Shown: positions 1-64,000 of the stretch, one piece after another
Layout: each line of letters opens with the position of its first letter
Numbering within the stretch: the first letter of the stretch is position 1
Assembly (NCBI GenBank): GCA_020061465.1
Contig: JAGUYG010000024.1
Span: 1-64,000 of the forward strand
From: Ignavibacteriales bacterium
GTDB lineage: Bacteria; Bacteroidota; Ignavibacteria; Ignavibacteriales; Ignavibacteriaceae
Direction of reading: 5' to 3'
DNA: 64,000 nucleotides
Position numbers and translations under genes: made by a program
Notes under the pieces: model-generated
Seen by the model: only the letters and a program-made list of their open reading frames with translations
Databases searched by the model: none
What the model was told of the DNA's origin: nothing

Positions 1-223
1 AATTTGAACGCAAAAATTAATTGGCAGTTTACAACGAAGAATGCAAGAATTAAACTAAAAAGGCTTTACCCGACACTACAATGTTGACGAGACACTAGTC
101 TCAAAGGATTTTAGTGATTTTATAGAGAAAAATGTTGAAAATGCAATTCTAAATGAAGCTAATTTTATTAAAGGATTCATTGTACACTTCGAATCAGTAA
201 TAGCATATTTTAAAAACAAATAA
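1..223 (+). pseudogene. csm2: 3' end of a csm2-like gene, apparently frameshifted
   Basis: The last ~50 codons before the TAA at 221-223 end in FIKGFIVHFESVIAYFKNK, which resembles the conserved C-terminus of Csm2, the small alpha-helical subunit of type III-A effector complexes. The position directly before csm3 fits. In this frame there is a stop at 56-58, while the upstream part reads openly in the neighbouring frame (NLNAKINWQFTTKNARIKLK). Removing one A from the A5 run at 57-61 would join the two frames. So either the gene is frameshifted or there is a homopolymer sequencing error. The 5' part is outside the window. The Csm2 call rests on the C-terminal pattern and gene order, so it is moderate. 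Confidence 0.5.
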
Positions 224-236
224 ATAGGAGTAAATC

Positions 237-866
237 ATGAAAAAATTGATGCACTATCAAAAAGGAACAGCTCAAATAGTATTACTATCGGGAATGCACA
301 TTGGCGGGTCTAAGGAATCAATAAAAATTGGCGGCGTAGATTCCCCAGTCATCAGAAATCCAATTACTAATCTTCCTTATATACCGGGCAGTAGTTTAAA
401 AGGAAGATTTAGAATGGCATTAGAGCTGAAGTATGATGACTACTCAAAAACTAATGCTGGTCCCTCGGAAGATTTAAATAATAATAGTCTTGTTGCAAAA
501 TTATTTGGAAGTGGAAGTCCACAAGGTAGTAACGAAGCTACTAGATTGATTTTCAGAGATGCAAAATTATCAGATGGATATGAAGACTATGCAATGGGCG
601 AGGAAAAGATGGAATTAAGAATGGACAGATCAAAATTGGCCGGTGCATCCACAGGTCCACGCACTCAAGAGAGAATAGCCGCAGGTGCCAGATTTGATTT
701 TGAAGTAATGATAAGAATTTTCGAATCGGACAACGAGGACTTATTTAAAAAACGTGTTGAAGAAGCAATGGCTCTAGTTGAAAATGAATATATGGGTGGA
801 TCAGGTTCGCGGGGCTATGGTCAAATAAAATTTGAGAATGTAAAATGGGAAAAAGTTAACATCTAA
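237..866 (+). CDS. csm3: Type III-A CRISPR RAMP protein Csm3
   Basis: Csm3 (Cas7 family) forms the crRNA-binding backbone of the type III-A complex and cuts target RNA. The 209-aa protein has the family hallmark region at about residues 19-50: LSGMHIGGSKESIKIGGVD, then PYIPGSSLKGRFR. Asp35 in the GGVDSPVI segment aligns with the catalytic Asp of characterised Csm3 proteins, so the RNase site looks intact. A C-terminal glycine-rich loop (GGSGSRGYGQIKFE) is typical of RAMPs. The length is at the short end for Csm3. GGAG at 227-230 lies 6 nt before the ATG. The stop is followed after one base by csm4, indicating one transcript. Confidence 0.9.
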   Translation: MKKLMHYQKGTAQIVLLSGMHIGGSKESIKIGGVDSPVIRNPITNLPYIPGSSLKGRFRMALELKYDDYSKTNAGPSEDLNNNSLVAKLFGSGSPQGSNEATRLIFRDAKLSDGYEDYAMGEEKMELRMDRSKLAGASTGPRTQERIAAGARFDFEVMIRIFESDNEDLFKKRVEEAMALVENEYMGGSGSRGYGQIKFENVKWEKVNI

Positions 867-867
867 T

Positions 868-1842
868 ATGAAAACATACATACTAACTCTAAAACAAAAA
901 TCCGGCCTACTTTCTCCTCTGCAATCAGATACAATATACGGACACTTTTGCTGGCGATTAAAAGAACGGCTTGGAACAGAAAAGCTTACCGAATTTATTG
1001 AATTGTTCAAAAACAGTAAACCGGTTTTTATTCTTTCTGATGGCTTGCTGAAAGTGAAAAATGAGATTCATTTCCCTCGCCCTTTTGTATTCAATAAACC
1101 AGAAACGAAAGAAAAGAAGGTTGATAAAATTCTTGAGTTTGTTGATAGGAAAAAGAGCAAAGAAAGAAATTACTTAACCCTATCAGAACTCAATAAATTT
1201 TTATCAACTGGGAAAATTAAACTTGAAGAAATTGAAGAAGATATTGATTCAAAAAAGACTAAAAAGAAAAAAATCTTTGAGGAGAGTCTCCGCGTTAGTG
1301 TTCAGATTGATAGAAATTCCTTTGCTTCTGCTGAAGGGAAATTATATTCATACAATCCAAAATTTTCCCGCGATGATGTTTCTTTTGTTGTTTTCATCAA
1401 AGTTCTGGATGAAGAAAAATTTAAAGAGTTTGATTGTAATAATATTCTTAAAGACACGTTCACTATTGGCTTTGGTAAAAAGAAGTCTTCCGGTTATGGA
1501 CAATTTGAAATTTTAGGTTTTAATGAATATGCAGAAATTATTGAGCCAACAGAATCAGGTCAATTTGTTGTCCTTGGTAATTATCTTCCATCAATAGAAG
1601 ACACAGTTTCTCCGATTGGTTATGATATAAATACAAAGTATGGCAAACTTGGTGAAGAATTTTCGCAATCAGAAAATCCTTTTAAGAATCCGATTGTTTT
1701 TTTAACTGCGGGTAGCTGTCTTAGAACGGAAAACAAAAAAGATTTTTATGGAAGAATTACTGATGAAGGTGAGGTGTCACATACAAACAAATTTGCCGTT
1801 CAGTTCGGCATGCCGTTCACATTAAAATTTAATTTACTGTAG
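868..1842 (+). CDS. csm4: Type III-A CRISPR RAMP protein Csm4
   Basis: Csm4 (Cas5 family) caps the 5' handle of the crRNA and contacts Cas10. The N-terminal segment SGLLSPLQSDTIYGHFCWRL (about residues 13-32) is the Csm4/Cas5-like signature. A glycine-rich loop GFGKKKSSGYGQFEILGF follows near residue 205. The middle (about residues 80-140) is lysine/glutamate-rich and poorly conserved, as is common for Csm4. The 324-aa length is normal. The start is 1 bp after the csm3 stop, and an intrinsic terminator begins immediately after its stop. A Csm5 gene would usually follow; none is seen. Confidence 0.85.
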   Translation: MKTYILTLKQKSGLLSPLQSDTIYGHFCWRLKERLGTEKLTEFIELFKNSKPVFILSDGLLKVKNEIHFPRPFVFNKPETKEKKVDKILEFVDRKKSKERNYLTLSELNKFLSTGKIKLEEIEEDIDSKKTKKKKIFEESLRVSVQIDRNSFASAEGKLYSYNPKFSRDDVSFVVFIKVLDEEKFKEFDCNNILKDTFTIGFGKKKSSGYGQFEILGFNEYAEIIEPTESGQFVVLGNYLPSIEDTVSPIGYDINTKYGKLGEEFSQSENPFKNPIVFLTAGSCLRTENKKDFYGRITDEGEVSHTNKFAVQFGMPFTLKFNLL

Positions 1843-1873
1843 CACAGACTATCAGTCTGTGTTTTTTTTATTT
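1843..1873 (+). terminator. Intrinsic terminator after csm4
   Basis: A perfect 8-bp stem (CACAGACT at 1843-1850 and AGTCTGTG at 1854-1861) with a 3-nt loop is followed by a run of T. It begins directly after the csm4 stop codon and probably separates the effector-complex genes from the CARF genes. The stem sequence resembles the ends of the GCACAGATT inverted-repeat elements at 4295 and 32393, so it may be a reduced relative of that family. Confidence 0.75.
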
Positions 1874-1884
1874 TATGGTTAGTT

Positions 1885-3132
1885 ATGGATAAAAGCAATC
1901 AAAACAAAAAAGTGTTAATAATGACAGTCGGAACCGGTGCTACCGGCGCAGACATTGCCCACGGATTATTTTTTTCTATCGAAAAACAAAATCCTGAGAT
2001 TGTTGTATTTATTACCTCATCTGAAAGTCGCCAATTAACTTTACCACACTTAAACAATTTACTGGATAAATGGGGTAAGAATATCCAAAAAGAGGAAAAA
2101 ATTATTGAGGAGATTAATGATTTTGAAAAGCTGCATAATCAGTATTCTGAATTAATAAAAAGCTATATCAGGAAAGGATATGACAAACAGAATATAGTAG
2201 TTGATTACACAAGCGGAACAAAAGCAATGTCTGCTGCTCTTGTAAGTTCTGGTTTAACTCTGGAAGTAGGCACTGTCTCTTATGTAATGGGAGATAGAAA
2301 AGAGGGCAGGGTTCAGTCGGGAACAGAAAGAATCAGTCCAATATCACCGACTTCTATTTTTTCTGCAAAAATGTTAAACCAGTTTGTTTCTCTTTTTAAT
2401 TTATATCAGTTTGAAAGTGCAATTGAATTAGTAAAAAACTTTAACTTTCATCCTGATTATAAAAACCGAGCCGATCTATTAGTTAACCTTGCCAGATTTT
2501 TCTCAGCCTGGGATAAATTTAATTTTTCTGATGCGTTTAACCTGCTTAAAAATCTGCGCGATGATAAACTGCAGGAAATACGGCTAAAAGGAAAATTTGA
2601 AAAGATGTTCAGACCTTTACTTATTGAACTTAAAAAAAGTGAATTGAATTATGAGAAGGTTGATGATCTTATTTTTAACTCTGAAAGAAGAGCATCTGAA
2701 GGTAAATATGATGATGCAGTAGCAAGATTGTATCGTGCTTTAGAAATGCTTGGACAAATAGAATTTGAAAAAGAATTTAAATGTAAAACTGATGATGTGA
2801 TTTTAGAGAATCTTCCTGATTCAGTAAGGGAGTCAGTAAAATTCAAATATCAGAGTCATAGTAATAAGAAAATTCAATTACCGATGTTTAAGACTTTTGA
2901 CGTTTTATTGACAATAAAAAATCCTGCCGCTGTCATATTCGAAGAGAATAATATTAAAATCAAAGAACACATTAATAAACGAAATCATTCAATACTTGCT
3001 CATGGCAGCGTACCAGTAGCAAAAGAACACTTTGAGGATTTTTTTAACTTTTTAAGCAGCAAATTCTATTTAGGTTCAAATTCTAACCGGTATAATACAT
3101 TTTCCTTTCCACGCTTAACAAATAATTTTTAG
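1885..3132 (+). CDS. CARF-HEPN CRISPR-associated protein, Cas02710 (TIGR02710) type
   Basis: This is predicted to be a cyclic-oligoadenylate-activated ribonuclease accessory to type III interference, related in architecture to Csm6/Csx1. The N-terminal CARF-like domain (about residues 8-150) has the GTGATGADIAHGL and YTSGTKAMSAAL motifs expected to bind cyclic oligoadenylate. The C-terminal part is helical and carries KRNHSILAHG, in which Arg366 and His373 fit the HEPN R-X4-6-H RNase motif. The 415-aa length fits the family. It lies 42 bp after csm4, beyond a terminator, and 8 bp before the next CARF gene. Ligand ring size cannot be told from sequence. Family call is by motif recognition. Confidence 0.75.
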   Translation: MDKSNQNKKVLIMTVGTGATGADIAHGLFFSIEKQNPEIVVFITSSESRQLTLPHLNNLLDKWGKNIQKEEKIIEEINDFEKLHNQYSELIKSYIRKGYDKQNIVVDYTSGTKAMSAALVSSGLTLEVGTVSYVMGDRKEGRVQSGTERISPISPTSIFSAKMLNQFVSLFNLYQFESAIELVKNFNFHPDYKNRADLLVNLARFFSAWDKFNFSDAFNLLKNLRDDKLQEIRLKGKFEKMFRPLLIELKKSELNYEKVDDLIFNSERRASEGKYDDAVARLYRALEMLGQIEFEKEFKCKTDDVILENLPDSVRESVKFKYQSHSNKKIQLPMFKTFDVLLTIKNPAAVIFEENNIKIKEHINKRNHSILAHGSVPVAKEHFEDFFNFLSSKFYLGSNSNRYNTFSFPRLTNNF

Positions 3133-3140
3133 AGCTTTGT

Positions 3141-4244
3141 ATGTCTAAAAACATCCTTATCTGTGTAACCGGTTTAACTCCGCAGATAGTTACCGAAACT
3201 TTATTTTGTTTATCCGTTAAAGAAAAAACTCCCATCGATGAAATTTACATCCTTACCACCAAGCGCGGTAAATACGTAATACTCGGTAAGGATACCGCAC
3301 CAAATACACCTAAATCCCCCCTTAAAAAAGAGATTGAAAATTTGTGCAGGCAGTACAAATTGCCTTTGCCTAAGTTTGAAAATAGCGATACCCACATTAT
3401 AGCAGCTAAAGAAGAATCTATCGAGCTGCCCGACATAAGGTCGGATAAAGACAATATTCTTTTCCCCAACAAAGTTTCTGCTTTCATAAGGGAAAAAGCT
3501 GCTGATTTAGATAACACGCTTTACTGTGTTATAACAGGCGGCAGAAAATCAATGAGTGTGCATCTTGCAAACTCCCTTGCGCTGTTTGCACGAGAGAATG
3601 ATCAACTGCTGCATGTTTTAACAAAAGAAGAACACGAGTTCAAAGATTTTTATCCGAAGAATAAACAGCAGGCAAATGACCTTGAAATTTCCAAAATACC
3701 TTTTGTAAGGCTTCGTCCGCTCCTTTCAAAGCAGATGAAATCGGGACGGTTAATCAATTACAGCTTCGATAGGATTGTTTCATTCACTCAAAAGCAGGTT
3801 AAACTTGCAACCGGTAAAAATATTCTTTTTGTTGATATTGAAGGAAGAGAACTAAAATTCGGCGATGAGGTAATTTCATTAGAACCGATGGAGCTGCTTT
3901 TCTATTATCATTTTGTCGACAAAAAACAAAAGGGACTTGGCAAAATAAGCATACATGAAATTCAGGCACCCGTTACCTCAAATAAATTTTTAGAATATTT
4001 TAGTCAATTCTATCCGCACTGTTACATTCCGGATCAAAAGAAAAAGCAGTGGATAAAAACTGGTTTCAATGCCGAAGATTTCCGAAGCAAGCGCTCAAAA
4101 ATAAATCAAAAAATAAAGCGGCTTATTTCAGATCCCGACATTGCCGAATTATTCATAATTGATGTTGATAAAAAATGGGGGGAATCAAAGTATTTCATTC
4201 CTGCAGATAAAAATAATTTCAAAATAATTTACCCGCTTCTGTAA
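3141..4244 (+). CDS. CARF-domain protein of the Cas_NE0113 type with a C-terminal winged-helix-like extension
   Basis: The N-terminal ~195 residues match the NE0113 (TIGR02584) CRISPR-associated family: NILICVTGLTPQIVTETL at the start and ITGGRKSMSVHLANSL at about 131-146, a CARF motif. Short members of this family are annotated as ring nucleases or Csm6-like. Here another ~170 residues follow. Residues 225-262 and 313-360 read like an OmpR-type winged helix: a beta-rich start with ISLEPMELLFYY, then helices FRSKRSKINQKIKRLI and a final hairpin. No R-X4-6-H HEPN motif is visible in the C-terminal part, so RNase activity is not supported. It may be a cyclic-oligoadenylate-degrading enzyme or a ligand-responsive regulator. 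The CARF call is firm; the C-terminal fold is inference. Confidence 0.7.
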   Translation: MSKNILICVTGLTPQIVTETLFCLSVKEKTPIDEIYILTTKRGKYVILGKDTAPNTPKSPLKKEIENLCRQYKLPLPKFENSDTHIIAAKEESIELPDIRSDKDNILFPNKVSAFIREKAADLDNTLYCVITGGRKSMSVHLANSLALFARENDQLLHVLTKEEHEFKDFYPKNKQQANDLEISKIPFVRLRPLLSKQMKSGRLINYSFDRIVSFTQKQVKLATGKNILFVDIEGRELKFGDEVISLEPMELLFYYHFVDKKQKGLGKISIHEIQAPVTSNKFLEYFSQFYPHCYIPDQKKKQWIKTGFNAEDFRSKRSKINQKIKRLISDPDIAELFIIDVDKKWGESKYFIPADKNNFKIIYPLL

Positions 4245-4294
4245 CATTAATTAAACACCGGTCATTTCGTAACACGTACTTTTACCATTCATGC

Positions 4295-4406
4295 GTAGCA
4301 CAGATTATGCACGTCCATTTCGTTTCGAAATCTGTGCAGTAACTTTTGTTTTACTGTGTTTGGCACAGATTCCGACTCCCAAAACGAAACGTGTAATCTG
4401 TGCTAC
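4295..4406. repeat. MITE/REP-like inverted-repeat element, copy 1
   Basis: A 112-bp element has perfect 12-bp terminal inverted repeats (GTAGCACAGATT at 4295-4306 and AATCTGTGCTAC at 4395-4406). Internal half-sites (AATCTGTGC at 4329-4337 and GGCACAGATT at 4362-4371) let it fold as one long or two short hairpins. A second, diverged copy of nearly the same size and internal layout is at 32393-32501. It fills most of the 336-bp gap between the second CARF gene and cas1. No convincing gene lies here. Confidence 0.75.
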
Positions 4407-4580
4407 AAAAATTTATAAACATTTCCGAAACGTTGTTTTAATTTCAGCTTTATTTACACCAACTTATTTTTCCTGCACAATTTTGAAGAACAAAAAAACA
4501 TAATCATTAGTGTTCTATTTACGGGTGTACGATTATGCCCTTTGTTCAACTTCTTACAATTGATATTGGAGAGAATACCC

Positions 4581-5675
4581 ATGAAACAAAACCTTTACCT
4601 TTTTTCCGATACTGTAATAAAGCGAAAAGACAACTCTCTTCTGTGCGAAAAAATAATACGCGAAGCTGAAGAGGAAGATGACTTTTCGGAACGATCCTTT
4701 GGAGAAGACAGACAGCTTCAGCAGGAAGAATATTTCCTCGATCCCGATAGTATAATTCCCGCCGGAGATAAGAAATACATACCTATTGAAAGCATCGACT
4801 CTATTTTTACATTCGGGTCAGTCCGCTTCAATTCACGGTTCCTGTATTTCTTATCTCAAAACCGCATACCCGTTCACGTATTTAATTTCTTTGGCGGATA
4901 TGCCGGCTCATTTTTACCTTCCGAAAGAAATACATGCGGCACAATATTAATCGAGCAGGCGATACACTATGCTAATTATAAAAAGCGTATGTTCGTTGCG
5001 AAATTATTTACCACTGCTTCTGCAGCAAACTGCCTTGCTAATCTCAAATATCACATCAACCGCGGAGCGCATGTACGGGATGAATATCAATATATTGAAG
5101 ACATCATAGAATATTTCTCCAAAGCCGAGGATGTTCAGGAATTGTTTGGCATTGAAGGAAGAATCAAAAAGGCATATTACTCTGCATGGAAACATATTTT
5201 TAATTATCCAGTAGATTTCACACACCGCGTTAAAAATCCGCCCAACAACTTAATAAATGCGCTTATCTCGTATGGCAATGCCATTGTGTATTCTGTTTGT
5301 TTAAATCAAATTTATCAAACCAGGCTCTATCCCGAAATTGGCTTTATCCACGAAACAGGCGACGGCAAGCTGCCTCTTTGCTACGACCTGGCAGATATAT
5401 TTAAGCCGATTTTTACCGACCGCACTATCTTTAAAGTGATAAACAAAAATATGATTTCCGAAAAAGACGGCTTTAAAAAGAACGGGAGATACCTGCTTAA
5501 ACAAAGCGCAAAAAAAACATTTGTTACCGAGCTGGAAACAAAATTTCAAACTACTATTACTTTAGACGAAAACCGGAAGATGAGCTACAAGCGGATAGTA
5601 AAAGAAGAATGCTACAAATTAATTAAACACTTAAACGGCGAAGAAGAATATAAACCGTACATAACAAAATGGTAA
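4581..5675 (+). CDS. cas1: CRISPR integrase Cas1
   Basis: Cas1 is the metal-dependent integrase that, with Cas2, inserts new spacers. The 364-aa protein shows the expected active site: Glu192 in FGIEGRIKKAYY, His257 in GFIHETGDGKLPL and Asp272 in YDLADIFKP. The N-terminal beta domain is recognisable (LFSDTVIKRKDNSLL, then KKYIPIESIDSIFTFGSV) but is interrupted by an acidic insertion of about 35-45 residues (roughly 24-62). I chose the ATG at 4581 because TTGGAGAG stands just upstream and the protein then begins MKQNLYLFSD like other Cas1s; an in-frame TTG at 4542 would add 13 residues. The stop overlaps the first possible cas2 start. Confidence 0.92.
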   Translation: MKQNLYLFSDTVIKRKDNSLLCEKIIREAEEEDDFSERSFGEDRQLQQEEYFLDPDSIIPAGDKKYIPIESIDSIFTFGSVRFNSRFLYFLSQNRIPVHVFNFFGGYAGSFLPSERNTCGTILIEQAIHYANYKKRMFVAKLFTTASAANCLANLKYHINRGAHVRDEYQYIEDIIEYFSKAEDVQELFGIEGRIKKAYYSAWKHIFNYPVDFTHRVKNPPNNLINALISYGNAIVYSVCLNQIYQTRLYPEIGFIHETGDGKLPLCYDLADIFKPIFTDRTIFKVINKNMISEKDGFKKNGRYLLKQSAKKTFVTELETKFQTTITLDENRKMSYKRIVKEECYKLIKHLNGEEEYKPYITKW

Positions 5676-5695
5676 ACGAAGAAAACAGAAGGACG

Positions 5696-5962
5696 ATGTA
5701 TTACATTTTAACTTATGACTGCGGCTCGCCCAAGCGGCTGCCAAAACTGTTAAAAACGTGCAGGCGGTATTTAAACTGGGTGCAGTACTCCGTGTTTGAA
5801 GGCGATTTAACTAAGGGGCAATTTTTTGAACTGCGGGAACGGTTAGCAAAAATAATTGAAAAGAAAGAAGATTCAATTCTCATTTACTCAATTAGAAACC
5901 GTGAGGTTGTCGATAAAGAAATTTTAGGCATAGAAAAGAACGAAATTACTTTTATGATTTAA
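5696..5962 (+). CDS. cas2: CRISPR-associated endoribonuclease/integrase subunit Cas2
   Basis: This small ferredoxin-fold partner of Cas1 begins MYYILTYDCGSPKRLPKLLK, with the conserved Asp8 at the end of the first strand, and includes YLNWVQYSVFEGDL, typical of Cas2. I prefer the ATG at 5696 (88 aa) because the fold starts there and AGAAGGA precedes it closely. An ATG at 5669, overlapping the cas1 stop, would add nine residues without a visible ribosome-binding site. The leader and array follow immediately. Confidence 0.9.
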   Translation: MYYILTYDCGSPKRLPKLLKTCRRYLNWVQYSVFEGDLTKGQFFELRERLAKIIEKKEDSILIYSIRNREVVDKEILGIEKNEITFMI

Positions 5963-6081
5963 AAAACAGCTTAGAATCGCAATTTAAGGGTTAAACAACA
6001 CCTGACTTTTTTGAGATCGACAAAACACAAAAATTCAGTTAAATTCTTGACACGTACCTTAAAAACAGCGAATTTAGGGCT
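5963..6081 (+). promoter_or_regulatory. CRISPR leader with possible promoter
   Basis: This 119-bp AT-rich gap lies between cas2 and the first repeat. The repeats here are uniform while the last repeat at the far end is degenerate, so this is the leader side. TTGACA at 6047-6052 is a good -35-like hexamer; AATTTA at about 6071-6076 could serve as a weak -10. Promoter assignment is tentative because promoters in this bacterial group often differ from the sigma-70 consensus. Confidence 0.5.
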
Positions 6082-7100
6082 GTATGAATCGAACTATCAT
6101 AGAATTGAGACTTGATAGTGATCTGAATACTCTTTAGTCTGAGATTCAAGTATGAATCGAACTATCATAGAATTGAGACCCCCTTAACAGTTTTTGGATG
6201 CGGTTCTGCAATACAAGTATGAATCGAACTATCATAGAATTGAGACTTTATTATCTGAGAGATTTACAAGTGCACTACCTATGTATGAATCGAACTATCA
6301 TAGAATTGAGACCCAGTGATAGTGAACTTTCCATTCTCGATTTTAATTTCGTATGAATCGAACTATCATAGAATTGAGACTCACTTCCGATAAGTGCATT
6401 TCCTCTTACAATGTAGTATGAATCGAACTATCATAGAATTGAGACTAATTTTGTAATAAGCTGCTTTATTAGTTGTGCCTCCCGTATGAATCGAACTATC
6501 ATAGAATTGAGACCATAATCAACATTATTATTAGTAATGCTCCCGTTATAGTATGAATCGAACTATCATAGAATTGAGACTAGAACGATAATATCCTAAG
6601 GAGAAATGACTATAAGAGTATGAATCGAACTATCATAGAATTGAGACTCACCAGCAAGTTTTTTTGTCTCTTCTAAAATTTCGTATGAATCGAACTATCA
6701 TAGAATTGAGACTCGGTTATCTTTTTTATAGTAGGCATCGTCGGGATGGTATGAATCGAACTATCATAGAATTGAGACTCTTTTACCATTTTACCGTTCC
6801 TTTCGTTAGTTTTGTATGAATCGAACTATCATAGAATTGAGACTTTTTTCGTTATAAACATTCCACCATACTTTAACCAGTATGAATCGAACTATCATAG
6901 AATTGAGACTTACTCCTTCTCGAGTTTTGCACCCGCTAAATTTGTATGAATCGAACTATCATAGAATTGAGACATAAATGTCCATGTGTCGTAATGTTCG
7001 TTCTTCCGTATGAATCGAACTATCATAGAATTGAGACGGTTATTTAACTTGTAATTTTTTTAACTGCAATCACGTATGAATCGAACTATCATAGAATTGA
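6082..7100 (+). CRISPR. CRISPR array, 16 repeats of 30 nt, 15 spacers
   Basis: The repeat is 30 nt; its first half is GTATGAATCGAACTA and its second half TCATAGAATTGAGAC. Copies start at 6082, 6150, 6217, 6283, 6351, 6416, 6484, 6551, 6618, 6683, 6749, 6814, 6880, 6944, 7008 and 7074. The first 15 are identical by eye. The last (7074) matches for 27 nt and then diverges, marking the leader-distal end. Spacers are 34-38 nt and I see no duplicated spacer. Spacer origins cannot be decided without a search. The array belongs with the adjacent cas1-cas2 and the type III genes. Confidence 0.98.
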
Positions 7101-7952
7101 TCCCGATACTCGTGCAAGTCCGGTGAATCGGGACTGCTAAACTCGCAGGACTTGCAGCCCGAATTTTTTTTTGCATTGTGGTCTGTGTGATTTACTTTCT
7201 CAACAAACAACTATCTACAAACCACAAACGAATGCATGAATCGAACTACTTGTCCGGCGTAACGCAGTGAAGACGGATCATGGAATCCGTCTTTTGTTTT
7301 CTAATGAAACCAAAAGCCGTGACAGGTTGAAGCTTTGATGTCTGTGAATCGGGACTGCTCGAAGACTCGCAGGACTTGCAGCCTGAATTTTTTTTTGCAT
7401 TGTGGCTTGTGTGATTTACTTTCTCAACAAACAACTATCTACAAACCACAAACGAATGCATGAATCGAACTACTTGTCCGGCATAAGGCAGTGAAGACGG
7501 ACCTGTCCGGCGAAATGTAATGGAGACGGATCATAGAATCCGTCTTTTGTTTTCTAATGAAACCAAAAGCCGTGACAGGTTGAAGCTTTGATGTCCGTGA
7601 TTCGGGACTGCTAAACTCGCAGGACTTGCAACCCTAATATTATTTGCATTATCGTTTGTGAGATTTACTTTCTCAACAAACAACTATCTACAAACCACAA
7701 ACGAATGTATGAATCGAACTACTTGTCCGGCATAACGCAGTGAAGACGGATCATAGAATTGATCCCGATACTCGTGCAAGTCCGGTGAATCGGGACTGCT
7801 AAACTCGCAGGACTTACTCCGGTGAAATGTAATGGAGACGGGTCATAGAATCCGTCTTTTGTTTTCTAATGAAACCAAAAGCCGTGACAGGTTGAAGCTT
7901 TGATATCCGTGATTCGGCGCTGCTCGAAGTCTCGCAGGACTTGCAGCCGAAT
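7101..7952. repeat. Diverged tandem-repeat block containing split CRISPR repeats
   Basis: Three to four diverged units of roughly 220-250 bp follow the array with no gene. Shared segments include CAACAAACAACTATCTACAA (7201, 7432, 7676), GACTGCTAAACTCGCAGGACTT, and AAACCAAAAGCCGTGACAGG. Each unit has the first half of the CRISPR repeat (7234-7248, 7458-7472, 7707-7721), then one or two copies of a 29-nt element (7249-7277; 7473-7501 plus 7502-7530; 7722-7750), then the second-half sequence TCATAGAAT. At 7751-7762 the second half continues as TCATAGAATTGA and runs into the same flank as the terminal array repeat at 7101. Confidence 0.85.
7272..7300 (+). terminator. Terminator-like hairpin downstream of the CRISPR array
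   Basis: GACGGAT (7272-7278) pairs with ATCCGTC (7285-7291) and is followed by TTTTGTTTT, the form of an intrinsic terminator for array transcripts. The same hairpin recurs at 7525-7549 and, with one G-T pair, at 7837-7860. The stem arises from the junction between the 29-nt element (ending GACGGA) and the flanking sequence. Confidence 0.6.
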
Positions 7953-8043
7953 AAATAATTTATGTTTGGAATTTATTAGCTTTTCTTATTTTACAACAGA
8001 CGATTAACAACAAATAATTAACAAGTTCGTAAATGAAGACGGG

Positions 8044-8101
8044 CTTGCCCAGCGAAACGAAGTGAAGGCGGGCTTGCCCGGCAAAATGTAATGAAGACGG
8101 G
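8044..8101. repeat. Two tandem copies of the 29-nt element
   Basis: Copies at 8044-8072 (starts CTTGCCCAGCGAAACGAAG) and 8073-8101 (starts CTTGCCCGGCAAAATGTAA) abut exactly. They belong to the same family as the 29-nt units inside the split CRISPR repeats upstream, sharing the start CTTG-CCGGC and the end GAAGACGGR. The family therefore exists outside the CRISPR context. Confidence 0.75.
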
Positions 8102-8110
8102 TCTTATCGT

Positions 8111-8218
8111 AAATCCCGAAGGGATGAAATTATTATAGATTATGAAAGTAAAATTGGACCTACAAACCCCGTAGGCTTTCGGGGGTGATACAGACTATAT
8201 GTCATTCCTTCGGGATTT
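8111..8218. repeat. Long inverted repeat in the 7953-8363 intergenic region
   Basis: AAATCCCGAAGGGATGA (8111-8127) and TCATTCCTTCGGGATTT (8202-8218) are inverted repeats with one mismatch over 17 bp. They enclose a smaller GC-rich hairpin around 8167-8186. This is a typical dispersed palindromic element. The rest of 7953-8363 shows no gene. Confidence 0.7.
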
Positions 8219-8363
8219 TATAATTATCGAATATAATTTTTGTTTATAATCATTACACCACTTCGCGGTTTGTTGTGTGTTGGAATTATTCGATGTTGGT
8301 AACACAATAAAACTAAAATTGCAACCTACCACCAACCACCTACCACCAACAACCCACAGAGTT

Positions 8364-11075
8364 TCACTTCATCACCTGCATCTTCTTTGAATATAATTTT
8401 CCGTTCACGCTTATTGTGTAGATGTATGTTCCGCTTGCAAAATCAGATGCATTGAACGGAACTTTATACCTCCCGGCTGTTTGATATTCATTTACAATCG
8501 ATGATATTTTTCTCCCGAGTATATCGTAAATCTTTAAGACAACAAAACTATTTTCCGGCAGGTCATAACTTATAATTGTTGCCGGATTAAACGGATTCGG
8601 ATAATTCTGATGCAATTTAAATTTATCGGGAAGATCGCCAGATCTCTCATCGGCTATATCGGTTATTTCTTGTAAAAGGGCAAACTTAATTGCATCCGCT
8701 CGAAGTACATCGCCTGCGGTACTTTTACCTGAATTAATAATTCTCACTTCAGCAGGAATTTCTGGGGGAAAATAATACCTTCCTATCTCAACCCAATCGC
8801 CGCTGCCTTCGTTTTGATCTACATAAATGGAATCAAGAACAAAGCCGGCTAAGTTAATTTCATACAAAGCATTATTAGCCGAGTTTACTGTTTGGGGAAG
8901 AATATGATAAAGAGAATAAATGCCGGGCTTATTCAGCTTTGCAGAAAACGAAGCCCATGCACCGGGATTTGTATTTATAAAAACATACCTGCTGCTGGTT
9001 CCGTAAGCCTGTGCTACGCTTGTCTGCCAATTACCATGCTCTTTATAAAATAGAGAATCATCATTATCAACAATTTTAAAATAAAGTTGAACGTCTGCCG
9101 AATATAGGATTGGATATTCGGGCATAAGATAATCGTTGCTTTGAATAAACAATGTGTCATTAATCTTCCCTGTCTTTGCAGCGTGAAAAGCCAAAGGAAG
9201 ATTTATTCTACTCATGCCTTCAATAATCAGCGGAAAAGAAGCCTTTGTACTTATCGAATTTTCCTTAGATGTTATTCCGAAAACTGTAATTTCATTAATG
9301 CCTTTATTAATTATTTCTAAGCTTTTTATTACTGTATCTTCTTCAGCCGTTTCGCCAAAGTCAATATATTTTTGAAGCGTATATAATTCTCTGTCTCTAA
9401 CAAGTGCTGAAAATTTCATTACATCGGCAGAAACATATTTCCCGGATTGGTTATTCCCGGGTGCAATCATTTCAACATAATTTCCGCTGCCTGCCGTAAA
9501 GTCGGCAGTACCGATATAAACCCAATCCATTTGCGGAATTGATTCACTGAAAGTAATTGTGTCGATGGGATTGTAGCTGCTGTAAATCATAAAATCAATT
9601 TCGGATGACGGATTATTAGATTGCGGAACCTGAATAAAGATGTTGTACAAACCGGTATGCTCAATAACCGGATTCCAGCGCACTCTGGCTGTTAAGTTTT
9701 CTGTCAGCATTAACATTCTTGAATCAATGCCCCAGGCAGTTTCTGAAGAAGTAAACCAATTCCCTTCTATTTCGCTGTAGCCTTCATCAAGATTATCGAT
9801 GTAAATCTCATCCGGAAGATAATTGATGAAACGGGTGGATAAATTTCCAAATGTATCTGTTACAGCTACACCGGCTTTTGCTAAAATATTTTTATCGAAA
9901 CTTTCAATTGTTCTCCATGTATTCGTGCCGGTAGATTGAGACTCAACAATATGATAGCGCTCGTATACATCTTTAACTGCAACAAAAGGTACATCCTGGA
10001 AAATCGATTCATCAGTGTTTATAACGAAATAAATCTCCGAACCGATTTGCTCTTCTTGAATTGAAAGCTGCGGCGGTGTAAAATCAGTTGACTGCCGCCA
10101 AAGCTGCATCGCCTCTACCGCAGTGTTGTATTGAAATTTTACGTCGGTATATTTTGCTGCCGAGTTATGAGCCAGGTTATTAATTTTTCTTATATTATCA
10201 AGAAAATCCGATTCGGGAAGATGCGCCCAAAAACATGCAACTTGATCTGTACCTTCGTTAGCTTTTTTAAAAATACCATCCATCATTTCTTGTGTAACGC
10301 TTCCCATAAATTTAGATCTTACATTCCATCCTTTCCCGTCGCCCGGAATCTGATAATTTTCCGGCGACGGTCTGAAAGGCACAAAATCGTTAGGTGCTTG
10401 AGACCAGTCGAATGTATTGTCAAGAGGTTCTACCGTATCGGTTCTTTTTGCGGGCCAATCGTTATGAAGACTATAAGGAAGCAGCTCGTCCAACCTTTTC
10501 TGCCACTCGTTATCCATATAGTGCCATCCGCTTCTAAAAGAAACAGGATATACATTTTCTTCCAAAAGAAATTGAGCAACGGTAAGGTTGAAATCGTCAA
10601 GACAGTCGTTAAAATTTAATGCTTGATTCCACCAGTACTTGCCATCACCCGAATAATCAAACCAATGGAAAGTGTGATAGTGCAGTGAAAGTTCATCTCC
10701 AAATTGCTGAATAGCATCGCCGTGATATTTTTTCATAAGATACAGAGTCATTGTATTAGCGAGGGGCATATTTTTGTTTTCTGCAAAACGAAAAATATTA
10801 CCCGCCATCATCCACCAGGTAAGCTTAATTGTATTACCGTATGAGTCGCGGATTTGGTCACGAAACGACGGGTCCATAACCTTATAAGCATTGCCGAGTG
10901 GATCGATATAAAGACTGATTCTATAAAAGCAATGATACCTCGCAACGTTCATTCCCTCCCATATTGCAGTATCCGAGCCGATTACTAGATAAACTTTTCC
11001 TGAAGGAATTATGGTTGAGCAAAAAGTAAAGAGAAATATTAGAGCTGATATTAATGAGTATTGTATATGTTTCAT
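8364..11075 (-). CDS. Secreted deacetylase/hydrolase-like protein with golvesin-like domains and T9SS sorting domain
   Basis: A 903-aa exported protein with an N-terminal signal sequence (hydrophobic stretch at about residues 6-24). Residues ~25-330 resemble a polysaccharide-deacetylase/glycoside-hydrolase-like catalytic region, with DELSLHYHTFHWFDYSG and SFRSGWHYMDNEW as candidate active-site motifs; the substrate is unknown. Two segments (about 435-560 and 690-810), with AWGIDSRMLM and YGTSSRYVFI motifs and closing with DVMKFSAL and DAIKFALL, look like golvesin C-terminal-like domains found with surface lyases. The last ~85 residues (HQNYPNPFNPATIISYDLPE to KKMQVMK) are a type A T9SS sorting domain. 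The gene stands alone on this strand. The catalytic call is inference. Confidence 0.65.
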   Translation of the reverse strand: MKHIQYSLISALIFLFTFCSTIIPSGKVYLVIGSDTAIWEGMNVARYHCFYRISLYIDPLGNAYKVMDPSFRDQIRDSYGNTIKLTWWMMAGNIFRFAENKNMPLANTMTLYLMKKYHGDAIQQFGDELSLHYHTFHWFDYSGDGKYWWNQALNFNDCLDDFNLTVAQFLLEENVYPVSFRSGWHYMDNEWQKRLDELLPYSLHNDWPAKRTDTVEPLDNTFDWSQAPNDFVPFRPSPENYQIPGDGKGWNVRSKFMGSVTQEMMDGIFKKANEGTDQVACFWAHLPESDFLDNIRKINNLAHNSAAKYTDVKFQYNTAVEAMQLWRQSTDFTPPQLSIQEEQIGSEIYFVINTDESIFQDVPFVAVKDVYERYHIVESQSTGTNTWRTIESFDKNILAKAGVAVTDTFGNLSTRFINYLPDEIYIDNLDEGYSEIEGNWFTSSETAWGIDSRMLMLTENLTARVRWNPVIEHTGLYNIFIQVPQSNNPSSEIDFMIYSSYNPIDTITFSESIPQMDWVYIGTADFTAGSGNYVEMIAPGNNQSGKYVSADVMKFSALVRDRELYTLQKYIDFGETAEEDTVIKSLEIINKGINEITVFGITSKENSISTKASFPLIIEGMSRINLPLAFHAAKTGKINDTLFIQSNDYLMPEYPILYSADVQLYFKIVDNDDSLFYKEHGNWQTSVAQAYGTSSRYVFINTNPGAWASFSAKLNKPGIYSLYHILPQTVNSANNALYEINLAGFVLDSIYVDQNEGSGDWVEIGRYYFPPEIPAEVRIINSGKSTAGDVLRADAIKFALLQEITDIADERSGDLPDKFKLHQNYPNPFNPATIISYDLPENSFVVLKIYDILGRKISSIVNEYQTAGRYKVPFNASDFASGTYIYTISVNGKLYSKKMQVMK

Positions 11076-11227
11076 GCAGTTCTCCTGAAATTTAACGGCG
11101 GGATTAAACGGTGAATCTTAAAACTTTAATTCAGTTTTACTTGCTGCCGATGTCCATCCCCCGTTAAGTAAATAAATTACAATAACAATATCGGGTTAAT
11201 GAGAAAAAGTTTCAATGCACTTTAATT

Positions 11228-12223
11228 TTATTCAAGCAAATTCGGTGTGGTTATAGTTTTGGATTGGTTTACTAATTTAAAAAGAGCCGGATCATTCAAA
11301 ATCTCTTTTTCAAATGGATTACTGTTTTGCCAGCCTGTTTTTCCTGTGCTGCGGTAATGTTCTAAGCGTCGAATTGTTATTTCACAAAAGACGGGATCGC
11401 AGTCAATTGTATAACATTTTCTGTTCAGCTTTTCGGATGCAAGAAGCGTAGAACCGGAATGACTAAAAAAATCAATTATTAACGAATTTTCTTCCGAGCT
11501 TGCCTTAATAATTCTTTCAATTGCTTTTAGAGGTTTTTGAGCGTAACATCCGTTTACATTTTCTTCCATCCGATAGAATACCTGTTGTACATCAACCCAA
11601 ACATTTCCGGCACGGATATTTTTTGATTTACTCCTCTGAAGATTTTCAGTAATCTCGCCGTTAACTTCTTTATAATAACCGCGCAGTATTTTCGGTATAT
11701 CAGTATACTCCGCTTCAACATTAAAATCAGGTTTGCCTTTTGTATAGTATAAAAGTTCTTGCCTTACAGCCATCCAATTTTTTGACGTTCCATAGCCGCG
11801 TTGATTCCTCATAGTAATAAAACTTCTCGGTTTGAAGGGAGTATCTCTCATCATTATCATAAACTCGGGAAGAGGCTGAAAATCTTTTTCTTGATCGGCA
11901 CCAAGCCAAACATACAGCGAACTATTTTCAGCAAGAGCCAATGTGGTATTGTCAATCCACTTTTTACACCAATCGATAAATTTTGTTGTATCGCGTAAAT
12001 CAAATGCAACAAGGTTATAAGGCGGGTCATGGATAGCAAGTACGGCTTTTTCATCTCCCATTAATTTTAGGATATCATCTTTATTTGCAGCATCGAAACA
12101 GCCGACTTTATGTCTTTCCTCAGGATCGATCCAAATCTCTCCCGGTTTTATTCTGCAGAATAGCAGAAGCTTTTCTCGAAGCTCGTTGTTTTTATCGATT
12201 CTTGATAATGGAAGTGAAATCAT
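11228..12223 (-). CDS. Orphan DNA methyltransferase, beta-class N6-adenine/N4-cytosine type
   Basis: A 331-aa AdoMet-dependent DNA methylase. The catalytic motif IV is IHDPPYNL (DPPY at 66-69), and the AdoMet motif I region, IIDFFSHSGSTLLASEKLNRKCY, lies near the C-terminus at about residue 245. That order (IV before I) is the beta class of Pfam N6_N4_Mtase. DPPY usually indicates adenine N6 methylation, but N4-cytosine is possible. No restriction endonuclease gene is adjacent, so it is probably a solitary methylase. The recognition site cannot be read from sequence. The carbonic-anhydrase-like gene lies 38 bp upstream on the same strand and may be co-transcribed. Confidence 0.85.
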   Translation of the reverse strand: MISLPLSRIDKNNELREKLLLFCRIKPGEIWIDPEERHKVGCFDAANKDDILKLMGDEKAVLAIHDPPYNLVAFDLRDTTKFIDWCKKWIDNTTLALAENSSLYVWLGADQEKDFQPLPEFMIMMRDTPFKPRSFITMRNQRGYGTSKNWMAVRQELLYYTKGKPDFNVEAEYTDIPKILRGYYKEVNGEITENLQRSKSKNIRAGNVWVDVQQVFYRMEENVNGCYAQKPLKAIERIIKASSEENSLIIDFFSHSGSTLLASEKLNRKCYTIDCDPVFCEITIRRLEHYRSTGKTGWQNSNPFEKEILNDPALFKLVNQSKTITTPNLLE

Positions 12224-12261
12224 ATTGGGTTAGAAGAGGTTATTAATTGAAAAAATCTTCC

Positions 12262-12825
12262 TCATAAAGCTGCCCGTTCATCAAGCTGATAAATCAGGTT
12301 ATCCTCTATTCTATAAAGCATCGGAGATATAGTAATCTTTGGATATCTTAAGCGCAGGCGTTTGGCTTCGTTTAAAAGAAAATCAATTTCATTTCCGATT
12401 TCAAACATAGGCGCGAAGTGCATAAAGTGCTCTTCTGCCCATACCGGTTCCCAGCCGGCTGATTCAACTAAGCCTTTGATAAACAGCTCCTTTCTGGAAA
12501 TTAAATTTACCATTCCGCATTGGTTGTGACCGATTAGCGCAATGGCTCGAACACCTCCAACTGCAATAGCATAAGAAACTTTGAATTCGCTGTATCTTAA
12601 ATTAGCACCTCCGGCTCTAATAATAAAAGCAAAGTTATCCGGAATTCTCAAGTGCTTGCGGTTGTCCATGCACATGCCGATCAGTAGTTGTGCATTTGAG
12701 TATTTTTCAAACGGTACGCCTAAGTTATGATACTCAAGCAGAAGTGCGATAGGCGTTTTTTTGTATGCTTCTAAAATATCTTCTTTTTTTTCTACTGCGA
12801 TTAAACGGTTCATATTTTTTATCAA
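12262..12825 (-). CDS. Beta-carbonic-anhydrase-like protein
   Basis: A 187-aa protein with the zinc-site layout of beta-carbonic anhydrases: Cys52 with Asp54/Arg56 in MCMDNR, and His100 and Cys103 in LIGHNQCGM. The usual C-x-D-S-R motif is C-M-D-N-R here, keeping the Asp-Arg dyad. Carbonic anhydrase interconverts CO2 and bicarbonate, but divergent relatives may have other roles. The sequence also has IIRAGGANLR, matching the R-N-A-G region in altered form. It could start at the second Met (residue 5). Confidence 0.7.
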   Translation of the reverse strand: MIKNMNRLIAVEKKEDILEAYKKTPIALLLEYHNLGVPFEKYSNAQLLIGMCMDNRKHLRIPDNFAFIIRAGGANLRYSEFKVSYAIAVGGVRAIALIGHNQCGMVNLISRKELFIKGLVESAGWEPVWAEEHFMHFAPMFEIGNEIDFLLNEAKRLRLRYPKITISPMLYRIEDNLIYQLDERAAL

Positions 12826-12999
12826 TAATTTCTCTGAGGATTAATTTAATAGATCCTAAGATGAATTTATTTCATTTGTAAAATTATCAGTTATAGCCTA
12901 AGTATAAAAATAGTAAAAAAACTAAAATTCATAATATAAAATCTTTTCGTTATCACTAAATTTGCGTAGTTATTTTTTCTAATAATAAAGATAATTTCA

Positions 13000-14289
13000 A
13001 TGAATATCACAAAGAGTAAACAACTTTTCGAAGAAGCAAAGAAATACATTCCCGGCGGCGTGAATTCACCTGTAAGAGCTTTTAAAGCTGTGGGCGGTAA
13101 TCCTATTTTCATCGAAAGAGGCGAAGGTTCAAAAATTTATGATGTGGACGGAAACGAGTACATCGATTACATCGGAAGCTGGGGACCGCATTTATTCGGA
13201 AACAATCCTCCTTTCATCAAACAAGCATTGTTAAGTGCAATTGAAAAAGGTACCAGCTTTGGCACTCCCACCGAAATTGAAGTTGAAATGGCAAAGCTGA
13301 TTACCGAGCTTGTACCTTCAATTGAAATGGTACGGATGGTTAACAGCGGAACCGAAGCAACAATGAGTGCGATACGGGCAGCGCGTGGTTTCACAGGTAA
13401 AGATAAAATCATAAAATTCGAAGGCTGCTATCACGGACACGCAGATCAGTTTCTTATTAAAGCCGGTTCCGGCGCATTAACATTGGGAGTTCCTACAAGC
13501 CCGGGTGTTACTAAAGCAAACGCAGCGGATACATTGCTTGCAGATTATAATAATATCGATTCGATTAAAAAATTAATTAGTGCTAATAAAAACAATATTG
13601 CCGCGGTAATCATCGAACCAATTGCAGGCAATATGGGTGTTGTAAGCTCAAAGAAGGGGTTCATCACCGAACTCCGCGAAATATGTAATGAAGAAAAAAT
13701 CGTTTTGGTTTTCGATGAAGTAATGACAGGCTTTAGGTTAGCACCGGGAGGCGCGCAGGAAATTCTCGGCATAGCACCCGATTTAACAACGTTCGGAAAA
13801 ATTATTGGCGGCGGGCTGCCTGTCGGTGCTTTCGGCGGCAAAAGTGAAATAATGGAAATGATTGCACCAGCCGGTCCGGTATATCAAGCAGGTACTTTAA
13901 GCGGAAATCCTCTGGCAATGTCTGCGGGTTATGCGGCGTTAAGCTATATTAAAGCACATCCTGAAATTTATACACGGCTTGAGGAAATGTCGGCATATCT
14001 CGAAAAGGGCTTAAGAAAAAATTTAGAGAAGTTAGAAAAAAATTATACGCTCAACAGAGTTGGATCGATGTTAAGTTTATTCTTCACTGAAGAAGATGTT
14101 GTTGATTTCAAATCGGCTTTAACTTCGGATACCGTTTTATACGGAAAGTATTTTAATAGAATGTTAGAGCAGAGAATTTATTTAGCACCGGCACAGTTTG
14201 AAGCGGTGTTTGTTTCGACTGCACATACGTATGAAGATTTAGATACAACCACACAGGCACATCTAAATGCACTAAAAGCTTTAGAGTAA
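13000..14289 (+). CDS. hemL: Glutamate-1-semialdehyde 2,1-aminomutase
   Basis: This PLP enzyme converts glutamate-1-semialdehyde to 5-aminolevulinate, the C5-pathway entry to tetrapyrroles. The start [20 protein letters not shown] and the segments [41 protein letters not shown] and [17 protein letters not shown] (PLP lysine in FGKIIGGG) are the family signature. Length 429 aa is normal. It is divergently oriented from the carbonic-anhydrase-like gene, with no other heme gene nearby. Confidence 0.95.
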
Positions 14290-14349
14290 AGTATAAATAC
14301 TAATGTTAATCCGCTTTAATTAATCGGCTTTTTGTTTGCAAAATAAAAA

Positions 14350-14381
14350 AGCCGCCTTTAAGTTTTTCACTCAAGGCGGCT
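14350..14381 (-). terminator. Intrinsic terminator between hemL and the beta-barrel gene
   Basis: AGCCGCCTT (14350-14358) and AAGGCGGCT (14373-14381) form a perfect 9-bp stem. On the minus strand the stem is followed by a T-rich run (A-run on plus at 14341-14350), so it mainly terminates the gene at 14405-15100. It may also stop hemL transcription. Confidence 0.85.
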
Positions 14382-14404
14382 GAGATTTCAGTTAAACTTA
14401 AATC

Positions 14405-15100
14405 TTACAAGTGAACGTTAAGAATAACACTGGCAGTACCAATTCCGAAGAAGGAAGCGCTTGGACCTTCGACAGTGGTGTTGCCTGATTTTACTTCAGG
14501 TTTTCCCAAGCTGGAGAATCCCAGGACATATCTTCCGCCAAGAGACAGCCCCTCAGTGAAATACCAATCAAAGCCAAGATTAAGCCCTGCGCCAAATCCA
14601 CTGCCGGATGTTTCTGTCTTACTTGTAGTACCACCACCCGTAGATTCACTGGTTGTGGAGTACGATCCAAAATTAAAATTGACTCCTATATATGGAGATA
14701 CCCCATAAAGCGCATTTAAATGATAATTGATATCTACCAGCAAGCCTATCGTAGTAGAGGATAATTCATTTTTTATAATGTTCGGACTTGTGCCGGTTTC
14801 CTGTTCGGCTGTCATGCTGCCAAAATTGACACCAACGCCAACACCAATTTCATTTGTAACAAAATATCTGAAACCCGCTCCGGCAAGATCCATTGAACTA
14901 ATGTTGCCGCTTTGTGAGTAGACTGAAACAGTCGATACTGAAACAGGATTCAGATTGGATTGGAAAGGAGTATAATGAAATACTAATGATTTTGCACCGG
15001 CTTTTACTTCAGGTTTAGGTCCATCATATTTGTTAACCTGAGCTAAAGCCAAGAAAGAAGAGAAGAACACAACGAGAAGAACCGTAAATACTTTTTTCAT
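14405..15100 (-). CDS. Outer-membrane beta-barrel protein
   Basis: A 231-aa protein with a clear signal peptide (MKKVFTVLLVVFFSSFLALAQ, cleavage near residue 21). The remainder has alternating hydrophobic residues and Gly/Ser/Thr-rich turns typical of an 8-10-strand barrel: VGVGVNFGSM, ISPY-like VSPYIGVNFNFG, SGFGAGLNLGFDWYFTEGLSLGGRYVLGF. It ends SVILNVHL, resembling an outer-membrane insertion signal. The class is that of small porin-family/OmpW-like barrels; substrate unknown. AAAGGAG stands just before the ATG. Confidence 0.75.
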   Translation of the reverse strand: MKKVFTVLLVVFFSSFLALAQVNKYDGPKPEVKAGAKSLVFHYTPFQSNLNPVSVSTVSVYSQSGNISSMDLAGAGFRYFVTNEIGVGVGVNFGSMTAEQETGTSPNIIKNELSSTTIGLLVDINYHLNALYGVSPYIGVNFNFGSYSTTSESTGGGTTSKTETSGSGFGAGLNLGFDWYFTEGLSLGGRYVLGFSSLGKPEVKSGNTTVEGPSASFFGIGTASVILNVHL

Positions 15101-15376
15101 ATCGCACTCCTTTAAGTTGTTTTTGAATTTAGTTATTTCTAACCGATCCTATTCCAAATTTAATTGCATGAAATAAGGATTTTATTTCTGCCGCCCAAAA
15201 ATTGCTCAATTATAGCATAATTGTCAAATATTATTTTCACTTTCGCGGTATGATAAAGATCAACAAAATTTTATGGTTTTCACCTTGCCCACATCAATTA
15301 ATCGATTTAAATTGTGTCTTAGTTATCGTGTTTCTTTTAACATTATTATAATCAAATTTTAAAAAAGAATTGAATT

Positions 15377-18214
15377 ATGAAAAAATCTGCGTTGTTCATT
15401 TGCTTAATAATCATTAGCTCATTATTAACTATCGGATTTAACGCTTCCGGCGTCAATCCGGAGATTATTGAAACTAACGGAGTGCAATACCTTGCAAATA
15501 CTGTGATAGTCAAATTTAAGTCCCCTCCCGGAAACGGACTTCAAAAAACAATTTCATTATCCAAACAAATGAATACGGCGCTGGCATCATTCGGTGTACA
15601 ATCGGCAGAGCTTTTATTTCCTGTAAAGAATGGGCAGCCTCTTAAAGAAATAAATAAAATTGCCGAGATAAAATACAACAGTAAAAGCGACCCTCTTTAT
15701 GTCGCATCGAAATTAAATCTTCTTGAAGAAATAGAGTGGGCAGAACCAAGGTATGTTTATCAGGTGAGTTATATTCCAAACGATCCAAGCTACTCCTTGC
15801 AGTATTACCTTCCTCAAATTAAAGCTCAGGAAGCATGGGATATAGTTCGGGGTGATACATCAATTGTTATCGGCATTATTGATACAGGAATAGATTGGGA
15901 CCATCCAGACCTTGCTGCCAATATATGGATTAATTACGGTGAAATTCCCGACAACGGAATTGACGATGACGGTAACGGTTTTATTGATGATTACAGAGGC
16001 TGGGACTTTGCCGGTACTACAGGATCGAATCCCGATAATGACCCTATGGAAGACGGTAATGTTCACGGTACTTATGTAGCCGGAGCCGCTTCTGCAGTTT
16101 CGGATAACGGTATTGGTATAGCATCGATAGGTTTTGAGTGCAAGCTGATGGCAGTTAAAACATCTCCGGGTGCATCAACTTTAATCTACTATGGTTATGA
16201 AGGAATTAAATATGCCGCAGATAACGGTGCAAAAATAATTAATTGCAGCTTTGGCGGAAGCGGTTTTTCAAGATTCGGACAGGAAACAATTAATCATGCA
16301 ATTTCTAAAGGAGCATTAGTTGTTGCCGCTGCCGGTAATACTGAAAATGACACTCCCCAATATCCTGCTTCTTATGACGGCGTGCTGTCAGTTGCAGGCG
16401 TTGATTCCGGAGATAAAAAAGCATGGTTCACAAGCTTTAATTATGCGGTTGATGTTTCCGCACCCGGCGTAGGAATTTACACAACGAGATTTAATGATGA
16501 ATACGGTGTGGGTCAAGGAACTTCCCTATCTTCCCCGATAGTTTCGGGCATTGCTGCCTTAGTTGCTTCGCGCTTCCCGAGTTATACTCCACATCAAATA
16601 GCTGAGCAAATTCGTGTTAACAGCGATGATATTTATCTGAAAAATCCGGACTATCTATATAAATTAGGCAAAGGAAGAGTGAACGCTTTTAATGCTTTAT
16701 CCAATACAAACTCTATTTCTGTTCGAGCTGTCAATATCGAATTTACTGACGAAGCGCCGGGCGGCAACGGCGACGGAATATTTTTAGGCGGAGAAACAAT
16801 TACGATTGCCGCTCAATTTACTAACTACTTGATTCCAACATCTAACCTGCAAATAACTCTTGAAAGCAGAAATAATTTCGGAACTGTGTTAAACGGAACA
16901 CTAAATGTAGGAGCTAAGGGAACACTTGAATCGTTTGATAATTACACTGCTAAATTTACTTTCAAGCTAAACGACGTTATCCCGCAAAATACGGAGCTTG
17001 ATTTTAATCTTATATTTTCCGATGGAAGTTATTCTGATTTTCAGGCTATTAGTACGCTGGCAAATCCTTCGTACGGCACACAAGCCGGAAATGATGTGGC
17101 TTTAACTATTACAAGTAAAGGTACGCTTGGTTTTAATGATTACCCAAATAATTCACAGGGAAGAGGTTTTGTTTTCCGTGATGGAGATAATTTACTGTTC
17201 GAAGGTGCGTTGATGATCGGCGTTTCTTCCACAAAAGTTTCCGATGGGGCAAGAGCAGCAGACCAGGCTGTGCAGAGCGATAATTTTCAAACCATAGTAC
17301 CATTTCAATTGCACACACCGGGAGAATATGCAGATCAGGAGGGGCTGACAGTTTTCGATGACGAGCCTGCTGGTGATAATAAGCTTGGAGTTACAGTAAC
17401 ATTAAAATCGTTTTCATTTGCCGATCTGCCTCATGACAATTATATAATCCTTCGGTACAATATCAAGAATAACTCGGCTTCGATACTCAATAACCTTTTT
17501 GTTGGATTGTTCCTCGATTGGGATTTCGAAGATGCAATAAACGATTTTACATCATACGATGTAGCCGGTAATTTAGGTTATGTTTATCGCATTGGCGGGA
17601 ACCCGGATACTCATGTTGGGACAGCGTTAATATCATCAGACAATTACAACTTTTATGCTATCAATAATGCTGGCGGTGACGGCGGTTTTTCTATTTACGA
17701 CGGTTTCAGTAAAGCAGAAAAATGGCTTGCAATGTCCGGCGGTATTGGAAAATCGCAGGCAGGCGGCGGTGATGTTTCTCACGTTGTATCGGGAGGTCCA
17801 CTTACAATTCAGTCCGGAGATTCAATCAATGTTGCCTTCGCTCTATTGGCTGCGGATAATTTAGAAGGATTAAGAACAGCAGTATCAAATGCACGTGAGC
17901 GATATAAAGATATACCTACAAACATAAATGAAATTACGCATTCGGAAATATTAACGTTCGAACTTTTTAATAACTACCCCAACCCCTTCAATCCGATTAC
18001 TACAATCGAGTATCAAATTCCACAAAGTGAATTTGTTACGCTAAAAGTTTTTGACGCACTCGGAAGAGAAGTAACAACTTTGGTTAATGATGAAAAGCCG
18101 GCGGGCAATTATACAGTTACTTTCAACGCTGCTAATCTTACAAGCGGAATTTATTACTACCGCATCTCAACAGGCAGATTGATTAAAACTATGAAAGCTG
18201 TACTGGTTAAGTAA
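15377..18214 (+). CDS. Secreted subtilisin-like (S8) serine protease with T9SS sorting domain
   Basis: A 945-aa exported peptidase. The signal peptide covers about residues 1-24; a propeptide-like region follows to ~130. The S8 catalytic triad is intact: Asp169 in IIDTGIDWDHPD, His230 in NVHGTYVAG and Ser383 in GTSLSSP, with the oxyanion Asn321 in AAAGN. Residues ~440-860 are beta-rich regions of unknown fold. The C-terminus (NNYPNPFNPITTIEYQIP to KTMKAVLVK) is a type A T9SS sorting domain, so it is exported across the outer membrane and probably anchored on the surface. Confidence 0.9.
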   Translation: MKKSALFICLIIISSLLTIGFNASGVNPEIIETNGVQYLANTVIVKFKSPPGNGLQKTISLSKQMNTALASFGVQSAELLFPVKNGQPLKEINKIAEIKYNSKSDPLYVASKLNLLEEIEWAEPRYVYQVSYIPNDPSYSLQYYLPQIKAQEAWDIVRGDTSIVIGIIDTGIDWDHPDLAANIWINYGEIPDNGIDDDGNGFIDDYRGWDFAGTTGSNPDNDPMEDGNVHGTYVAGAASAVSDNGIGIASIGFECKLMAVKTSPGASTLIYYGYEGIKYAADNGAKIINCSFGGSGFSRFGQETINHAISKGALVVAAAGNTENDTPQYPASYDGVLSVAGVDSGDKKAWFTSFNYAVDVSAPGVGIYTTRFNDEYGVGQGTSLSSPIVSGIAALVASRFPSYTPHQIAEQIRVNSDDIYLKNPDYLYKLGKGRVNAFNALSNTNSISVRAVNIEFTDEAPGGNGDGIFLGGETITIAAQFTNYLIPTSNLQITLESRNNFGTVLNGTLNVGAKGTLESFDNYTAKFTFKLNDVIPQNTELDFNLIFSDGSYSDFQAISTLANPSYGTQAGNDVALTITSKGTLGFNDYPNNSQGRGFVFRDGDNLLFEGALMIGVSSTKVSDGARAADQAVQSDNFQTIVPFQLHTPGEYADQEGLTVFDDEPAGDNKLGVTVTLKSFSFADLPHDNYIILRYNIKNNSASILNNLFVGLFLDWDFEDAINDFTSYDVAGNLGYVYRIGGNPDTHVGTALISSDNYNFYAINNAGGDGGFSIYDGFSKAEKWLAMSGGIGKSQAGGGDVSHVVSGGPLTIQSGDSINVAFALLAADNLEGLRTAVSNARERYKDIPTNINEITHSEILTFELFNNYPNPFNPITTIEYQIPQSEFVTLKVFDALGREVTTLVNDEKPAGNYTVTFNAANLTSGIYYYRISTGRLIKTMKAVLVK

Positions 18215-18292
18215 GTTTAGAGAATAAGAAGTTCACTAATTGTTAGATTATTTTGGAACAATGATGAGATGGTCTATCTTTATTTTGATGAT

Positions 18293-18595
18293 ATGAGAAT
18301 TTCTAAAAAGAAAGCCACTGACTTTTTTCTAATAATATTAATCTTTGCCATAACCGGCACTACATCCGTCTTTCTCTCTGCGGTTATAATGAATGAATTA
18401 GGATTTGAACGATGGAGTTTGGGTTACATATTGGGTTATATATTTATAATACTGCCGTTGTACCACTTACTGTTATTGGGTTATGCTTTTGTATTTGGAA
18501 GATTTGAATTTTTTTATGGAAAGATAAAAAGGATTGTTTTTCTACCTAAGAAGTGGTTAGACAAATTTATCGTGAAGAACGATGCAACTCACTGA
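18293..18595 (+). CDS. Small membrane protein, DUF6787-like
   Basis: About 100 aa with two hydrophobic segments (FFLIILIFAITGTTSVFLSAVI and GYILGYIFIILPLYHLLLLGYAF) and a basic tail. The motif LPLYHLLLLGYAFVFGRFEFFYGK resembles the small Bacteroidetes family DUF6787. The Met at 18293 (MRISKKKATDFF) seems a more natural start than 18269. Function unknown. Confidence 0.55.
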   Translation: MRISKKKATDFFLIILIFAITGTTSVFLSAVIMNELGFERWSLGYILGYIFIILPLYHLLLLGYAFVFGRFEFFYGKIKRIVFLPKKWLDKFIVKNDATH

Positions 18596-18691
18596 ATGAA
18601 TATCCTCTCTAAAATAATTACTACTATTAATTTTTCGATTAATCTTATTCATAACAGAATCATTTAGCGGTAATCGTCTTAATTATTCGTA

Positions 18692-19117
18692 TTATTTTGA
18701 AGATAGATAAGTACGTATTTCTTGTTTGAAAAGATTGTAAACCATTTTTGAGTTCTCTACTAAGGGCTCCATTTTATCTGGATATAAATCCAGCGCATAA
18801 GCATGACTGAAGAAATGACGAAATGCTAAATATTGTCCTAAATAATTTTTACAGCTTTCAGATATTATATTGTTTTTTGAGGCTGCCTCAAGTAAATCCT
18901 TATGCCAAGATTTACCCTCTGGTAAAAATATTTTTTGTGAGAACAATATTTGTTTTAAAACATTTTCGATGCCATTATAAAAATTATGTATAAATGCCGC
19001 AACACCGGCTAATTCAAGTGTTGATAAATATGGAAGGTTCGAAGCGGATGGCATTTCGTTAAATACGGCTTCCATGTTTTCAAATTCTGCTTGTATCATT
19101 TGAGATAATTTATCCAT
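18692..19117 (-). CDS. HepT-like HEPN toxin of a HEPN/MNT toxin-antitoxin pair
   Basis: A 141-aa all-helical protein with the RNase motif R-X4-H-X-Y in FRHFFSHAYALD (Arg100, His105, Tyr107), as in HepT toxins. It overlaps by 8 bp the upstream gene for an MntA-type nucleotidyltransferase, the usual type VII arrangement in which MntA neutralises HepT by adenylylating the Tyr. The N-terminal part resembles the HepT-like family rather than classical DUF86. Confidence 0.75.
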   Translation of the reverse strand: MDKLSQMIQAEFENMEAVFNEMPSASNLPYLSTLELAGVAAFIHNFYNGIENVLKQILFSQKIFLPEGKSWHKDLLEAASKNNIISESCKNYLGQYLAFRHFFSHAYALDLYPDKMEPLVENSKMVYNLFKQEIRTYLSSK

Positions 19118-19379
19118 ACAAGAGAATACCTTCGGATTTTACCATGTCGGTAAACAATGATTTTTTATTAAGATCGATTAAATCTACGGATTTTGAAAGA
19201 GCGAATATTAATTCACCATAGAATTTAAAATAGAGTCTCGCCGAAATTCCCTCGACAGCTAAATCAATATCGTTTGACTCCCTTTCAGGAGAAATGTTTG
19301 AACCAAAAAGATATAATTTAGATACCTTATACCTTTTAGCAATTTCGATTAATTTATATTTATCTTCTTTTGACAACAT
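19110..19379 (-). CDS. MntA-like nucleotidyltransferase antitoxin
   Basis: An 89-aa minimal nucleotidyltransferase. LYLFGSNISPERESNDIDLAV contains the G-S-X9-D-X-D catalytic signature (Gly26, Ser27, Asp37, Asp39), and a third acidic residue is likely in VDLIDL. It precedes and overlaps the HepT-like gene. In characterised pairs MntA transfers AMP to the HEPN toxin. Confidence 0.78.
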   Translation of the reverse strand: MLSKEDKYKLIEIAKRYKVSKLYLFGSNISPERESNDIDLAVEGISARLYFKFYGELIFALSKSVDLIDLNKKSLFTDMVKSEGILLYG

Positions 19380-19478
19380 ATTTAAATCTAATTTAAAGAA
19401 GACTGTTTTGCAACCATCACTATGGGAGAATCAGAAACCGTAGAAAATAATTTTTACCTGAGCTCAGTATATTATTTT

Positions 19479-20261
19479 TCAATTATATAATAGCGCAACA
19501 ATTCTCGTCGGACCTCCGCTGCCGCCTTTAATTTTCATTGGCAGTGCGATCAAGTCAAAACCCTTCTCGGGCAGCAAATCTAAATTTGCCACATTTTCCA
19601 TTATCGGAATTGAGTTTTTACCAAGAATAACATGAGATTCAAAATGTGTTGATTGTCCGTAGTCTATACTCGGAGTGTCAATTCCAATCGCCTTTATTTT
19701 TCTTTCTTTCGTCAACCATTTAGCAGCCTCAGGATGCAGCCCGGGAAAATGAAGTTTGGCAACTGCTTCACTGCCCCGCTCTGATGTACCCAAGTATTTT
19801 TCTCTATCGGGCCAAAACTTGCCAAAGCCGGTTTTAATCAAAACGATTATCCCCTCGTTTAATTCTCCATTAATTTTTTCCCAGCTTAAAAAATCATCAG
19901 TGTTTATTAAGTAATCCCGGTCAGTTTCACATTTCTGCGAGACATCAATTACAACCGCTGAACCAATTAATTTTTCGATCGGTATTTGATCGACCGATAA
20001 TCCATCTTCGTAAAAATGAATTGGTGCATCTAAATGTGTTCCGCCATGCTCGGCAGTACAAAATTTATTTGCACTGTAGTGGTACCCTTTTTCCGTCTTT
20101 CCATGAAATTGAACCTCAAGCTTAAATCCCTCTTCGGTGGGCCAGAATATGGTGGTTTCATCATAAGGATAAGAGAGATCAATGATTTTAGCATTGTTAA
20201 GATTTTGGGCTTCGGCAGAAGAAAAAATTGCAAATAATAAAAATAGTATTACAGTTTTCAT
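19479..20261 (-). CDS. Exported cyclase-family hydrolase (kynurenine-formamidase-like)
   Basis: About 260 aa. The metal-binding motif of the cyclase/KynB family is present: HGGTHLDAPIHFYEDG, with IDLSYPYDETTIFWP at the N-terminus and FPGLHPEAAKWL, IGIDTPSIDYGQSTHFESHVILG later. I place the start at 20261 because it gives a signal peptide (MKTVILFLLFAIFSSAEAQ) and AGAGGT lies just upstream; an upstream in-frame Met at 20327 would add 22 residues before the signal. Substrate is unknown; family members hydrolyse formyl-kynurenine, isatin or cyclic amides. Confidence 0.8.
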   Translation of the reverse strand: MKTVILFLLFAIFSSAEAQNLNNAKIIDLSYPYDETTIFWPTEEGFKLEVQFHGKTEKGYHYSANKFCTAEHGGTHLDAPIHFYEDGLSVDQIPIEKLIGSAVVIDVSQKCETDRDYLINTDDFLSWEKINGELNEGIIVLIKTGFGKFWPDREKYLGTSERGSEAVAKLHFPGLHPEAAKWLTKERKIKAIGIDTPSIDYGQSTHFESHVILGKNSIPIMENVANLDLLPEKGFDLIALPMKIKGGSGGPTRIVALLYN

Positions 20262-20877
20262 AGTTAACCTCTTTTTTTGTAAAGAATGAAATTTTCTTTC
20301 TGAAAAATATTTACCTGGATGCTTCAACAGGTAATCTATAATAAGTTACACGGAGTGGCACAGCGTAGCCAGAAGCTACAAAAAAAACCATCACCTTAAT
20401 TCCAAATCGCAAAAGATCACGGCATAGCTGGATGCCGCTACTGCGGCACAAATGACAAACAATTTCCAATTCTAAAATTCAAATTTTCAAACTGTTTCGC
20501 AATTTGATTTTTAGTATTTGAAATTTATTTGGGTTTTGGAATTTGTCTTATGGATCCTTTGGATTGTTTGGTGCTTTGTACCAAGGTTTGCTTTCAAAAC
20601 AACATTTTTTTACGTAGTGACACAGAGAAAAAAAACAATTGAGCTAAAGAGCCAATACCACCTAGGAAAAAATCTTTTTCAATAATGCTTATTCTTATTT
20701 CTCAAGCATGAAAATAAAGTTTCCTTTTGTCAATTATTTATCGATTTAATCTGCAATACGGCTTTGAAATGCGTTGTATTTCAACTTCTTTAGTGAAAAC
20801 AGGCTGGCACGTTTTCTGTTTAAGTGAGTGCGCTAACTAAAATTGCATATTGTTGAATTTAACTGAGTTGATATAAA
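20262..20877. other. Intergenic region upstream of the Rnf operon
   Basis: No supported gene. The sequence is AT-rich with short low-complexity stretches. It must contain the promoters for the divergent cyclase-family gene and for rnfC, but I cannot assign them. I see no convincing riboswitch or hairpin. Confidence 0.5.
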
Positions 20878-22209
20878 TTGACTATCAAAACATTTCGAGG
20901 GGGGATTCATCCGCCTGAATACAAAGAGTTAACCCAAAATTCAGTATTCGAAAAAGTGCCGGCTCCGGGGCAAATATTTCTACCTTTAACTCAGCACCTT
21001 GGAAGACAAGCCATTCCCGTAGTAAAAAAGGGATCGGTTGTAACCGCGGGAATGTTGGTTGCTCAGGCTGATGGATTTATATCCGCGCCGATTCACAGTC
21101 CGGTGTGCGGAACGGTAGCTAACTTAGGTAAGCAGATTACCAGCAGCGGATTTCCGAAAGATACTATTACAATAATTACAAACGGACAAACCGAAGCCGC
21201 ATTCATGTCGCCGATGGATCCTGAAACAATAACACCGGATGATATAAGAAAGCGTGTCGCCGATGCAGGAATTGTGGGACAGGGCGGTGCGGCATTTCCT
21301 ACCTCAGTTAAATTAACGCCGCCTCCGGAAAAACTGATAGAGTTCGTAATTCTTAACGGCTGCGAATGCGAACCATATCTAACACGCGATTACCGTTTTA
21401 TGCTTGAAAGACCGGATGCTGTTATCGGCGGACTTAAATTAATTTTAAAAGTTTTAGGTGTACAAAAAGGTATTATGGGAATCGAAAACAACAAACCTGC
21501 AGCTATCGAAAAGATGAAAAATTACCTCCGTGATGAAAAAGATCTCTCGGTTGTTGTTGTAAAAACAAAATATCCTCAAGGCGCCGAAAAAATGTTAATC
21601 AAAGCTATCACTGGTCGGGAAGTACCTCCCGGTAAACTGCCCATGGATGTCGGTGCTGTTATGCAAAATGTAGGTACTGCAGTCGCAATATATGATGCTA
21701 TAACCAAGGGTGAACCGTTAATCACAGCAGCATTAACTGTAAGCGGAAAGGGAATCAAAAATCCAAAAAATCTTATTGTTCCTGTCGGAACACCGATTAA
21801 AGATGTTATCGACCATTGCGGCGGATTAACAGATAATGCAGCTAAAATTATTGTCGGCGGACCCATGATGGGAGCGGCTCAATATGATCTTTCCTCTCCG
21901 GTAATGAAAGCAACTTCCGGAATTCTTGTTCTCACAAAGGATGAAGTTGAAACTAAGCAGGAAACTACTTGTGTTAGATGCGGTAAATGTGTTGAAGTCT
22001 GTCCGTTGAATTTATTGCCTACACGCTTAGCGCGGCTAACGCAATTGCAGAGATACGAAGATGCAGAGATGATAGGCATTACGGTTTGTATGGAATGTGG
22101 CACATGTGCCTATACATGCCCTTCAAACATTCCGTTAGTTCAGTGGATACGGTTAGGCAAACAGAAAGTTTTTCGGCTTCAAAAAGAAAGATCAGCTTCT
22201 GAGAATTAA
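20878..22209 (+). CDS. rnfC: Rnf electron-transport complex subunit RnfC
   Basis: RnfC is the NADH-binding, iron-sulfur subunit of the membrane ferredoxin:NAD+ oxidoreductase. The 443-aa protein has the FRGGIHPPEYKELT start, GQGGAAFPTSVKL and NGCECEPYLTRDYR of the FMN/NADH-binding part, and two 4Fe-4S motifs near the C-terminus (CVRCGKCVEVCPLNLLP and CMECGTCAYTCPSNIPL). The start is a TTG at 20878: no in-frame ATG exists before the conserved N-terminus, and the upstream codon two away is a stop. First gene of the rnf operon. Confidence 0.95.
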   Translation: MTIKTFRGGIHPPEYKELTQNSVFEKVPAPGQIFLPLTQHLGRQAIPVVKKGSVVTAGMLVAQADGFISAPIHSPVCGTVANLGKQITSSGFPKDTITIITNGQTEAAFMSPMDPETITPDDIRKRVADAGIVGQGGAAFPTSVKLTPPPEKLIEFVILNGCECEPYLTRDYRFMLERPDAVIGGLKLILKVLGVQKGIMGIENNKPAAIEKMKNYLRDEKDLSVVVVKTKYPQGAEKMLIKAITGREVPPGKLPMDVGAVMQNVGTAVAIYDAITKGEPLITAALTVSGKGIKNPKNLIVPVGTPIKDVIDHCGGLTDNAAKIIVGGPMMGAAQYDLSSPVMKATSGILVLTKDEVETKQETTCVRCGKCVEVCPLNLLPTRLARLTQLQRYEDAEMIGITVCMECGTCAYTCPSNIPLVQWIRLGKQKVFRLQKERSASEN

Positions 22210-22291
22210 TTATAAATTAAGCAACACGATTAGAAAAAATAACCTGAAGTTTTATCATCAAGAATTATTAGACTTAGATTGAAAATAAATT

Positions 22292-23287
22292 ATGACTGCA
22301 TCGGATTCTGAAGAAAATAAACAGATAAGATTTGACTTAACAACCTCTCCTCATTTACACTCTAAATGGTCAACCCAAAAGGTTATGTGGTTAGTTGTAG
22401 CTTCTTTAGCGCCTTCTATCTTTACATCCTTACTGTTCTTTGGTTTATATCAACTGCTTATAATTGCAGTTGCTATTTTGTTTGCGGCAGGAACGGAGTA
22501 TGCATTACAAGTTATGCGTAATAAACAGCCAACAATTTTGGATGGAAGCGCAATGTTGACCGGATTATTATTAGCACTTACTCTGCCGCCAAACTTTTCT
22601 CTTTCAGCAACTGCAATAGGCTCAGTTGTGGCGGTCGGGTTAGGAAAGCAGATTTTCGGCGGCTTAGGATTTAATATTTTTAACCCTGCACTTGTTGGAA
22701 GAGCTTTTTTACAAGCTGCTTTTCCTGTACAAATTACAACATGGAGTAAACCACATCTTGCAGTTGACACAATAAGCTCGGCTACTCCGCTTGCGGCATT
22801 TAAGTTTGATCATGTTTCAACCGAAATCGGTCCTTTGTTCTTCGGAAATATCGGAGGTTCTTTAGGTGAAACTTCCGCACTTGCAATTTTAGCCGGCGGA
22901 TTTTTCTTAATAGCAATACGAATAGTTAACTGGCAGATTCCCGTATCGATGATACTCGGTATGATAATTTTCGGCGGAGTATTTCATCTAATTAATCCTG
23001 CGGTAAATCCCTCCCCTCTCTTCCATATATTTGCAGGCGGATTTCTCTTCGGTGCAATGTTCATGGCAACCGATTGGGTTACTTCTCCTATTACTTCTTC
23101 CGGCATGTGGATATTTGGATTGGGAATTTCTTTAATACTTGTCGTGATAAGATTATACGGAGGCTTACCCGAAGGAGTAATGTATTCAATCTTATTTATG
23201 AACGCTTTTGTTCCCTTGATAAATCGTCTTACACAGCCGGCAATTTTCGGAATTAAACAGGGGGGACAAAATGAAAAAAGTTATTAG
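22292..23287 (+). CDS. rnfD: Rnf complex membrane subunit RnfD
   Basis: A 331-aa integral membrane protein with about 8-10 hydrophobic helices. GSAMLTGLLLALTLPPNF, FGGLGFNIFNPALVGRAFLQAAFP and ISSATPLAAFK (site of the covalently bound FMN Thr in the family) are RnfD/NqrB signatures; FMATDWVTSPIT is also conserved. It starts 82 bp after rnfC and its 3' end overlaps rnfG by 17 bp. Confidence 0.95.
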   Translation: MTASDSEENKQIRFDLTTSPHLHSKWSTQKVMWLVVASLAPSIFTSLLFFGLYQLLIIAVAILFAAGTEYALQVMRNKQPTILDGSAMLTGLLLALTLPPNFSLSATAIGSVVAVGLGKQIFGGLGFNIFNPALVGRAFLQAAFPVQITTWSKPHLAVDTISSATPLAAFKFDHVSTEIGPLFFGNIGGSLGETSALAILAGGFFLIAIRIVNWQIPVSMILGMIIFGGVFHLINPAVNPSPLFHIFAGGFLFGAMFMATDWVTSPITSSGMWIFGLGISLILVVIRLYGGLPEGVMYSILFMNAFVPLINRLTQPAIFGIKQGGQNEKSY

Positions 23288-23834
23288 GATGATACTTACT
23301 CTAAGCATAATCGGAATTTTTTCCGGCGGTGTTTTATCCAAAATTAATGATTGGGCAGTACCTTACATTGAAGCAAATAAGAAAGCCGCGACCGAAAAAG
23401 CAATTTCTCTTGTTCAACCTGAAGGAAAGAATTATGAACGAATTAAAGAAGCACCGTTTGAGGCTTACAAAGTATTTGACGAACAGAATAACTTGATCGG
23501 TTACTCTTTAGTTTATGAAGGAAATGGTTTCCAAGGAAAGATAAGATTAATGGCAGGAGTAAGTGTAGATTTAAATAAAATAACCGCACTCGAAATTTTA
23601 GAGCAGGTTGAAACTCCCGGTCTTGGTACAAAAGTAACTAAAGAACCGTTCACATCTCAATTTAATAATTTAATCACTACACCTCAGATAGATTGGGTTA
23701 AAGGTGTTAAACCGGATAAACCGAATGAAATTCAAGCTATAACAGGCGCAACAATTTCATCCAAAGCTGTGGTTGCAATAATAAATTCAGGAATCGATCA
23801 ATTACGAAATTTTCACGATAGTGGTGTCAAATGA
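23271..23834 (+). CDS. rnfG: Rnf complex subunit RnfG
   Basis: A 187-aa protein with one N-terminal membrane helix (about residues 7-24) and a periplasmic FMN-binding domain. EILEQVETPGLG and ITGATISSKAVV are the RnfG/NqrC signature, the Thr in TGATIS being the covalent FMN site. A GGGGGA run within rnfD just before the ATG can act as ribosome-binding site. It overlaps both rnfD and rnfE, showing tight coupling. Confidence 0.95.
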   Translation: MKKVIRMILTLSIIGIFSGGVLSKINDWAVPYIEANKKAATEKAISLVQPEGKNYERIKEAPFEAYKVFDEQNNLIGYSLVYEGNGFQGKIRLMAGVSVDLNKITALEILEQVETPGLGTKVTKEPFTSQFNNLITTPQIDWVKGVKPDKPNEIQAITGATISSKAVVAIINSGIDQLRNFHDSGVK

Positions 23835-24520
23835 AAAAGCAGGTAACGCTGTCGAAAGAATTTTTAAAGGGCTTATGGGATATTAATCCCATATTCAAGC
23901 AAGTGCTTGGTATGTGCCCTACGCTTGCCGTAACAGTTTCTGCAATCAACGGAATTGCAATGGGTTTGGCTACTACCTTTGTGCTGGTCTGCGCCAGTCT
24001 TCTAATTTCTACGATAAGAAAATTAATTCCGACACAGGTTCGAATTGCTTCTTTCATCGTAATTATTGCCACCTTTGTTACAATAGTAGATTTGGTTATG
24101 AAAGCAAAATTTCCCGAATTGAGTAAAGCTCTCGGTCCTTTTATTCCACTGATAGTTGTTAACTGCTTGATACTTGGCAGACAAGAAGCCTTTGCTTCTA
24201 AAAGCAAACCTTTGAGAGCATTGCTTGATGCATTGGGGAACGGCGCCGGATTTTTATTAGCGCTCTTTGTTCTTGGCGGGATAAGAGAAATAATCGGAAG
24301 CAGAACTTTACTTGGCTTTCAAGTTATGCCAAACGGATTTGAACCATGGTTGATTATGATTCTTCCGGCAGGTGCTTTTTTAACTTTAGGATTACTGCTT
24401 GGCTTTGCCAATTTATATACCGGCAGAAGAGACCGATTTGAAAAAGAAGCACTGCAGGCTCAATATAGAAGCGTAGGAAAAGAAGCTGTTTTTCAGAACG
24501 ATCCTTCGGAAAAGAGTTAG
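23831..24520 (+). CDS. rnfE: Rnf complex membrane subunit RnfE
   Basis: A 229-aa integral membrane protein starting FLKGLWDINPIFKQVLGMCPTLAVT, the RnfE/NqrD signature, with IVVNCLILGRQEAFA and LGNGAGFLLALFVLGGIREI. Around six helices are visible. Its ATG overlaps the rnfG stop (ATGA). The basic C-terminal tail is cytosolic by the usual topology. Confidence 0.95.
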   Translation: MKKQVTLSKEFLKGLWDINPIFKQVLGMCPTLAVTVSAINGIAMGLATTFVLVCASLLISTIRKLIPTQVRIASFIVIIATFVTIVDLVMKAKFPELSKALGPFIPLIVVNCLILGRQEAFASKSKPLRALLDALGNGAGFLLALFVLGGIREIIGSRTLLGFQVMPNGFEPWLIMILPAGAFLTLGLLLGFANLYTGRRDRFEKEALQAQYRSVGKEAVFQNDPSEKS

Positions 24521-24530
24521 AGGCGAAGTA

Positions 24531-25103
24531 ATGGAATTATTTTTAATCTTTATTTCGGCAGCTTTAGTTAATAATTTTGTATTAGCATACTTCCTCGGAA
24601 TATGCCCGTTCATCGGAGTATCCAATAAAATATCATCTGCATTTTCGATGGGCTTGGCAACTACATTTGTAATGACGATAACCGCAATTGTTAGCTGGCT
24701 TTTGTTCAATTTAATATTAGTACCGTATAATCTTGAATTTTTGCAGATACCATCTTTCATATTAGTTATTGCATCGTTAGTTCAGTTTGTTGAAATGTTT
24801 ATAAAGAAAGTAAGTCAGCCGTTATATCGTGCACTCGGAATTTTTCTTCCGTTGATTACAACCAATTGTGCAATACTCGGTCTTGCTCTTTTTGCTTCGA
24901 TGAGAGAGTATACTTTTATAGAAAGTATTATTTTTGGAGTGGGCGCAGGAGTCGGGTTTATTTTAGCGTTGGTTTTAATGGCGGGAATACGGGAAGAATT
25001 AGAGCTTGCCGATGTACCCAAAGCTTTTCAAGGCGCACCGATTACTTTGATAGTTGCAGGGATTCTTGCTTTAGCCTTTATGGGATTTGCAGGAATGATT
25101 TAA
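24531..25103 (+). CDS. rnfA: Rnf complex membrane subunit RnfA
   Basis: A 190-aa six-helix membrane protein. NNFVLAYFLGICPFIGVS and PLITTNCAILGLALF are the RnfA/NqrE signature; the conserved Cys residues in those segments are ligands of the intramembrane iron-sulfur centre shared with RnfE. It lies 10 bp after rnfE. Confidence 0.95.
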   Translation: MELFLIFISAALVNNFVLAYFLGICPFIGVSNKISSAFSMGLATTFVMTITAIVSWLLFNLILVPYNLEFLQIPSFILVIASLVQFVEMFIKKVSQPLYRALGIFLPLITTNCAILGLALFASMREYTFIESIIFGVGAGVGFILALVLMAGIREELELADVPKAFQGAPITLIVAGILALAFMGFAGMI

Positions 25104-25135
25104 GACAAAAAATAATTATAGGAGAATTAATAAAA

Positions 25136-25879
25136 ATGTTATCACGCCGAACCTTCTTAAAATCAGTAGGAATTGCAGCAGCTTTAGGTGCCGGCTTCGG
25201 AGCCGGAAAACTTTTTTCTTTATCCGGCAATAAAACTTTTGCTTTGCACGGATTTATCCCGGCTGATGAAAAATATGCTGCGGATGTTTTTTCTGCATTC
25301 ATCAAAAAGATTAGAAGCAATTCTACGCCAATAATTTATGCCGAGCAAGATTTGAAACGCATGATTGAAAAAGTTTATCCCGCAGCAGTAAATGGTAAAT
25401 ATGGTTTATCAAGTAAGGAAACAATTTCTATCCGTATGAATAAGCTTAATACAGAAGTTAACGGCGATATTCTTTTAAGTGATGCTTCTGCTGCAGTATT
25501 TAATCCGGATGAAGATTTTACCAGTTCCTTTATTTGGCTGCGAAAAAGTTTGAAGAACACAAAAGCACAATATCTCATAAGTATTGAATACAAGGAGAAC
25601 GACTTATTCTCATCGTTGTTCAAAGCAAATGATAAAATTGTTGTGATAGAAAATGAAAAGGGAATAGTTGACAAAGTGGATATTAACAAATCATACAAAA
25701 ATATTTTAATCGATGGTCCACAGGGTAATACCGCATTACAAATTTCAGACGGTTTAGCTCATGTTCATAAATCAACATGCAGACATTCAATATGCACTAA
25801 AGCAGGATTTATTTCCGAGATCGGAAGTATAATTGCCTGCGCACCAAACAAAGTTTTAATAAAAATTGAAAAAGCTTAA
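25136..25879 (+). CDS. Rnf-operon protein with twin-arginine-like leader and NusG_II domain
   Basis: A 247-aa protein placed between rnfA and rnfB. The N-terminus MLSRRTFLKSVGIAAALGAG is a Tat-type leader (SRRTFLK). The middle (about 45-180) has no recognised domain. The last ~60 residues (ISDGLAHVHKSTCRHSICTK, then a GxIsxxGxIIACAPNKVLIKIE pattern) match the NusG domain II family, which occurs as a stand-alone exported domain near Rnf genes in other bacteria. It is thus probably an accessory or assembly protein of the complex. GGAG at 25122-25125 precedes the ATG. Upstream extension in this frame lies inside rnfA and is not used. Confidence 0.7.
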   Translation: MLSRRTFLKSVGIAAALGAGFGAGKLFSLSGNKTFALHGFIPADEKYAADVFSAFIKKIRSNSTPIIYAEQDLKRMIEKVYPAAVNGKYGLSSKETISIRMNKLNTEVNGDILLSDASAAVFNPDEDFTSSFIWLRKSLKNTKAQYLISIEYKENDLFSSLFKANDKIVVIENEKGIVDKVDINKSYKNILIDGPQGNTALQISDGLAHVHKSTCRHSICTKAGFISEIGSIIACAPNKVLIKIEKA

Positions 25880-25897
25880 AGTATCAGGGGATAGATA

Positions 25898-26743
25898 ATG
25901 GTTTTAACATTCATCGTTGCAATTGTAACAATGGGCGGATTGGGATTCATATTTGCAAGTGCTCTTGCGGTGGCGGATAAAAAGTTAAAAGTTGTAGAAG
26001 ACCTGCGCATTGCCGAAGTAAACGAGATCCTTCCTAATGCAAACTGCGGTGCGTGCGGAAATGCAGGCTGCTATGATTTTGCGGTTAAGGTAGTGCAAGG
26101 GAAAGTCGATCCAAGTAAATGCACAGTTGGAGGTCAAGACGTTATAGATGAAGTATCGCGAATTTTAGGTGTTGAAGCAGGCAGCAGCACAAAAATGGTT
26201 GCACGGGTTCTTTGCCGCGGCGGCAATGCAGAAGCAGCACAAAAAGAAAATGCCGCTTACTACGGACCTCAAAGCTGCTCGGTTCAGGCATTGGTGGGGG
26301 GCGGTGATAAGCTCTGCTTTGATGGCTGCCTTGGCGGCGGTGAGTGTGTTGACGCATGCCAATTTAATGCGATGTATATGAATGACAATGGTCTGCCTGT
26401 TGTTATTGAAGAGCTTTGCACCGGCTGCGGTCTTTGTGCAAAAGCATGCCCGCGTAATATAATCGAAATCCATCCGGTTGATAGAACGCTATTTGTCTTT
26501 TGCAAAAATCACGATGATCCTAAAACTTCAAAGAAGGTTTGCAAAGCCGCATGCATTGCCTGTGGAATTTGTGCAAGAAAATCCGACGGCGGAGTTGTTA
26601 TGCTTGACAATCTTGCCGTAATTAATTATTCAAAACTCGATATAAGCAAAATACCTTTGGATAAATGCAGCACAAAAGCAATTGATTTCGTTCACGCTGA
26701 CGTTCAAATAACTGAAGAAAAAATTCCGGCAGAAGTAAGCTAA
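25898..26743 (+). CDS. rnfB: Rnf complex iron-sulfur subunit RnfB
   Basis: RnfB accepts electrons from ferredoxin. The 281-aa protein has an N-terminal membrane helix (about residues 2-24), a 4Fe-4S domain with NANCGACGNAGCYDFAVKV, then ferredoxin-like motifs (CFDGCLGGGECVDACQF, CTGCGLCAKACPRNIIEIHP, CKAACIACGICAR). Number and spacing of clusters fit RnfB, and the C-terminus is of ordinary length. It lies 18 bp after the NusG_II gene. Confidence 0.95.
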   Translation: MVLTFIVAIVTMGGLGFIFASALAVADKKLKVVEDLRIAEVNEILPNANCGACGNAGCYDFAVKVVQGKVDPSKCTVGGQDVIDEVSRILGVEAGSSTKMVARVLCRGGNAEAAQKENAAYYGPQSCSVQALVGGGDKLCFDGCLGGGECVDACQFNAMYMNDNGLPVVIEELCTGCGLCAKACPRNIIEIHPVDRTLFVFCKNHDDPKTSKKVCKAACIACGICARKSDGGVVMLDNLAVINYSKLDISKIPLDKCSTKAIDFVHADVQITEEKIPAEVS

Positions 26744-26789
26744 TTAATCCGATGCTGTGTTAGTCAAGCAAAAATATTTTATAAAGTTT

Positions 26790-27242
26790 ATGTTAAAAGA
26801 GCAGTTAGTTGAAGAAGGAATAGTTTCCGAAATTAAAAACAGCGTTGCAACTGTAATGCTTGCAAATAAAGAATCATGTAATGAATGTTCGGCTAAATTA
26901 TTTTGCAATCCAAAAGGAGAAGATATACGCGGTTTAAGCGCTGCCGATCCGATCGGAGTTAATGTAGGCGACAGAGTAATTGTTTCATTAGGCGGCGAAC
27001 ATTTGTTAACTGCCGCTTTATTATTGTACGGAGTTCCGCTTGTTATATTAATTGCCGGCATCTTGACGGGCTACTACTTGTTCGAGAAAAATACCGAGTT
27101 ACATTCAACCTTTTTAGGCGCTTCTTTAACAGGCTTGTATTACTTGGTAATACATAGTTGTTCAAGAAAAGAAAACCGCGGAAAAAAGTTTCTGCCGAAG
27201 ATTGTCTCTGTAGAGCATGTTAATCCCTCCACTAAACAATAA
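26790..27242 (+). CDS. rseC: RseC/MucC-like membrane protein
   Basis: About 150 aa. MLKEQLVEEGIVSEIKNSVA followed by SCNECSAKLFCNP and GDRVIV matches the RseC/MucC family, whose members reduce SoxR or modulate sigma-E in enterobacteria and often accompany rnf/rsx genes. Two hydrophobic segments occupy about residues 68-110. The ATG at 26790 is preferred; a GTG at 26757 would add a non-conserved 11 residues. Last gene of the rnf operon; its exact job here is unknown. Confidence 0.8.
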   Translation: MLKEQLVEEGIVSEIKNSVATVMLANKESCNECSAKLFCNPKGEDIRGLSAADPIGVNVGDRVIVSLGGEHLLTAALLLYGVPLVILIAGILTGYYLFEKNTELHSTFLGASLTGLYYLVIHSCSRKENRGKKFLPKIVSVEHVNPSTKQ

Positions 27243-27359
27243 CTGCAAATCAACTTCATTTAAAGCAGATCAAAGAAAATCAGATTCGATTAATTCTTAA
27301 TCCGGCAAAGGGAAACAGTTGAAGGATATTTCCCCATATCAAGAATGTGTGAAGATGAC

Positions 27360-27809
27360 CTACCCTTTTCTTTTACGCATACTTTCGAACTTAGGAAGCG
27401 ATTCATCCTCCAACTCTGCCGATGAATCACTAAGGATATCTTCCATAATATTCGGAACGGTAACTCCGCCGGCTTTTTCATACTTATAAGTATTTACTGC
27501 CGTTTTAACGGCATTTTTAATACTGCTTACTTCCTTTTCCAATTTGCCGCGCAAACCGGAATGTTTTTGGCTGTTCAAAGTATTTAACAGCCTGGCTTTA
27601 GATACAAGATCATCGCCGCCTAAATTTGATTCGATACCGCCGGTTTCTTCCGCTTTCGGTTTTCCTGTCAGCAAACCTTCTGCCTTCTTAATAAGGCTGT
27701 TCAATTTCCCTCTGCCGTCTTTTGATGCAAGCAAAAAGGAAAGAGCACCGCCGACAGCACCGCCGATTATAACGGCTAAAACACTTATTCGTTTTGTTAT
27801 GCTGCTCAT
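27360..27809 (-). CDS. YtxH-like protein
   Basis: A 149-aa protein with one N-terminal membrane segment (VLAVIIGGAVGGALSFLLAS) directly followed by KDGRGKLNSLIKKAEGLL, the arrangement of YtxH/gas-vesicle-like proteins. The remainder is charged and probably coiled-coil. Function unknown; relatives are linked to envelope stress. Confidence 0.6.
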   Translation of the reverse strand: MSSITKRISVLAVIIGGAVGGALSFLLASKDGRGKLNSLIKKAEGLLTGKPKAEETGGIESNLGGDDLVSKARLLNTLNSQKHSGLRGKLEKEVSSIKNAVKTAVNTYKYEKAGGVTVPNIMEDILSDSSAELEDESLPKFESMRKRKG

Positions 27810-28546
27810 TGTAACCCTTTAAATTTTTTAATTTGACAGAACTACAATAACACTTTAAACAATTTTATTCAATAGAAATAAGATTGCGATATTGTAATTA
27901 ATCTTTTCAAGAAGATTTTTAGAAAGACGAATTCGACCAGCCGGTTAGCTCTCAACATTATTTTTTTGATTGATTACATCTGCCTAAAATAAATTTAGCT
28001 TACAATAATAAATTGTGAGCAATAGGTGTTTTACTCATTACAAAATTAAATTGTACTATTATATATTTCCTCCAGTTTTAATAGACGGATCGCAATTACA
28101 TTAAAAATTGTTACACAATGGCTAAAGCCTTATGTTATTAGGCACCTTTCTTACCGTCCGCTGAAGCGGACAGTAATTGAATTTACTACTGTTTTTCTGT
28201 ATGAGCATACTCAGAGGAATTATTCCAAGATTTAGAGAGAATGATTATAATTTGAATTATTTGTCAATGAAATTTCTTTTGATAAATTTAATTTGGACAG
28301 CAATGAGATTGATATAAATCACTCGGATTCTGTTTCAAAATTATTATTTTTTGACGGGTCTAAAATCATCCTTCATTTTAATTATAACTTATCACAATAG
28401 CGCTATTCGAAAATAGAATGTGACTCACGTGCCGAAGGTGCGGGTTTTTTGAGATACACTAGAAGTGAAATTATTCCTCGCTGCTTTATCGTTTCAAATT
28501 TTTACCGGCATAACTTATAATTCGAAACTTACTCTTATCAACATAA
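27810..28546. other. 737-bp intergenic region with a dispersed hairpin
   Basis: No supported gene. A hairpin GTCCGCT/AGCGGAC sits at 28156-28171 in a context (TTACCGTCC...GGACAGTAA) typical of dispersed palindromic elements. Otherwise AT-rich. Confidence 0.5.
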
Positions 28547-29092
28547 ATGATCACCAAAAATTGGATTGTAAAAATTGACCGGATAACAAGTAACTTTAAA
28601 AATGAATTCGGAGAACTTACACCCGAACAGCTAAATTTGAAACCGGATGAGAATACATGGAGTATTGTCCAAAACATCGAGCATTTGATTATAGTTAACG
28701 AATCCTATTTTCCGGTTATCAATGCAGCAAAAGAGTCTAAATATAAAGCTCCGTTTATAAGCAAGTTTGATTTTGTAATTAATAGCTTAGGAAAATTTAT
28801 TTTAAATTCTGTTCAACCCGATCGTAAAAGGAAAACAAAAACCTTCCCGATGTGGAAACCGAGTTTAAGTGTAATTGGAAATGATATTTTAGAAAAGTTT
28901 GAAAAGCATCAATCCGCATTAAAAGAAATGATAGACGGCAGCAAAGATATATTTGGAAAAAGAATTGTGATTTCATCTCCCGCGAATCGATATGTTGTTT
29001 ATACATTAGATACAGCATTCAACATTATTATTGCGCATGAAGAAAGACACTTTGAACAAGCGAAGGAATTGCTTCCAATCGTAAAAAGGTAA
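28547..29092 (+). CDS. DinB-like (DinB_2) four-helix protein
   Basis: A 181-aa helical protein. ELTPEQLNLKPDENTWSIVQ followed by HLIIVNESYF is the start of DinB/YfiT-like proteins; the first metal-ligand His is at IEHLI and the last at HEERHFEQAKEL. The family includes thiol transferases and metal-dependent enzymes; substrate unknown. Confidence 0.75.
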   Translation: MITKNWIVKIDRITSNFKNEFGELTPEQLNLKPDENTWSIVQNIEHLIIVNESYFPVINAAKESKYKAPFISKFDFVINSLGKFILNSVQPDRKRKTKTFPMWKPSLSVIGNDILEKFEKHQSALKEMIDGSKDIFGKRIVISSPANRYVVYTLDTAFNIIIAHEERHFEQAKELLPIVKR

Positions 29093-29207
29093 AAGGCAAA
29101 TATTCTTAAAATCACTTTGACGTTAATGCAATATTTTTTCCGAAGACTCTCTTCGGCTTGCCTCATTAATAACTATAAACAACAACAAAACTAACATGGA
29201 GGTTCGC

Positions 29208-29597
29208 ATGAAAAAGTTACTCTTGTTCTTTGCATCCATTTCATTAATGGTAATCGCCTTCACTGTGGTTACCTTCGCTCAGGATCGGGGAAAAACCGAT
29301 CCGAAGATGATAAAGGTTCTGGTTGATACCACGCTAATTCGAGCTGTTGAGGTCACATTGGCTCCGGGCGAAAAAAGCAATGAGCATACTCACCCGGCAC
29401 ACTTCTTCTATATGCTCACTGATGGTAAACTGAAGGTACATTTTACCGACGGTGAAACAGAAGAATTTGTTCTCAAAGCAGGCGAATCCGGCTTTTTCGA
29501 TCCAGAAGATCCTCATGTAACCGAAAATGCCGGGGATAAAACGCTCAAGTTTCTCCTGGTAGAGTTGAAAGAGCACCCCTATAAAGCTTCGGATTAA
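29208..29597 (+). CDS. Exported cupin-domain protein
   Basis: About 129 aa with a signal peptide (MKKLLLFFASISLMVIAFTVVTFAQ region). The cupin core shows PGEKSNEHTHPAHFFYMLTDG (metal His residues) and GFFDPEDPHVTENAG. The ATG at 29208 is chosen because GGAGG at 29198-29202 stands 5 nt upstream; an ATG at 29196 overlaps that site. Function unknown. Confidence 0.8.
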   Translation: MKKLLLFFASISLMVIAFTVVTFAQDRGKTDPKMIKVLVDTTLIRAVEVTLAPGEKSNEHTHPAHFFYMLTDGKLKVHFTDGETEEFVLKAGESGFFDPEDPHVTENAGDKTLKFLLVELKEHPYKASD

Positions 29598-29683
29598 ATG
29601 GCAATACAAATTTTTTGCAAACAAAATTAAACTTTATTCAGTGCGTCTTTTTCTTCATCCGCATAATTAATTATCCGAACACC

Positions 29684-29737
29684 GGCGCACTTAATTCTTG
29701 TATCAAAGTATTTGAGTGCGCCGTTTTGCTTTTTTTA
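29684..29737 (+). terminator. Intrinsic terminator after the cupin gene
   Basis: GGCGCACT (29684-29691) and AGTGCGCC (29715-29722) form a perfect 8-bp stem, followed by TTTTGCTTTTTTT. The stem ends ~85-90 bp past the cupin stop codon. Confidence 0.7.
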
Positions 29738-29836
29738 TCACAAACCTAAAATTTTTTTAATGTATACTTTTATTCAATTGTAAAGAATAAATTTCGTATA
29801 CAAAAATATTTTCTCTAAACTTGCTGTAAAAATGTT

Positions 29837-31099
29837 ATGCATCAATCAAATCCCAATATCGATCTTCGAAATTATCTATCAAACTACGCATTTTCTTTGG
29901 GTGACGATCTCTTTTCTTCTTTTTCGACTACAAGAATTGAACAGATTGCTATTGACAATTTATTAACAATTCCAAAATTCACAAACGAATTTTGGACTTC
30001 AAAGCAGCGTCAGGCAAATTCAATCCACGAAGTTTCTTACCGCGCGTGTTTTAAACCGCAGCTTCCTAAATTTTTTATAGAATTACTAACCAAACCGGGC
30101 GATGTTGTTTATGATCCGTTTGCCGGAAGAGGAACTACCGTCATCGAGGCGGCACTGCTTAACAGAAACGTAATTGCCAACGATATAAATCCTTTAAGTG
30201 AAATATTATGCAAACCCCGGCTATTTATTCCCGATTTTAATTCTTTGCAAAAAAGGTTAAATGAAATTCCCATCAGAAATGAGATTAAGCAGGATATTGA
30301 TCTTACCATGTTCTTTCATCCGGATACTTTGAATGAAATATTATCAATCCGGAGTTATCTAATCGACAAAAAAAATTCGGGCATTGAAGACGAAATAGAT
30401 ATGTGGATTAGAATGATAACCACGAATAGGTTAACCGGGCACTCAAAAGGATTTTTCTCCGTTTATACTCTTCCGCCGAACCAGGCTGTAACGCAAGATC
30501 AGCAGAAAAAAATTAATCTTAAGAGAAAGCAGGTACCTGAATATAGAGATACTAAAAAGATCATCTTAAAAAAAGCAAAAGCTCTTCTCAAAAATTTAAC
30601 TGCAGATCAAATTGAGAGACTTAAAACAATCGGGACAAAAGCTGTCTTCTTAAACAAAGATTCAACAGAAACCGAGGAAATAAAAAGTAACAGCGTGTCG
30701 CTTACGGTTACTTCCCCTCCCTTTTTAGATGTAGTTCAATATGCCCGCGATAATTGGCTGCGGTGCTGGTTTAACAACCTGAACGCGGAAGAGATAGGCA
30801 AAAAAATTACGATGTCAAAAAAAGTTGAAGACTGGTGCAGTGTAATGAGCGGTGTGTTTAAGCAGCTTTACCGAATAACTAAACCAAACGGATACGTGGC
30901 TTTTGAAGTAGGCGATGTGCGCGGCGGAAAAATAAAGCTTGACGAATATATCGCCGATATAGGAATACGACAAAATTTTAATTGTGTCGGAATTATGGTG
31001 AACGAACAAAGCTTTACAAAAACGGCAAACATTTGGGGAGTTACAAACAACAGTAAAGGCACCAACACAAATAAAATAGTTGTCTTCAAAAAGTTATAA
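29837..31099 (+). CDS. Orphan DNA methyltransferase with motif I before motif IV
   Basis: A 420-aa AdoMet-dependent DNA methylase. Motif I DPFAGRGTTVIEAALLNRNV is at residues 93-112 and the catalytic motif TSPPF at 292-296, followed by DVVQYARDNWLRCW. The order I then IV, with a long segment between, differs from the beta-class enzyme at 11228. S/T-SPP-type motifs are usual for N4-cytosine methylases, but base specificity is not decided. No nuclease gene is adjacent. Confidence 0.8.
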   Translation: MHQSNPNIDLRNYLSNYAFSLGDDLFSSFSTTRIEQIAIDNLLTIPKFTNEFWTSKQRQANSIHEVSYRACFKPQLPKFFIELLTKPGDVVYDPFAGRGTTVIEAALLNRNVIANDINPLSEILCKPRLFIPDFNSLQKRLNEIPIRNEIKQDIDLTMFFHPDTLNEILSIRSYLIDKKNSGIEDEIDMWIRMITTNRLTGHSKGFFSVYTLPPNQAVTQDQQKKINLKRKQVPEYRDTKKIILKKAKALLKNLTADQIERLKTIGTKAVFLNKDSTETEEIKSNSVSLTVTSPPFLDVVQYARDNWLRCWFNNLNAEEIGKKITMSKKVEDWCSVMSGVFKQLYRITKPNGYVAFEVGDVRGGKIKLDEYIADIGIRQNFNCVGIMVNEQSFTKTANIWGVTNNSKGTNTNKIVVFKKL

Positions 31100-31116
31100 T
31101 TTTATTAAAACATTAT

Positions 31117-31269
31117 AAGCAGATTCGTGTTGGATGGATAGACGGTGCCAGGAATCGTCCCGACGAATTTCAGACGCGCTTGCGTTACTTTATTAAGACG
31201 ACAGCTATGAACAAGAAATTCGGGATGGTAAAGCAGAGTGTTCAAGTTGACCGCTTATTGATGCAATGA
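31117..31269 (+). pseudogene. Possible remnant of a YdeI/YdhG-like gene
   Basis: In the 350-bp gap before the arginase gene, a ~50-codon stretch reads QIRVGWIDGARNRPDEFQTR, then LRYFIKTTAMNKKFGMVKQS, with no plausible start. The pattern of a C-terminal W-I-D-x-A-R-x-x-x-E-x-x-x-R-L tail is reminiscent of the YdeI/YdhG (DUF1801-related) family. It could be the 3' remnant of a decayed gene. Low confidence. Nothing else is visible in this gap. Confidence 0.3.
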
Positions 31270-31449
31270 AATTTAGCCATGAATTAACACTAATTATTAA
31301 CGAATTTTTTAAATTGAATTAGAGAGATTTGTGTTATCAACTTACTTTACTTAAAAGAATTGATGAATTGGAGATTGACCCGATCGTAATTTTTTTTGGT
31401 GTTTCTTTGAGTCCTTGTGTCTTAGTAACAAAGAAAAACTTCTTAAACT

Positions 31450-32373
31450 ATGAAAAAACCTCAGTCAAAAACAATTAATATTATAGGATTTCCTATGGAC
31501 CTTGGCTCAGGCAGAAGAGGAGTCGACATGGGTCCCTCTGCTTTAAGGATTGCCAACCTTCAGCCAAAACTTGAAAGGTTAGGTTACAAGGTAATAGACA
31601 GCGGAGATATAAATATCCAAATTATGGAGCGGCAAAAGATTACCAACTCCAGATTGAAATACCTTCCGGAAATATTGAAGACTTCAAAAAAGTTAGCAGA
31701 GAAAGCAGAAAGGGTTCTTGAAAGAAATCAGTTTCCTCTTTGCATCGGCGGAGACCATTCGATGGCGCTTGGAACAATTGCGGGTATTTCTTCATATTGC
31801 AGAAAAAATAAACTTGTAATGGGTGTAATATGGATTGATGCACACGCAGATATGAACACCGATGAAACCACACCATCGGGAAATATTCATGGTATGCCGT
31901 TAGCTGCCGCCCTCGGACTTGGACATGATAAGTTAACCGGCTTTTACGGTTTTACACCAAAGGTAATGCCCGAAAATTGTGCTCTAATCGGGATTAGAAG
32001 CATCGATCCTTTAGAGAGACTTAATATCAAAAAATTGAATCTTCCTGTTTACACTATGTCCGATGTAGATAAGCTCGGTATTCATAGAATAATTTCGAGA
32101 GTGCTAAAACGATTCAAAGAAAATGTAGATCATATTCATGTTCGTTTTGATTTGGACTGCGTTGATCCGTTTGTAGCCCCCGGTGTCGGAACACCGGTTC
32201 AAGGCGGATTAAGCTATCGTGAAGCTCATCTGCTGATGGAATCGATTGCAGAGTGCGTCTGTATGTCTTCATTGGAAGTTACTGAAGTAAATCCTATTTT
32301 AGACAGCAAAAACCGGAGTGCTCTTTTTGCCGCTGACCTGATAGCATCAAGTATGGGGCAGAGGATATTGTAA
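31450..32373 (+). CDS. rocF: Arginase
   Basis: Arginase hydrolyses arginine to ornithine and urea. The 307-aa protein has the binuclear-manganese ligands: His103 in GGDHSMALGT, Asp130, His132 and Asp134 in WIDAHADMNT, and Asp234/Asp236 in RFDLDCVDP. The N-terminal FPMDLGSGRRGVDMGPSALR and SYREAHLLMES are typical of true arginase rather than agmatinase. No other arginine-pathway gene is adjacent. Confidence 0.9.
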   Translation: MKKPQSKTINIIGFPMDLGSGRRGVDMGPSALRIANLQPKLERLGYKVIDSGDINIQIMERQKITNSRLKYLPEILKTSKKLAEKAERVLERNQFPLCIGGDHSMALGTIAGISSYCRKNKLVMGVIWIDAHADMNTDETTPSGNIHGMPLAAALGLGHDKLTGFYGFTPKVMPENCALIGIRSIDPLERLNIKKLNLPVYTMSDVDKLGIHRIISRVLKRFKENVDHIHVRFDLDCVDPFVAPGVGTPVQGGLSYREAHLLMESIAECVCMSSLEVTEVNPILDSKNRSALFAADLIASSMGQRIL

Positions 32374-32392
32374 GTTTTTTGAAAAGCATTTG

Positions 32393-32501
32393 GTAGCACA
32401 GATCATGCGCATCGTTTACGAGTCGGAATCTGTGCAAAGCTAATTATTTATAGTTCAGCACAGATTTCTACACCCAAAGCAGAGCGAATAATCTGTGTTA
32501 C
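32393..32501. repeat. MITE/REP-like inverted-repeat element, copy 2
   Basis: GTAGCACAGATC (32393-32404) and AATCTGTGTTAC (32490-32501) are inverted repeats with two mismatches, enclosing internal GGAATCTGTGC and GCACAGATTTC half-sites. Size (109 bp) and layout match the element at 4295-4406. It lies 19 bp after the arginase stop and could form a hairpin in the mRNA. Confidence 0.75.
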
Positions 32502-32558
32502 AAAAAAATATTTCATTTATAAAAGGGATCGATTCCCAATAATCAATTTGGTTTTAAT

Positions 32559-33176
32559 TTGCCCAGGCTCGGTTTTTTGAAGAAAATTAACTTGAAATTA
32601 AAGACACCCATACCAAAATCTGAAGTACGTAAGCTTATAGAGAAACGTCAAAGGGAAATTCGCCGCAGCGAGATTATTGATAAATCTCTTAAAATTTGCG
32701 ATAGGCTTACGCAAGCAGATGATTTCGTTTATGCGAATAATCTATTCATTTATATTTCAAAGTATCCATTCGAAGTAGATACAAAAAAAATAATTGAAAC
32801 AGCCGAGGGATGGGGAAAATCTGTTTTTATTCCTAAATTTAATCCGCACACTAAAGCATTCCGCCGTGCTCAATTTACTTCATGGGAAGATTTAGTCCTA
32901 AATGAGGACGGATTTCTTGAGCCCAAAATAGGCATTGATGATGACATGGTTGATATCGATCTCGTTTTAGTTCCCTGTGTTGCAGTATCGATTTTAGGTC
33001 AGAGGGTAGGTGCCGGCGGAGGATTCTATGACGCCCTGTTAAGAAAAACACATGCGCCAAAATATGCACTCGCATTTGAATTTCAGGTGTTTACGGCACT
33101 CGAATATGAAATGCACGATATCCGCATTGATAGGATCGTAACCGAAAGAAGAATAATTGATACCCGAATAACCTAA
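32559..33176 (+). CDS. 5-formyltetrahydrofolate cyclo-ligase
   Basis: Converts 5-formyl-THF to 5,10-methenyl-THF with ATP. KSEVRKLIEKRQREI is the N-terminal signature, and the ATP/phosphate loop GQRVGAGGGFYDALLRKTHAPK is near residue 150. The start is uncertain: no ATG precedes the conserved region, so a TTG at 32559 or a later TTG is used. Length about 200 aa is normal. The next gene begins 23 bp later. Confidence 0.88.
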   Translation: MPRLGFLKKINLKLKTPIPKSEVRKLIEKRQREIRRSEIIDKSLKICDRLTQADDFVYANNLFIYISKYPFEVDTKKIIETAEGWGKSVFIPKFNPHTKAFRRAQFTSWEDLVLNEDGFLEPKIGIDDDMVDIDLVLVPCVAVSILGQRVGAGGGFYDALLRKTHAPKYALAFEFQVFTALEYEMHDIRIDRIVTERRIIDTRIT

Positions 33177-33198
33177 ATTATTTAAAGGCTGCCAACTA

Positions 33199-33711
33199 TT
33201 GAACATTCGTCAACCGATAATAATATACCTGCTTACTTTCTTAGCCATTTCAATCATTTTTAAAATTTTCGGAATTATCAATGCCGGAACCGCCGAGATT
33301 TTTGGCTATGCTTGTATATTCTACGGCACTAGTGTTGTTTATACGTCTTTCGGGAAAAAACAAAAAAAGATATTGTTCATTGGGAGCTCGGTCTTCTTGA
33401 TAGGAATAATTTTATTTTTGTTAAGCAACTTTGAATTTGCAAATCCTTCGCGGTTAGTCTTTCCTGTAATTATATTGATTTCAGCTATAAGCGCTTTTAT
33501 GCTGTTCCTTGAGGATAGAGAAGATAGATATGCTTTATTCTCTTCAATCACTTTGCTGGCAGCCGGAATAATTCTAACGCTTATAACCGGTGCTCCAAAT
33601 TTCCCGGCATTTATTAATGCCCTCGCTAATATATTGTTAAAATACTGGGTAGTGCTTTTAATAGCGGCAGGAATTATTTTTTTGATTAGCAGAGACAGTA
33701 GAAGCGGCTAA
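33199..33711 (+). CDS. Multi-pass membrane protein of unknown function
   Basis: A 170-aa protein with about six hydrophobic segments and a short basic loop (GKKQKKI). It starts with TTG at 33199, soon after the formyl-THF cyclo-ligase stop, so the two may be co-transcribed. No family recognised. Confidence 0.55.
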   Translation: MNIRQPIIIYLLTFLAISIIFKIFGIINAGTAEIFGYACIFYGTSVVYTSFGKKQKKILFIGSSVFLIGIILFLLSNFEFANPSRLVFPVIILISAISAFMLFLEDREDRYALFSSITLLAAGIILTLITGAPNFPAFINALANILLKYWVVLLIAAGIIFLISRDSRSG

Positions 33712-33782
33712 ATAATATTTTAAGAACTGTGCTTAATCATCTTCAATTCTTAGTGAATAAAAGTATCCGAAATGAACCCTGA

Positions 33783-35144
33783 TTACTGCAGTGTGCCTGT
33801 AAGTATTATTTTCCTTCCCGGTCTATCCGATCCGGCTTCGGGTTCTTCGGTAAGAATAAAATCCGTTTTAGGCTCGCTTGATAGTTGAGGCAAATCGAAA
33901 GGATAATATTCAATAGGAAGAATGGGATTAAAAATGCCGAGCGGTATAAAGATAGTAGAGACTTTTACCCATAATTGATAAGATTTATCCTGCGGCGGGC
34001 TTGGCATCTGATAAAATTGAACAAAACCTTTACTCTGATCTAAGCTTATTACCAATTTACCCCCGCCTGTTTGAATCCAGTTAGTTCGCGAAAGGGTTAT
34101 GATCCTTAAATTTTCTGAGTCAAGTATACCTTGGAGATCGCGGTTTTTTTCGAAGCTTCCGGAAAGAGTTTTTATTTCTTGATTTAATCTATCAATTTCA
34201 CCCTGATACTTACTTACGTCGGTCGATAACTTTTGGTATACATATAATAAGCCCGCACCTATGATTACAAATAGAATTATGGAACCGATTAGTGTAAAAT
34301 TTATTTTCTTCCTTTTCGGTTCTTCGGAGTAAGATGGTTGCCTTTGAGTTCTTTTAAAGGAAGGGACCGGTTCGGGAATCTCAATTTCTTCTGCAGTGCT
34401 CGGTACTTTTGGCGGCGGTGCTTCGGCAGCTTTGTCTCTTATCTTTTTCATTTCCTGTTCTGCCGCCGTCTTCTCCTTTAATTTAGTGATGAGACTTTTT
34501 GTATCGCGCTCTCTAATTTGAGTATGCTGGCTAGGTCGGTATAACTCAGATGTCTTTCTTGCCGGAGAAACAACTTCAAAATCCTGTACAACCGCAGTTG
34601 ACGATTCTTCCTCAGCCGTAATTTTGTCAAAAGTTTCTTGACCGGTTGCATCCGGTATTGACGGCAATTCTATTTCCAGGTCAATTTCAGGTTCTTCTTC
34701 AACATAGGGGTGAATAACTGGCTTTTCACTTTCCATCTCAATAATTTCCTCCGGTTCTTCTCTGGGAACAGGGGGTGGTGGAGGTGAAACGACAGGTTTT
34801 TCTTTAGGCATTGTCTTTACTGAAGGCTCTTTTATTTGCTCTTCTTCAGGGGGCTGCTGCGCAGTGAACTTCGGAGTTTTTATCTCACCTGCTTTTTTTG
34901 CTTTAGTTTCTTCCTTCAATCTATAAAGCTTTCTGGCAACTTTGTCTTTTACATGCAAACCTGGTATTTCTATATTAAGAATTGACGGAAGCAGTGCTGT
35001 TAAGTTTTGATATTCGCCCAAATCCTGCCAGTTAAATTCGCTTGTATTTTGAAGATAGCTGCGCAGTTCCTCAAACTCATCTTTATCGAGACAGCCCAAA
35101 GTGTAGGCGTGGAGATGTTCATAATATTGGTTTTCTTTACCCAC
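33783..35144 (-). CDS. Anti-sigma factor with RskA-like C-terminal domain
   Basis: A 453-aa predicted inner-membrane anti-sigma factor. The N-terminal ~75 residues (YEHLHAYTLGCLDKDEFEEL) form a sigma-binding, zinc-finger-like region without clear zinc ligands. A long Pro/Glu-rich linker (about 85-275) follows, then one membrane helix (FTLIGSIILFVIIGAGLLYVY, near 285-305), a short coiled coil and a periplasmic RskA/anti-sigma-K domain (FVQFYQMPSPPQDKSYQLWV, KIILTGTL). Its start abuts the sigma factor stop, so the pair is an operon. Confidence 0.8.
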   Translation of the reverse strand: MGKENQYYEHLHAYTLGCLDKDEFEELRSYLQNTSEFNWQDLGEYQNLTALLPSILNIEIPGLHVKDKVARKLYRLKEETKAKKAGEIKTPKFTAQQPPEEEQIKEPSVKTMPKEKPVVSPPPPPVPREEPEEIIEMESEKPVIHPYVEEEPEIDLEIELPSIPDATGQETFDKITAEEESSTAVVQDFEVVSPARKTSELYRPSQHTQIRERDTKSLITKLKEKTAAEQEMKKIRDKAAEAPPPKVPSTAEEIEIPEPVPSFKRTQRQPSYSEEPKRKKINFTLIGSIILFVIIGAGLLYVYQKLSTDVSKYQGEIDRLNQEIKTLSGSFEKNRDLQGILDSENLRIITLSRTNWIQTGGGKLVISLDQSKGFVQFYQMPSPPQDKSYQLWVKVSTIFIPLGIFNPILPIEYYPFDLPQLSSEPKTDFILTEEPEAGSDRPGRKIILTGTLQ

Positions 35145-35794
35145 TATGACTCTCCCTTAATTAAGTTTTCTTTTAAATTACTTAGAGCAATTTGAAGTTT
35201 AGATTTTACAGTAGCCAACGGAATGTTCAGCTTCGACGCAATTTCTTTTTGTGTCAATCCTTCGTAATAGGCAAGGTACAGAACATACTGCTGTGCGTCG
35301 GTTAGTTTATTAAGAGCTGTTTCGATGTTGTCCTTAATGCTTAAAGCGGTCTTTAAATCCAATGGATCGATTTCAGGAGATAAGCGCGGAACAATAGCAA
35401 AATTTTCATATTCGTCATTATATGTGGGAAAAATTCCGGGAGTTCTCGATCGTCTCACCATATCTACGGCTTTGTTGCGTGTTAACGTGATAAGCCACGT
35501 ATAAACATTTTGAGTATGAAAGTCGAATAGGTTTATCTTCCGCCAGATTATTACGAACACTTCGGTAAGCACATCTTCGGCTAATTTTTCTTCAGTAACA
35601 ATTTTCTTTGTAAGTGTGAATAACAAAGAGGAATATCTGTTATATAAAGCTTCGAGCGCCTTCGAATCTTGCGAAGCCACTCTCTGCATTAATTCAATGT
35701 CTGTTAACGGCGTATTGGCTGCCAACTTAACCTGCTCTTTTTTTATTAAGCTTAATTGCTGCACAAAACTAAAACTAACATGGTTAAAAATCAA
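35144..35794 (-). CDS. ECF-type RNA polymerase sigma factor (SigK-like)
   Basis: About 216 aa. Region 2 is DSKALEALYNRYSSLLFTLT to VYTWLITLTRNKAVDMVRRS; region 4 is LTDAQQYVLYLAYYEGLTQK, EIASKLNIPLATVKSKLQIA with the helix-turn-helix. It pairs with the downstream RskA-like anti-sigma factor. The start is uncertain: the reading frame opens with a TTG at 35794 and there is no ATG before region 2. Confidence 0.88.
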   Translation of the reverse strand: MIFNHVSFSFVQQLSLIKKEQVKLAANTPLTDIELMQRVASQDSKALEALYNRYSSLLFTLTKKIVTEEKLAEDVLTEVFVIIWRKINLFDFHTQNVYTWLITLTRNKAVDMVRRSRTPGIFPTYNDEYENFAIVPRLSPEIDPLDLKTALSIKDNIETALNKLTDAQQYVLYLAYYEGLTQKEIASKLNIPLATVKSKLQIALSNLKENLIKGES

Positions 35795-36075
35795 TCTTAA
35801 TTGAGCCTGCTAATTACTTTAAACTAAAAGAGATTATACCGGACTATTGAAGCGGGATTGTTAAAAGAAGGTGAAAATAACCGCTGAAACTTGATGGCTG
35901 ATGAAATGATAAGTTCAAACGGATGAAATTATCCAGGACTCGTACAAGAGTTAAATTATATTTTAAATTTGGCAGTAAGATTATTGTTATTACGAAATTA
36001 TAAAATTCAAATGGACTCATCTTGTCCAATTCCTTAAAATCAAAATGACTACTAATAATTTGAAAGGTTGGCATT

Positions 36076-36765
36076 ATGTTCATCGGACATTTTGGTGCGG
36101 CATTCGCAGCAAAAAAAATTGACAATTCCGAAGGATCGTTCCGAAAACCTTCGCTTGGCACATTTTTCATTGCCGCTCAATTTATTGATTTGCTCTGGCC
36201 CATTTTTCTTCTTCTTGGAGTTGAGAATGTGAAAATATCACCCGGCAGCACTGCCTTTACGCCTTTAGAATTTATTTATTATCCGTTTTCTCACAGTCTT
36301 TTGGGAGTTTTGTTTTGGTCGATTCTTTTCGGAGGAATCTATTATCTTCTTAAAAGAAACTTAAAAGTCTCAGTTCTTTTAGGGGCACTGGTGTTAAGCC
36401 ATTGGGTGCTCGATTTTATAACTCATAAACCGGATCTGCCGCTGCTTCCATGGGGAGAATTTAAAGTCGGGCTAGGTCTTTGGGATTCAATCCTTTTTAC
36501 TGTGATAATTGAGGGAGCAATATTTGTTATCGGATTTTTAATTTATTTCAAAACAACAAAAGCGAACAACAAAAAAGGGGAATTTGGCTTCTGGGGTTTA
36601 ATAATATTCTTAGCTCTGATTTATATCATGAACATGTTAGGCGATCCGCCGCCATCGGTGGATGCAATTGCCTTTGTCGGATTATTTCAGTGGTTGTTAG
36701 TTGCCTGGGGTTATCGGAACGATCCTTCGGATTGGATTGATAAAAATAGGACTGCATTAAACTGA
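36076..36765 (+). CDS. Multi-pass membrane protein with conserved His/Asp motifs (metal-dependent hydrolase-like)
   Basis: A 229-aa protein with about six hydrophobic segments. FIGHFGAAFAAKK at the N-terminus, FSHSLLGVLFWS and VLSHWVLDFITHKPDLPL are histidine motifs like those of YdjM/DUF457 membrane hydrolase-like proteins. AAGG precedes the ATG. Function unknown. Confidence 0.6.
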   Translation: MFIGHFGAAFAAKKIDNSEGSFRKPSLGTFFIAAQFIDLLWPIFLLLGVENVKISPGSTAFTPLEFIYYPFSHSLLGVLFWSILFGGIYYLLKRNLKVSVLLGALVLSHWVLDFITHKPDLPLLPWGEFKVGLGLWDSILFTVIIEGAIFVIGFLIYFKTTKANNKKGEFGFWGLIIFLALIYIMNMLGDPPPSVDAIAFVGLFQWLLVAWGYRNDPSDWIDKNRTALN

Positions 36766-37043
36766 ATTTCAATCCACACTTAGATTATAATTGATTATTG
36801 CTGAGTAGTGAAAAGCATTCTCAGGGCGGGATCGTTTATTCTAATTTTTCAATTAATAGATCCGGCTCTGAGCAAGATTATAAGCCATTTATCCCCTGTT
36901 ATTTATCCTACAAATAAAATTGATGGTTTTACAATTTGTAATTATTTAAGTCTGTCGTGCGTTCTGAAGATTTTTAGTAGTTCTGAGTAACAAATGCAGT
37001 ATCACAGTCGTCTTAAGATTAAATAAACAATAGAAGATAAGCC

Positions 37044-39227
37044 ATGAAAGCATTACTACTTTTATCAACCTTCTTATTTACAACACTCCTATTATCTGCT
37101 TCAAAAAATGGAAACAAAATGATGCATCTCAAAAAAGTAAACCACGAAATTGAAATAGACGGAAGAATAGACCCTGTTTGGGATACAGCCGATTCGGTTT
37201 CGGATTTTACACAGCATCAGCCTTATTACGGGAAGGAGCCGACGCGCAGGACTGTTGCAAAACTTCTTACAACAGATGAAGCGCTTTATTGTCTTATCGT
37301 TTCTTACGATGATTATAAGAATATCCAAAAAATTACCGGAAAGCACGATGATTCCGGAGGTGATTTTGTTTCACTTATGCTGGATACTTTTGGCGACAAA
37401 CGAACCGCTTACAAATTTGCAGTTTCAGCTTCCGGTATTACAAGTGATGCACGTTTGCTTGATGACGCACGCAATAGGGATTACAATTGGGACGGCGTCT
37501 GGTTCGCTTCTTCTGAAATTTATGACTGGGGTTATGTGGTAGAAATGAAAATCCCTTATCGTTCAATTCAGTACGATGAACATCTTACAGAGTGGGGGCT
37601 TGATTTTGACAGATGGATACCTGCATTAAATGAAGATATTTACTGGTGCAGCTACGAAGAAAACGAAGGACAACGTATTTCAAAATTCGGAAAACTATTG
37701 TTTGAGGATTTTCAGCCTTCTGTAAAAGGATTGAATTTAGAAATTTATCCTGTTGGATTAACTAAAGCCGAATATCTAAGCAGCGGGAAATACAAAATTG
37801 AACCGCAAGCCGGCATAGATATTTTTTACAACCCATCACCTAAACTGACTTATCAATTAACTGCAAACCCGGATTTTGCGCAGATTGAAGCAGACCCTTA
37901 TGATTTTAACATTTCAAGATATGAATCATACTTTAGTGAGCGCCGTCCCTTCTTTACCGAAGGCAACGAAATCTTTATGCCTTCGGGTAAAGAAAGCGGA
38001 TCTGGTTTTTACAGCCCTATGGAATTGTTTTATTCAAGAAGAATCGGGAAAAAATTACCCGACGGTTCGGAGGTACCTTTGATATTTGGGACGAAAGCTT
38101 TCGGTAGAATCGGCGAATTTGAATACGGCGGTTTTTTAGCCATGACCGGTGAAAAAAAATACTTGTTGAATAATGAAGAACAGATTGAGTCTCGTGCATA
38201 CTTTGGTTCAGCACGAATTAAAAAACAGATCATGGGTAACTCCTCTATAGGTTTGTTATTTGTAGGAAAACATACAAAAGATAACAATTACGGGGTGCTC
38301 GATATTGACGGAGCGTTTAGAGAATCAAATTGGCAGCTATCCTATCAGCTTGCCCGATCGTTCAAGAACAGTGAAGGAGATTATGCCGCCTCTGCCGGAT
38401 TTTTAATGTTCGGTGAAAAGTGGCTTAACCTTGCTCGCTTTAGATATGTGGGAGAACAGTTTGATGTTAACCAGGTGGGTTTTGTGCCTTGGAGAGGGAC
38501 AGTTAGTTTTGTGGGTATTTCAGGTCCGAGATGGTACTTTGAAGATGGGTATATCAGATCGATAATTATATACGGCGGGGCTTCGCTTTATCACGAAAAA
38601 GTAGATTCATATACTGATCATGGGGCGGTGATTGGTTTCAATATGCAGTTACGCGATAATTGGGGATATGAAATTAATTTTTTCGCGGGCAACTCAAAAG
38701 ATGCAGATAAAAAATTTACTTCGTACGAAATCTCCTTGAGTTCATGGTATCATATCTCTCCGAAATGGAGAGGGAATCTATGGAGCGGTTACTCGAAAAC
38801 TTATAACTTTTACCGCGATTATCTTGCATACTATTCATGGATGGGCTCGTACGTTTCCTGGAATGCGCTCGATATCCTTTCGTTAGGCACCTCTCTTAAT
38901 ATCTGGCTGGAAGGAAAGCCCGAAGGTGGTATTGAAGATATTACTTATAATGCCAGACCATTCTTTTCCCTAACTCCCGTAAACAATTTAAACGTCCGGC
39001 TTTATGTTGATGATGTATTCGTTAAATCTACCGATAGAATGGAACAAATAATTTTGGGATTACTTTTTTCGTACAACTTCTCACCTAAGAGCTGGATTTA
39101 TTTTGCACTAAACGAGTTTAGAGACAGAAGCGATGAATTTGATGGTGTGGGAAATATAATTCATAACAGAATGCATGTTACAGATAGAGCAGGTGTATTT
39201 AAGATTAAGTATTTGTATTATTTTTAA
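37044..39227 (+). CDS. DUF5916-type outer-membrane protein with N-terminal CBM9-like domain
   Basis: A 727-aa exported protein. After a signal peptide (about residues 1-20) comes a carbohydrate-binding family-9-like domain: KKVNHEIEIDGRIDPVWDTA, and WDGVWFASSEIYDWGYVVEM with IPYRSIQY. The rest (from about 215: YNPSPKLTYQLTANPDFAQI, EADPYDFNISRYESYFSERR, PFFTEGNEIF) is the DUF5916 signature, predicted as an outer-membrane barrel. It ends in aromatic residues. Ligand unknown. Confidence 0.8.
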   Translation: MKALLLLSTFLFTTLLLSASKNGNKMMHLKKVNHEIEIDGRIDPVWDTADSVSDFTQHQPYYGKEPTRRTVAKLLTTDEALYCLIVSYDDYKNIQKITGKHDDSGGDFVSLMLDTFGDKRTAYKFAVSASGITSDARLLDDARNRDYNWDGVWFASSEIYDWGYVVEMKIPYRSIQYDEHLTEWGLDFDRWIPALNEDIYWCSYEENEGQRISKFGKLLFEDFQPSVKGLNLEIYPVGLTKAEYLSSGKYKIEPQAGIDIFYNPSPKLTYQLTANPDFAQIEADPYDFNISRYESYFSERRPFFTEGNEIFMPSGKESGSGFYSPMELFYSRRIGKKLPDGSEVPLIFGTKAFGRIGEFEYGGFLAMTGEKKYLLNNEEQIESRAYFGSARIKKQIMGNSSIGLLFVGKHTKDNNYGVLDIDGAFRESNWQLSYQLARSFKNSEGDYAASAGFLMFGEKWLNLARFRYVGEQFDVNQVGFVPWRGTVSFVGISGPRWYFEDGYIRSIIIYGGASLYHEKVDSYTDHGAVIGFNMQLRDNWGYEINFFAGNSKDADKKFTSYEISLSSWYHISPKWRGNLWSGYSKTYNFYRDYLAYYSWMGSYVSWNALDILSLGTSLNIWLEGKPEGGIEDITYNARPFFSLTPVNNLNVRLYVDDVFVKSTDRMEQIILGLLFSYNFSPKSWIYFALNEFRDRSDEFDGVGNIIHNRMHVTDRAGVFKIKYLYYF

Positions 39228-39482
39228 CGATTAGTGCGTTTCTTTTAAGTAGAAATTTAGTCAGTTATTCTGTATTTAACTCACCTCACGCAGAATCTTA
39301 AAAAACATATATAAATGATTTTTCCCACAGAAATCTATGGTGGAAAGCTAAATGGTTTTAAGCCTTCCTGATAGCTTTGAAAATCATTTTGCTAAATTTT
39401 AGTATAGTGCCTTGAAGGATAATGCGTAAAGTAAGTTATTATATTTGTTTACAAATATTTTTATTAATGATAGGACAGATGA

Positions 39483-40067
39483 ATGATTGATTTATTATTA
39501 CTTCTTGAAAATCATATAGCATTACTTCGACCACTTGAAATAAATGATTACTATTCATTTCTTCAAATTGCTTTTGATAAAAATATTTGGTTAAGAACTA
39601 CAAACAGAATTGAATCAAAAGAAGATTTAATGAAATATGTGGAAGATTCAATTAAAGAACGCGAGAAAGATTCTCGTTATCCATACACAATAATAGATAA
39701 GCGTGTAAATCGTATCGCAGGATGCACGAGTTACGGAAATGTTTCCGAAAAAGATAAGCGGTTGGAAATCGGCTGGACGTGGCTCGGCAAGGATTTTCAA
39801 GGGATGGGACTAAACAAAGCGTGTAAATTTCTCTTAATTCAGAATGCATTTGAAAAGCTTGGTTTCGAACGTGTTGAATTTAAAACGGATGTACTTAATA
39901 TGCAGTCACGAAAAGCATTAGAGAAAATAGGAGCCGTTGAAGAGGGGGTTTTGCGCAGTCATACACTTATGCCGGATGGAAGTAGACGCGACACAATTTA
40001 TTATAGTATTTTGAAGCCAGAATGGATGAATATCAAGCAGACAATTTTTAAAGAATATTTGCAGTAA
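39483..40067 (+). CDS. GNAT-family N-acetyltransferase (RimJ/RimL-like)
   Basis: A 194-aa protein of the RimJ/RimL type. RPLEINDYYSFLQIA at the start, LEIGWTWLGKDFQGMGLNKA (acetyl-CoA loop) and LNMQSRKALEKIGAVEEGVL are the conserved segments. Substrate unknown. It stands alone, just upstream of a broken antitoxin gene. Confidence 0.88.
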   Translation: MIDLLLLLENHIALLRPLEINDYYSFLQIAFDKNIWLRTTNRIESKEDLMKYVEDSIKEREKDSRYPYTIIDKRVNRIAGCTSYGNVSEKDKRLEIGWTWLGKDFQGMGLNKACKFLLIQNAFEKLGFERVEFKTDVLNMQSRKALEKIGAVEEGVLRSHTLMPDGSRRDTIYYSILKPEWMNIKQTIFKEYLQ

Positions 40068-40138
40068 TGAGGAACATATTTGTACTTTATTTTATCTTAA
40101 TTAGGTATTAATGTGCACTTAAAAATATGGAGTAAAAA

Positions 40139-40398
40139 ATGCCAATAATTAAATCTATATCCGCTTTGAGAAACAAGACAAGAGAAATTGAGCTGTATGC
40201 CATAAAGAAAACAAACCCGTTTATCTTACAACAAATGGTGAAGGGGATTTAGTCGTAATGAGTATTAATCATTATGAACGGCTCAAGGCGAGGCTTGAAC
40301 TTTTTGAGAAATTAAGTGTCGCTCAAGCTCAATCTGTCAAAGGGGAAAAAGGAATTACTAATAATTGTATAATGAAAAAATTCAGAAGGATTAAATAA
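40139..40398 (+). pseudogene. Frameshifted Phd/YefM-type antitoxin
   Basis: The ATG at 40139 gives MPIIKSISALRNKTREIELY and stays in frame to about 40215, then stops early. From 40216 the neighbouring frame continues with PVYLTTNGEGDLVVMSINHY, then ERLKARLELFEKLSVAQAQS, the typical Phd/YefM sequence. A one-base deletion near 40210-40216 explains the break. No RelE/ParE toxin gene follows, so the module seems decayed. Confidence 0.75.
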
Positions 40399-40433
40399 CA
40401 CAAAGTCAATAATAGTATGATCAAAATTTTTTC

Positions 40434-40808
40434 ATGGAAACATTAATATTTTTCTGCGGAATATTTAATCTGTTATTTTTGATCTTCCACGCTTTCTTCT
40501 GGAAATTATTTGATTGGAAAAAAAACTTAAACAAACTCATGTTTCACAACAAAGCCATAATGCAAGTTTTGAATTTGAAGCTGATGTATGTTTTTTTATT
40601 CTTTGCAGCAATATGTTTCTTCTTTACTAACGAATTGCTTTATACAAATTTCGGTAATTACATATTGATTGTAATCTCAATCTTCTGGTTGACGAGGTTT
40701 GTTGAGCAGTTAGTTTTTTTTAATAACAAAAGCGTTATTGAAAAACTATTGATATTAATATTTGCAATAGGAACGATTATACATATCGCTCCCCTAATAT
40801 TTTTGTAG
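40434..40808 (+). CDS. Small membrane protein of unknown function
   Basis: A 124-aa protein with four hydrophobic segments (LIFFCGIFNLLFLIFHAFF; VLNLKLMYVFLFFAAICFFF; ILIVISIFWLTRFVEQLVFF; LLILIFAIGTIIHIAPLIF). No family recognised. It overlaps no other gene and ends before a convergent gene. Confidence 0.5.
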   Translation: METLIFFCGIFNLLFLIFHAFFWKLFDWKKNLNKLMFHNKAIMQVLNLKLMYVFLFFAAICFFFTNELLYTNFGNYILIVISIFWLTRFVEQLVFFNNKSVIEKLLILIFAIGTIIHIAPLIFL

Positions 40809-40857
40809 CTATATGGCTGGTGATAACTTTTTATTCCTGAGAAATTCATTTCATTAT

Positions 40858-42039
40858 TCATTCCGGTTTATAACAAACAAAAACTTCCCCACCTCCTTCG
40901 GCTGGTAAAATTGCAGCACTTCTCGATACTTCCGCATAGGCAATGAATTTTTCCGGTCTGCCGAAACCGAAATTAACATCTCTTAAAGGCATACGGGTAA
41001 GGTTTGTAATTATCATTCCGCTTTCGGGATGACGCAGATGCAACTGCTCCATAACACTTAATCCTTTTTGCTTTCGCAGATTCTCAAGGGTAGTTAATGA
41101 ATTTCTTATATAATCGCCTTTAATCTTGTTGATGGATTCTTTTATCAGCAAAGCTAAATCTTCTATAGAAGTTTCTGATAGTTCATTAAATTCGATTGAA
41201 GCAGAAGCAAAGCTTAACGCGCATCCAAAATAATTTTTAGGGAAGCCTGCCAGCACTCTTCGAAAATCAAAAGGGCAGGTAACATACGTTTGGGGATTAT
41301 CCTCGCTTCTATTCCAATGAGGAACATATTTTTTCCACAGCATTGCCGTAATCCAATCGTTTTCAGAAAAGGTTACGTTGTGTTTTTTATTTGCCGCATC
41401 AATGCCGGCTTTTATGATTTCATCGGGAATAAAAATTCGTTCAGTAATTAATTTTTTCGTTTGAACACCGCCTCGTTCTGCTCCGTAAAAGAGTCCGCAA
41501 TCCGAATATACTTTTTCTTTGGTTATAACGTCGTCACCGTTATTTAAATATGATGAAACAATATCGCGGGAAATATGCGGCTTAATAAAATTTTCTCCTC
41601 TGTAAATTCGTGCCCATGAAGTAAGGAAATGGAAATAACTAAAACCGTCAACCAATGCATGTGAAATACTTACTGCGAGAACTGATCCGTTCGGAGCTTG
41701 TGTCAATTTAATTTTTGTCAGCGGTTCATCTGTTAAAGAATTAACCGGTGTTATAAAATCTTCAATTCGTGCATTCTTTTCAAAATTCACTTCCGAATCG
41801 ATAATATCGATTGTTAATCCATCTTCAGAAATATGATATTCATAATCGTATTCAGAAATTTTTTTCAACTTGCTTTTTAGTATCGGGAAATAAACCAAAG
41901 CTTCATTCAAACTTTCGATCAACTTTTTATGGTCAAATCGGTGTGAATAAAAGAATGCAAATGTAATAGGCTGTGAAGCCGCTCCGGTGAAAATATAGTC
42001 TACCGGGCTTAGTTGGGATGAATTCATAAATTCGGACAC
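40858..42039 (-). CDS. BAHD-like acyltransferase
   Basis: A 393-aa protein resembling the plant-type BAHD/transferase family (acyl-CoA-dependent O- or N-acylation). The catalytic H-x-x-x-D motif is SHALVDGFSYF at about residue 128. A second motif near the C-terminus, DVNFGFGRPEK, corresponds to the structural DFGWG motif. ALVYFPILKSKLKK near residue 50 is also typical. The family is uncommon in bacteria. The substrate is unknown; condensation-like acyltransferases are the alternative. No pathway neighbours. Confidence 0.65.
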   Translation of the reverse strand: MSEFMNSSQLSPVDYIFTGAASQPITFAFFYSHRFDHKKLIESLNEALVYFPILKSKLKKISEYDYEYHISEDGLTIDIIDSEVNFEKNARIEDFITPVNSLTDEPLTKIKLTQAPNGSVLAVSISHALVDGFSYFHFLTSWARIYRGENFIKPHISRDIVSSYLNNGDDVITKEKVYSDCGLFYGAERGGVQTKKLITERIFIPDEIIKAGIDAANKKHNVTFSENDWITAMLWKKYVPHWNRSEDNPQTYVTCPFDFRRVLAGFPKNYFGCALSFASASIEFNELSETSIEDLALLIKESINKIKGDYIRNSLTTLENLRKQKGLSVMEQLHLRHPESGMIITNLTRMPLRDVNFGFGRPEKFIAYAEVSRSAAILPAEGGGEVFVCYKPE

Positions 42040-42095
42040 TTAATATTAAAATATGAGAAATAACTATAAGCTTGATTTCTTATTACAAGACTCAA

Positions 42096-42440
42096 CTATA
42101 TCTGTTTTAGAATGATTTCTATTTGGATTTTTAGTTTAGGAATATCACCCCCCAAAATATCCCAGACTACTTTAGTGTCAATTCCAAAGTATTCATGAAT
42201 TAATAAATTCCTTAAGCCAACTATTTCCCGCCACTGGATTTCTTTATATAACTTCTTAAAAGCTGGAGAAATGTGATTTGCTGCTTCGCCTATAATTTCT
42301 AACTGCTTTACGGCAGCAAATTGCATCATTGAGTTGGATTCAAAATTCTCATAAGAAATATTAGTGATGTATTTTTCAATTTCTTCGATGGCATCAGAGA
42401 TATGTTGAAGCCTTGCCTTATCCCCAATCTTACTTTTCAT
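42096..42440 (-). CDS. HepT-like (DUF86) HEPN toxin
   Basis: A 114-aa classical DUF86 protein: RLQHISDAIEEIEKY at the N-terminus, KQLEIIGEAANHIS, and GLRNLLIHEYFGID with the R-X4-H-X-Y RNase motif (Arg77, His82, Tyr84). It overlaps its antitoxin gene by 11 bp. This is the second HEPN/MNT pair in the window and is not closely similar to the first. Confidence 0.88.
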   Translation of the reverse strand: MKSKIGDKARLQHISDAIEEIEKYITNISYENFESNSMMQFAAVKQLEIIGEAANHISPAFKKLYKEIQWREIVGLRNLLIHEYFGIDTKVVWDILGGDIPKLKIQIEIILKQI

Positions 42441-42717
42441 AGATTAAAATTTTATCCTTTTCTATAAATGGTTGGATATATTTTGATATTCCTTTGCTTG
42501 ACAGCAGATCGACCTTTTTACTTAATAATTCTTCAAGCTCAAGCTGCATTTTAACAAATTCTAAACCAATCGGTTTTGAATAATCTAATTCGACTAAGAT
42601 ATCAACGTCACTACTTTTGTTAGATTCGCTCCTTGCCTCTGAGCCAAATATATAAGCGCGTAAAACGGGTTTGTTTCTAAAGAAAGTTTTCAATCGCTTT
42701 TTTAATTCTTTATTCAT
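42430..42717 (-). CDS. MntA-type nucleotidyltransferase antitoxin
   Basis: A 95-aa minimal nucleotidyltransferase with IFGSEARSESNKSSDVDILV giving the G-S-X10-D-X-D signature (Gly25, Ser26, Asp37, Asp39) and VDLLS downstream for the third acidic residue. It lies upstream of, and overlaps, the DUF86 toxin. Confidence 0.88.
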   Translation of the reverse strand: MNKELKKRLKTFFRNKPVLRAYIFGSEARSESNKSSDVDILVELDYSKPIGLEFVKMQLELEELLSKKVDLLSSKGISKYIQPFIEKDKILIYEK

Positions 42718-42776
42718 CGGTAAACATACTTCTTGTTGTTTATATTAAATTAGCTTAAAGATTTTTAAAAATCACT

Positions 42777-45098
42777 TTACATATCAAAAAAACTTAGCTG
42801 CCCGGGCTTCGCAATTGAATCGAACGATTTGCCCAATAATGTTAACACAGAATCGGCTATTGGTTTAATTTGCTTTTCAATGTAATGCTCATAGTCGATA
42901 TCGTTGTGTTTCAATTCTATCGGTATTGGTCCGCGCTCCGTAATTACGTAGTAAACCACACCTTCGGCTTTATTTAACATCTTTGCTGCTTTTACGTGCT
43001 GCGGAATATTCTTAGTGTATTGATCTACTTCCTTCCTCAGCCTTTTCCTGTAAACAAGCTTGTTATCGTAATCCCCCGCATAAACTTTTTTAACAATGCT
43101 TCTAATCCATTCTTCGACTTCCAAATTCTTAAATATCCTTTCATAAAGCTCTACCTGAAATTCTTTTGCAAGTCGGGTCCAATCCGATCTTACGAATTCC
43201 ATTCCGACAAATTCTATTCTTTCAGAACCATTCTCGATCAGAAGTCCGGCATATCTTTTTTTAGCGCCCACTTCAGCACCGCGTGCAGGCGTAATGATGA
43301 ATTTTTTATAATGTTTTTCAAATTCAATTTCCAGGTGCGATTCAGCGTTGTAATCTTCCCTGAGCTTTTTGAACCAATAAACATTCAATTCTTCAACAAG
43401 ATTTTTTCCGATTTGCACAGCATTATCCCCCTCACCTTCTTTAAGCCTTACGAACAAAGAATCCGTATCGCCGTAAACAGTTTCGTATCCTTTCGCTTCA
43501 AGATAATCTTTACTTCCGATCAACAGCCATTGTCCTGTAGATGTAATTGCAGAAGGAAGATCGGGGTGATAAAAGCGGCAGCCATAAGACCCCATAACAC
43601 CGTAAAAGCTGTTCATTAAAATTTTAATTGCCTGTGCTAATTGCCTATCCCCTTTTTCTTTTGCATGTGTTCTTTGTTCACTAAGCCATGTAATAAATTT
43701 AGGTAAGAAGTTTTTGGTAGAAGAAAAACGATATCCTTTTGGAGTAACAACCGGATTGATATTCGACAGTAATCTCGAAAGCGGATCTATCTTAAAAGTT
43801 TGAATGATAGATGGGTACAAACTTTTGAAGTCCATTACAATCACGTCGTCATAAATTCCAGGTTTGGGCTCCAGCACATAACCGCCGGCGGCATGGTCCA
43901 ACTCCTGCAAGTCTCTCACATTCGGAGCTACAAAACCTGCGCGGTGAAGCTTGGGTAAAAAGAAATGATCGAAAGCCGCCGTCATCATACCTAATTGGTC
44001 CATCAGCAGTCCCGAAAGCTGTGCACGACGAATGTATAATTCTATTAATCCTGCTCTCCGGAAAATATCGGTTACAAGCATTGCATCGTTCAAATTATAT
44101 TCAGCCAGTTTTACTTTGTCTTCAACGAACAGTCGTTCAATCTCTTGTATTTTATTTTGATCGGGAGTAATGCTCTTTCCCATTCCCAATAATTCCTGTG
44201 CCACTGTTTCGAGCTTAAAATCTTCAAAAGTGAAGAATGATGCTCTTAATGAAGGTGGACCGTCTATGACAATACGCCCGGGTATGGATGCAAAATATCC
44301 TCCGGCTTTTCTGCTCTTTAGAGTAATTCTTCCGCCGCCTCTTGAAATGCCGAAAGGCATGAATAGCTCGGTACATTTTCTTTCAAGAAACATCAAATCA
44401 AATCCTATTACATGCCAGCCTATGATTACATCGGGATCGATCTCCCTAAACCAATCTAAAAAATTTTTAAGAAGCTCTTCTTCATTTGGGAGAAAAGAAA
44501 TTTCCTTCAGCGGTTTACGCAGAGGTTCTCCTAACATAAAAACATGTTTAACTTCCTTAGCACCGGTTACATGTACACCGATTGAATAAAGCAAATCATT
44601 CTTTGAACCGGTTTCAATATCTATCGAGGCAACTGTAAGTTCAGGTGTTATTTCACACGGTTCAATTTTCGGATTTGTGAAGCTTAATAACCTGTCTCGC
44701 TTAATTGCCGAACCGGTAATCTGTATCTGTGCATTTATAAACCTTTCCATTAAATATCTGCGTACAGGATCAACATCAGATTCAAATGTGGGAATATTTT
44801 GTGCGGAAAGTTCGGACACTGCCGTCAGCAAGTCTCTTTGGGAATTAAAATATAAAGCATCTACTTTGTCGCGTGAAAAGGAAGAAAGCTTAACGCTCTT
44901 TCGTTTGTAATTTACCGATAATTTTAATTCGGGAGTTTTTCTTTCAACAAAAAAAACAGGTTTCGAATTGTTTATGATGATTTCCACCGGACCAAGTTCA
45001 TTGGATTTTCCTATAAAGCGTAAAACATTCCTGCTGCGGATGTCCTGCCATTCGCCAGTAAGAATGAAAACCTTTGTTGTAATTAATTTCTCATCCAT
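42777..45098 (-). CDS. polB: Family B DNA polymerase (Pol II)
   Basis: A 773-aa polymerase with proofreading exonuclease. The exonuclease motif I is SIDIETG (Asp160, Glu162), exo II GWHVIGFDLMFLE and exo III is EYNLNDAMLVTDIF. The polymerase motifs are DFKSLYPSI (A), KILMNSFYGVMGS (B) and YGDTDSLFV (C), plus KKRYAGL. Length is close to E. coli Pol II (783 aa). This enzyme acts in translesion synthesis and repair; no SOS operator is visible. Confidence 0.93.
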   Translation of the reverse strand: MDEKLITTKVFILTGEWQDIRSRNVLRFIGKSNELGPVEIIINNSKPVFFVERKTPELKLSVNYKRKSVKLSSFSRDKVDALYFNSQRDLLTAVSELSAQNIPTFESDVDPVRRYLMERFINAQIQITGSAIKRDRLLSFTNPKIEPCEITPELTVASIDIETGSKNDLLYSIGVHVTGAKEVKHVFMLGEPLRKPLKEISFLPNEEELLKNFLDWFREIDPDVIIGWHVIGFDLMFLERKCTELFMPFGISRGGGRITLKSRKAGGYFASIPGRIVIDGPPSLRASFFTFEDFKLETVAQELLGMGKSITPDQNKIQEIERLFVEDKVKLAEYNLNDAMLVTDIFRRAGLIELYIRRAQLSGLLMDQLGMMTAAFDHFFLPKLHRAGFVAPNVRDLQELDHAAGGYVLEPKPGIYDDVIVMDFKSLYPSIIQTFKIDPLSRLLSNINPVVTPKGYRFSSTKNFLPKFITWLSEQRTHAKEKGDRQLAQAIKILMNSFYGVMGSYGCRFYHPDLPSAITSTGQWLLIGSKDYLEAKGYETVYGDTDSLFVRLKEGEGDNAVQIGKNLVEELNVYWFKKLREDYNAESHLEIEFEKHYKKFIITPARGAEVGAKKRYAGLLIENGSERIEFVGMEFVRSDWTRLAKEFQVELYERIFKNLEVEEWIRSIVKKVYAGDYDNKLVYRKRLRKEVDQYTKNIPQHVKAAKMLNKAEGVVYYVITERGPIPIELKHNDIDYEHYIEKQIKPIADSVLTLLGKSFDSIAKPGQLSFFDM

Positions 45099-45164
45099 TG
45101 AATACTCGCAGCTTTATATTAAGCCATTATTAAAAAGGATGAATTTATCACTTACTTATTCACG

Positions 45165-45232
45165 TTACGCAAAAACGCAATTTTGTAACCTTCGAGGTCT
45201 TAGTCAGTGACCTCGAAGGTTTAGCTGCGTAA
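45165..45232. repeat. Palindromic element with nested stems
   Basis: AACCTTCGAGGTC (45187-45199) and GACCTCGAAGGTT (45209-45221) form a perfect 13-bp stem with a 9-nt loop. Outer TTACGCA (45165-45171) and TGCGTAA (45226-45232) add a second inverted pair. It lies between the polB and amidase-like genes, upstream of both, and resembles a dispersed mobile palindrome. Confidence 0.65.
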
Positions 45233-45406
45233 GGTGATTTACTTGCTCTGAAACTACTATCAAAATTAGGTTAATTATTGAAAATATGCTGTGCAAAAAG
45301 AGAGGCTGAAAGAAGTAAAGATTATCCAGGCTAAATAATTTTTTTTATACCAAACCTTTTATAATTTTTACCAATAATATTTAGAATTAAATCCCGGAAT
45401 GCTGAA

Positions 45407-48400
45407 ATGAAATCTCATTTAAACCTAATTTCTCTCGCCATCATATTATTCCTTATTCTTTCCGGCTGTGCTGCAAAAGAAGTAGTAAAAGAAAAGGAAA
45501 CTCCAAAGGAAGCTGTAACGGTTTTTGATAAAGCGGAACAATTTATTACTTCGGTAAAAAACAAAGAGCTTTCAATCCCGATGCCGCGCGGAACTTTGAT
45601 TGATACTATTATAATCGATACCGATATGCTTAAGCTGGATATCTACTTGACGAAAGAATTTTCATATATACCTTTCAGAGAAGATAATGTTCGGAATGTT
45701 TATTCGGTAATTGAAAGTTATTTTAAGGAAGATTTCGGCGAATATAAGATTGCTATTTACTCTCTTAATCAGCCTATTGAACAGCTCATTCCGAATTATT
45801 ACAGAAAAGATACTTCGAAGTACGATTACTCAAGGATTCCAAAGGTTAAAGAAAGACCACTGCCGGTAGTAAGAAACATTAGTAAACCATTCGAAATTAA
45901 CAAGGGCTTATATGAACGAAATATTTTGCTGTGGCACAGCCACGGCTGGTATTACAATAACACCGAAGGCAGATGGGAATGGCAGCGACCGAGATTGTTT
46001 CAAACTGTGGAAGACCTTATTCCTATGTCTTTTACAATTCCTTATCTAATTCCGATGCTTGAAAATGCCGGTGCTAATGTTTTTGTTCCAAGAGAACGCG
46101 ATACACAAATAAACGAAGTTATTGTTGATAACGATTCGCACGGCGATATTAAACAAAATTCTTATTCAGAAAAAACATATAAAAAGAATTTATCATGGCA
46201 GCAAGTCAGTGGAAAAGGATTTGCTCTCGGCACTCCTCCTTACGCAAATAATTTAAATCCCTTTGAGCAGGGTACATATAGATTCATAACATCCGATTCG
46301 GTCAAAACTGCAGAAGCTGTTTGGATTCCCGATATTCCGGCTGAAGGTTATTACGCTGTTTACGTGTCTTATTCGTCTGATGAAAATAATGTTACCGACG
46401 CAGATTATTCCGTTCATCATTCCGGCGGTATTACGCGGTTCAAAGTAAATCAGCAGATTGGCGGAGGCACGTGGATTTACTTAGGTAAGTTCAAATTCAA
46501 TAAAGGGAAAAATGACGATAAAGGAAAAGTTGTACTAAGCAATCACAGCACCCAGACAGAAAAAATTGTTACTGCCGATGCAGTAAGATTTGGCGGCGGC
46601 ATGGGTGTGATTGAACGTGACAGCTCAACAAGCGGAAGGGCAAAGTATTTAGAAGGCGCCCGTTACTGGCTTCAATTTGCAGGTATGCCCGATACTCTAA
46701 TTTACAGCTTGAATAAAAATCAAAATGATTACAGAGACGATTATCAGTGCCGCGCCGAGTACGGAAATTATCTTTATGGCACTCCTTTCGGTCCAAACAA
46801 AGATCGTGATACAAAAGGGCTTGGAATACCGATTGATCTTTCGCTTGCATTTCATACTGATGCGGGTATTACACGGAACGATACGACAGTGGGAACTTTG
46901 TCAATTTACAGCATTGAAGATTTTAACGGTTCTGATAAATTTCCGGACAGCACATCACGTTTAGCTAACAGAGATTTAGCCGATTTGATGCAAACTCAAT
47001 TAGTCGAAGATCTCCGTGCAAAGTATGATATTGCCTGGAACCGCAGAGACCTTCGCAATGCTGATTACAGCGAAGCAGTAAGACCTAATTTTCCCTCGGT
47101 TCTTCTTGAATTATTATCGCATCAAAATTTTCTTGATATGAAATTCGTTCTCGATCCCCGATTTAAATTTGATGCGGCAAGAGCAATATATAAATCAATG
47201 CTTAGATTTTTATCTGTTCAATATAACTTCGATTATGTTGTGCAGCCTTTACCGGTAACTCACTTCTCTGCAGTGCTAAATGAGAAAGGTGAAGTAGTTT
47301 TAAGATGGAAACCTTCCGAAGATCCGCTTGAACCGAGTGCAAAACCTGATAGATATATCGTCTACACAAGAATTGAAGAAGGCGGATTTGATAATGGCTT
47401 TGTTGTTGAAGAACCCGAAGCTATCATTCAAAATATAAAAGAAGACATTATTTACAGCTTTAAGATAACCGCAGTTAATGATGGAGGAGAAAGTTTTCCG
47501 TCGGAGATTCTTTCTGTTTGTAAGGGAAAAGATAAAAACAAACTTGCTTTGATAATCAACGGCTTCGATAGAGTATCGGGTCCGGAAAGTATTGATGCCG
47601 GAGCTTTTTCAGGATTCTTAAATATCATCGATGCCGGTGTACCCGATAAATATGACCTTGGCTTTACCGGCATTCAAAGAGATTTCAATTCATTCTCACA
47701 ATTCAGAACGAATGATTCTCCCGGTCATGGTGCAAGCAGTGCAAATTTTGAAACGCAAATTATTGCAGGCAATACTTTCGATTTTCCGTTCATACACGGA
47801 TTGGCTTTAAAAGAGAACGGCTTCTCGTTTGTTTCTACGAGCGATGAAGCGGTAGAAGATCGAATGATAAATTTAACTGATTATAAATTTGTAGATTTAA
47901 TTTTAGGCGAGGAAAAAGAAACAAGCTGGCAAAAACCTTATGCCGATTCGATAAACGGAAAGTGCTTTCAAGCTTTTTCATTAAGTCTTCAAGATGAAAT
48001 TCGAAAATATTTTGAAGCGGGCGGTAACCTTTTTGTTTCCGGTGCATACGTTGCAACAGATTTGTTTAAAACGGATAAAGGAGATAGTACAAATATCAAG
48101 TTCGCACAAGATGTTCTTAAAATTAATTGGGGAACGAATCACGCAGCCGTTACAGGTAAAGTATTTTTCAATTCAAACAATTTTGGTGAGAAGGGAAGCT
48201 CGTTTACATTCAATACGGAATTGAACGAAGAGATGTATGCAGTAGAAGCTCCAGACGCTATTCAACCCATAAACGGATCGGAAACAATTTTGCGGTACAA
48301 TGAAAATAATTTTAGCGCTGCTGCAGGTTACAAAGGAGATTATAATGTGATCGTTTTCGGATTTCCTTTTGAAACAATTCTTACAAAACAAATGCGAATA

Positions 48401-48445
48401 GAAGTAATGAAAGAGGTTTTAAGATATTTCTCTCTTATAAATTAA
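45407..48445 (+). CDS. Large lipoprotein, N-acetylmuramoyl-L-alanine amidase-like with inserted golvesin-like domain
   Basis: A 1012-aa protein with a lipoprotein signal (ILFLILSGCAAK, lipobox Cys about 21). LLWHSHGWYYNNTEGRWEWQ near residue 180 and the later AFHTDAGITRND and LLELLSHQNF look like zinc/catalytic parts of an amidase_3-type hydrolase. Between them, about residues 240-400, a golvesin-like domain (EAVWIPDIPAEGYYAVYVSY, then IVTADAVRFGGG) is inserted. A fibronectin-III-like domain (FSAVLNEKGEVVLRWKPSED) follows near 620. Such proteins are often auto-annotated as xanthan lyases. Peptidoglycan or polysaccharide as substrate is inference. Confidence 0.65.
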   Translation: MKSHLNLISLAIILFLILSGCAAKEVVKEKETPKEAVTVFDKAEQFITSVKNKELSIPMPRGTLIDTIIIDTDMLKLDIYLTKEFSYIPFREDNVRNVYSVIESYFKEDFGEYKIAIYSLNQPIEQLIPNYYRKDTSKYDYSRIPKVKERPLPVVRNISKPFEINKGLYERNILLWHSHGWYYNNTEGRWEWQRPRLFQTVEDLIPMSFTIPYLIPMLENAGANVFVPRERDTQINEVIVDNDSHGDIKQNSYSEKTYKKNLSWQQVSGKGFALGTPPYANNLNPFEQGTYRFITSDSVKTAEAVWIPDIPAEGYYAVYVSYSSDENNVTDADYSVHHSGGITRFKVNQQIGGGTWIYLGKFKFNKGKNDDKGKVVLSNHSTQTEKIVTADAVRFGGGMGVIERDSSTSGRAKYLEGARYWLQFAGMPDTLIYSLNKNQNDYRDDYQCRAEYGNYLYGTPFGPNKDRDTKGLGIPIDLSLAFHTDAGITRNDTTVGTLSIYSIEDFNGSDKFPDSTSRLANRDLADLMQTQLVEDLRAKYDIAWNRRDLRNADYSEAVRPNFPSVLLELLSHQNFLDMKFVLDPRFKFDAARAIYKSMLRFLSVQYNFDYVVQPLPVTHFSAVLNEKGEVVLRWKPSEDPLEPSAKPDRYIVYTRIEEGGFDNGFVVEEPEAIIQNIKEDIIYSFKITAVNDGGESFPSEILSVCKGKDKNKLALIINGFDRVSGPESIDAGAFSGFLNIIDAGVPDKYDLGFTGIQRDFNSFSQFRTNDSPGHGASSANFETQIIAGNTFDFPFIHGLALKENGFSFVSTSDEAVEDRMINLTDYKFVDLILGEEKETSWQKPYADSINGKCFQAFSLSLQDEIRKYFEAGGNLFVSGAYVATDLFKTDKGDSTNIKFAQDVLKINWGTNHAAVTGKVFFNSNNFGEKGSSFTFNTELNEEMYAVEAPDAIQPINGSETILRYNENNFSAAAGYKGDYNVIVFGFPFETILTKQMRIEVMKEVLRYFSLIN

Positions 48446-48533
48446 TGTTTTGATTTTGTCCTTTAAATTTCTTTAGTTGCATTCAGAATTCAATTAAACT
48501 CAGTAATTGATTTAATTTCGAACGGGGGTAGAG

Positions 48534-51086
48534 ATGATAAAATTCGTAAAATATTTTTTATTCCTCGGTATTCTCACAGTTAATGCACAAACACCGGCTC
48601 CTCGAATAAGCGATTTTTCTATAAGTATAGAGAATCAGCCCGCTACTTTCATACAAAGCAATCCTAAAATTTTTAATAACGGAACGGAAAATTTTCTTGC
48701 CGCATGGGAAGATTATAGAAACGGCGGAAGAAATTATTACGCACAGAAGTTCGATAAAAACGGAAATGCAATCGGAAAGAATTTTCCCGTTCTTTCAAAT
48801 TTTGAAATTCAATTTTTCGGGGATGGTTCCGTTCTTGCATTGGAAGAAAATTATAGCTACTCCTCGTTTATGGACCTTGGTTTTTATTCTATCTACGGAA
48901 AGACGTATGATAACAACTTCGATACATTAAATTATTTTCATATCGCAGAGGGAATTATCCCATGGTGCGGCACAGGCTGGCTTGGATTAGGATATGACAT
49001 TTTAATGTTAGAAGATTCCTTCATCTTTGTCTTCAAGAATGGAGGTCCGGTTTACTTTTCAAAATTCAATAAAGATGGTAATGCTATTTTTTACCATTAT
49101 GATAAAGAATATCTTCCTCAAACCGCTTCTCATGTTTCCTTAGCCGGATTGCCTAATGGTGAGTATGTATTTGTTTGGTTTAATGCTTATACTTTTGATT
49201 CTCTCTCTCCGGGTCTATACGCTTCTTTTTTTAATAATGAAGACTCTTTAATCGCCGAAAATATTCCGATTATAATTTATCCGGATAGAGAATGGTATTT
49301 CGGCGGTTTTGAGACTCCTAAGATCAAAACCACATCATTGAAGGACTCGATTTATCAAATATTTTGGATTGATGATGATTCCCTGACTCTAAATTATGTT
49401 CAATACGATGCACATGGTAATCGTATAAATGAAATCAGTTCCGCACCTATTCCGGTAAAAGAGATAAGTGATGTTAATGTTTTTACTTATATAAGGAATT
49501 TTGCATTCACACCGATGCAAAACGGCGGCTGCTCAATTTTAATTGAAACAACTACCGCACACTTGGGTAATCAATATGTATTAAATTCACTATTCAGTTT
49601 TGATTCTTCGGGTGCGTTAACCTTACCTCCCGTAACAGATTCCACACAAATGTTAAACGCAGGCAGGCATTTCTTCAATTCATCCGGAAATAATTTCTTT
49701 TTCGCTTCCCCCAAAAGCGGTGATGTTTATTTAGATCAGACAAATTACTTTGATAACGTTCATATTACAAAAATTAACGACGACTCAATCGGCAGCAACG
49801 ATACTGCGCCGGTAATCAAAGCAATTGATGAAGCTAATTTTTTTGTAGGTTATCAAGATGAAATCGGTTATGCGGGCAGCGTTATTGATATCCATGGTAA
49901 CATCATATTAGATAAGCTGCGCCTTGAAGGAAAAACTTGTGAGTTCATGGCAGATTATAAAAAAGTAAATCTCTGGGAAAAATATTATTCCGATACCGAA
50001 CGTGCGATAGGTTTTACAATATACGATCAAAACTGGATGCCGGTAAAAACTGAAACTGTAGCCTCGAATAATCTCGCAAGTCCCGTTGAGATTCATTCGT
50101 TAAAGATATCGGACAGCAGCTTTATCGTTTACCACTTCAATAATAAGACATTAGGATTGACGAAGTACAACCTGGATGGCTCCAAAGTAAAGGAAGATTT
50201 AATTGCCGATAACACGAGCAGTTTTCTTATGAAAATATTTCGCGAAGACGAAAATTCTTTCTGGGTAAGGTGGCGTAATTATGTACGGTTGTATTCAACT
50301 GAGCTTGAACCGCTTTCAGAAACAATTACTCTTTCCTATAATGCAGAGTATATAGGTCATGGAAAATTTTTAATTTATTCGTATGATGCTCAGTATAATT
50401 ATAGAGGACTCATTATCGCCACCAACGGTGATACAATCTCGACAAATATTTTACTTGCTGAGCATGCTCAAGAATTTAATATCAACCGGCTTTCAGATAA
50501 CATCTTTATCGTTATATACAAGACCGGCAATAAGATTATTGCGCAAGCGTTTTCAAACAGCGGATTGCCGATATCGGAAAAATTTGTAATCCATACCGGT
50601 TCAGAAGGCAATAAAATTAACGGCAGTGCGGCAGTAAGCGGTGAATCGGTAATGTTTGCGTGGGCTGACAACCGCATTCCGCAAAAGGGTTACGATATTT
50701 ACTGCAGCATTTTTGATCTATATTCGATTACATCCGTTAAGGCTGAAGGCATTCCAATTTCACAATACGGATTTGTTTTAGAGCAGAACTATCCCAATCC
50801 GTTTAACCCAACAACTAAAATTAGATTTAGCATACCGGCTGTAGAAACGGGGCATGCCCCGTCTTTACAAATAAGTTTAATTGTTTTTGATATTTTGGGA
50901 AGAGAAATAACAACTCTCGTAAATGAACCAAAATCCCCCGGCACTTATGAAGTTGAGTTTTCCGTAGGATCCTTTGGAAATGCACAAAACCTTTCAAGCG
51001 GAGTTTACTTTTACACACTATCCGTAGGATCCAATGGAAGAGCAGGCGGTTTTATGGAAAGTAAAAAGATGGTTTTACTGCGATAA
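48534..51086 (+). CDS. Large T9SS-exported repeat protein
   Basis: An 850-aa secreted protein with a short signal (KYFLFLGILTVNAQ). The body has repeats with AAWEDYRNGGRNYYAQKFDK-like and FAWADNRIPQKGYDIYCSIF units, suggesting a beta-propeller or similar all-beta fold. The C-terminus (EQNYPNPFNPTTKIRFSIP to ESKKMVLLR) is a type A T9SS sorting domain, unusual in containing a palindromic-element insertion and two GTAGGATCC-type insertions. Function unknown. RBS-like GGGGG precedes the ATG. Confidence 0.7.
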   Translation: MIKFVKYFLFLGILTVNAQTPAPRISDFSISIENQPATFIQSNPKIFNNGTENFLAAWEDYRNGGRNYYAQKFDKNGNAIGKNFPVLSNFEIQFFGDGSVLALEENYSYSSFMDLGFYSIYGKTYDNNFDTLNYFHIAEGIIPWCGTGWLGLGYDILMLEDSFIFVFKNGGPVYFSKFNKDGNAIFYHYDKEYLPQTASHVSLAGLPNGEYVFVWFNAYTFDSLSPGLYASFFNNEDSLIAENIPIIIYPDREWYFGGFETPKIKTTSLKDSIYQIFWIDDDSLTLNYVQYDAHGNRINEISSAPIPVKEISDVNVFTYIRNFAFTPMQNGGCSILIETTTAHLGNQYVLNSLFSFDSSGALTLPPVTDSTQMLNAGRHFFNSSGNNFFFASPKSGDVYLDQTNYFDNVHITKINDDSIGSNDTAPVIKAIDEANFFVGYQDEIGYAGSVIDIHGNIILDKLRLEGKTCEFMADYKKVNLWEKYYSDTERAIGFTIYDQNWMPVKTETVASNNLASPVEIHSLKISDSSFIVYHFNNKTLGLTKYNLDGSKVKEDLIADNTSSFLMKIFREDENSFWVRWRNYVRLYSTELEPLSETITLSYNAEYIGHGKFLIYSYDAQYNYRGLIIATNGDTISTNILLAEHAQEFNINRLSDNIFIVIYKTGNKIIAQAFSNSGLPISEKFVIHTGSEGNKINGSAAVSGESVMFAWADNRIPQKGYDIYCSIFDLYSITSVKAEGIPISQYGFVLEQNYPNPFNPTTKIRFSIPAVETGHAPSLQISLIVFDILGREITTLVNEPKSPGTYEVEFSVGSFGNAQNLSSGVYFYTLSVGSNGRAGGFMESKKMVLLR
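50841..50868. repeat. Palindromic element inside a T9SS sorting domain
   Basis: A 28-nt near-palindrome (core ACGGGGCATGCCCCGT) begins GTAGAAACGG and ends CCGTCTTTAC. It lies in frame in the sorting domain, encoding about VETGHAPSLQ between SIPA and ISLIVFD, where other sorting domains here have no such residues. A related but degenerate element is at 60170-60197. Confidence 0.75.
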
Positions 51087-51182
51087 TAAAATTTTTTATT
51101 TATATCGTATAGAGGGTTTTCAAAATAAGTTGATAAAGGTATGATTAATTTTTAAGTTTATATCAGTCACAGGAGGAAGACG

Positions 51183-51248
51183 ATGAAAAATAAATTTTAT
51201 ACCCCTAAATTCAATCATCTCAAATGCAAACCTAATTATTATGTGTAA
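51183..51248 (+). CDS. Possible short ORF or gene remnant
   Basis: A 21-codon frame (MKNKFYTPKFNHLKCKPNYY...) is preceded by AGGAGGAAGA, a very strong ribosome-binding site. It may be the 5' remnant of a lost gene or a small peptide; coding capacity otherwise unsupported. Confidence 0.3.
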   Translation: MKNKFYTPKFNHLKCKPNYYV

Positions 51249-51409
51249 CCATTAACAGGATTTAATAGGGATAAAAGAAGTTCTTAATTACATGAATTTA
51301 TCAAGTTTACTTGTATAAGGCTCAAAAAGGTTTAACTGCAATAGCAATTTATGAGTGGAAGTTCAATGATTATAACCGGGAATGTTTAATTATTACATTG
51401 GAGGCTAAA

Positions 51410-52714
51410 ATGAAATGTTTTTACAAAATACTATTGCTTATGTTAATAGTTATGATATCCGCAAACAGTCAAACAAAATACTGGCAGCAAATCAGCGGAC
51501 CAATCTATGGGTATCCTTCAGATTTAGCATTTGATTCAAAAGGGAACATTTACGTTACCTCGGCTAAAAGTTATTATGGCAGCATCTACCGATTTACAAA
51601 CGACGGTGGTAATTGGGAAAGAATAGATACAATAAAGTATGGTTCTAGTTCGACTTACAGTCCGGGTTATTCTTCCATTTATATAGACAGCCTTGATAAT
51701 ATTTATGTTACAGCTTTTACCGGAAAAACTGGAATATACCGATCTTCAGACGGCGGGAAAACCTGGATAAAAATTGGAGCGGGTCACAGGGCATTAACCT
51801 TTAATGAAAAAGGGAATATGTTTGTAGGAGTCTCCAACGCTGTCTTTAGAGCACCGCATGGAACAATTGAACCCACACCCGTATTATATACAAATACCCC
51901 TGTAACAGCCATTTCAATTGACCAAAATACTCAGGATGTGTGGGTAGGCTGTGCCCCTCATGACTGCATTTATCTATCATCAGACAATGGTGAAAATTGG
52001 ATTCGTATGGACCTTAGTTATAGTGATACGTATATATCGGATGTAACGTGTATAAATAGCAATAGTAAGGGCGATGTTTTTGCTGGTCGGCATTGGATAA
52101 ATCTATATAAGTCAAGTAACAAAGGAATTACATGGCAGGTCATCCGAATTAATAATGAGGATCAAGTCATCTATTCAATGGAAATAGGCAAGTATGATGA
52201 AATTTTTGTGGGCACTCCTTTCACCTTATATCGTTCAAGAGATGATGGAATTAGCTGGGAAGAATTGGATGATGGATTATATAGTGATCGTCGTTCAGTA
52301 AGAGTTTTAAAATTCGATAGTGAAGGATATCTTTATGCCTGCGTAACTGAAGAATCACAAACAGACTCATTTTACTTATATAAAACTTCGGAAATTGCTG
52401 TTTCTGTTGAGGAAGATGAATACCAAATTCCGCAGGAGTTTTCTCTGAAACAAAACTATCCCAATCCCTTCAATCCTGTTACTACTATCGAATACCAGAT
52501 TGCGCGAAGCGAATTTGTTACTTTAAAGATTTATGATGTCCTCGGAAAAGAAGTAGCAACATTAGTCAACGAAGAAAAACCGTCGGGAAGATATAAAGTT
52601 CAGTTTTCCGTAGGATCCTTTGGAAATGCAGAGGGATTAACTAGTGGAATTTATTTGTATAAGCTGAAAGCCGGTAATTTTACAGATACTAAAAAATTGC
52701 TGCTGTTGAGATGA
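51410..52714 (+). CDS. T9SS-exported BNR/sialidase-like repeat protein
   Basis: About 434 aa. The start at 51410 is chosen because GGAGG is just upstream and it gives a signal peptide (MKCFYKILLLMLIVMISANS); the frame extends upstream to 51311. Four Asp-box-like repeats are visible: SSDGGKTWIKIG, SSDNGENWIRMD, SSNKGITWQVI and SRDDGISWEEL, as in beta-propellers. The C-terminus (KQNYPNPFNPVTTIEYQIAR to KKLLLLR) is a T9SS sorting domain with an SVGSFGNA insertion. No enzymatic residues identified. Confidence 0.75.
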   Translation: MKCFYKILLLMLIVMISANSQTKYWQQISGPIYGYPSDLAFDSKGNIYVTSAKSYYGSIYRFTNDGGNWERIDTIKYGSSSTYSPGYSSIYIDSLDNIYVTAFTGKTGIYRSSDGGKTWIKIGAGHRALTFNEKGNMFVGVSNAVFRAPHGTIEPTPVLYTNTPVTAISIDQNTQDVWVGCAPHDCIYLSSDNGENWIRMDLSYSDTYISDVTCINSNSKGDVFAGRHWINLYKSSNKGITWQVIRINNEDQVIYSMEIGKYDEIFVGTPFTLYRSRDDGISWEELDDGLYSDRRSVRVLKFDSEGYLYACVTEESQTDSFYLYKTSEIAVSVEEDEYQIPQEFSLKQNYPNPFNPVTTIEYQIARSEFVTLKIYDVLGKEVATLVNEEKPSGRYKVQFSVGSFGNAEGLTSGIYLYKLKAGNFTDTKKLLLLR

Positions 52715-52823
52715 GGAGATTCTTTCGGTTGGCGAACATTTAAACCACAAGCAGAATAAATTGAAACTAATTTCACTTCACCAATTCAAATTGCATAGTA
52801 AAAGATTAAGGAGGACTTATAAA

Positions 52824-54302
52824 ATGAAATTTTATTTTGTTTTAATTTATTTACTTTTTAGTATATCCTTTTTTGCACAAGAGAATACCTTTAAGAAAAT
52901 ATACGGTCACAGTAATATTTTGTCTTTATCAATAAATAATGAAAACGAATATTTACTCAGCGGTTCTATCCCGTTACCTTATGAATATACTCCAAAGGGT
53001 ATTTTTATAATTAAAGCTGACAAATTTGGAGATACAATTTGGACAAAAACTTTCGATGACGGCGCTGCAAAGAAAACAATGCATGCCTCGGTATCTTTAA
53101 TAGATGAAGACAATAATTTAATAATTGGAGGTCCGCTAAACACTCTTTTACCACGTGGAATGACCCCAACAAAAATTGTACTTACAAAAATAAATCCACA
53201 AGGCGATTCATTGTGGTGGAAAGAATTTGGCGATGGTAATTCTAACCAAAGTGTATCCTCTATGATACAAGATGATGACAATTTTATTTTAGCCGGTAAC
53301 AAAATAAATAGCCAGGGTTTTAACCAGGGTTTTATCTTAAAGGTTGATCCAAATGGTGATAGTATATATAGTAAATATTACTCAATTGGTGAATATGGAA
53401 GCACATTTAGGTCAATTGAAAAAACTAATGATAATCAATATATAATTTTAGGGAGGAAAACAATTACTCCACCTGTTTCTGATGAGAGAACAAAATATTT
53501 TGTTTTGAAAATCGATAGTAATGGAGATACGATTTTTACTAAAATATATGGACCGGAGAACAGCGTCTTCAGTGTTTCTAATCTTCATCCTATTAAATCT
53601 GATGAGTATGTGTTTTTATTATACACATATACCTATACTCAGCCCGCGGATAAATATACAAGTTTAATTAAACTAGATTCAAATGGTGAGATTATCTCGG
53701 AACAAAGACTAAATATAGTTGCTTCTCTCATAACACCAACTTTAGATGGAAATTTCATCGTAGCAAATACATCGGTTATTACCGCTAAAACTAAGAATAT
53801 TAATCTAACTAAGTATGATGCTGCTGGGGATGTATTATGGGAAAGGTCTATTACTTTTACCGATGCTGATGACTTAACTGCCAGTGTTATTAAAGAAACA
53901 CCCGACAGCGGAATAGTTTTATCGGGATCTGTTTCAATTAATAACTACCCCCATGCTTTTCTTGTTAAAACAAACCATGAGGGGGTAGTTGTGAATGTTA
54001 ATGTAACAGAAGATATAATTTCAGGACATTATTTAAATAATAATTACCCCAACCCTTTCAATCCGGTTACAACAATTAAATACCAAATACCAGAAAATGA
54101 ATTCGTTACCATAAAAGTATATGATGTACTCGGAAAAGAAATTGAAACGTTAGTAAATGAACCAAAACCACCCGGCACTTATGAAGTTGAGTTTTCAGTA
54201 GGATCCTTTGGAAATGCACACAGCCTTACAAGCGGAGTATATATTTATACTCTTAAAGCCGGAGATTTTATCTCAAGTAAAAAAATGATTTTACTGCGAT
54301 AA
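52824..54302 (+). CDS. T9SS-exported repeat protein (beta-propeller-like)
   Basis: About 492 aa. The start at 52824 follows AAGGAGGACTT; the frame extends upstream to 52761 without a signal peptide. Repeats such as IIKADKFGDTIWTKTF, ILKVDPNGDSIYSKYY and VLKIDSNGDTIFTKIY suggest a multi-bladed propeller. The C-terminus (NNYPNPFNPVTTIKYQIPE to SKKMILLR) is a T9SS sorting domain with the SVGSFGNA insertion. It ends 1 bp from the convergent gene. Confidence 0.7.
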   Translation: MKFYFVLIYLLFSISFFAQENTFKKIYGHSNILSLSINNENEYLLSGSIPLPYEYTPKGIFIIKADKFGDTIWTKTFDDGAAKKTMHASVSLIDEDNNLIIGGPLNTLLPRGMTPTKIVLTKINPQGDSLWWKEFGDGNSNQSVSSMIQDDDNFILAGNKINSQGFNQGFILKVDPNGDSIYSKYYSIGEYGSTFRSIEKTNDNQYIILGRKTITPPVSDERTKYFVLKIDSNGDTIFTKIYGPENSVFSVSNLHPIKSDEYVFLLYTYTYTQPADKYTSLIKLDSNGEIISEQRLNIVASLITPTLDGNFIVANTSVITAKTKNINLTKYDAAGDVLWERSITFTDADDLTASVIKETPDSGIVLSGSVSINNYPHAFLVKTNHEGVVVNVNVTEDIISGHYLNNNYPNPFNPVTTIKYQIPENEFVTIKVYDVLGKEIETLVNEPKPPGTYEVEFSVGSFGNAHSLTSGVYIYTLKAGDFISSKKMILLR

Positions 54303-54303
54303 C

Positions 54304-57144
54304 TTATTTCAATAAAATAAATTTCTTTGTACTAATAAAATCATTTATTCTCAATTGGTACAGGTAAACCGCGCTTGCTAATCCGTTAGCATTAAATTTT
54401 ATAGAATGCTCGCCGCGGTTCATATTTTCATTGATAAGAGTGCATACTTCTCTTCCTAACAAATCGAATATTTTAAGCTGCACTTTACCGCTAGCGGGTA
54501 TCCTAAAGCTAATTGTGGTAGTTGGATTAAATGGATTAGGGTAGTTTTGAAACAATTGATAAGATAATTCGTAATTATCGGCTGCTACTCCGGTGATTAT
54601 GGTTATGGAATCAAGAGCAAACCTATAAACATCATTTGAGGTGATACCCTTATGTGTAATTATATTGAGCGTATCTCCCGCATGCGGAAGAATACCTTTG
54701 CTAAAATCAAAATCAAGTTGATAAGTTGTAATCGCTCCGGTCGGGTTCTGCGGTCGTAGAATAATATTCTGATTGGTTTTCCATCTGGATAAATTTGGAG
54801 TTCCTGTTGGAATAAAGACTATTGCTTCACCACGTTCATTTTCAGTTGTATTAAATATTTTAAATGGCGTTATAATTCTAACCGATCCGAGATTTGTCGG
54901 CAGGGTGTCTGCTGGAAACAAATAATTTCCCGTATCAGAAGTATCGAGGTCATTGAATATTACTGCCCAGTCGTTATCTATTGCTACTTTGGGATTCCCG
55001 GCACTTGGAGGAAATGTAAGCGTAAATGTTGTGTTTAATTCACTGCGGTTAAATGATGATTTTGAATAATCTATTCCTGTCTGTTTATCATCGACAAGAA
55101 GTTTTATTCCATCAAACTCAGGTGTTGTTACCCCCGCCGTAAGTAAAAAGTTTTCTACTTTAGCTTTACCGATAGAGTAATCAATAATATCGATTATTTT
55201 ACCTTCATCAGATTTCTTAAAAGTTATTTCGTAAGTGTGTTCGGTTAATTTTGAATTATCAATAATTTGGATATAAAATTCTGCTGTCGATCTTCCCATC
55301 AGATGAAGTATGTTCTCAGTTTTATAGGATGAATTATAATAATCGAATCTGAACGGTCCTGTTGTTATCGAGGTATCGGAATTTCCGTCAGATAAAGTTA
55401 TTCTCAAATAATAATACTGACCATTCGGAAGATGTTTTGTTTCCCAATTGAATGAGTGATAGCCGGTTGGCGCTGCATTATCGCTGTGAATAATATTAAA
55501 TCCTTGATCGGGGTTTACGCTGAATTCCAGCCTTGTAAGCAGATTAAAATTATCGGCATCCTGAGCAAGCCATGAGATTTGTATCATGGGATCGGTAATT
55601 ATAGTGTCAATAAGATTAGTAAAGATATGAAGCTCGGGCTGTGCATTCATAGGATTGTCAATAGTAAACGTTTCTGCTGAACGGCTGAAATAATTTATTT
55701 TTCTATCGGACGGATTGTAAGCGACAATTCTTAATAAATAATTAACGCCGTCTTTAAAATTTTCAGTATTTAAATTATACAATTGATTAACCGGAATGCC
55801 GATATCCACTGGGCGCCAGGATCTTCCGTTGTTTGAAGAAATCTCAATATATAATTCCGCGTTTGGAGCGCTTCCGGTATACTGCCATTGCAAAGGAACA
55901 ATGCTATTGAATGTGCCTCCATTAAATGAAGTTAAATTAATTTTATAATCTTCCGAACCGCCTTCTAATGCAGATTGAATACCCATCAATGCCCAGGTGT
56001 AATTCCAATAAAGAATTGCCGCATCATTCACCATGTCATTGTAATCGTCGGATAAAAATATTGCAAGCACTAATTCTTTCGATTCGCCTACAGACAGTTT
56101 GAATGGACCTGTACCGAAGTTTATTATATTATCGCCGGGTTGATGATATAGTGCATTTGTTGTATCAATTGTTCCGCTCAACCACTTCCACATCAATGCG
56201 TGATTTTTCGGAACATTGGGGAGTGAGTTTGTATACACATCGGTATGGAAAGAGGTAATATCCAAATCATCCGGTGATTGCAGTAATTTGAATGATAAGT
56301 ATCCGGTTTTTGCTCCGCCCATTCCTCTTTGATCTTCATCCCATAAATAAATTACATTTTTAAGAAAATCATAACCTGGAATTCCTCCGGGTCCGTTTTC
56401 ACCGATAAATCTAACTCTATCATCACTGTAGTCCGCCGCGCCGCCGATATGCGGATCGGTATGAAATCCAAAATAAACTTTATCAAGATTTTTATCGCTT
56501 ACATTCGATAATTTATATTTAACTATTAATGCATCTTTCAGGTTACCATCGAATTGAAATACTCTTACTTCTGTTTCTATTGCCAAACCTCTTTTTGTTG
56601 TATCGCCTGTAAACGGATAATAATTATAAGATGCATTGCTGAAATCATCCATTACATAGAAGGCTTCTTCTTTGCTTATGTTTCCAAGGTCTTCGGGGTC
56701 ATACAACCATCCGGACCATTGAGGCGGCCAGGAATCCATGTTATTTTTTGTGGCGAGATTATTTTGATCCGGATTTGCATAGCCGGCTTTCGGAAGCCAG
56801 CCCCATTTTTGTGTTCCATCGGGGCTATATGTGCCCTGCGTCGGTAAGATAAATGAATCGTCGATAATGTGAAGGGTCTCGTTTTCGTCATTTATAACTT
56901 CGGCTGCTAAGATTGGTCCGAACTCAAACATATAACCCAATCCATTCCAGACCAGATCAGCAATGTTGCCGAAAAAATTCGGTTTACATATTGAACCGTA
57001 GTTATATAATATTGTAGTAATATTATTTCCGCCGATAATCGCTTCTTTTATTTCAGCCATATCTCCCGATTGTTTTTGCTGCGAGAAAGAAATGGCGGAT
57101 AATAATATTATGAAAAATAAACTTTGAAGTATTTTGCAGGTCAT
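54304..57144 (-). CDS. Large T9SS-exported protein of unknown function
   Basis: A 946-aa secreted protein with a signal peptide (about residues 1-21). It contains WAVIFNDLDTSDTGNYLFP and Ig/Fn3-like beta segments (ELYIEISSNNGRSWRPVDIG), and ends in a type A sorting domain (FQNYPNPFNPTTTISFRIPA to KKFILLK). No catalytic motif recognised. Convergent with the gene at 52824. Confidence 0.65.
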   Translation of the reverse strand: MTCKILQSLFFIILLSAISFSQQKQSGDMAEIKEAIIGGNNITTILYNYGSICKPNFFGNIADLVWNGLGYMFEFGPILAAEVINDENETLHIIDDSFILPTQGTYSPDGTQKWGWLPKAGYANPDQNNLATKNNMDSWPPQWSGWLYDPEDLGNISKEEAFYVMDDFSNASYNYYPFTGDTTKRGLAIETEVRVFQFDGNLKDALIVKYKLSNVSDKNLDKVYFGFHTDPHIGGAADYSDDRVRFIGENGPGGIPGYDFLKNVIYLWDEDQRGMGGAKTGYLSFKLLQSPDDLDITSFHTDVYTNSLPNVPKNHALMWKWLSGTIDTTNALYHQPGDNIINFGTGPFKLSVGESKELVLAIFLSDDYNDMVNDAAILYWNYTWALMGIQSALEGGSEDYKINLTSFNGGTFNSIVPLQWQYTGSAPNAELYIEISSNNGRSWRPVDIGIPVNQLYNLNTENFKDGVNYLLRIVAYNPSDRKINYFSRSAETFTIDNPMNAQPELHIFTNLIDTIITDPMIQISWLAQDADNFNLLTRLEFSVNPDQGFNIIHSDNAAPTGYHSFNWETKHLPNGQYYYLRITLSDGNSDTSITTGPFRFDYYNSSYKTENILHLMGRSTAEFYIQIIDNSKLTEHTYEITFKKSDEGKIIDIIDYSIGKAKVENFLLTAGVTTPEFDGIKLLVDDKQTGIDYSKSSFNRSELNTTFTLTFPPSAGNPKVAIDNDWAVIFNDLDTSDTGNYLFPADTLPTNLGSVRIITPFKIFNTTENERGEAIVFIPTGTPNLSRWKTNQNIILRPQNPTGAITTYQLDFDFSKGILPHAGDTLNIITHKGITSNDVYRFALDSITIITGVAADNYELSYQLFQNYPNPFNPTTTISFRIPASGKVQLKIFDLLGREVCTLINENMNRGEHSIKFNANGLASAVYLYQLRINDFISTKKFILLK

Positions 57145-57482
57145 GCTGCCCCCGGATTCATTAACAATAAAAATTACGTTGTTACGTTAAGGTAATTTAT
57201 TCTTATTGTAAAGGAAAAATTTTAGAAAGGTTAAAGTAATGTTATAGAAAAACATGTTAGTAACACACCGTACGCATAAAACCTTCGGGGTTACTGTTTT
57301 CAATTCCGAAAGTTTTCGGGATGCATAATTAGGCGTGACATTCATGGTATTATTAGTCTCTGCTTAACATGAGTTAGTAAAACTGAATGAAAGACATGTC
57401 TTATAAAAGACACCCCGGCGGGACGTCTCTACAGTTGATTTATTAAAAAAATGTTACTCTCGGTCTTATCTGTCCCGCCTGT
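57145..57482. other. Intergenic region with short repeats
   Basis: No supported gene in these 338 bp. A fragment ACACCCCGGCGGGACGTCTCTAC at about 57410-57432 resembles the CGTCTYTAC palindromic family, and GTTACTGTTTTC-like AT-rich sequence surrounds it. Confidence 0.45.
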
Positions 57483-60047
57483 TTACTTTAGCAAAACTGC
57501 TTTTTTAGTCTCAGTATAATTTCCAGCTCGCAGACGATAGTAATAAATTCCGCTCGGCAGCTTGTCGGCACTGAAAGTAATTTTATGCTTACCCGGAAAT
57601 TTAAACTCATTAACTAACACCGCAACAGCTTTTCCTATTTCGTCGAACACTGTTATTTCAACATTAGCGCTTTGAGATAATTCATAATTAATAACTGTGC
57701 TCGTATTAAACGGATTAGGATAATTTTGTCCTAACAAAAAATTTCGTGCTGTTTGTTTTTCCTGTTTAACTGCTGAAACGGAGCTGATTAATTTTCTCTC
57801 AAATACTCCGTTACCGTGCGTTGCCACACGAAGCGATCTGTTCAGCGGCGATATGTTTAGATCTATTGCTATTACTGCATCGGGTAATCTGTTGTTAAAA
57901 ATTTCCCAGGTAATACCATCATCGGTTGAGATGAAAACGCCCAAATCGTTTCCGACATATATATGATTAGTTTGAAATGGATCTATTACGATAGAGCTTG
58001 TTGGTATATCGGGCAAATCACCGGTAATGTTTTCCCAGGAATTTCCTGCGTTAGTTGTTCTATAAACATGCGGCGTGCCGAACCCGGAAAAAACAACGTA
58101 CGCAGTATTTGGATACTGTGGATGGATAGCAATATCCATTGGATATCTATCCGGTAAAATACCTGTAATGTTTACCCAGGCTTGTCCGCCGTTGCCGGAG
58201 TAAAACAAACCAGCTCTCTTAGTTACAGGCGCAGTGGAAGCATAGATAATTTCATCATCTATAGGAGAAACTGCGATGGATAATAAAGGGTTGCCGTCTA
58301 AAGCAAGGTTGTTATTGCCTGCACTCCATGAATTTCCCGCATTGGTTGAAATATAAAATCTGTCCCTTCCCGCATAGATAATTGAATTATTCAAATTGGC
58401 TAAAACATAAGGAGCAATAAATCCTGTGTTCGATGTAGAACCGGGTGGTGGAATAGATTTCCAGGTCGCTCCTTTGTCGGTTGATTTCATTAAACCTAAA
58501 TACTGATATGAACCGTAAATGATGTTGTTGTTAGTTTGGTTTATTGCCGACCACGCACCATCGCCTCCAATAACTCTTCTCCATTCAGTTCCTCCTTCAT
58601 AAATTGCGGTTGAGTTATCCTGCATTCCTCCCATAGCAAAATCTGAGTCGCTGAAAGATGATGAAAAACCTGGATAGAATTGTGTTGATTGATATCCGCC
58701 GTTGCAGCCCTCGAAAGTTTCTCCGCCATCCAGTGTTCTGAATACCCCGCCGTCATTTCCGAAATATATTATGTTCGGATTTTCGGGATGATATACAATA
58801 GCATGATGATCTGCATGTGAATAATTTGGCGGACCTTCGGGACCTCCGGCAGGCGGAGTTCCGAAATACCATAAATACCAATAAGATTTTTGTAAAAGAT
58901 TTGAGCCTCCGGATGTCGATTTAAAAACATCCACACCGCCGCAAATCACCTTACTTGGATCAGTTGGATGAACTCCAATAATGTGCGAAAACCAACCCTG
59001 GTAAGTTGCATAATCAAGATCAGATACAGTATTCCATGTTGTTCCGTAATCAGTGCTGCGGCATAGTTGTGTGCCGGCATTTGATACTGAACCGAATCCT
59101 ACGCTTGCATAAATTATATTAGGTGAATTTTTATGTACGGCAAGTTGAATTTTTCCGCCAAAATTTTCCGGCAGACCACCCGCTAATTTTGTCCAACTGC
59201 CGCCTCCGTTTGTTGTTCGATATACACCTTTTCCTTCGCTGTTTAAGTTGCCGCATGCAATCCAAACCATACCGGTATCTACCGGATTGATTCCCAGATC
59301 GGTAACCATTATTGCATCATGAACAAGCGACCATGAATTTCCTGCATCGGTTGTTTTGAAAGTGCCTTCTGTTGTGCCAGCCCAAACTATATTTGGATTT
59401 AAAGGATTTACTCTAACTACTTGAACTCCTCTTTGCTGTTCGGCAGTCCAATCCAAACATTTGGTCCAAGTTATTCCGGCATCCGATGTTTTCAATAAGC
59501 CTATTCCGTAGCTGCCGCGTGTAGTTCGTACAGTAATTCCGCCGGTTGAATTTTGATAAGCATATACTTCACCGGTGCCGATATAAATTATACTCGAATC
59601 ATTAGGGGCGAATGCAATTGAGCTTACCGCCGCTGCCGGATAACCGGTTGGAACGTATTCCCAGGCTTCGGCACCGACTCCGGCAGTATAGCTTCTCCAC
59701 AAACCGCCGCTTGCAGAACCGGCATAAATTGTTGACGAATTTTGCGGATTGAATGCAAGCGCAAGTGTTCTGCCTCCGATGTTGTGAGGTCCTATCGGTT
59801 TCCATCCTTCAATATTTTCATTGTTCGTTTTTTTAAATTCCGATTTAATTTTCATGAAGGCATTAAAATGATCTTTTGAGGGAATATCGCTTTCAGGATA
59901 AGCTCTTTGGGCTGTCCACCATTGTAAAGCCTGAAGTGCGCCGGATGTTTTAAGTGGTTTATTCTCTTGAAAAAAAAGTTTGAATGCCCCATAGGCACAG
60001 GCAGAAATTAGTATTACAATTAGAATTTTACTCGTTGTTTTTTTCAT
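57483..60047 (-). CDS. T9SS-exported sortilin/BNR-type beta-propeller protein
   Basis: About 854 aa. The start at 60047 (MKKTTSKILIVILISACAYG) gives a signal-anchor; a longer frame to 60098 is less likely. Many Asp-box repeats of the VPS10/sortilin and exo-sialidase class occur: TSDAGITWTKCLD, TTDAGNSWSLVHD, TTNGGGSWTKLAG, STDKGATWKSIPP, STDDGITWEIFN. The C-terminus (GQNYPNPFNTSTVINYELSQ to KKAVLLK) is a type A T9SS sorting domain. Function unknown. Confidence 0.75.
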   Translation of the reverse strand: MKKTTSKILIVILISACAYGAFKLFFQENKPLKTSGALQALQWWTAQRAYPESDIPSKDHFNAFMKIKSEFKKTNNENIEGWKPIGPHNIGGRTLALAFNPQNSSTIYAGSASGGLWRSYTAGVGAEAWEYVPTGYPAAAVSSIAFAPNDSSIIYIGTGEVYAYQNSTGGITVRTTRGSYGIGLLKTSDAGITWTKCLDWTAEQQRGVQVVRVNPLNPNIVWAGTTEGTFKTTDAGNSWSLVHDAIMVTDLGINPVDTGMVWIACGNLNSEGKGVYRTTNGGGSWTKLAGGLPENFGGKIQLAVHKNSPNIIYASVGFGSVSNAGTQLCRSTDYGTTWNTVSDLDYATYQGWFSHIIGVHPTDPSKVICGGVDVFKSTSGGSNLLQKSYWYLWYFGTPPAGGPEGPPNYSHADHHAIVYHPENPNIIYFGNDGGVFRTLDGGETFEGCNGGYQSTQFYPGFSSSFSDSDFAMGGMQDNSTAIYEGGTEWRRVIGGDGAWSAINQTNNNIIYGSYQYLGLMKSTDKGATWKSIPPPGSTSNTGFIAPYVLANLNNSIIYAGRDRFYISTNAGNSWSAGNNNLALDGNPLLSIAVSPIDDEIIYASTAPVTKRAGLFYSGNGGQAWVNITGILPDRYPMDIAIHPQYPNTAYVVFSGFGTPHVYRTTNAGNSWENITGDLPDIPTSSIVIDPFQTNHIYVGNDLGVFISTDDGITWEIFNNRLPDAVIAIDLNISPLNRSLRVATHGNGVFERKLISSVSAVKQEKQTARNFLLGQNYPNPFNTSTVINYELSQSANVEITVFDEIGKAVAVLVNEFKFPGKHKITFSADKLPSGIYYYRLRAGNYTETKKAVLLK

Positions 60048-60169
60048 ATTAATATTTTTTAATTGAAGGAAATAATTATTGTAACAACAAGACGTCAAAT
60101 TTCAAGGATAAAATATTTCATTTTGAAGGTATTTGCAACCACCTAATTTTGTATGTTTGAATTAACACA

Positions 60170-60197
60170 GTAGAGGCATTCGGCAGGGCGTTTCTAC
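60170..60197. repeat. Degenerate copy of the palindromic element
   Basis: A 28-nt segment (starts GTAGAGGCATTC, ends GGGCGTTTCTAC) has GTAGARRC/GYYTCTAC-like ends and the same length as the insertion at 50841-50868. It is intergenic here. Confidence 0.5.
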
Positions 60198-60290
60198 GCA
60201 AAATAAACATTGTTTAAATATTTGATATTACAATTTAAAATAGTTAAATAATGATAGGATAATTTTTATCTTCATTTTAAATAAGGTTAA

Positions 60291-60923
60291 ATGATAAAAA
60301 TATTTATAGCAGACGACCACCCTCTGATTCGCGAGGGATTTAAGAAAATTCTCAAAGAGGAAAAAGATTTTGAGGTATCGGGAGAAGCATCTGATGCCTT
60401 GCAGGTTATTGATGCTGTCCGTACACAAAGGTTCGATGTGCTTACATTGGATATTAATATGCCGGGTAAAAACGGACTCGATACATTAAAAGAGATAAAA
60501 GAAATAAATCCACGTCTGAGTGTTTTGATTGTCAGCATGCACCCGGAAGAAAGATTTGCATTGAGAACATTAAGAGCCGGTGCATCAGGTTACATAAAGA
60601 AAGAAACTGCTGCCGATGATCTTGTAAAAGCGATCAGAAAAGTTGCTTCCGGCGGGAAGTATATTTCATCTTCTTTAGCCGAAAAAATTGCATTCGATCT
60701 TGATCCCGGTTTAAGCAAACCCATTCATGAATTATTATCTGACCGTGAATTCCAGGTGTTTCATCTTATCGCAACCGGCAAAGCTCAATCCGAAATAGCT
60801 GGTGAACTTTCCATAGGCATCAGTACCGTTAATACCTATCGTTCCAGAATTCTGGAAAAGTTAAATCTCAGGTCAAATGCCGAACTCATCCACTACGCTA
60901 TAACAAACAAGCTGATTGACTAA
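60291..60923 (+). CDS. LuxR/NarL-family response regulator
   Basis: A 210-aa two-component regulator: receiver domain with DDHPLIREG and phospho-acceptor Asp54 in LTLDINMPGKNG, then a C-terminal LuxR-type helix-turn-helix (LSDREFQVFHLIATGKAQSE, IAGELSIGISTVNTYRSRIL). Its kinase is not adjacent on the left; the histidine kinase at 62197 is a candidate. Confidence 0.93.
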   Translation: MIKIFIADDHPLIREGFKKILKEEKDFEVSGEASDALQVIDAVRTQRFDVLTLDINMPGKNGLDTLKEIKEINPRLSVLIVSMHPEERFALRTLRAGASGYIKKETAADDLVKAIRKVASGGKYISSSLAEKIAFDLDPGLSKPIHELLSDREFQVFHLIATGKAQSEIAGELSIGISTVNTYRSRILEKLNLRSNAELIHYAITNKLID

Positions 60924-61112
60924 CTTCATCGACAACCGCTACCCGCTTTATTTGTAGTAAAAATACTACACAAAAATCATATTATGCACTACACCGTTGA
61001 ATTATCACAAGTATTATTTTTTGTCCAAAATTAAATGATATTATTATTGAATCGAATGAACTTAACTTCCTTCACCAGTATGATTGACGATTTATCAACT
61101 CCGGTTTTGAAA

Positions 61113-61487
61113 ATGAAAGTATTAATTGTAGATGACTCGGAAAATATAAGAGCAAGCCTCAATAAAATATTTTCTTCCAATTACTCCGAAGTAGTTATCA
61201 ACGAAGCAGGAACAATTTCAGACACTCTTTTTATTCTTAAGAACGATTTACCGGATATAATCATTCTCGACATAAAATTACCCGACGGAAGCGGTATCGA
61301 TATTTTAAAATATGTTAGGTTAAACGATTTGACGTGCGTAGTAATAATGTTTACCAACTACACTGCCAGGCAATATAGAGAAATATGTAAAGATGAAGGC
61401 GCCGATTATTTTTTTGATAAAACAACGGAGTTCGATAAAGTGTTAACGATATTTGAAAAATTGCACAGCTTAAAAAAAGATAAGTGA
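61113..61487 (+). CDS. Single-domain response regulator
   Basis: A receiver-only protein of about 124 aa starting MKVLIVDDSENIRASLNKIF; phospho-acceptor in IIILDIKLPDGSG. Upstream in-frame ATGs at 61035 and 61059 would add a nonconserved N-terminus; start uncertain. No output domain. Confidence 0.85.
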   Translation: MKVLIVDDSENIRASLNKIFSSNYSEVVINEAGTISDTLFILKNDLPDIIILDIKLPDGSGIDILKYVRLNDLTCVVIMFTNYTARQYREICKDEGADYFFDKTTEFDKVLTIFEKLHSLKKDK

Positions 61488-61688
61488 GCAAATGTAAATG
61501 GCTGCAAAACTTAGGTTGACCCTCATACTCCTCGAAATGCACCCCGCGCCTAATAATTTTGTAGCCAATTTACTACAAAGCGTTCATTGATAATACTACA
61601 TAAAATTCAATAATTAAACTATACTCCGTAAAAAATCGATGTGTTAAGTTAGCATCAGAAATTAAAAGAAATATTTGCTGACTGAAAC

Positions 61689-62066
61689 ATGAAAATTTTA
61701 ATAATTGAAGACTCGGACGCGATCTTTAAATCACTTGAAAAATATATATCGGATAAAACCCCCCTCTCCGATATAGCACGCGCAAAACCAAATAACTCCG
61801 GGTCTTCAATTTATATTAATAATTCACCTGACTTAATCATTGTAGACGAAAGCTTTTCGCAATCCGATACTATTGAGATGCTCCGAAATCTCGGAAGTAA
61901 TAATCCCGGAGCCACAATTATCCTGCTTACTCATTCCTTAAATGATTATCGAAGGAAGATGTATGATAAATTGGGTGTTAATTACTATTACGATAAATCA
62001 TTTGACCTCGATTTGTTTATACACGATTTGGAATCCTTGCTATTAGAGAAAACTGGTGTTAGTTGA
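61689..62066 (+). CDS. Divergent response-regulator receiver protein
   Basis: A 125-aa receiver-only protein: MKILIIEDSDAIFKSLEKYI keeps the acidic pocket (Glu-Asp), and LIIVDESFSQSDT places an Asp at the phospho-site but with the usual MP motif lost. LLTHS keeps the switch Thr. Signalling capability is uncertain. Confidence 0.75.
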   Translation: MKILIIEDSDAIFKSLEKYISDKTPLSDIARAKPNNSGSSIYINNSPDLIIVDESFSQSDTIEMLRNLGSNNPGATIILLTHSLNDYRRKMYDKLGVNYYYDKSFDLDLFIHDLESLLLEKTGVS

Positions 62067-62196
62067 TTATCTGAATTATACAGAATTAAAATCAATGTTA
62101 CTGTTTGTAGAATTTTCAACTGCGGAAAAGAAGAAGAGTAATGTCTGCATACGATAACTAATAATTTGTTTAACAAAACAAGCTGACCGATTAGAA

Positions 62197-63432
62197 ATGC
62201 AAGAAATATTCGATGATATACAAAATGAATTACTAGAAGTGAAAGAATCTAATAATTCACATTCTAATACTGATAACTTCAATGGTCAATTTGATCCATC
62301 GAAAAAAAAATTAGCCGATCTTTTTAACAAAGCGCCCGCTGCAATAGCAATTTTAAAAGGTCCAAATCTTATCTTCGAGTATACAAACGAATATTTTCAA
62401 AGTGCGGTAGGCGGCAGAAATATAATTGGCAAACCGATAAAGGATGCTCTCCCGGAATTAAAATCGCAAGGGTTTTTTACTCTACTAAATAAAGTTTACT
62501 CAACCGGGAGAGAATATCAGGGTGAAGAAGTTCCCTTTTTATTACGTATGGAAGGAAGCGAAACGCTTGCAACTCAATGGTTAAATTTTGTATTCCAGCC
62601 AACGGTCGATGCGGAAGGCAATGTTAATGGGATTTGGATAAATGCAGTTGATATTACCGATTTAATAACCGTACGCGATCGGCTATATGATTTAAATAGA
62701 GAATTGGAAGAGAGGGTAAAAACACGTACGGAAGAATTGGAACATGCCAATAGAGAACTCGAATCGTTTGCTTATTCTGTTTCCCACGATTTAAGAGCGC
62801 CGCTGCGGCATATTGACGGGTATACAAAATTGCTAATGAGCGAACTCAATAATAATGTAAGCGAAACAAGCCAAAAGTATCTTAACATTATCTCTAATTC
62901 CATTAGTAAGATGGGCAGTCTAATAGATAAGTTACTCTCTTTCTCCAGAATGACCAGAACGCCAATGGTGTCCATACCTGTAAATCTTGAAGCTGTGGTA
63001 AATGAAGTTATGTCCGAGATGCAACAGGATATTGCCGGAAGAAATATAGAAATAAAAGTCGGCACGCTTCCTTCGGTATACGGCGATCCGCTGCTGCTCA
63101 AAACAGTATTAACCAATTTGATTTCTAATTCGATAAAGTTTACACGGAATAATCCTGATACAAAAATCGAACTGGATTTGTTAGAAGAAAATGAAAAAGA
63201 ATACACATTTTATATAAAGGATAACGGCGCAGGCTTCGACATGAAATATGCGCATAAATTATTCGGTGTATTCCAACGCCTGCATTCCGAAAGACAGTTT
63301 GAAGGAACGGGCATCGGTTTGGCAAATGTTCAAAAAATAATTACACGGCACGGCGGTAAAATCCGTGCAGAAGGCAAAATAAACAGAGGCGCAGCATTTT
63401 ATTTTACGCTGCCAAAAATAAAGGATAAATAA
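62197..63432 (+). CDS. PAS-domain sensor histidine kinase
   Basis: A 411-aa cytosolic kinase. A PAS domain covers about 40-155 (NKAPAAIAILKGPNLIFEYT), a short coiled coil about 160-190, HisKA with phospho-acceptor His197 in SVSHDLRAPLRHIDGY, and an HATPase domain with NLISNSIKFTR, DNGAGFDMKYA and GTGIGLANVQKII boxes. No membrane segment is visible. The next regulator begins directly at its stop (TAAATG). Confidence 0.93.
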   Translation: MQEIFDDIQNELLEVKESNNSHSNTDNFNGQFDPSKKKLADLFNKAPAAIAILKGPNLIFEYTNEYFQSAVGGRNIIGKPIKDALPELKSQGFFTLLNKVYSTGREYQGEEVPFLLRMEGSETLATQWLNFVFQPTVDAEGNVNGIWINAVDITDLITVRDRLYDLNRELEERVKTRTEELEHANRELESFAYSVSHDLRAPLRHIDGYTKLLMSELNNNVSETSQKYLNIISNSISKMGSLIDKLLSFSRMTRTPMVSIPVNLEAVVNEVMSEMQQDIAGRNIEIKVGTLPSVYGDPLLLKTVLTNLISNSIKFTRNNPDTKIELDLLEENEKEYTFYIKDNGAGFDMKYAHKLFGVFQRLHSERQFEGTGIGLANVQKIITRHGGKIRAEGKINRGAAFYFTLPKIKDK

Positions 63433-63876
63433 ATGAATCCATTAGGTAAAATATTATTAGCCGATGACGACCCGTAAGACATAGAGCTTATACTAAGAGC
63501 GCTTGCTACGGTGAATTTAGCAAATGATGTCTTTGTGGTTAACGACGGAGAAGAACTGTTGGACTATCTTTATTTCAGAGGCAAGTTTGCCGATAGGTCA
63601 AAAGATTACCCAGTCGTCATTCTTCTAGATCTGAAGATGCCTAAGGTTGACGGCTTGGAAGTTCTTCAAAATATTAAGCACAACGAAAAGCTTAAAGTAA
63701 TACCGGTAATCGTTCTTACTTCTTCATCCGAAGAGAACGATATTATACAAAGTTACAATCTGCATGCAAACGCTTATGTAGTTAAGCCGGTAGATTTTCA
63801 GTCGTTTGTAACGGCTCTTAAAGAACTAGGCATTTTTTGGGCGTTAATAAATCAGCCGCCTATTATTAAAGAATAA
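63433..63876 (+). pseudogene. Response regulator interrupted by an in-frame stop
   Basis: The ATG at 63433, directly after the kinase stop, begins MNPLGKILLADDDP and then meets a TAA at 63475-63477. The same frame continues as DIELILRALATVNLAND to ...ILLDLKMPKVDGLEVLQNIK and VKPVDFQSF, an otherwise intact Rcp-like receiver. The stop replaces one residue in DDDP-x-DIEL. It could be a nonsense mutation, a sequencing error or readthrough. A start downstream of the stop would lose the acidic-pocket residues. Confidence 0.75.
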
Positions 63877-63891
63877 ATAAGCAAGGTTGCG

Positions 63892-64000
63892 ATGGATAAA
63901 AAAATTAAGATTCTTTATTTAGAAGATAATCCGACCGACGTTGAGTACATCAAAGCAATTCTTTCATCGGAGAAATTGGATTATGAATTATCTCACGTAT
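63892..64000 (+). CDS. Response regulator, 5' part only
   Basis: The ATG at 63892 begins MDKKIKILYLEDNPTDVEYI, a receiver domain (acidic pocket Glu-Asp). The gene runs off the window end. It follows the preceding regulator by 15 bp in the same direction. Confidence 0.85.
   Translation, partial: MDKKIKILYLEDNPTDVEYIKAILSSEKLDYELSHV

Follow-up and report, generated by a model that had tools for sequence, protein, structure and literature searches.

Small palindromic elements in the middle of CRISPR repeats of an Ignavibacteriales bacterium and its relatives

The trailing end of a CRISPR array in an Ignavibacteriales bacterium raises the question of how repeats come to be split through the middle by a short unit of other sequence, and whether this reflects one local accident or a process that recurs. 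The window, that is, the whole stretch of 64,000 nucleotides that was analysed, contains a Type III-A locus with csm3, csm4, a TIGR02710 CARF protein, a ring nuclease-like protein, cas1 (4581–5675, plus strand, matching TIGR03641/TIGR00287) and cas2 (5669–5962, plus strand). The TIGR02584 match of the ring nuclease-like protein (3141–4244, 367 aa) covers only its first ~177 residues, and ~190 C-terminal residues lie outside the match. A presumed leader, cas2-proximal in the likely orientation of the locus, occupies 5963–6081 on the plus strand and precedes an array of 16 repeats of 30 nt (GTATGAATCGAACTATCATAGAATTGAGAC; 6082–7100, plus strand). We place the trailer to the right of the array because the 3' end of the repeat is ATTGAGAC and the last repeat is degenerate. 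This terminal repeat (7073/7074–7100) is missing the final GAC and continues into TCCCGATACTCG...GAATCGGGA; at its boundary (...AATTGA/TCCCG) it is followed immediately by a TCCCGAT...ATCGGGA hairpin element (7101–7155, plus strand). In having lost its last 3 nt it fits a degenerate terminal CRISPR repeat, whereas the trailer behind it, built of tandem units with an interrupted repeat, is different. Breaks of this second kind, in which repeats end at AATTG(A) and are followed by TCCCGATA...ATCGGGA hairpins, recur in the window (7101–7133) and in genomes G119 and G274 (L129, L139, L209).

Farther right, the first half of the repeat returns three times on the plus strand, at 7236–7248 and 7460–7472 (13-nt matches) and at 7707–7721 (15 nt, exact). 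The first copy is followed by one 29-nt unit, here called E (7249–7277), the second by two in tandem (7473–7501 and 7502–7530), and the third by one that splits the repeat (7722–7750). Pieces of the second half of the repeat then follow, namely TCATGGAAT at 7278, ATCATAGAAT at 7530–7539, ATCATAGAATTGA at 7750–7762 and TCATAGAAT at 7843–7851. The first-pass annotation, made from the letters of the DNA, had described 7101–7952 in just these terms, as three half-repeats that each lead into a single or a double 29-nt unit and then part of the other half, and its description is exact. When the 29-nt unit is taken out of 7707–7762 the two halves rejoin exactly and 27 nt of the CRISPR repeat are recovered, as had been claimed. 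The longest exact match to the repeat within 7101–8110 is 15 nt, a length reached in none of 2000 dinucleotide shuffles, whose maximum is typically 6–8.

The half-repeats belong to a tandem trailer unit of ~224–250 nt. Each unit runs in the order of a constant A-rich flank, the first half-repeat, one or two E units, TCATAGAAT, CCGTCTTTTG... and GTGAATCGGGACTGCT...; likeness among the units is 100/96/81% for 7141–7277, 7365–7501 and 7614–7750, and 100/79/89% for 7253–7383, 7506–7636 and 7818–7948. The third unit is a chimera. The sequence right of 7762 had been reported to be the same as that right of 7100, and indeed 7750–7815, a 66-nt tract of half-2 plus flank, is 100% identical to the array end at 7088–7153. 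If these 65–66 nt are left out, the third unit aligns to the second; the tract lies between the two 29-nt units of the third, the latter of which is a truncated 27-nt variant (7816–7842). Because of this array-end copy, the exact junction at 7707–7762 is probably secondary, and units 1 and 2, where the first half-repeat, the 29-nt unit, TCATAGAAT and CCGTCTTTTG follow each other, give the better view of the original insertion products. About 2.6 further E-family units stand in tandem at 8032–8101 (plus strand), outside any half-repeat context, alone between the trailer and a gene for a T9SS-sorted secreted protein (8364–11075, minus strand).

The first-pass annotation proposed that a small element entered a terminal repeat and was then duplicated along with it, and suggested that relatives be searched for the trailer and for the 29-nt unit at other sites. 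A DNA search with the whole trailer returned no orthologous trailer from 391 genomes of the class and 80 of the family, only short E-like or half-repeat matches. The exact repeat of the window had no match in GTDB contigs or IMG/VR, where a relaxed repeat pattern matched only one MAG (JAHJVF01, G060, of another family), and an Rfam search of positions 1–20000 of the window gave no match. Further E-like sequences are found at other places of the window's own genome, and an E-like motif is present in 13 of 61 family genomes, against one control match.

At the level of the repeat, hairpin inserts at the equal point were found in ten genomes from at least three families (G000, which is the window's own genome, G060, G119, G306, G318, G337, G274, G086, G424 and G211). 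The genomes are mostly draft or MAG assemblies, one per species, and the window's genus is represented by a single genome. A class-wide pattern search matched the repeat type in 71 of the 391 genomes; the inserts were identified by a gapped search over 72 genomes, many of whose rows were chance matches excluded by eye, and by inspection of fetched arrays, with G211 added from a later position scan. In this gapped search most genomes with the window's repeat type had no insert. Loose regular-expression counts of interrupted repeats (60 and a long list) were dropped, since they were mostly artefacts running from a first half to the next repeat.

Inserts are found in terminal repeats and also inside arrays with ordinary spacers. 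The terminal repeat of G424, reached by the DNA search of family genomes, reads GTTTTAATCGAACTA/CTTGTCTCGTCATCACAAAGTGATGACGGA/TTATAGAATCCGTTTTC, both halves matching its own array's repeat, and G060 likewise carries an E-like unit at the equivalent point of its terminal repeat. In three interior repeats G060 is split by a different hairpin, TCCCGATTCAC...ATCGGGACATGC. The terminal repeat of G086 is split precisely as TTTTAATCGCACTA/TCCCGTTAAACGGGACAAG/TAGTAGAATTGAAAT; G119 has CTTGTCCCGCCCTGGCGGGA in 14 of 31 repeats, most of them followed by spacers of normal length; G337 has TCCGCCACGGGCGGACAGG and variants in mid-repeat, and G318 and G274 contain genuine mid-repeat hairpins. G306 combines CTTGTCCCGTTTGCGGGA with the reversed TTCAGCCACGGCTGACAAG, two different inserts in opposite orientation at one site of one tandem unit. 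Trailer units around an interrupted half-repeat, like those of the window, are also present in G274, G306, G337 and G060. The array of G119 (L129, 3121–5645, reverse strand) shows rearrangements as well: it has duplicated blocks, with one spacer at both 3463 and 5557, and several constant ~140-nt trailer-like units among ordinary spacers, so that array-end segments have been copied inward. In G337 (C155, L137, reverse strand 560–1920) the repeats fall into two groups, and the ~1.3 kb between them looks foreign and includes what appears to be a piece of a transposase.

Could all these cases descend from one ancient insertion into a terminal repeat, inherited class-wide, in which recombination kept the halves matched to their arrays while the insert diverged or gave way to another? 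The E-like units at the equal point in G000, G424 and G060 are clearly homologous, terminal repeats are able to recombine with array repeats, and G000 and G424 have in common both an E / TNATAGAAT / CCGT arrangement, which could be due to shared descent, and a TNATAGAATCCGT arrangement downstream. However, the inserts elsewhere show no sequence relationship and lie in either orientation, each half tracks the repeat variant of its own array, interior repeats of G119, G337 and G060 also carry inserts, and most genomes of this repeat type have none, all of which makes common descent somewhat unlikely. The same observations amend the proposal of a small element in a terminal repeat followed by duplication. 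The E unit is a dispersed element, the repeat is split exactly in half, and repeat and flank were duplicated; but the event was not a single local accident, since an E-like unit occupies the equivalent point of the terminal repeat in G424 and G060, whose repeats are of other variants, and other relatives carry unrelated hairpins there in both orientations. Had relatives contained the 29-nt unit at this position as an ancestral part of the repeat, the proposal would have fallen; the position is indeed shared, but the variety of inserts favours recurrent insertion.

The point of insertion is precise. In a position scan of 38 arrays with 974 intact repeats, which gave 26 rows of which one artefact was removed, all 25 interrupted repeats break at nt 14–16; a wide range of splits was allowed, although splits very near the repeat ends would be missed. 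Some of the scanned arrays had been fetched for having a loop insert, which biases the frequency; the position is less biased because the loci of G119, G337 and G211 were fetched by repeat content alone. The break site is a 3-nt loop between the arms of a mini-stem, CTA.TAG or CCA.TGG. These arms pair in 18 of 18 repeat variants, and four show a double change from T-A to C-G, a covariation that involves one pair and may stem from a small number of events. In RNA folding of intact CTA-type repeats the optimum lacked the 3-bp stem, which was not retained in the interrupted window and G060 sequences either. An extended stem was supported for G119 (z = -3.7) and G086 (z = -3.1), whereas neither G060 nor the window unit had such support.

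One could assume that insertion strikes anywhere by chance and that selection alone leaves the loop inserts, as these leave crRNA processing undisturbed. Loop inserts do keep the stem arms and the handle, and selection on the trailer end should be weak. Yet hairpins in spacers should do almost no harm, and none of 900 spacers measured contains a hairpin insert; only two exceed 48 nt, and both hold partial repeats. Selection alone thus does not explain the position. Copies outside CRISPR, too, lie in palindrome centres, and we regard this explanation as unlikely.

What, then, are the inserts? They are 15–43 nt long and show no target duplication beyond a 1-nt ambiguity. Most consist of a palindrome adjoining CTTG or CCTG (CAAG or CAGG if reversed), in either orientation; the tagged palindromes among the mid-repeat inserts came from a search with no condition on the tag, and one tag-frequency estimate was discarded because its loci had been fetched by the tag itself. 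The tag is absent from G274, G211 and the in-array insert of G060, and the E unit of the window has only a weak 4-bp stem (TCCG/CGGA). The tagged palindromes are dispersed. The motif TCCCG-N-CGGGACARG occurs at more than 100 places, spread over 14 of 16 genomes, against 2 for a reversed control; 13 of those in G119 are the CRISPR copies. Individual genomes contain 11 (G000), 22 (G060) and 16 (G306) tagged palindromes, with 0 in the control for each. This dispersal bears on the idea that no insertion took place and that the units are instead relics of a decayed array or aberrant products of Cas1-Cas2. Trailer ends do decay by known processes; however, the inserts are dispersed palindromes present elsewhere in their respective genomes, and Cas1-Cas2 integrates at the ends of repeats, not in the middle, which renders this idea most improbable.

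The dispersed copies also tend to sit inside other palindromes. Among 30 copies, which include two CRISPR copies (G086 and G119), the mean flank complementarity is 3.4, against 2.44 (sd 0.21) for re-paired flanks, and none of 300 shuffles reached it. Clear nested cases are L221 in the window's own genome, with 12 complementary bases, and copies in G180 and G125. In several intergenic regions of the window's own genome (L042–L044, L048–L050, around position 1501), CCCCTCT...AGAGGGG palindromes have the E-related motif CCGTCCGAAACGAAGTGAAGGCGG at their centre, as hairpins nested outside CRISPR.

Several known systems resemble these inserts in part. REP elements are likewise short palindromes (20–40 nt), one end of which carries an unpaired 4-nt tag; they are dispersed and mostly intergenic, and some REP families insert inside other palindromes (PMC3733652); their tag, however, is GTAG/CGTC, whereas here it is CTTG/CCTG (PMC3733652). 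No flanked RAYT gene was found here, and the target is the loop of the CRISPR repeat. By tag and RAYT flank alike, the window element falls outside the GTAG/CGTC REP families. Genes for Y1/RAYT-like transposases are present in eight of nine genomes, G337 having none, and their flanks contain no CYTG hairpins except for one distant case, with a detector that needed a stem of at least 5; RAYT was rejected as the mover for want of flanking tagged hairpins. The window's own genome has ten Y1 (IS200/RAYT-like) matches, and the five whose flanks were checked have no CYTG hairpins. MITEs were ruled out as well, as these have terminal inverted repeats, a target-site duplication and a length of 70–300 bp.

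A closer parallel is SMR-A of Haloquadratum, which inserts within palindromes without target duplication (PMC3119063), although it is ~110 bp long, archaeal, and targets IS605-type transposons and PATEs (PMC3119063). Cyanobacterial small dispersed repeats are very small mobile modules too, and one of them, SDR5, has the HIP1 palindrome as its exact insertion site (Elhai 2008, cited in PMC4390886); they differ in sequence and phylum, and the accessible part of PMC4390886 does not report them in CRISPR repeats. With SMR-A and SDR-like elements the inserts share the preference for palindromes, seen in the loop position in CRISPR repeats and in flanks of dispersed copies that are complementary above chance, and in its manner of working the window element would resemble a small mobile repeat that inserts into palindromes.

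We therefore consider it probable, though far from certain, that REP-like mobile hairpins target hairpin loops, here that of the CRISPR repeat, and that tandem duplication of the trailer followed. The 29-nt unit would be one of several families of very small mobile REP-like hairpins that insert at palindrome centres without target duplication, perhaps by way of cruciform or single-stranded DNA. In the repeat's mini-hairpin (CTA.NNN.TAG or CCA.NNN.TGG), the 3-nt loop at the centre would be one such target. Insertion into the loop would spare both arms of the stem as well as the 8 nt at the end of the repeat (ATTGAGAC), presumably the crRNA handle, and for that reason may be tolerated by crRNA processing in arrays with ordinary spacers; it is commonest in the terminal repeat, where there is no downstream loss. 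In the window, one terminal repeat would have received E, repeat and flank would then have been tandemly duplicated about three times, and later the 66-nt array-end tract would have been copied into the third unit, giving rise to the perfect junction at 7707–7762. More tentatively, a novel enzyme may move CYTG-tagged hairpins into single-stranded or cruciform loops, with CRISPR repeats preferred for their exposed mini-hairpin.

A hairpin at the end of an array might also be kept for a function. Terminator-like hairpins lie on the plus strand of all three trailer units (7269–7294, 7522–7547 and 7834–7859); in the first, the end of E is followed by the CRISPR half-2 TCATGGAAT as the loop and by CCGTCTTTTG. 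Such a hairpin may end the pre-crRNA transcript, as a by-product or as a function. If the hairpin in the terminal repeat were a conserved array-end element, most likely a pre-crRNA transcription terminator or processing stop, then the use of half-2 as a loop, the matching CGGAT..ATCCGTTTTC arrangement in G424 and the concentration of inserts at the trailer end would be accounted for. However, three hits for a GC stem with a T run against 1.7 +/- 1.3 in shuffles are not significant, and all three are copies of one unit; the inserts of G086 and G337 are not followed by T runs, and like hairpins lie inside arrays, where a terminator would be harmful. A selected function is thus quite unlikely, and insertion of mobile hairpins into the loop remains our preferred explanation.

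CRISPR loci have been described as fairly resistant to transposition, a MITE in a spacer being among the rare exceptions (PMC4390879, PMC3119063). MITE and IS insertions in CRISPR loci likewise place mobile DNA in an array, but those are rare single cases, whereas here there are many precise mid-repeat insertions. A literature search, mainly outside subscription journals, returned no earlier report of hairpins in the loop of the CRISPR repeat. Despite the reputation of arrays as poor targets, the exact middle of the repeat has been struck repeatedly by tiny hairpins in several bacterial families, also within arrays that have ordinary spacers, and no other spot in the repeat looks capable of accommodating added DNA. 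For array-finding programs this is a warning, as such arrays would be cut short or their repeat misread. The interrupted repeats are a natural test of what crRNA processing and the adaptation machinery tolerate, and the loop site is a clear target for learning how very small palindromic elements move. If an enzyme does drive the targeting of the loop, these bacteria would harbour a mobile element that homes to the CRISPR repeat loop and leaves immunity unbroken.
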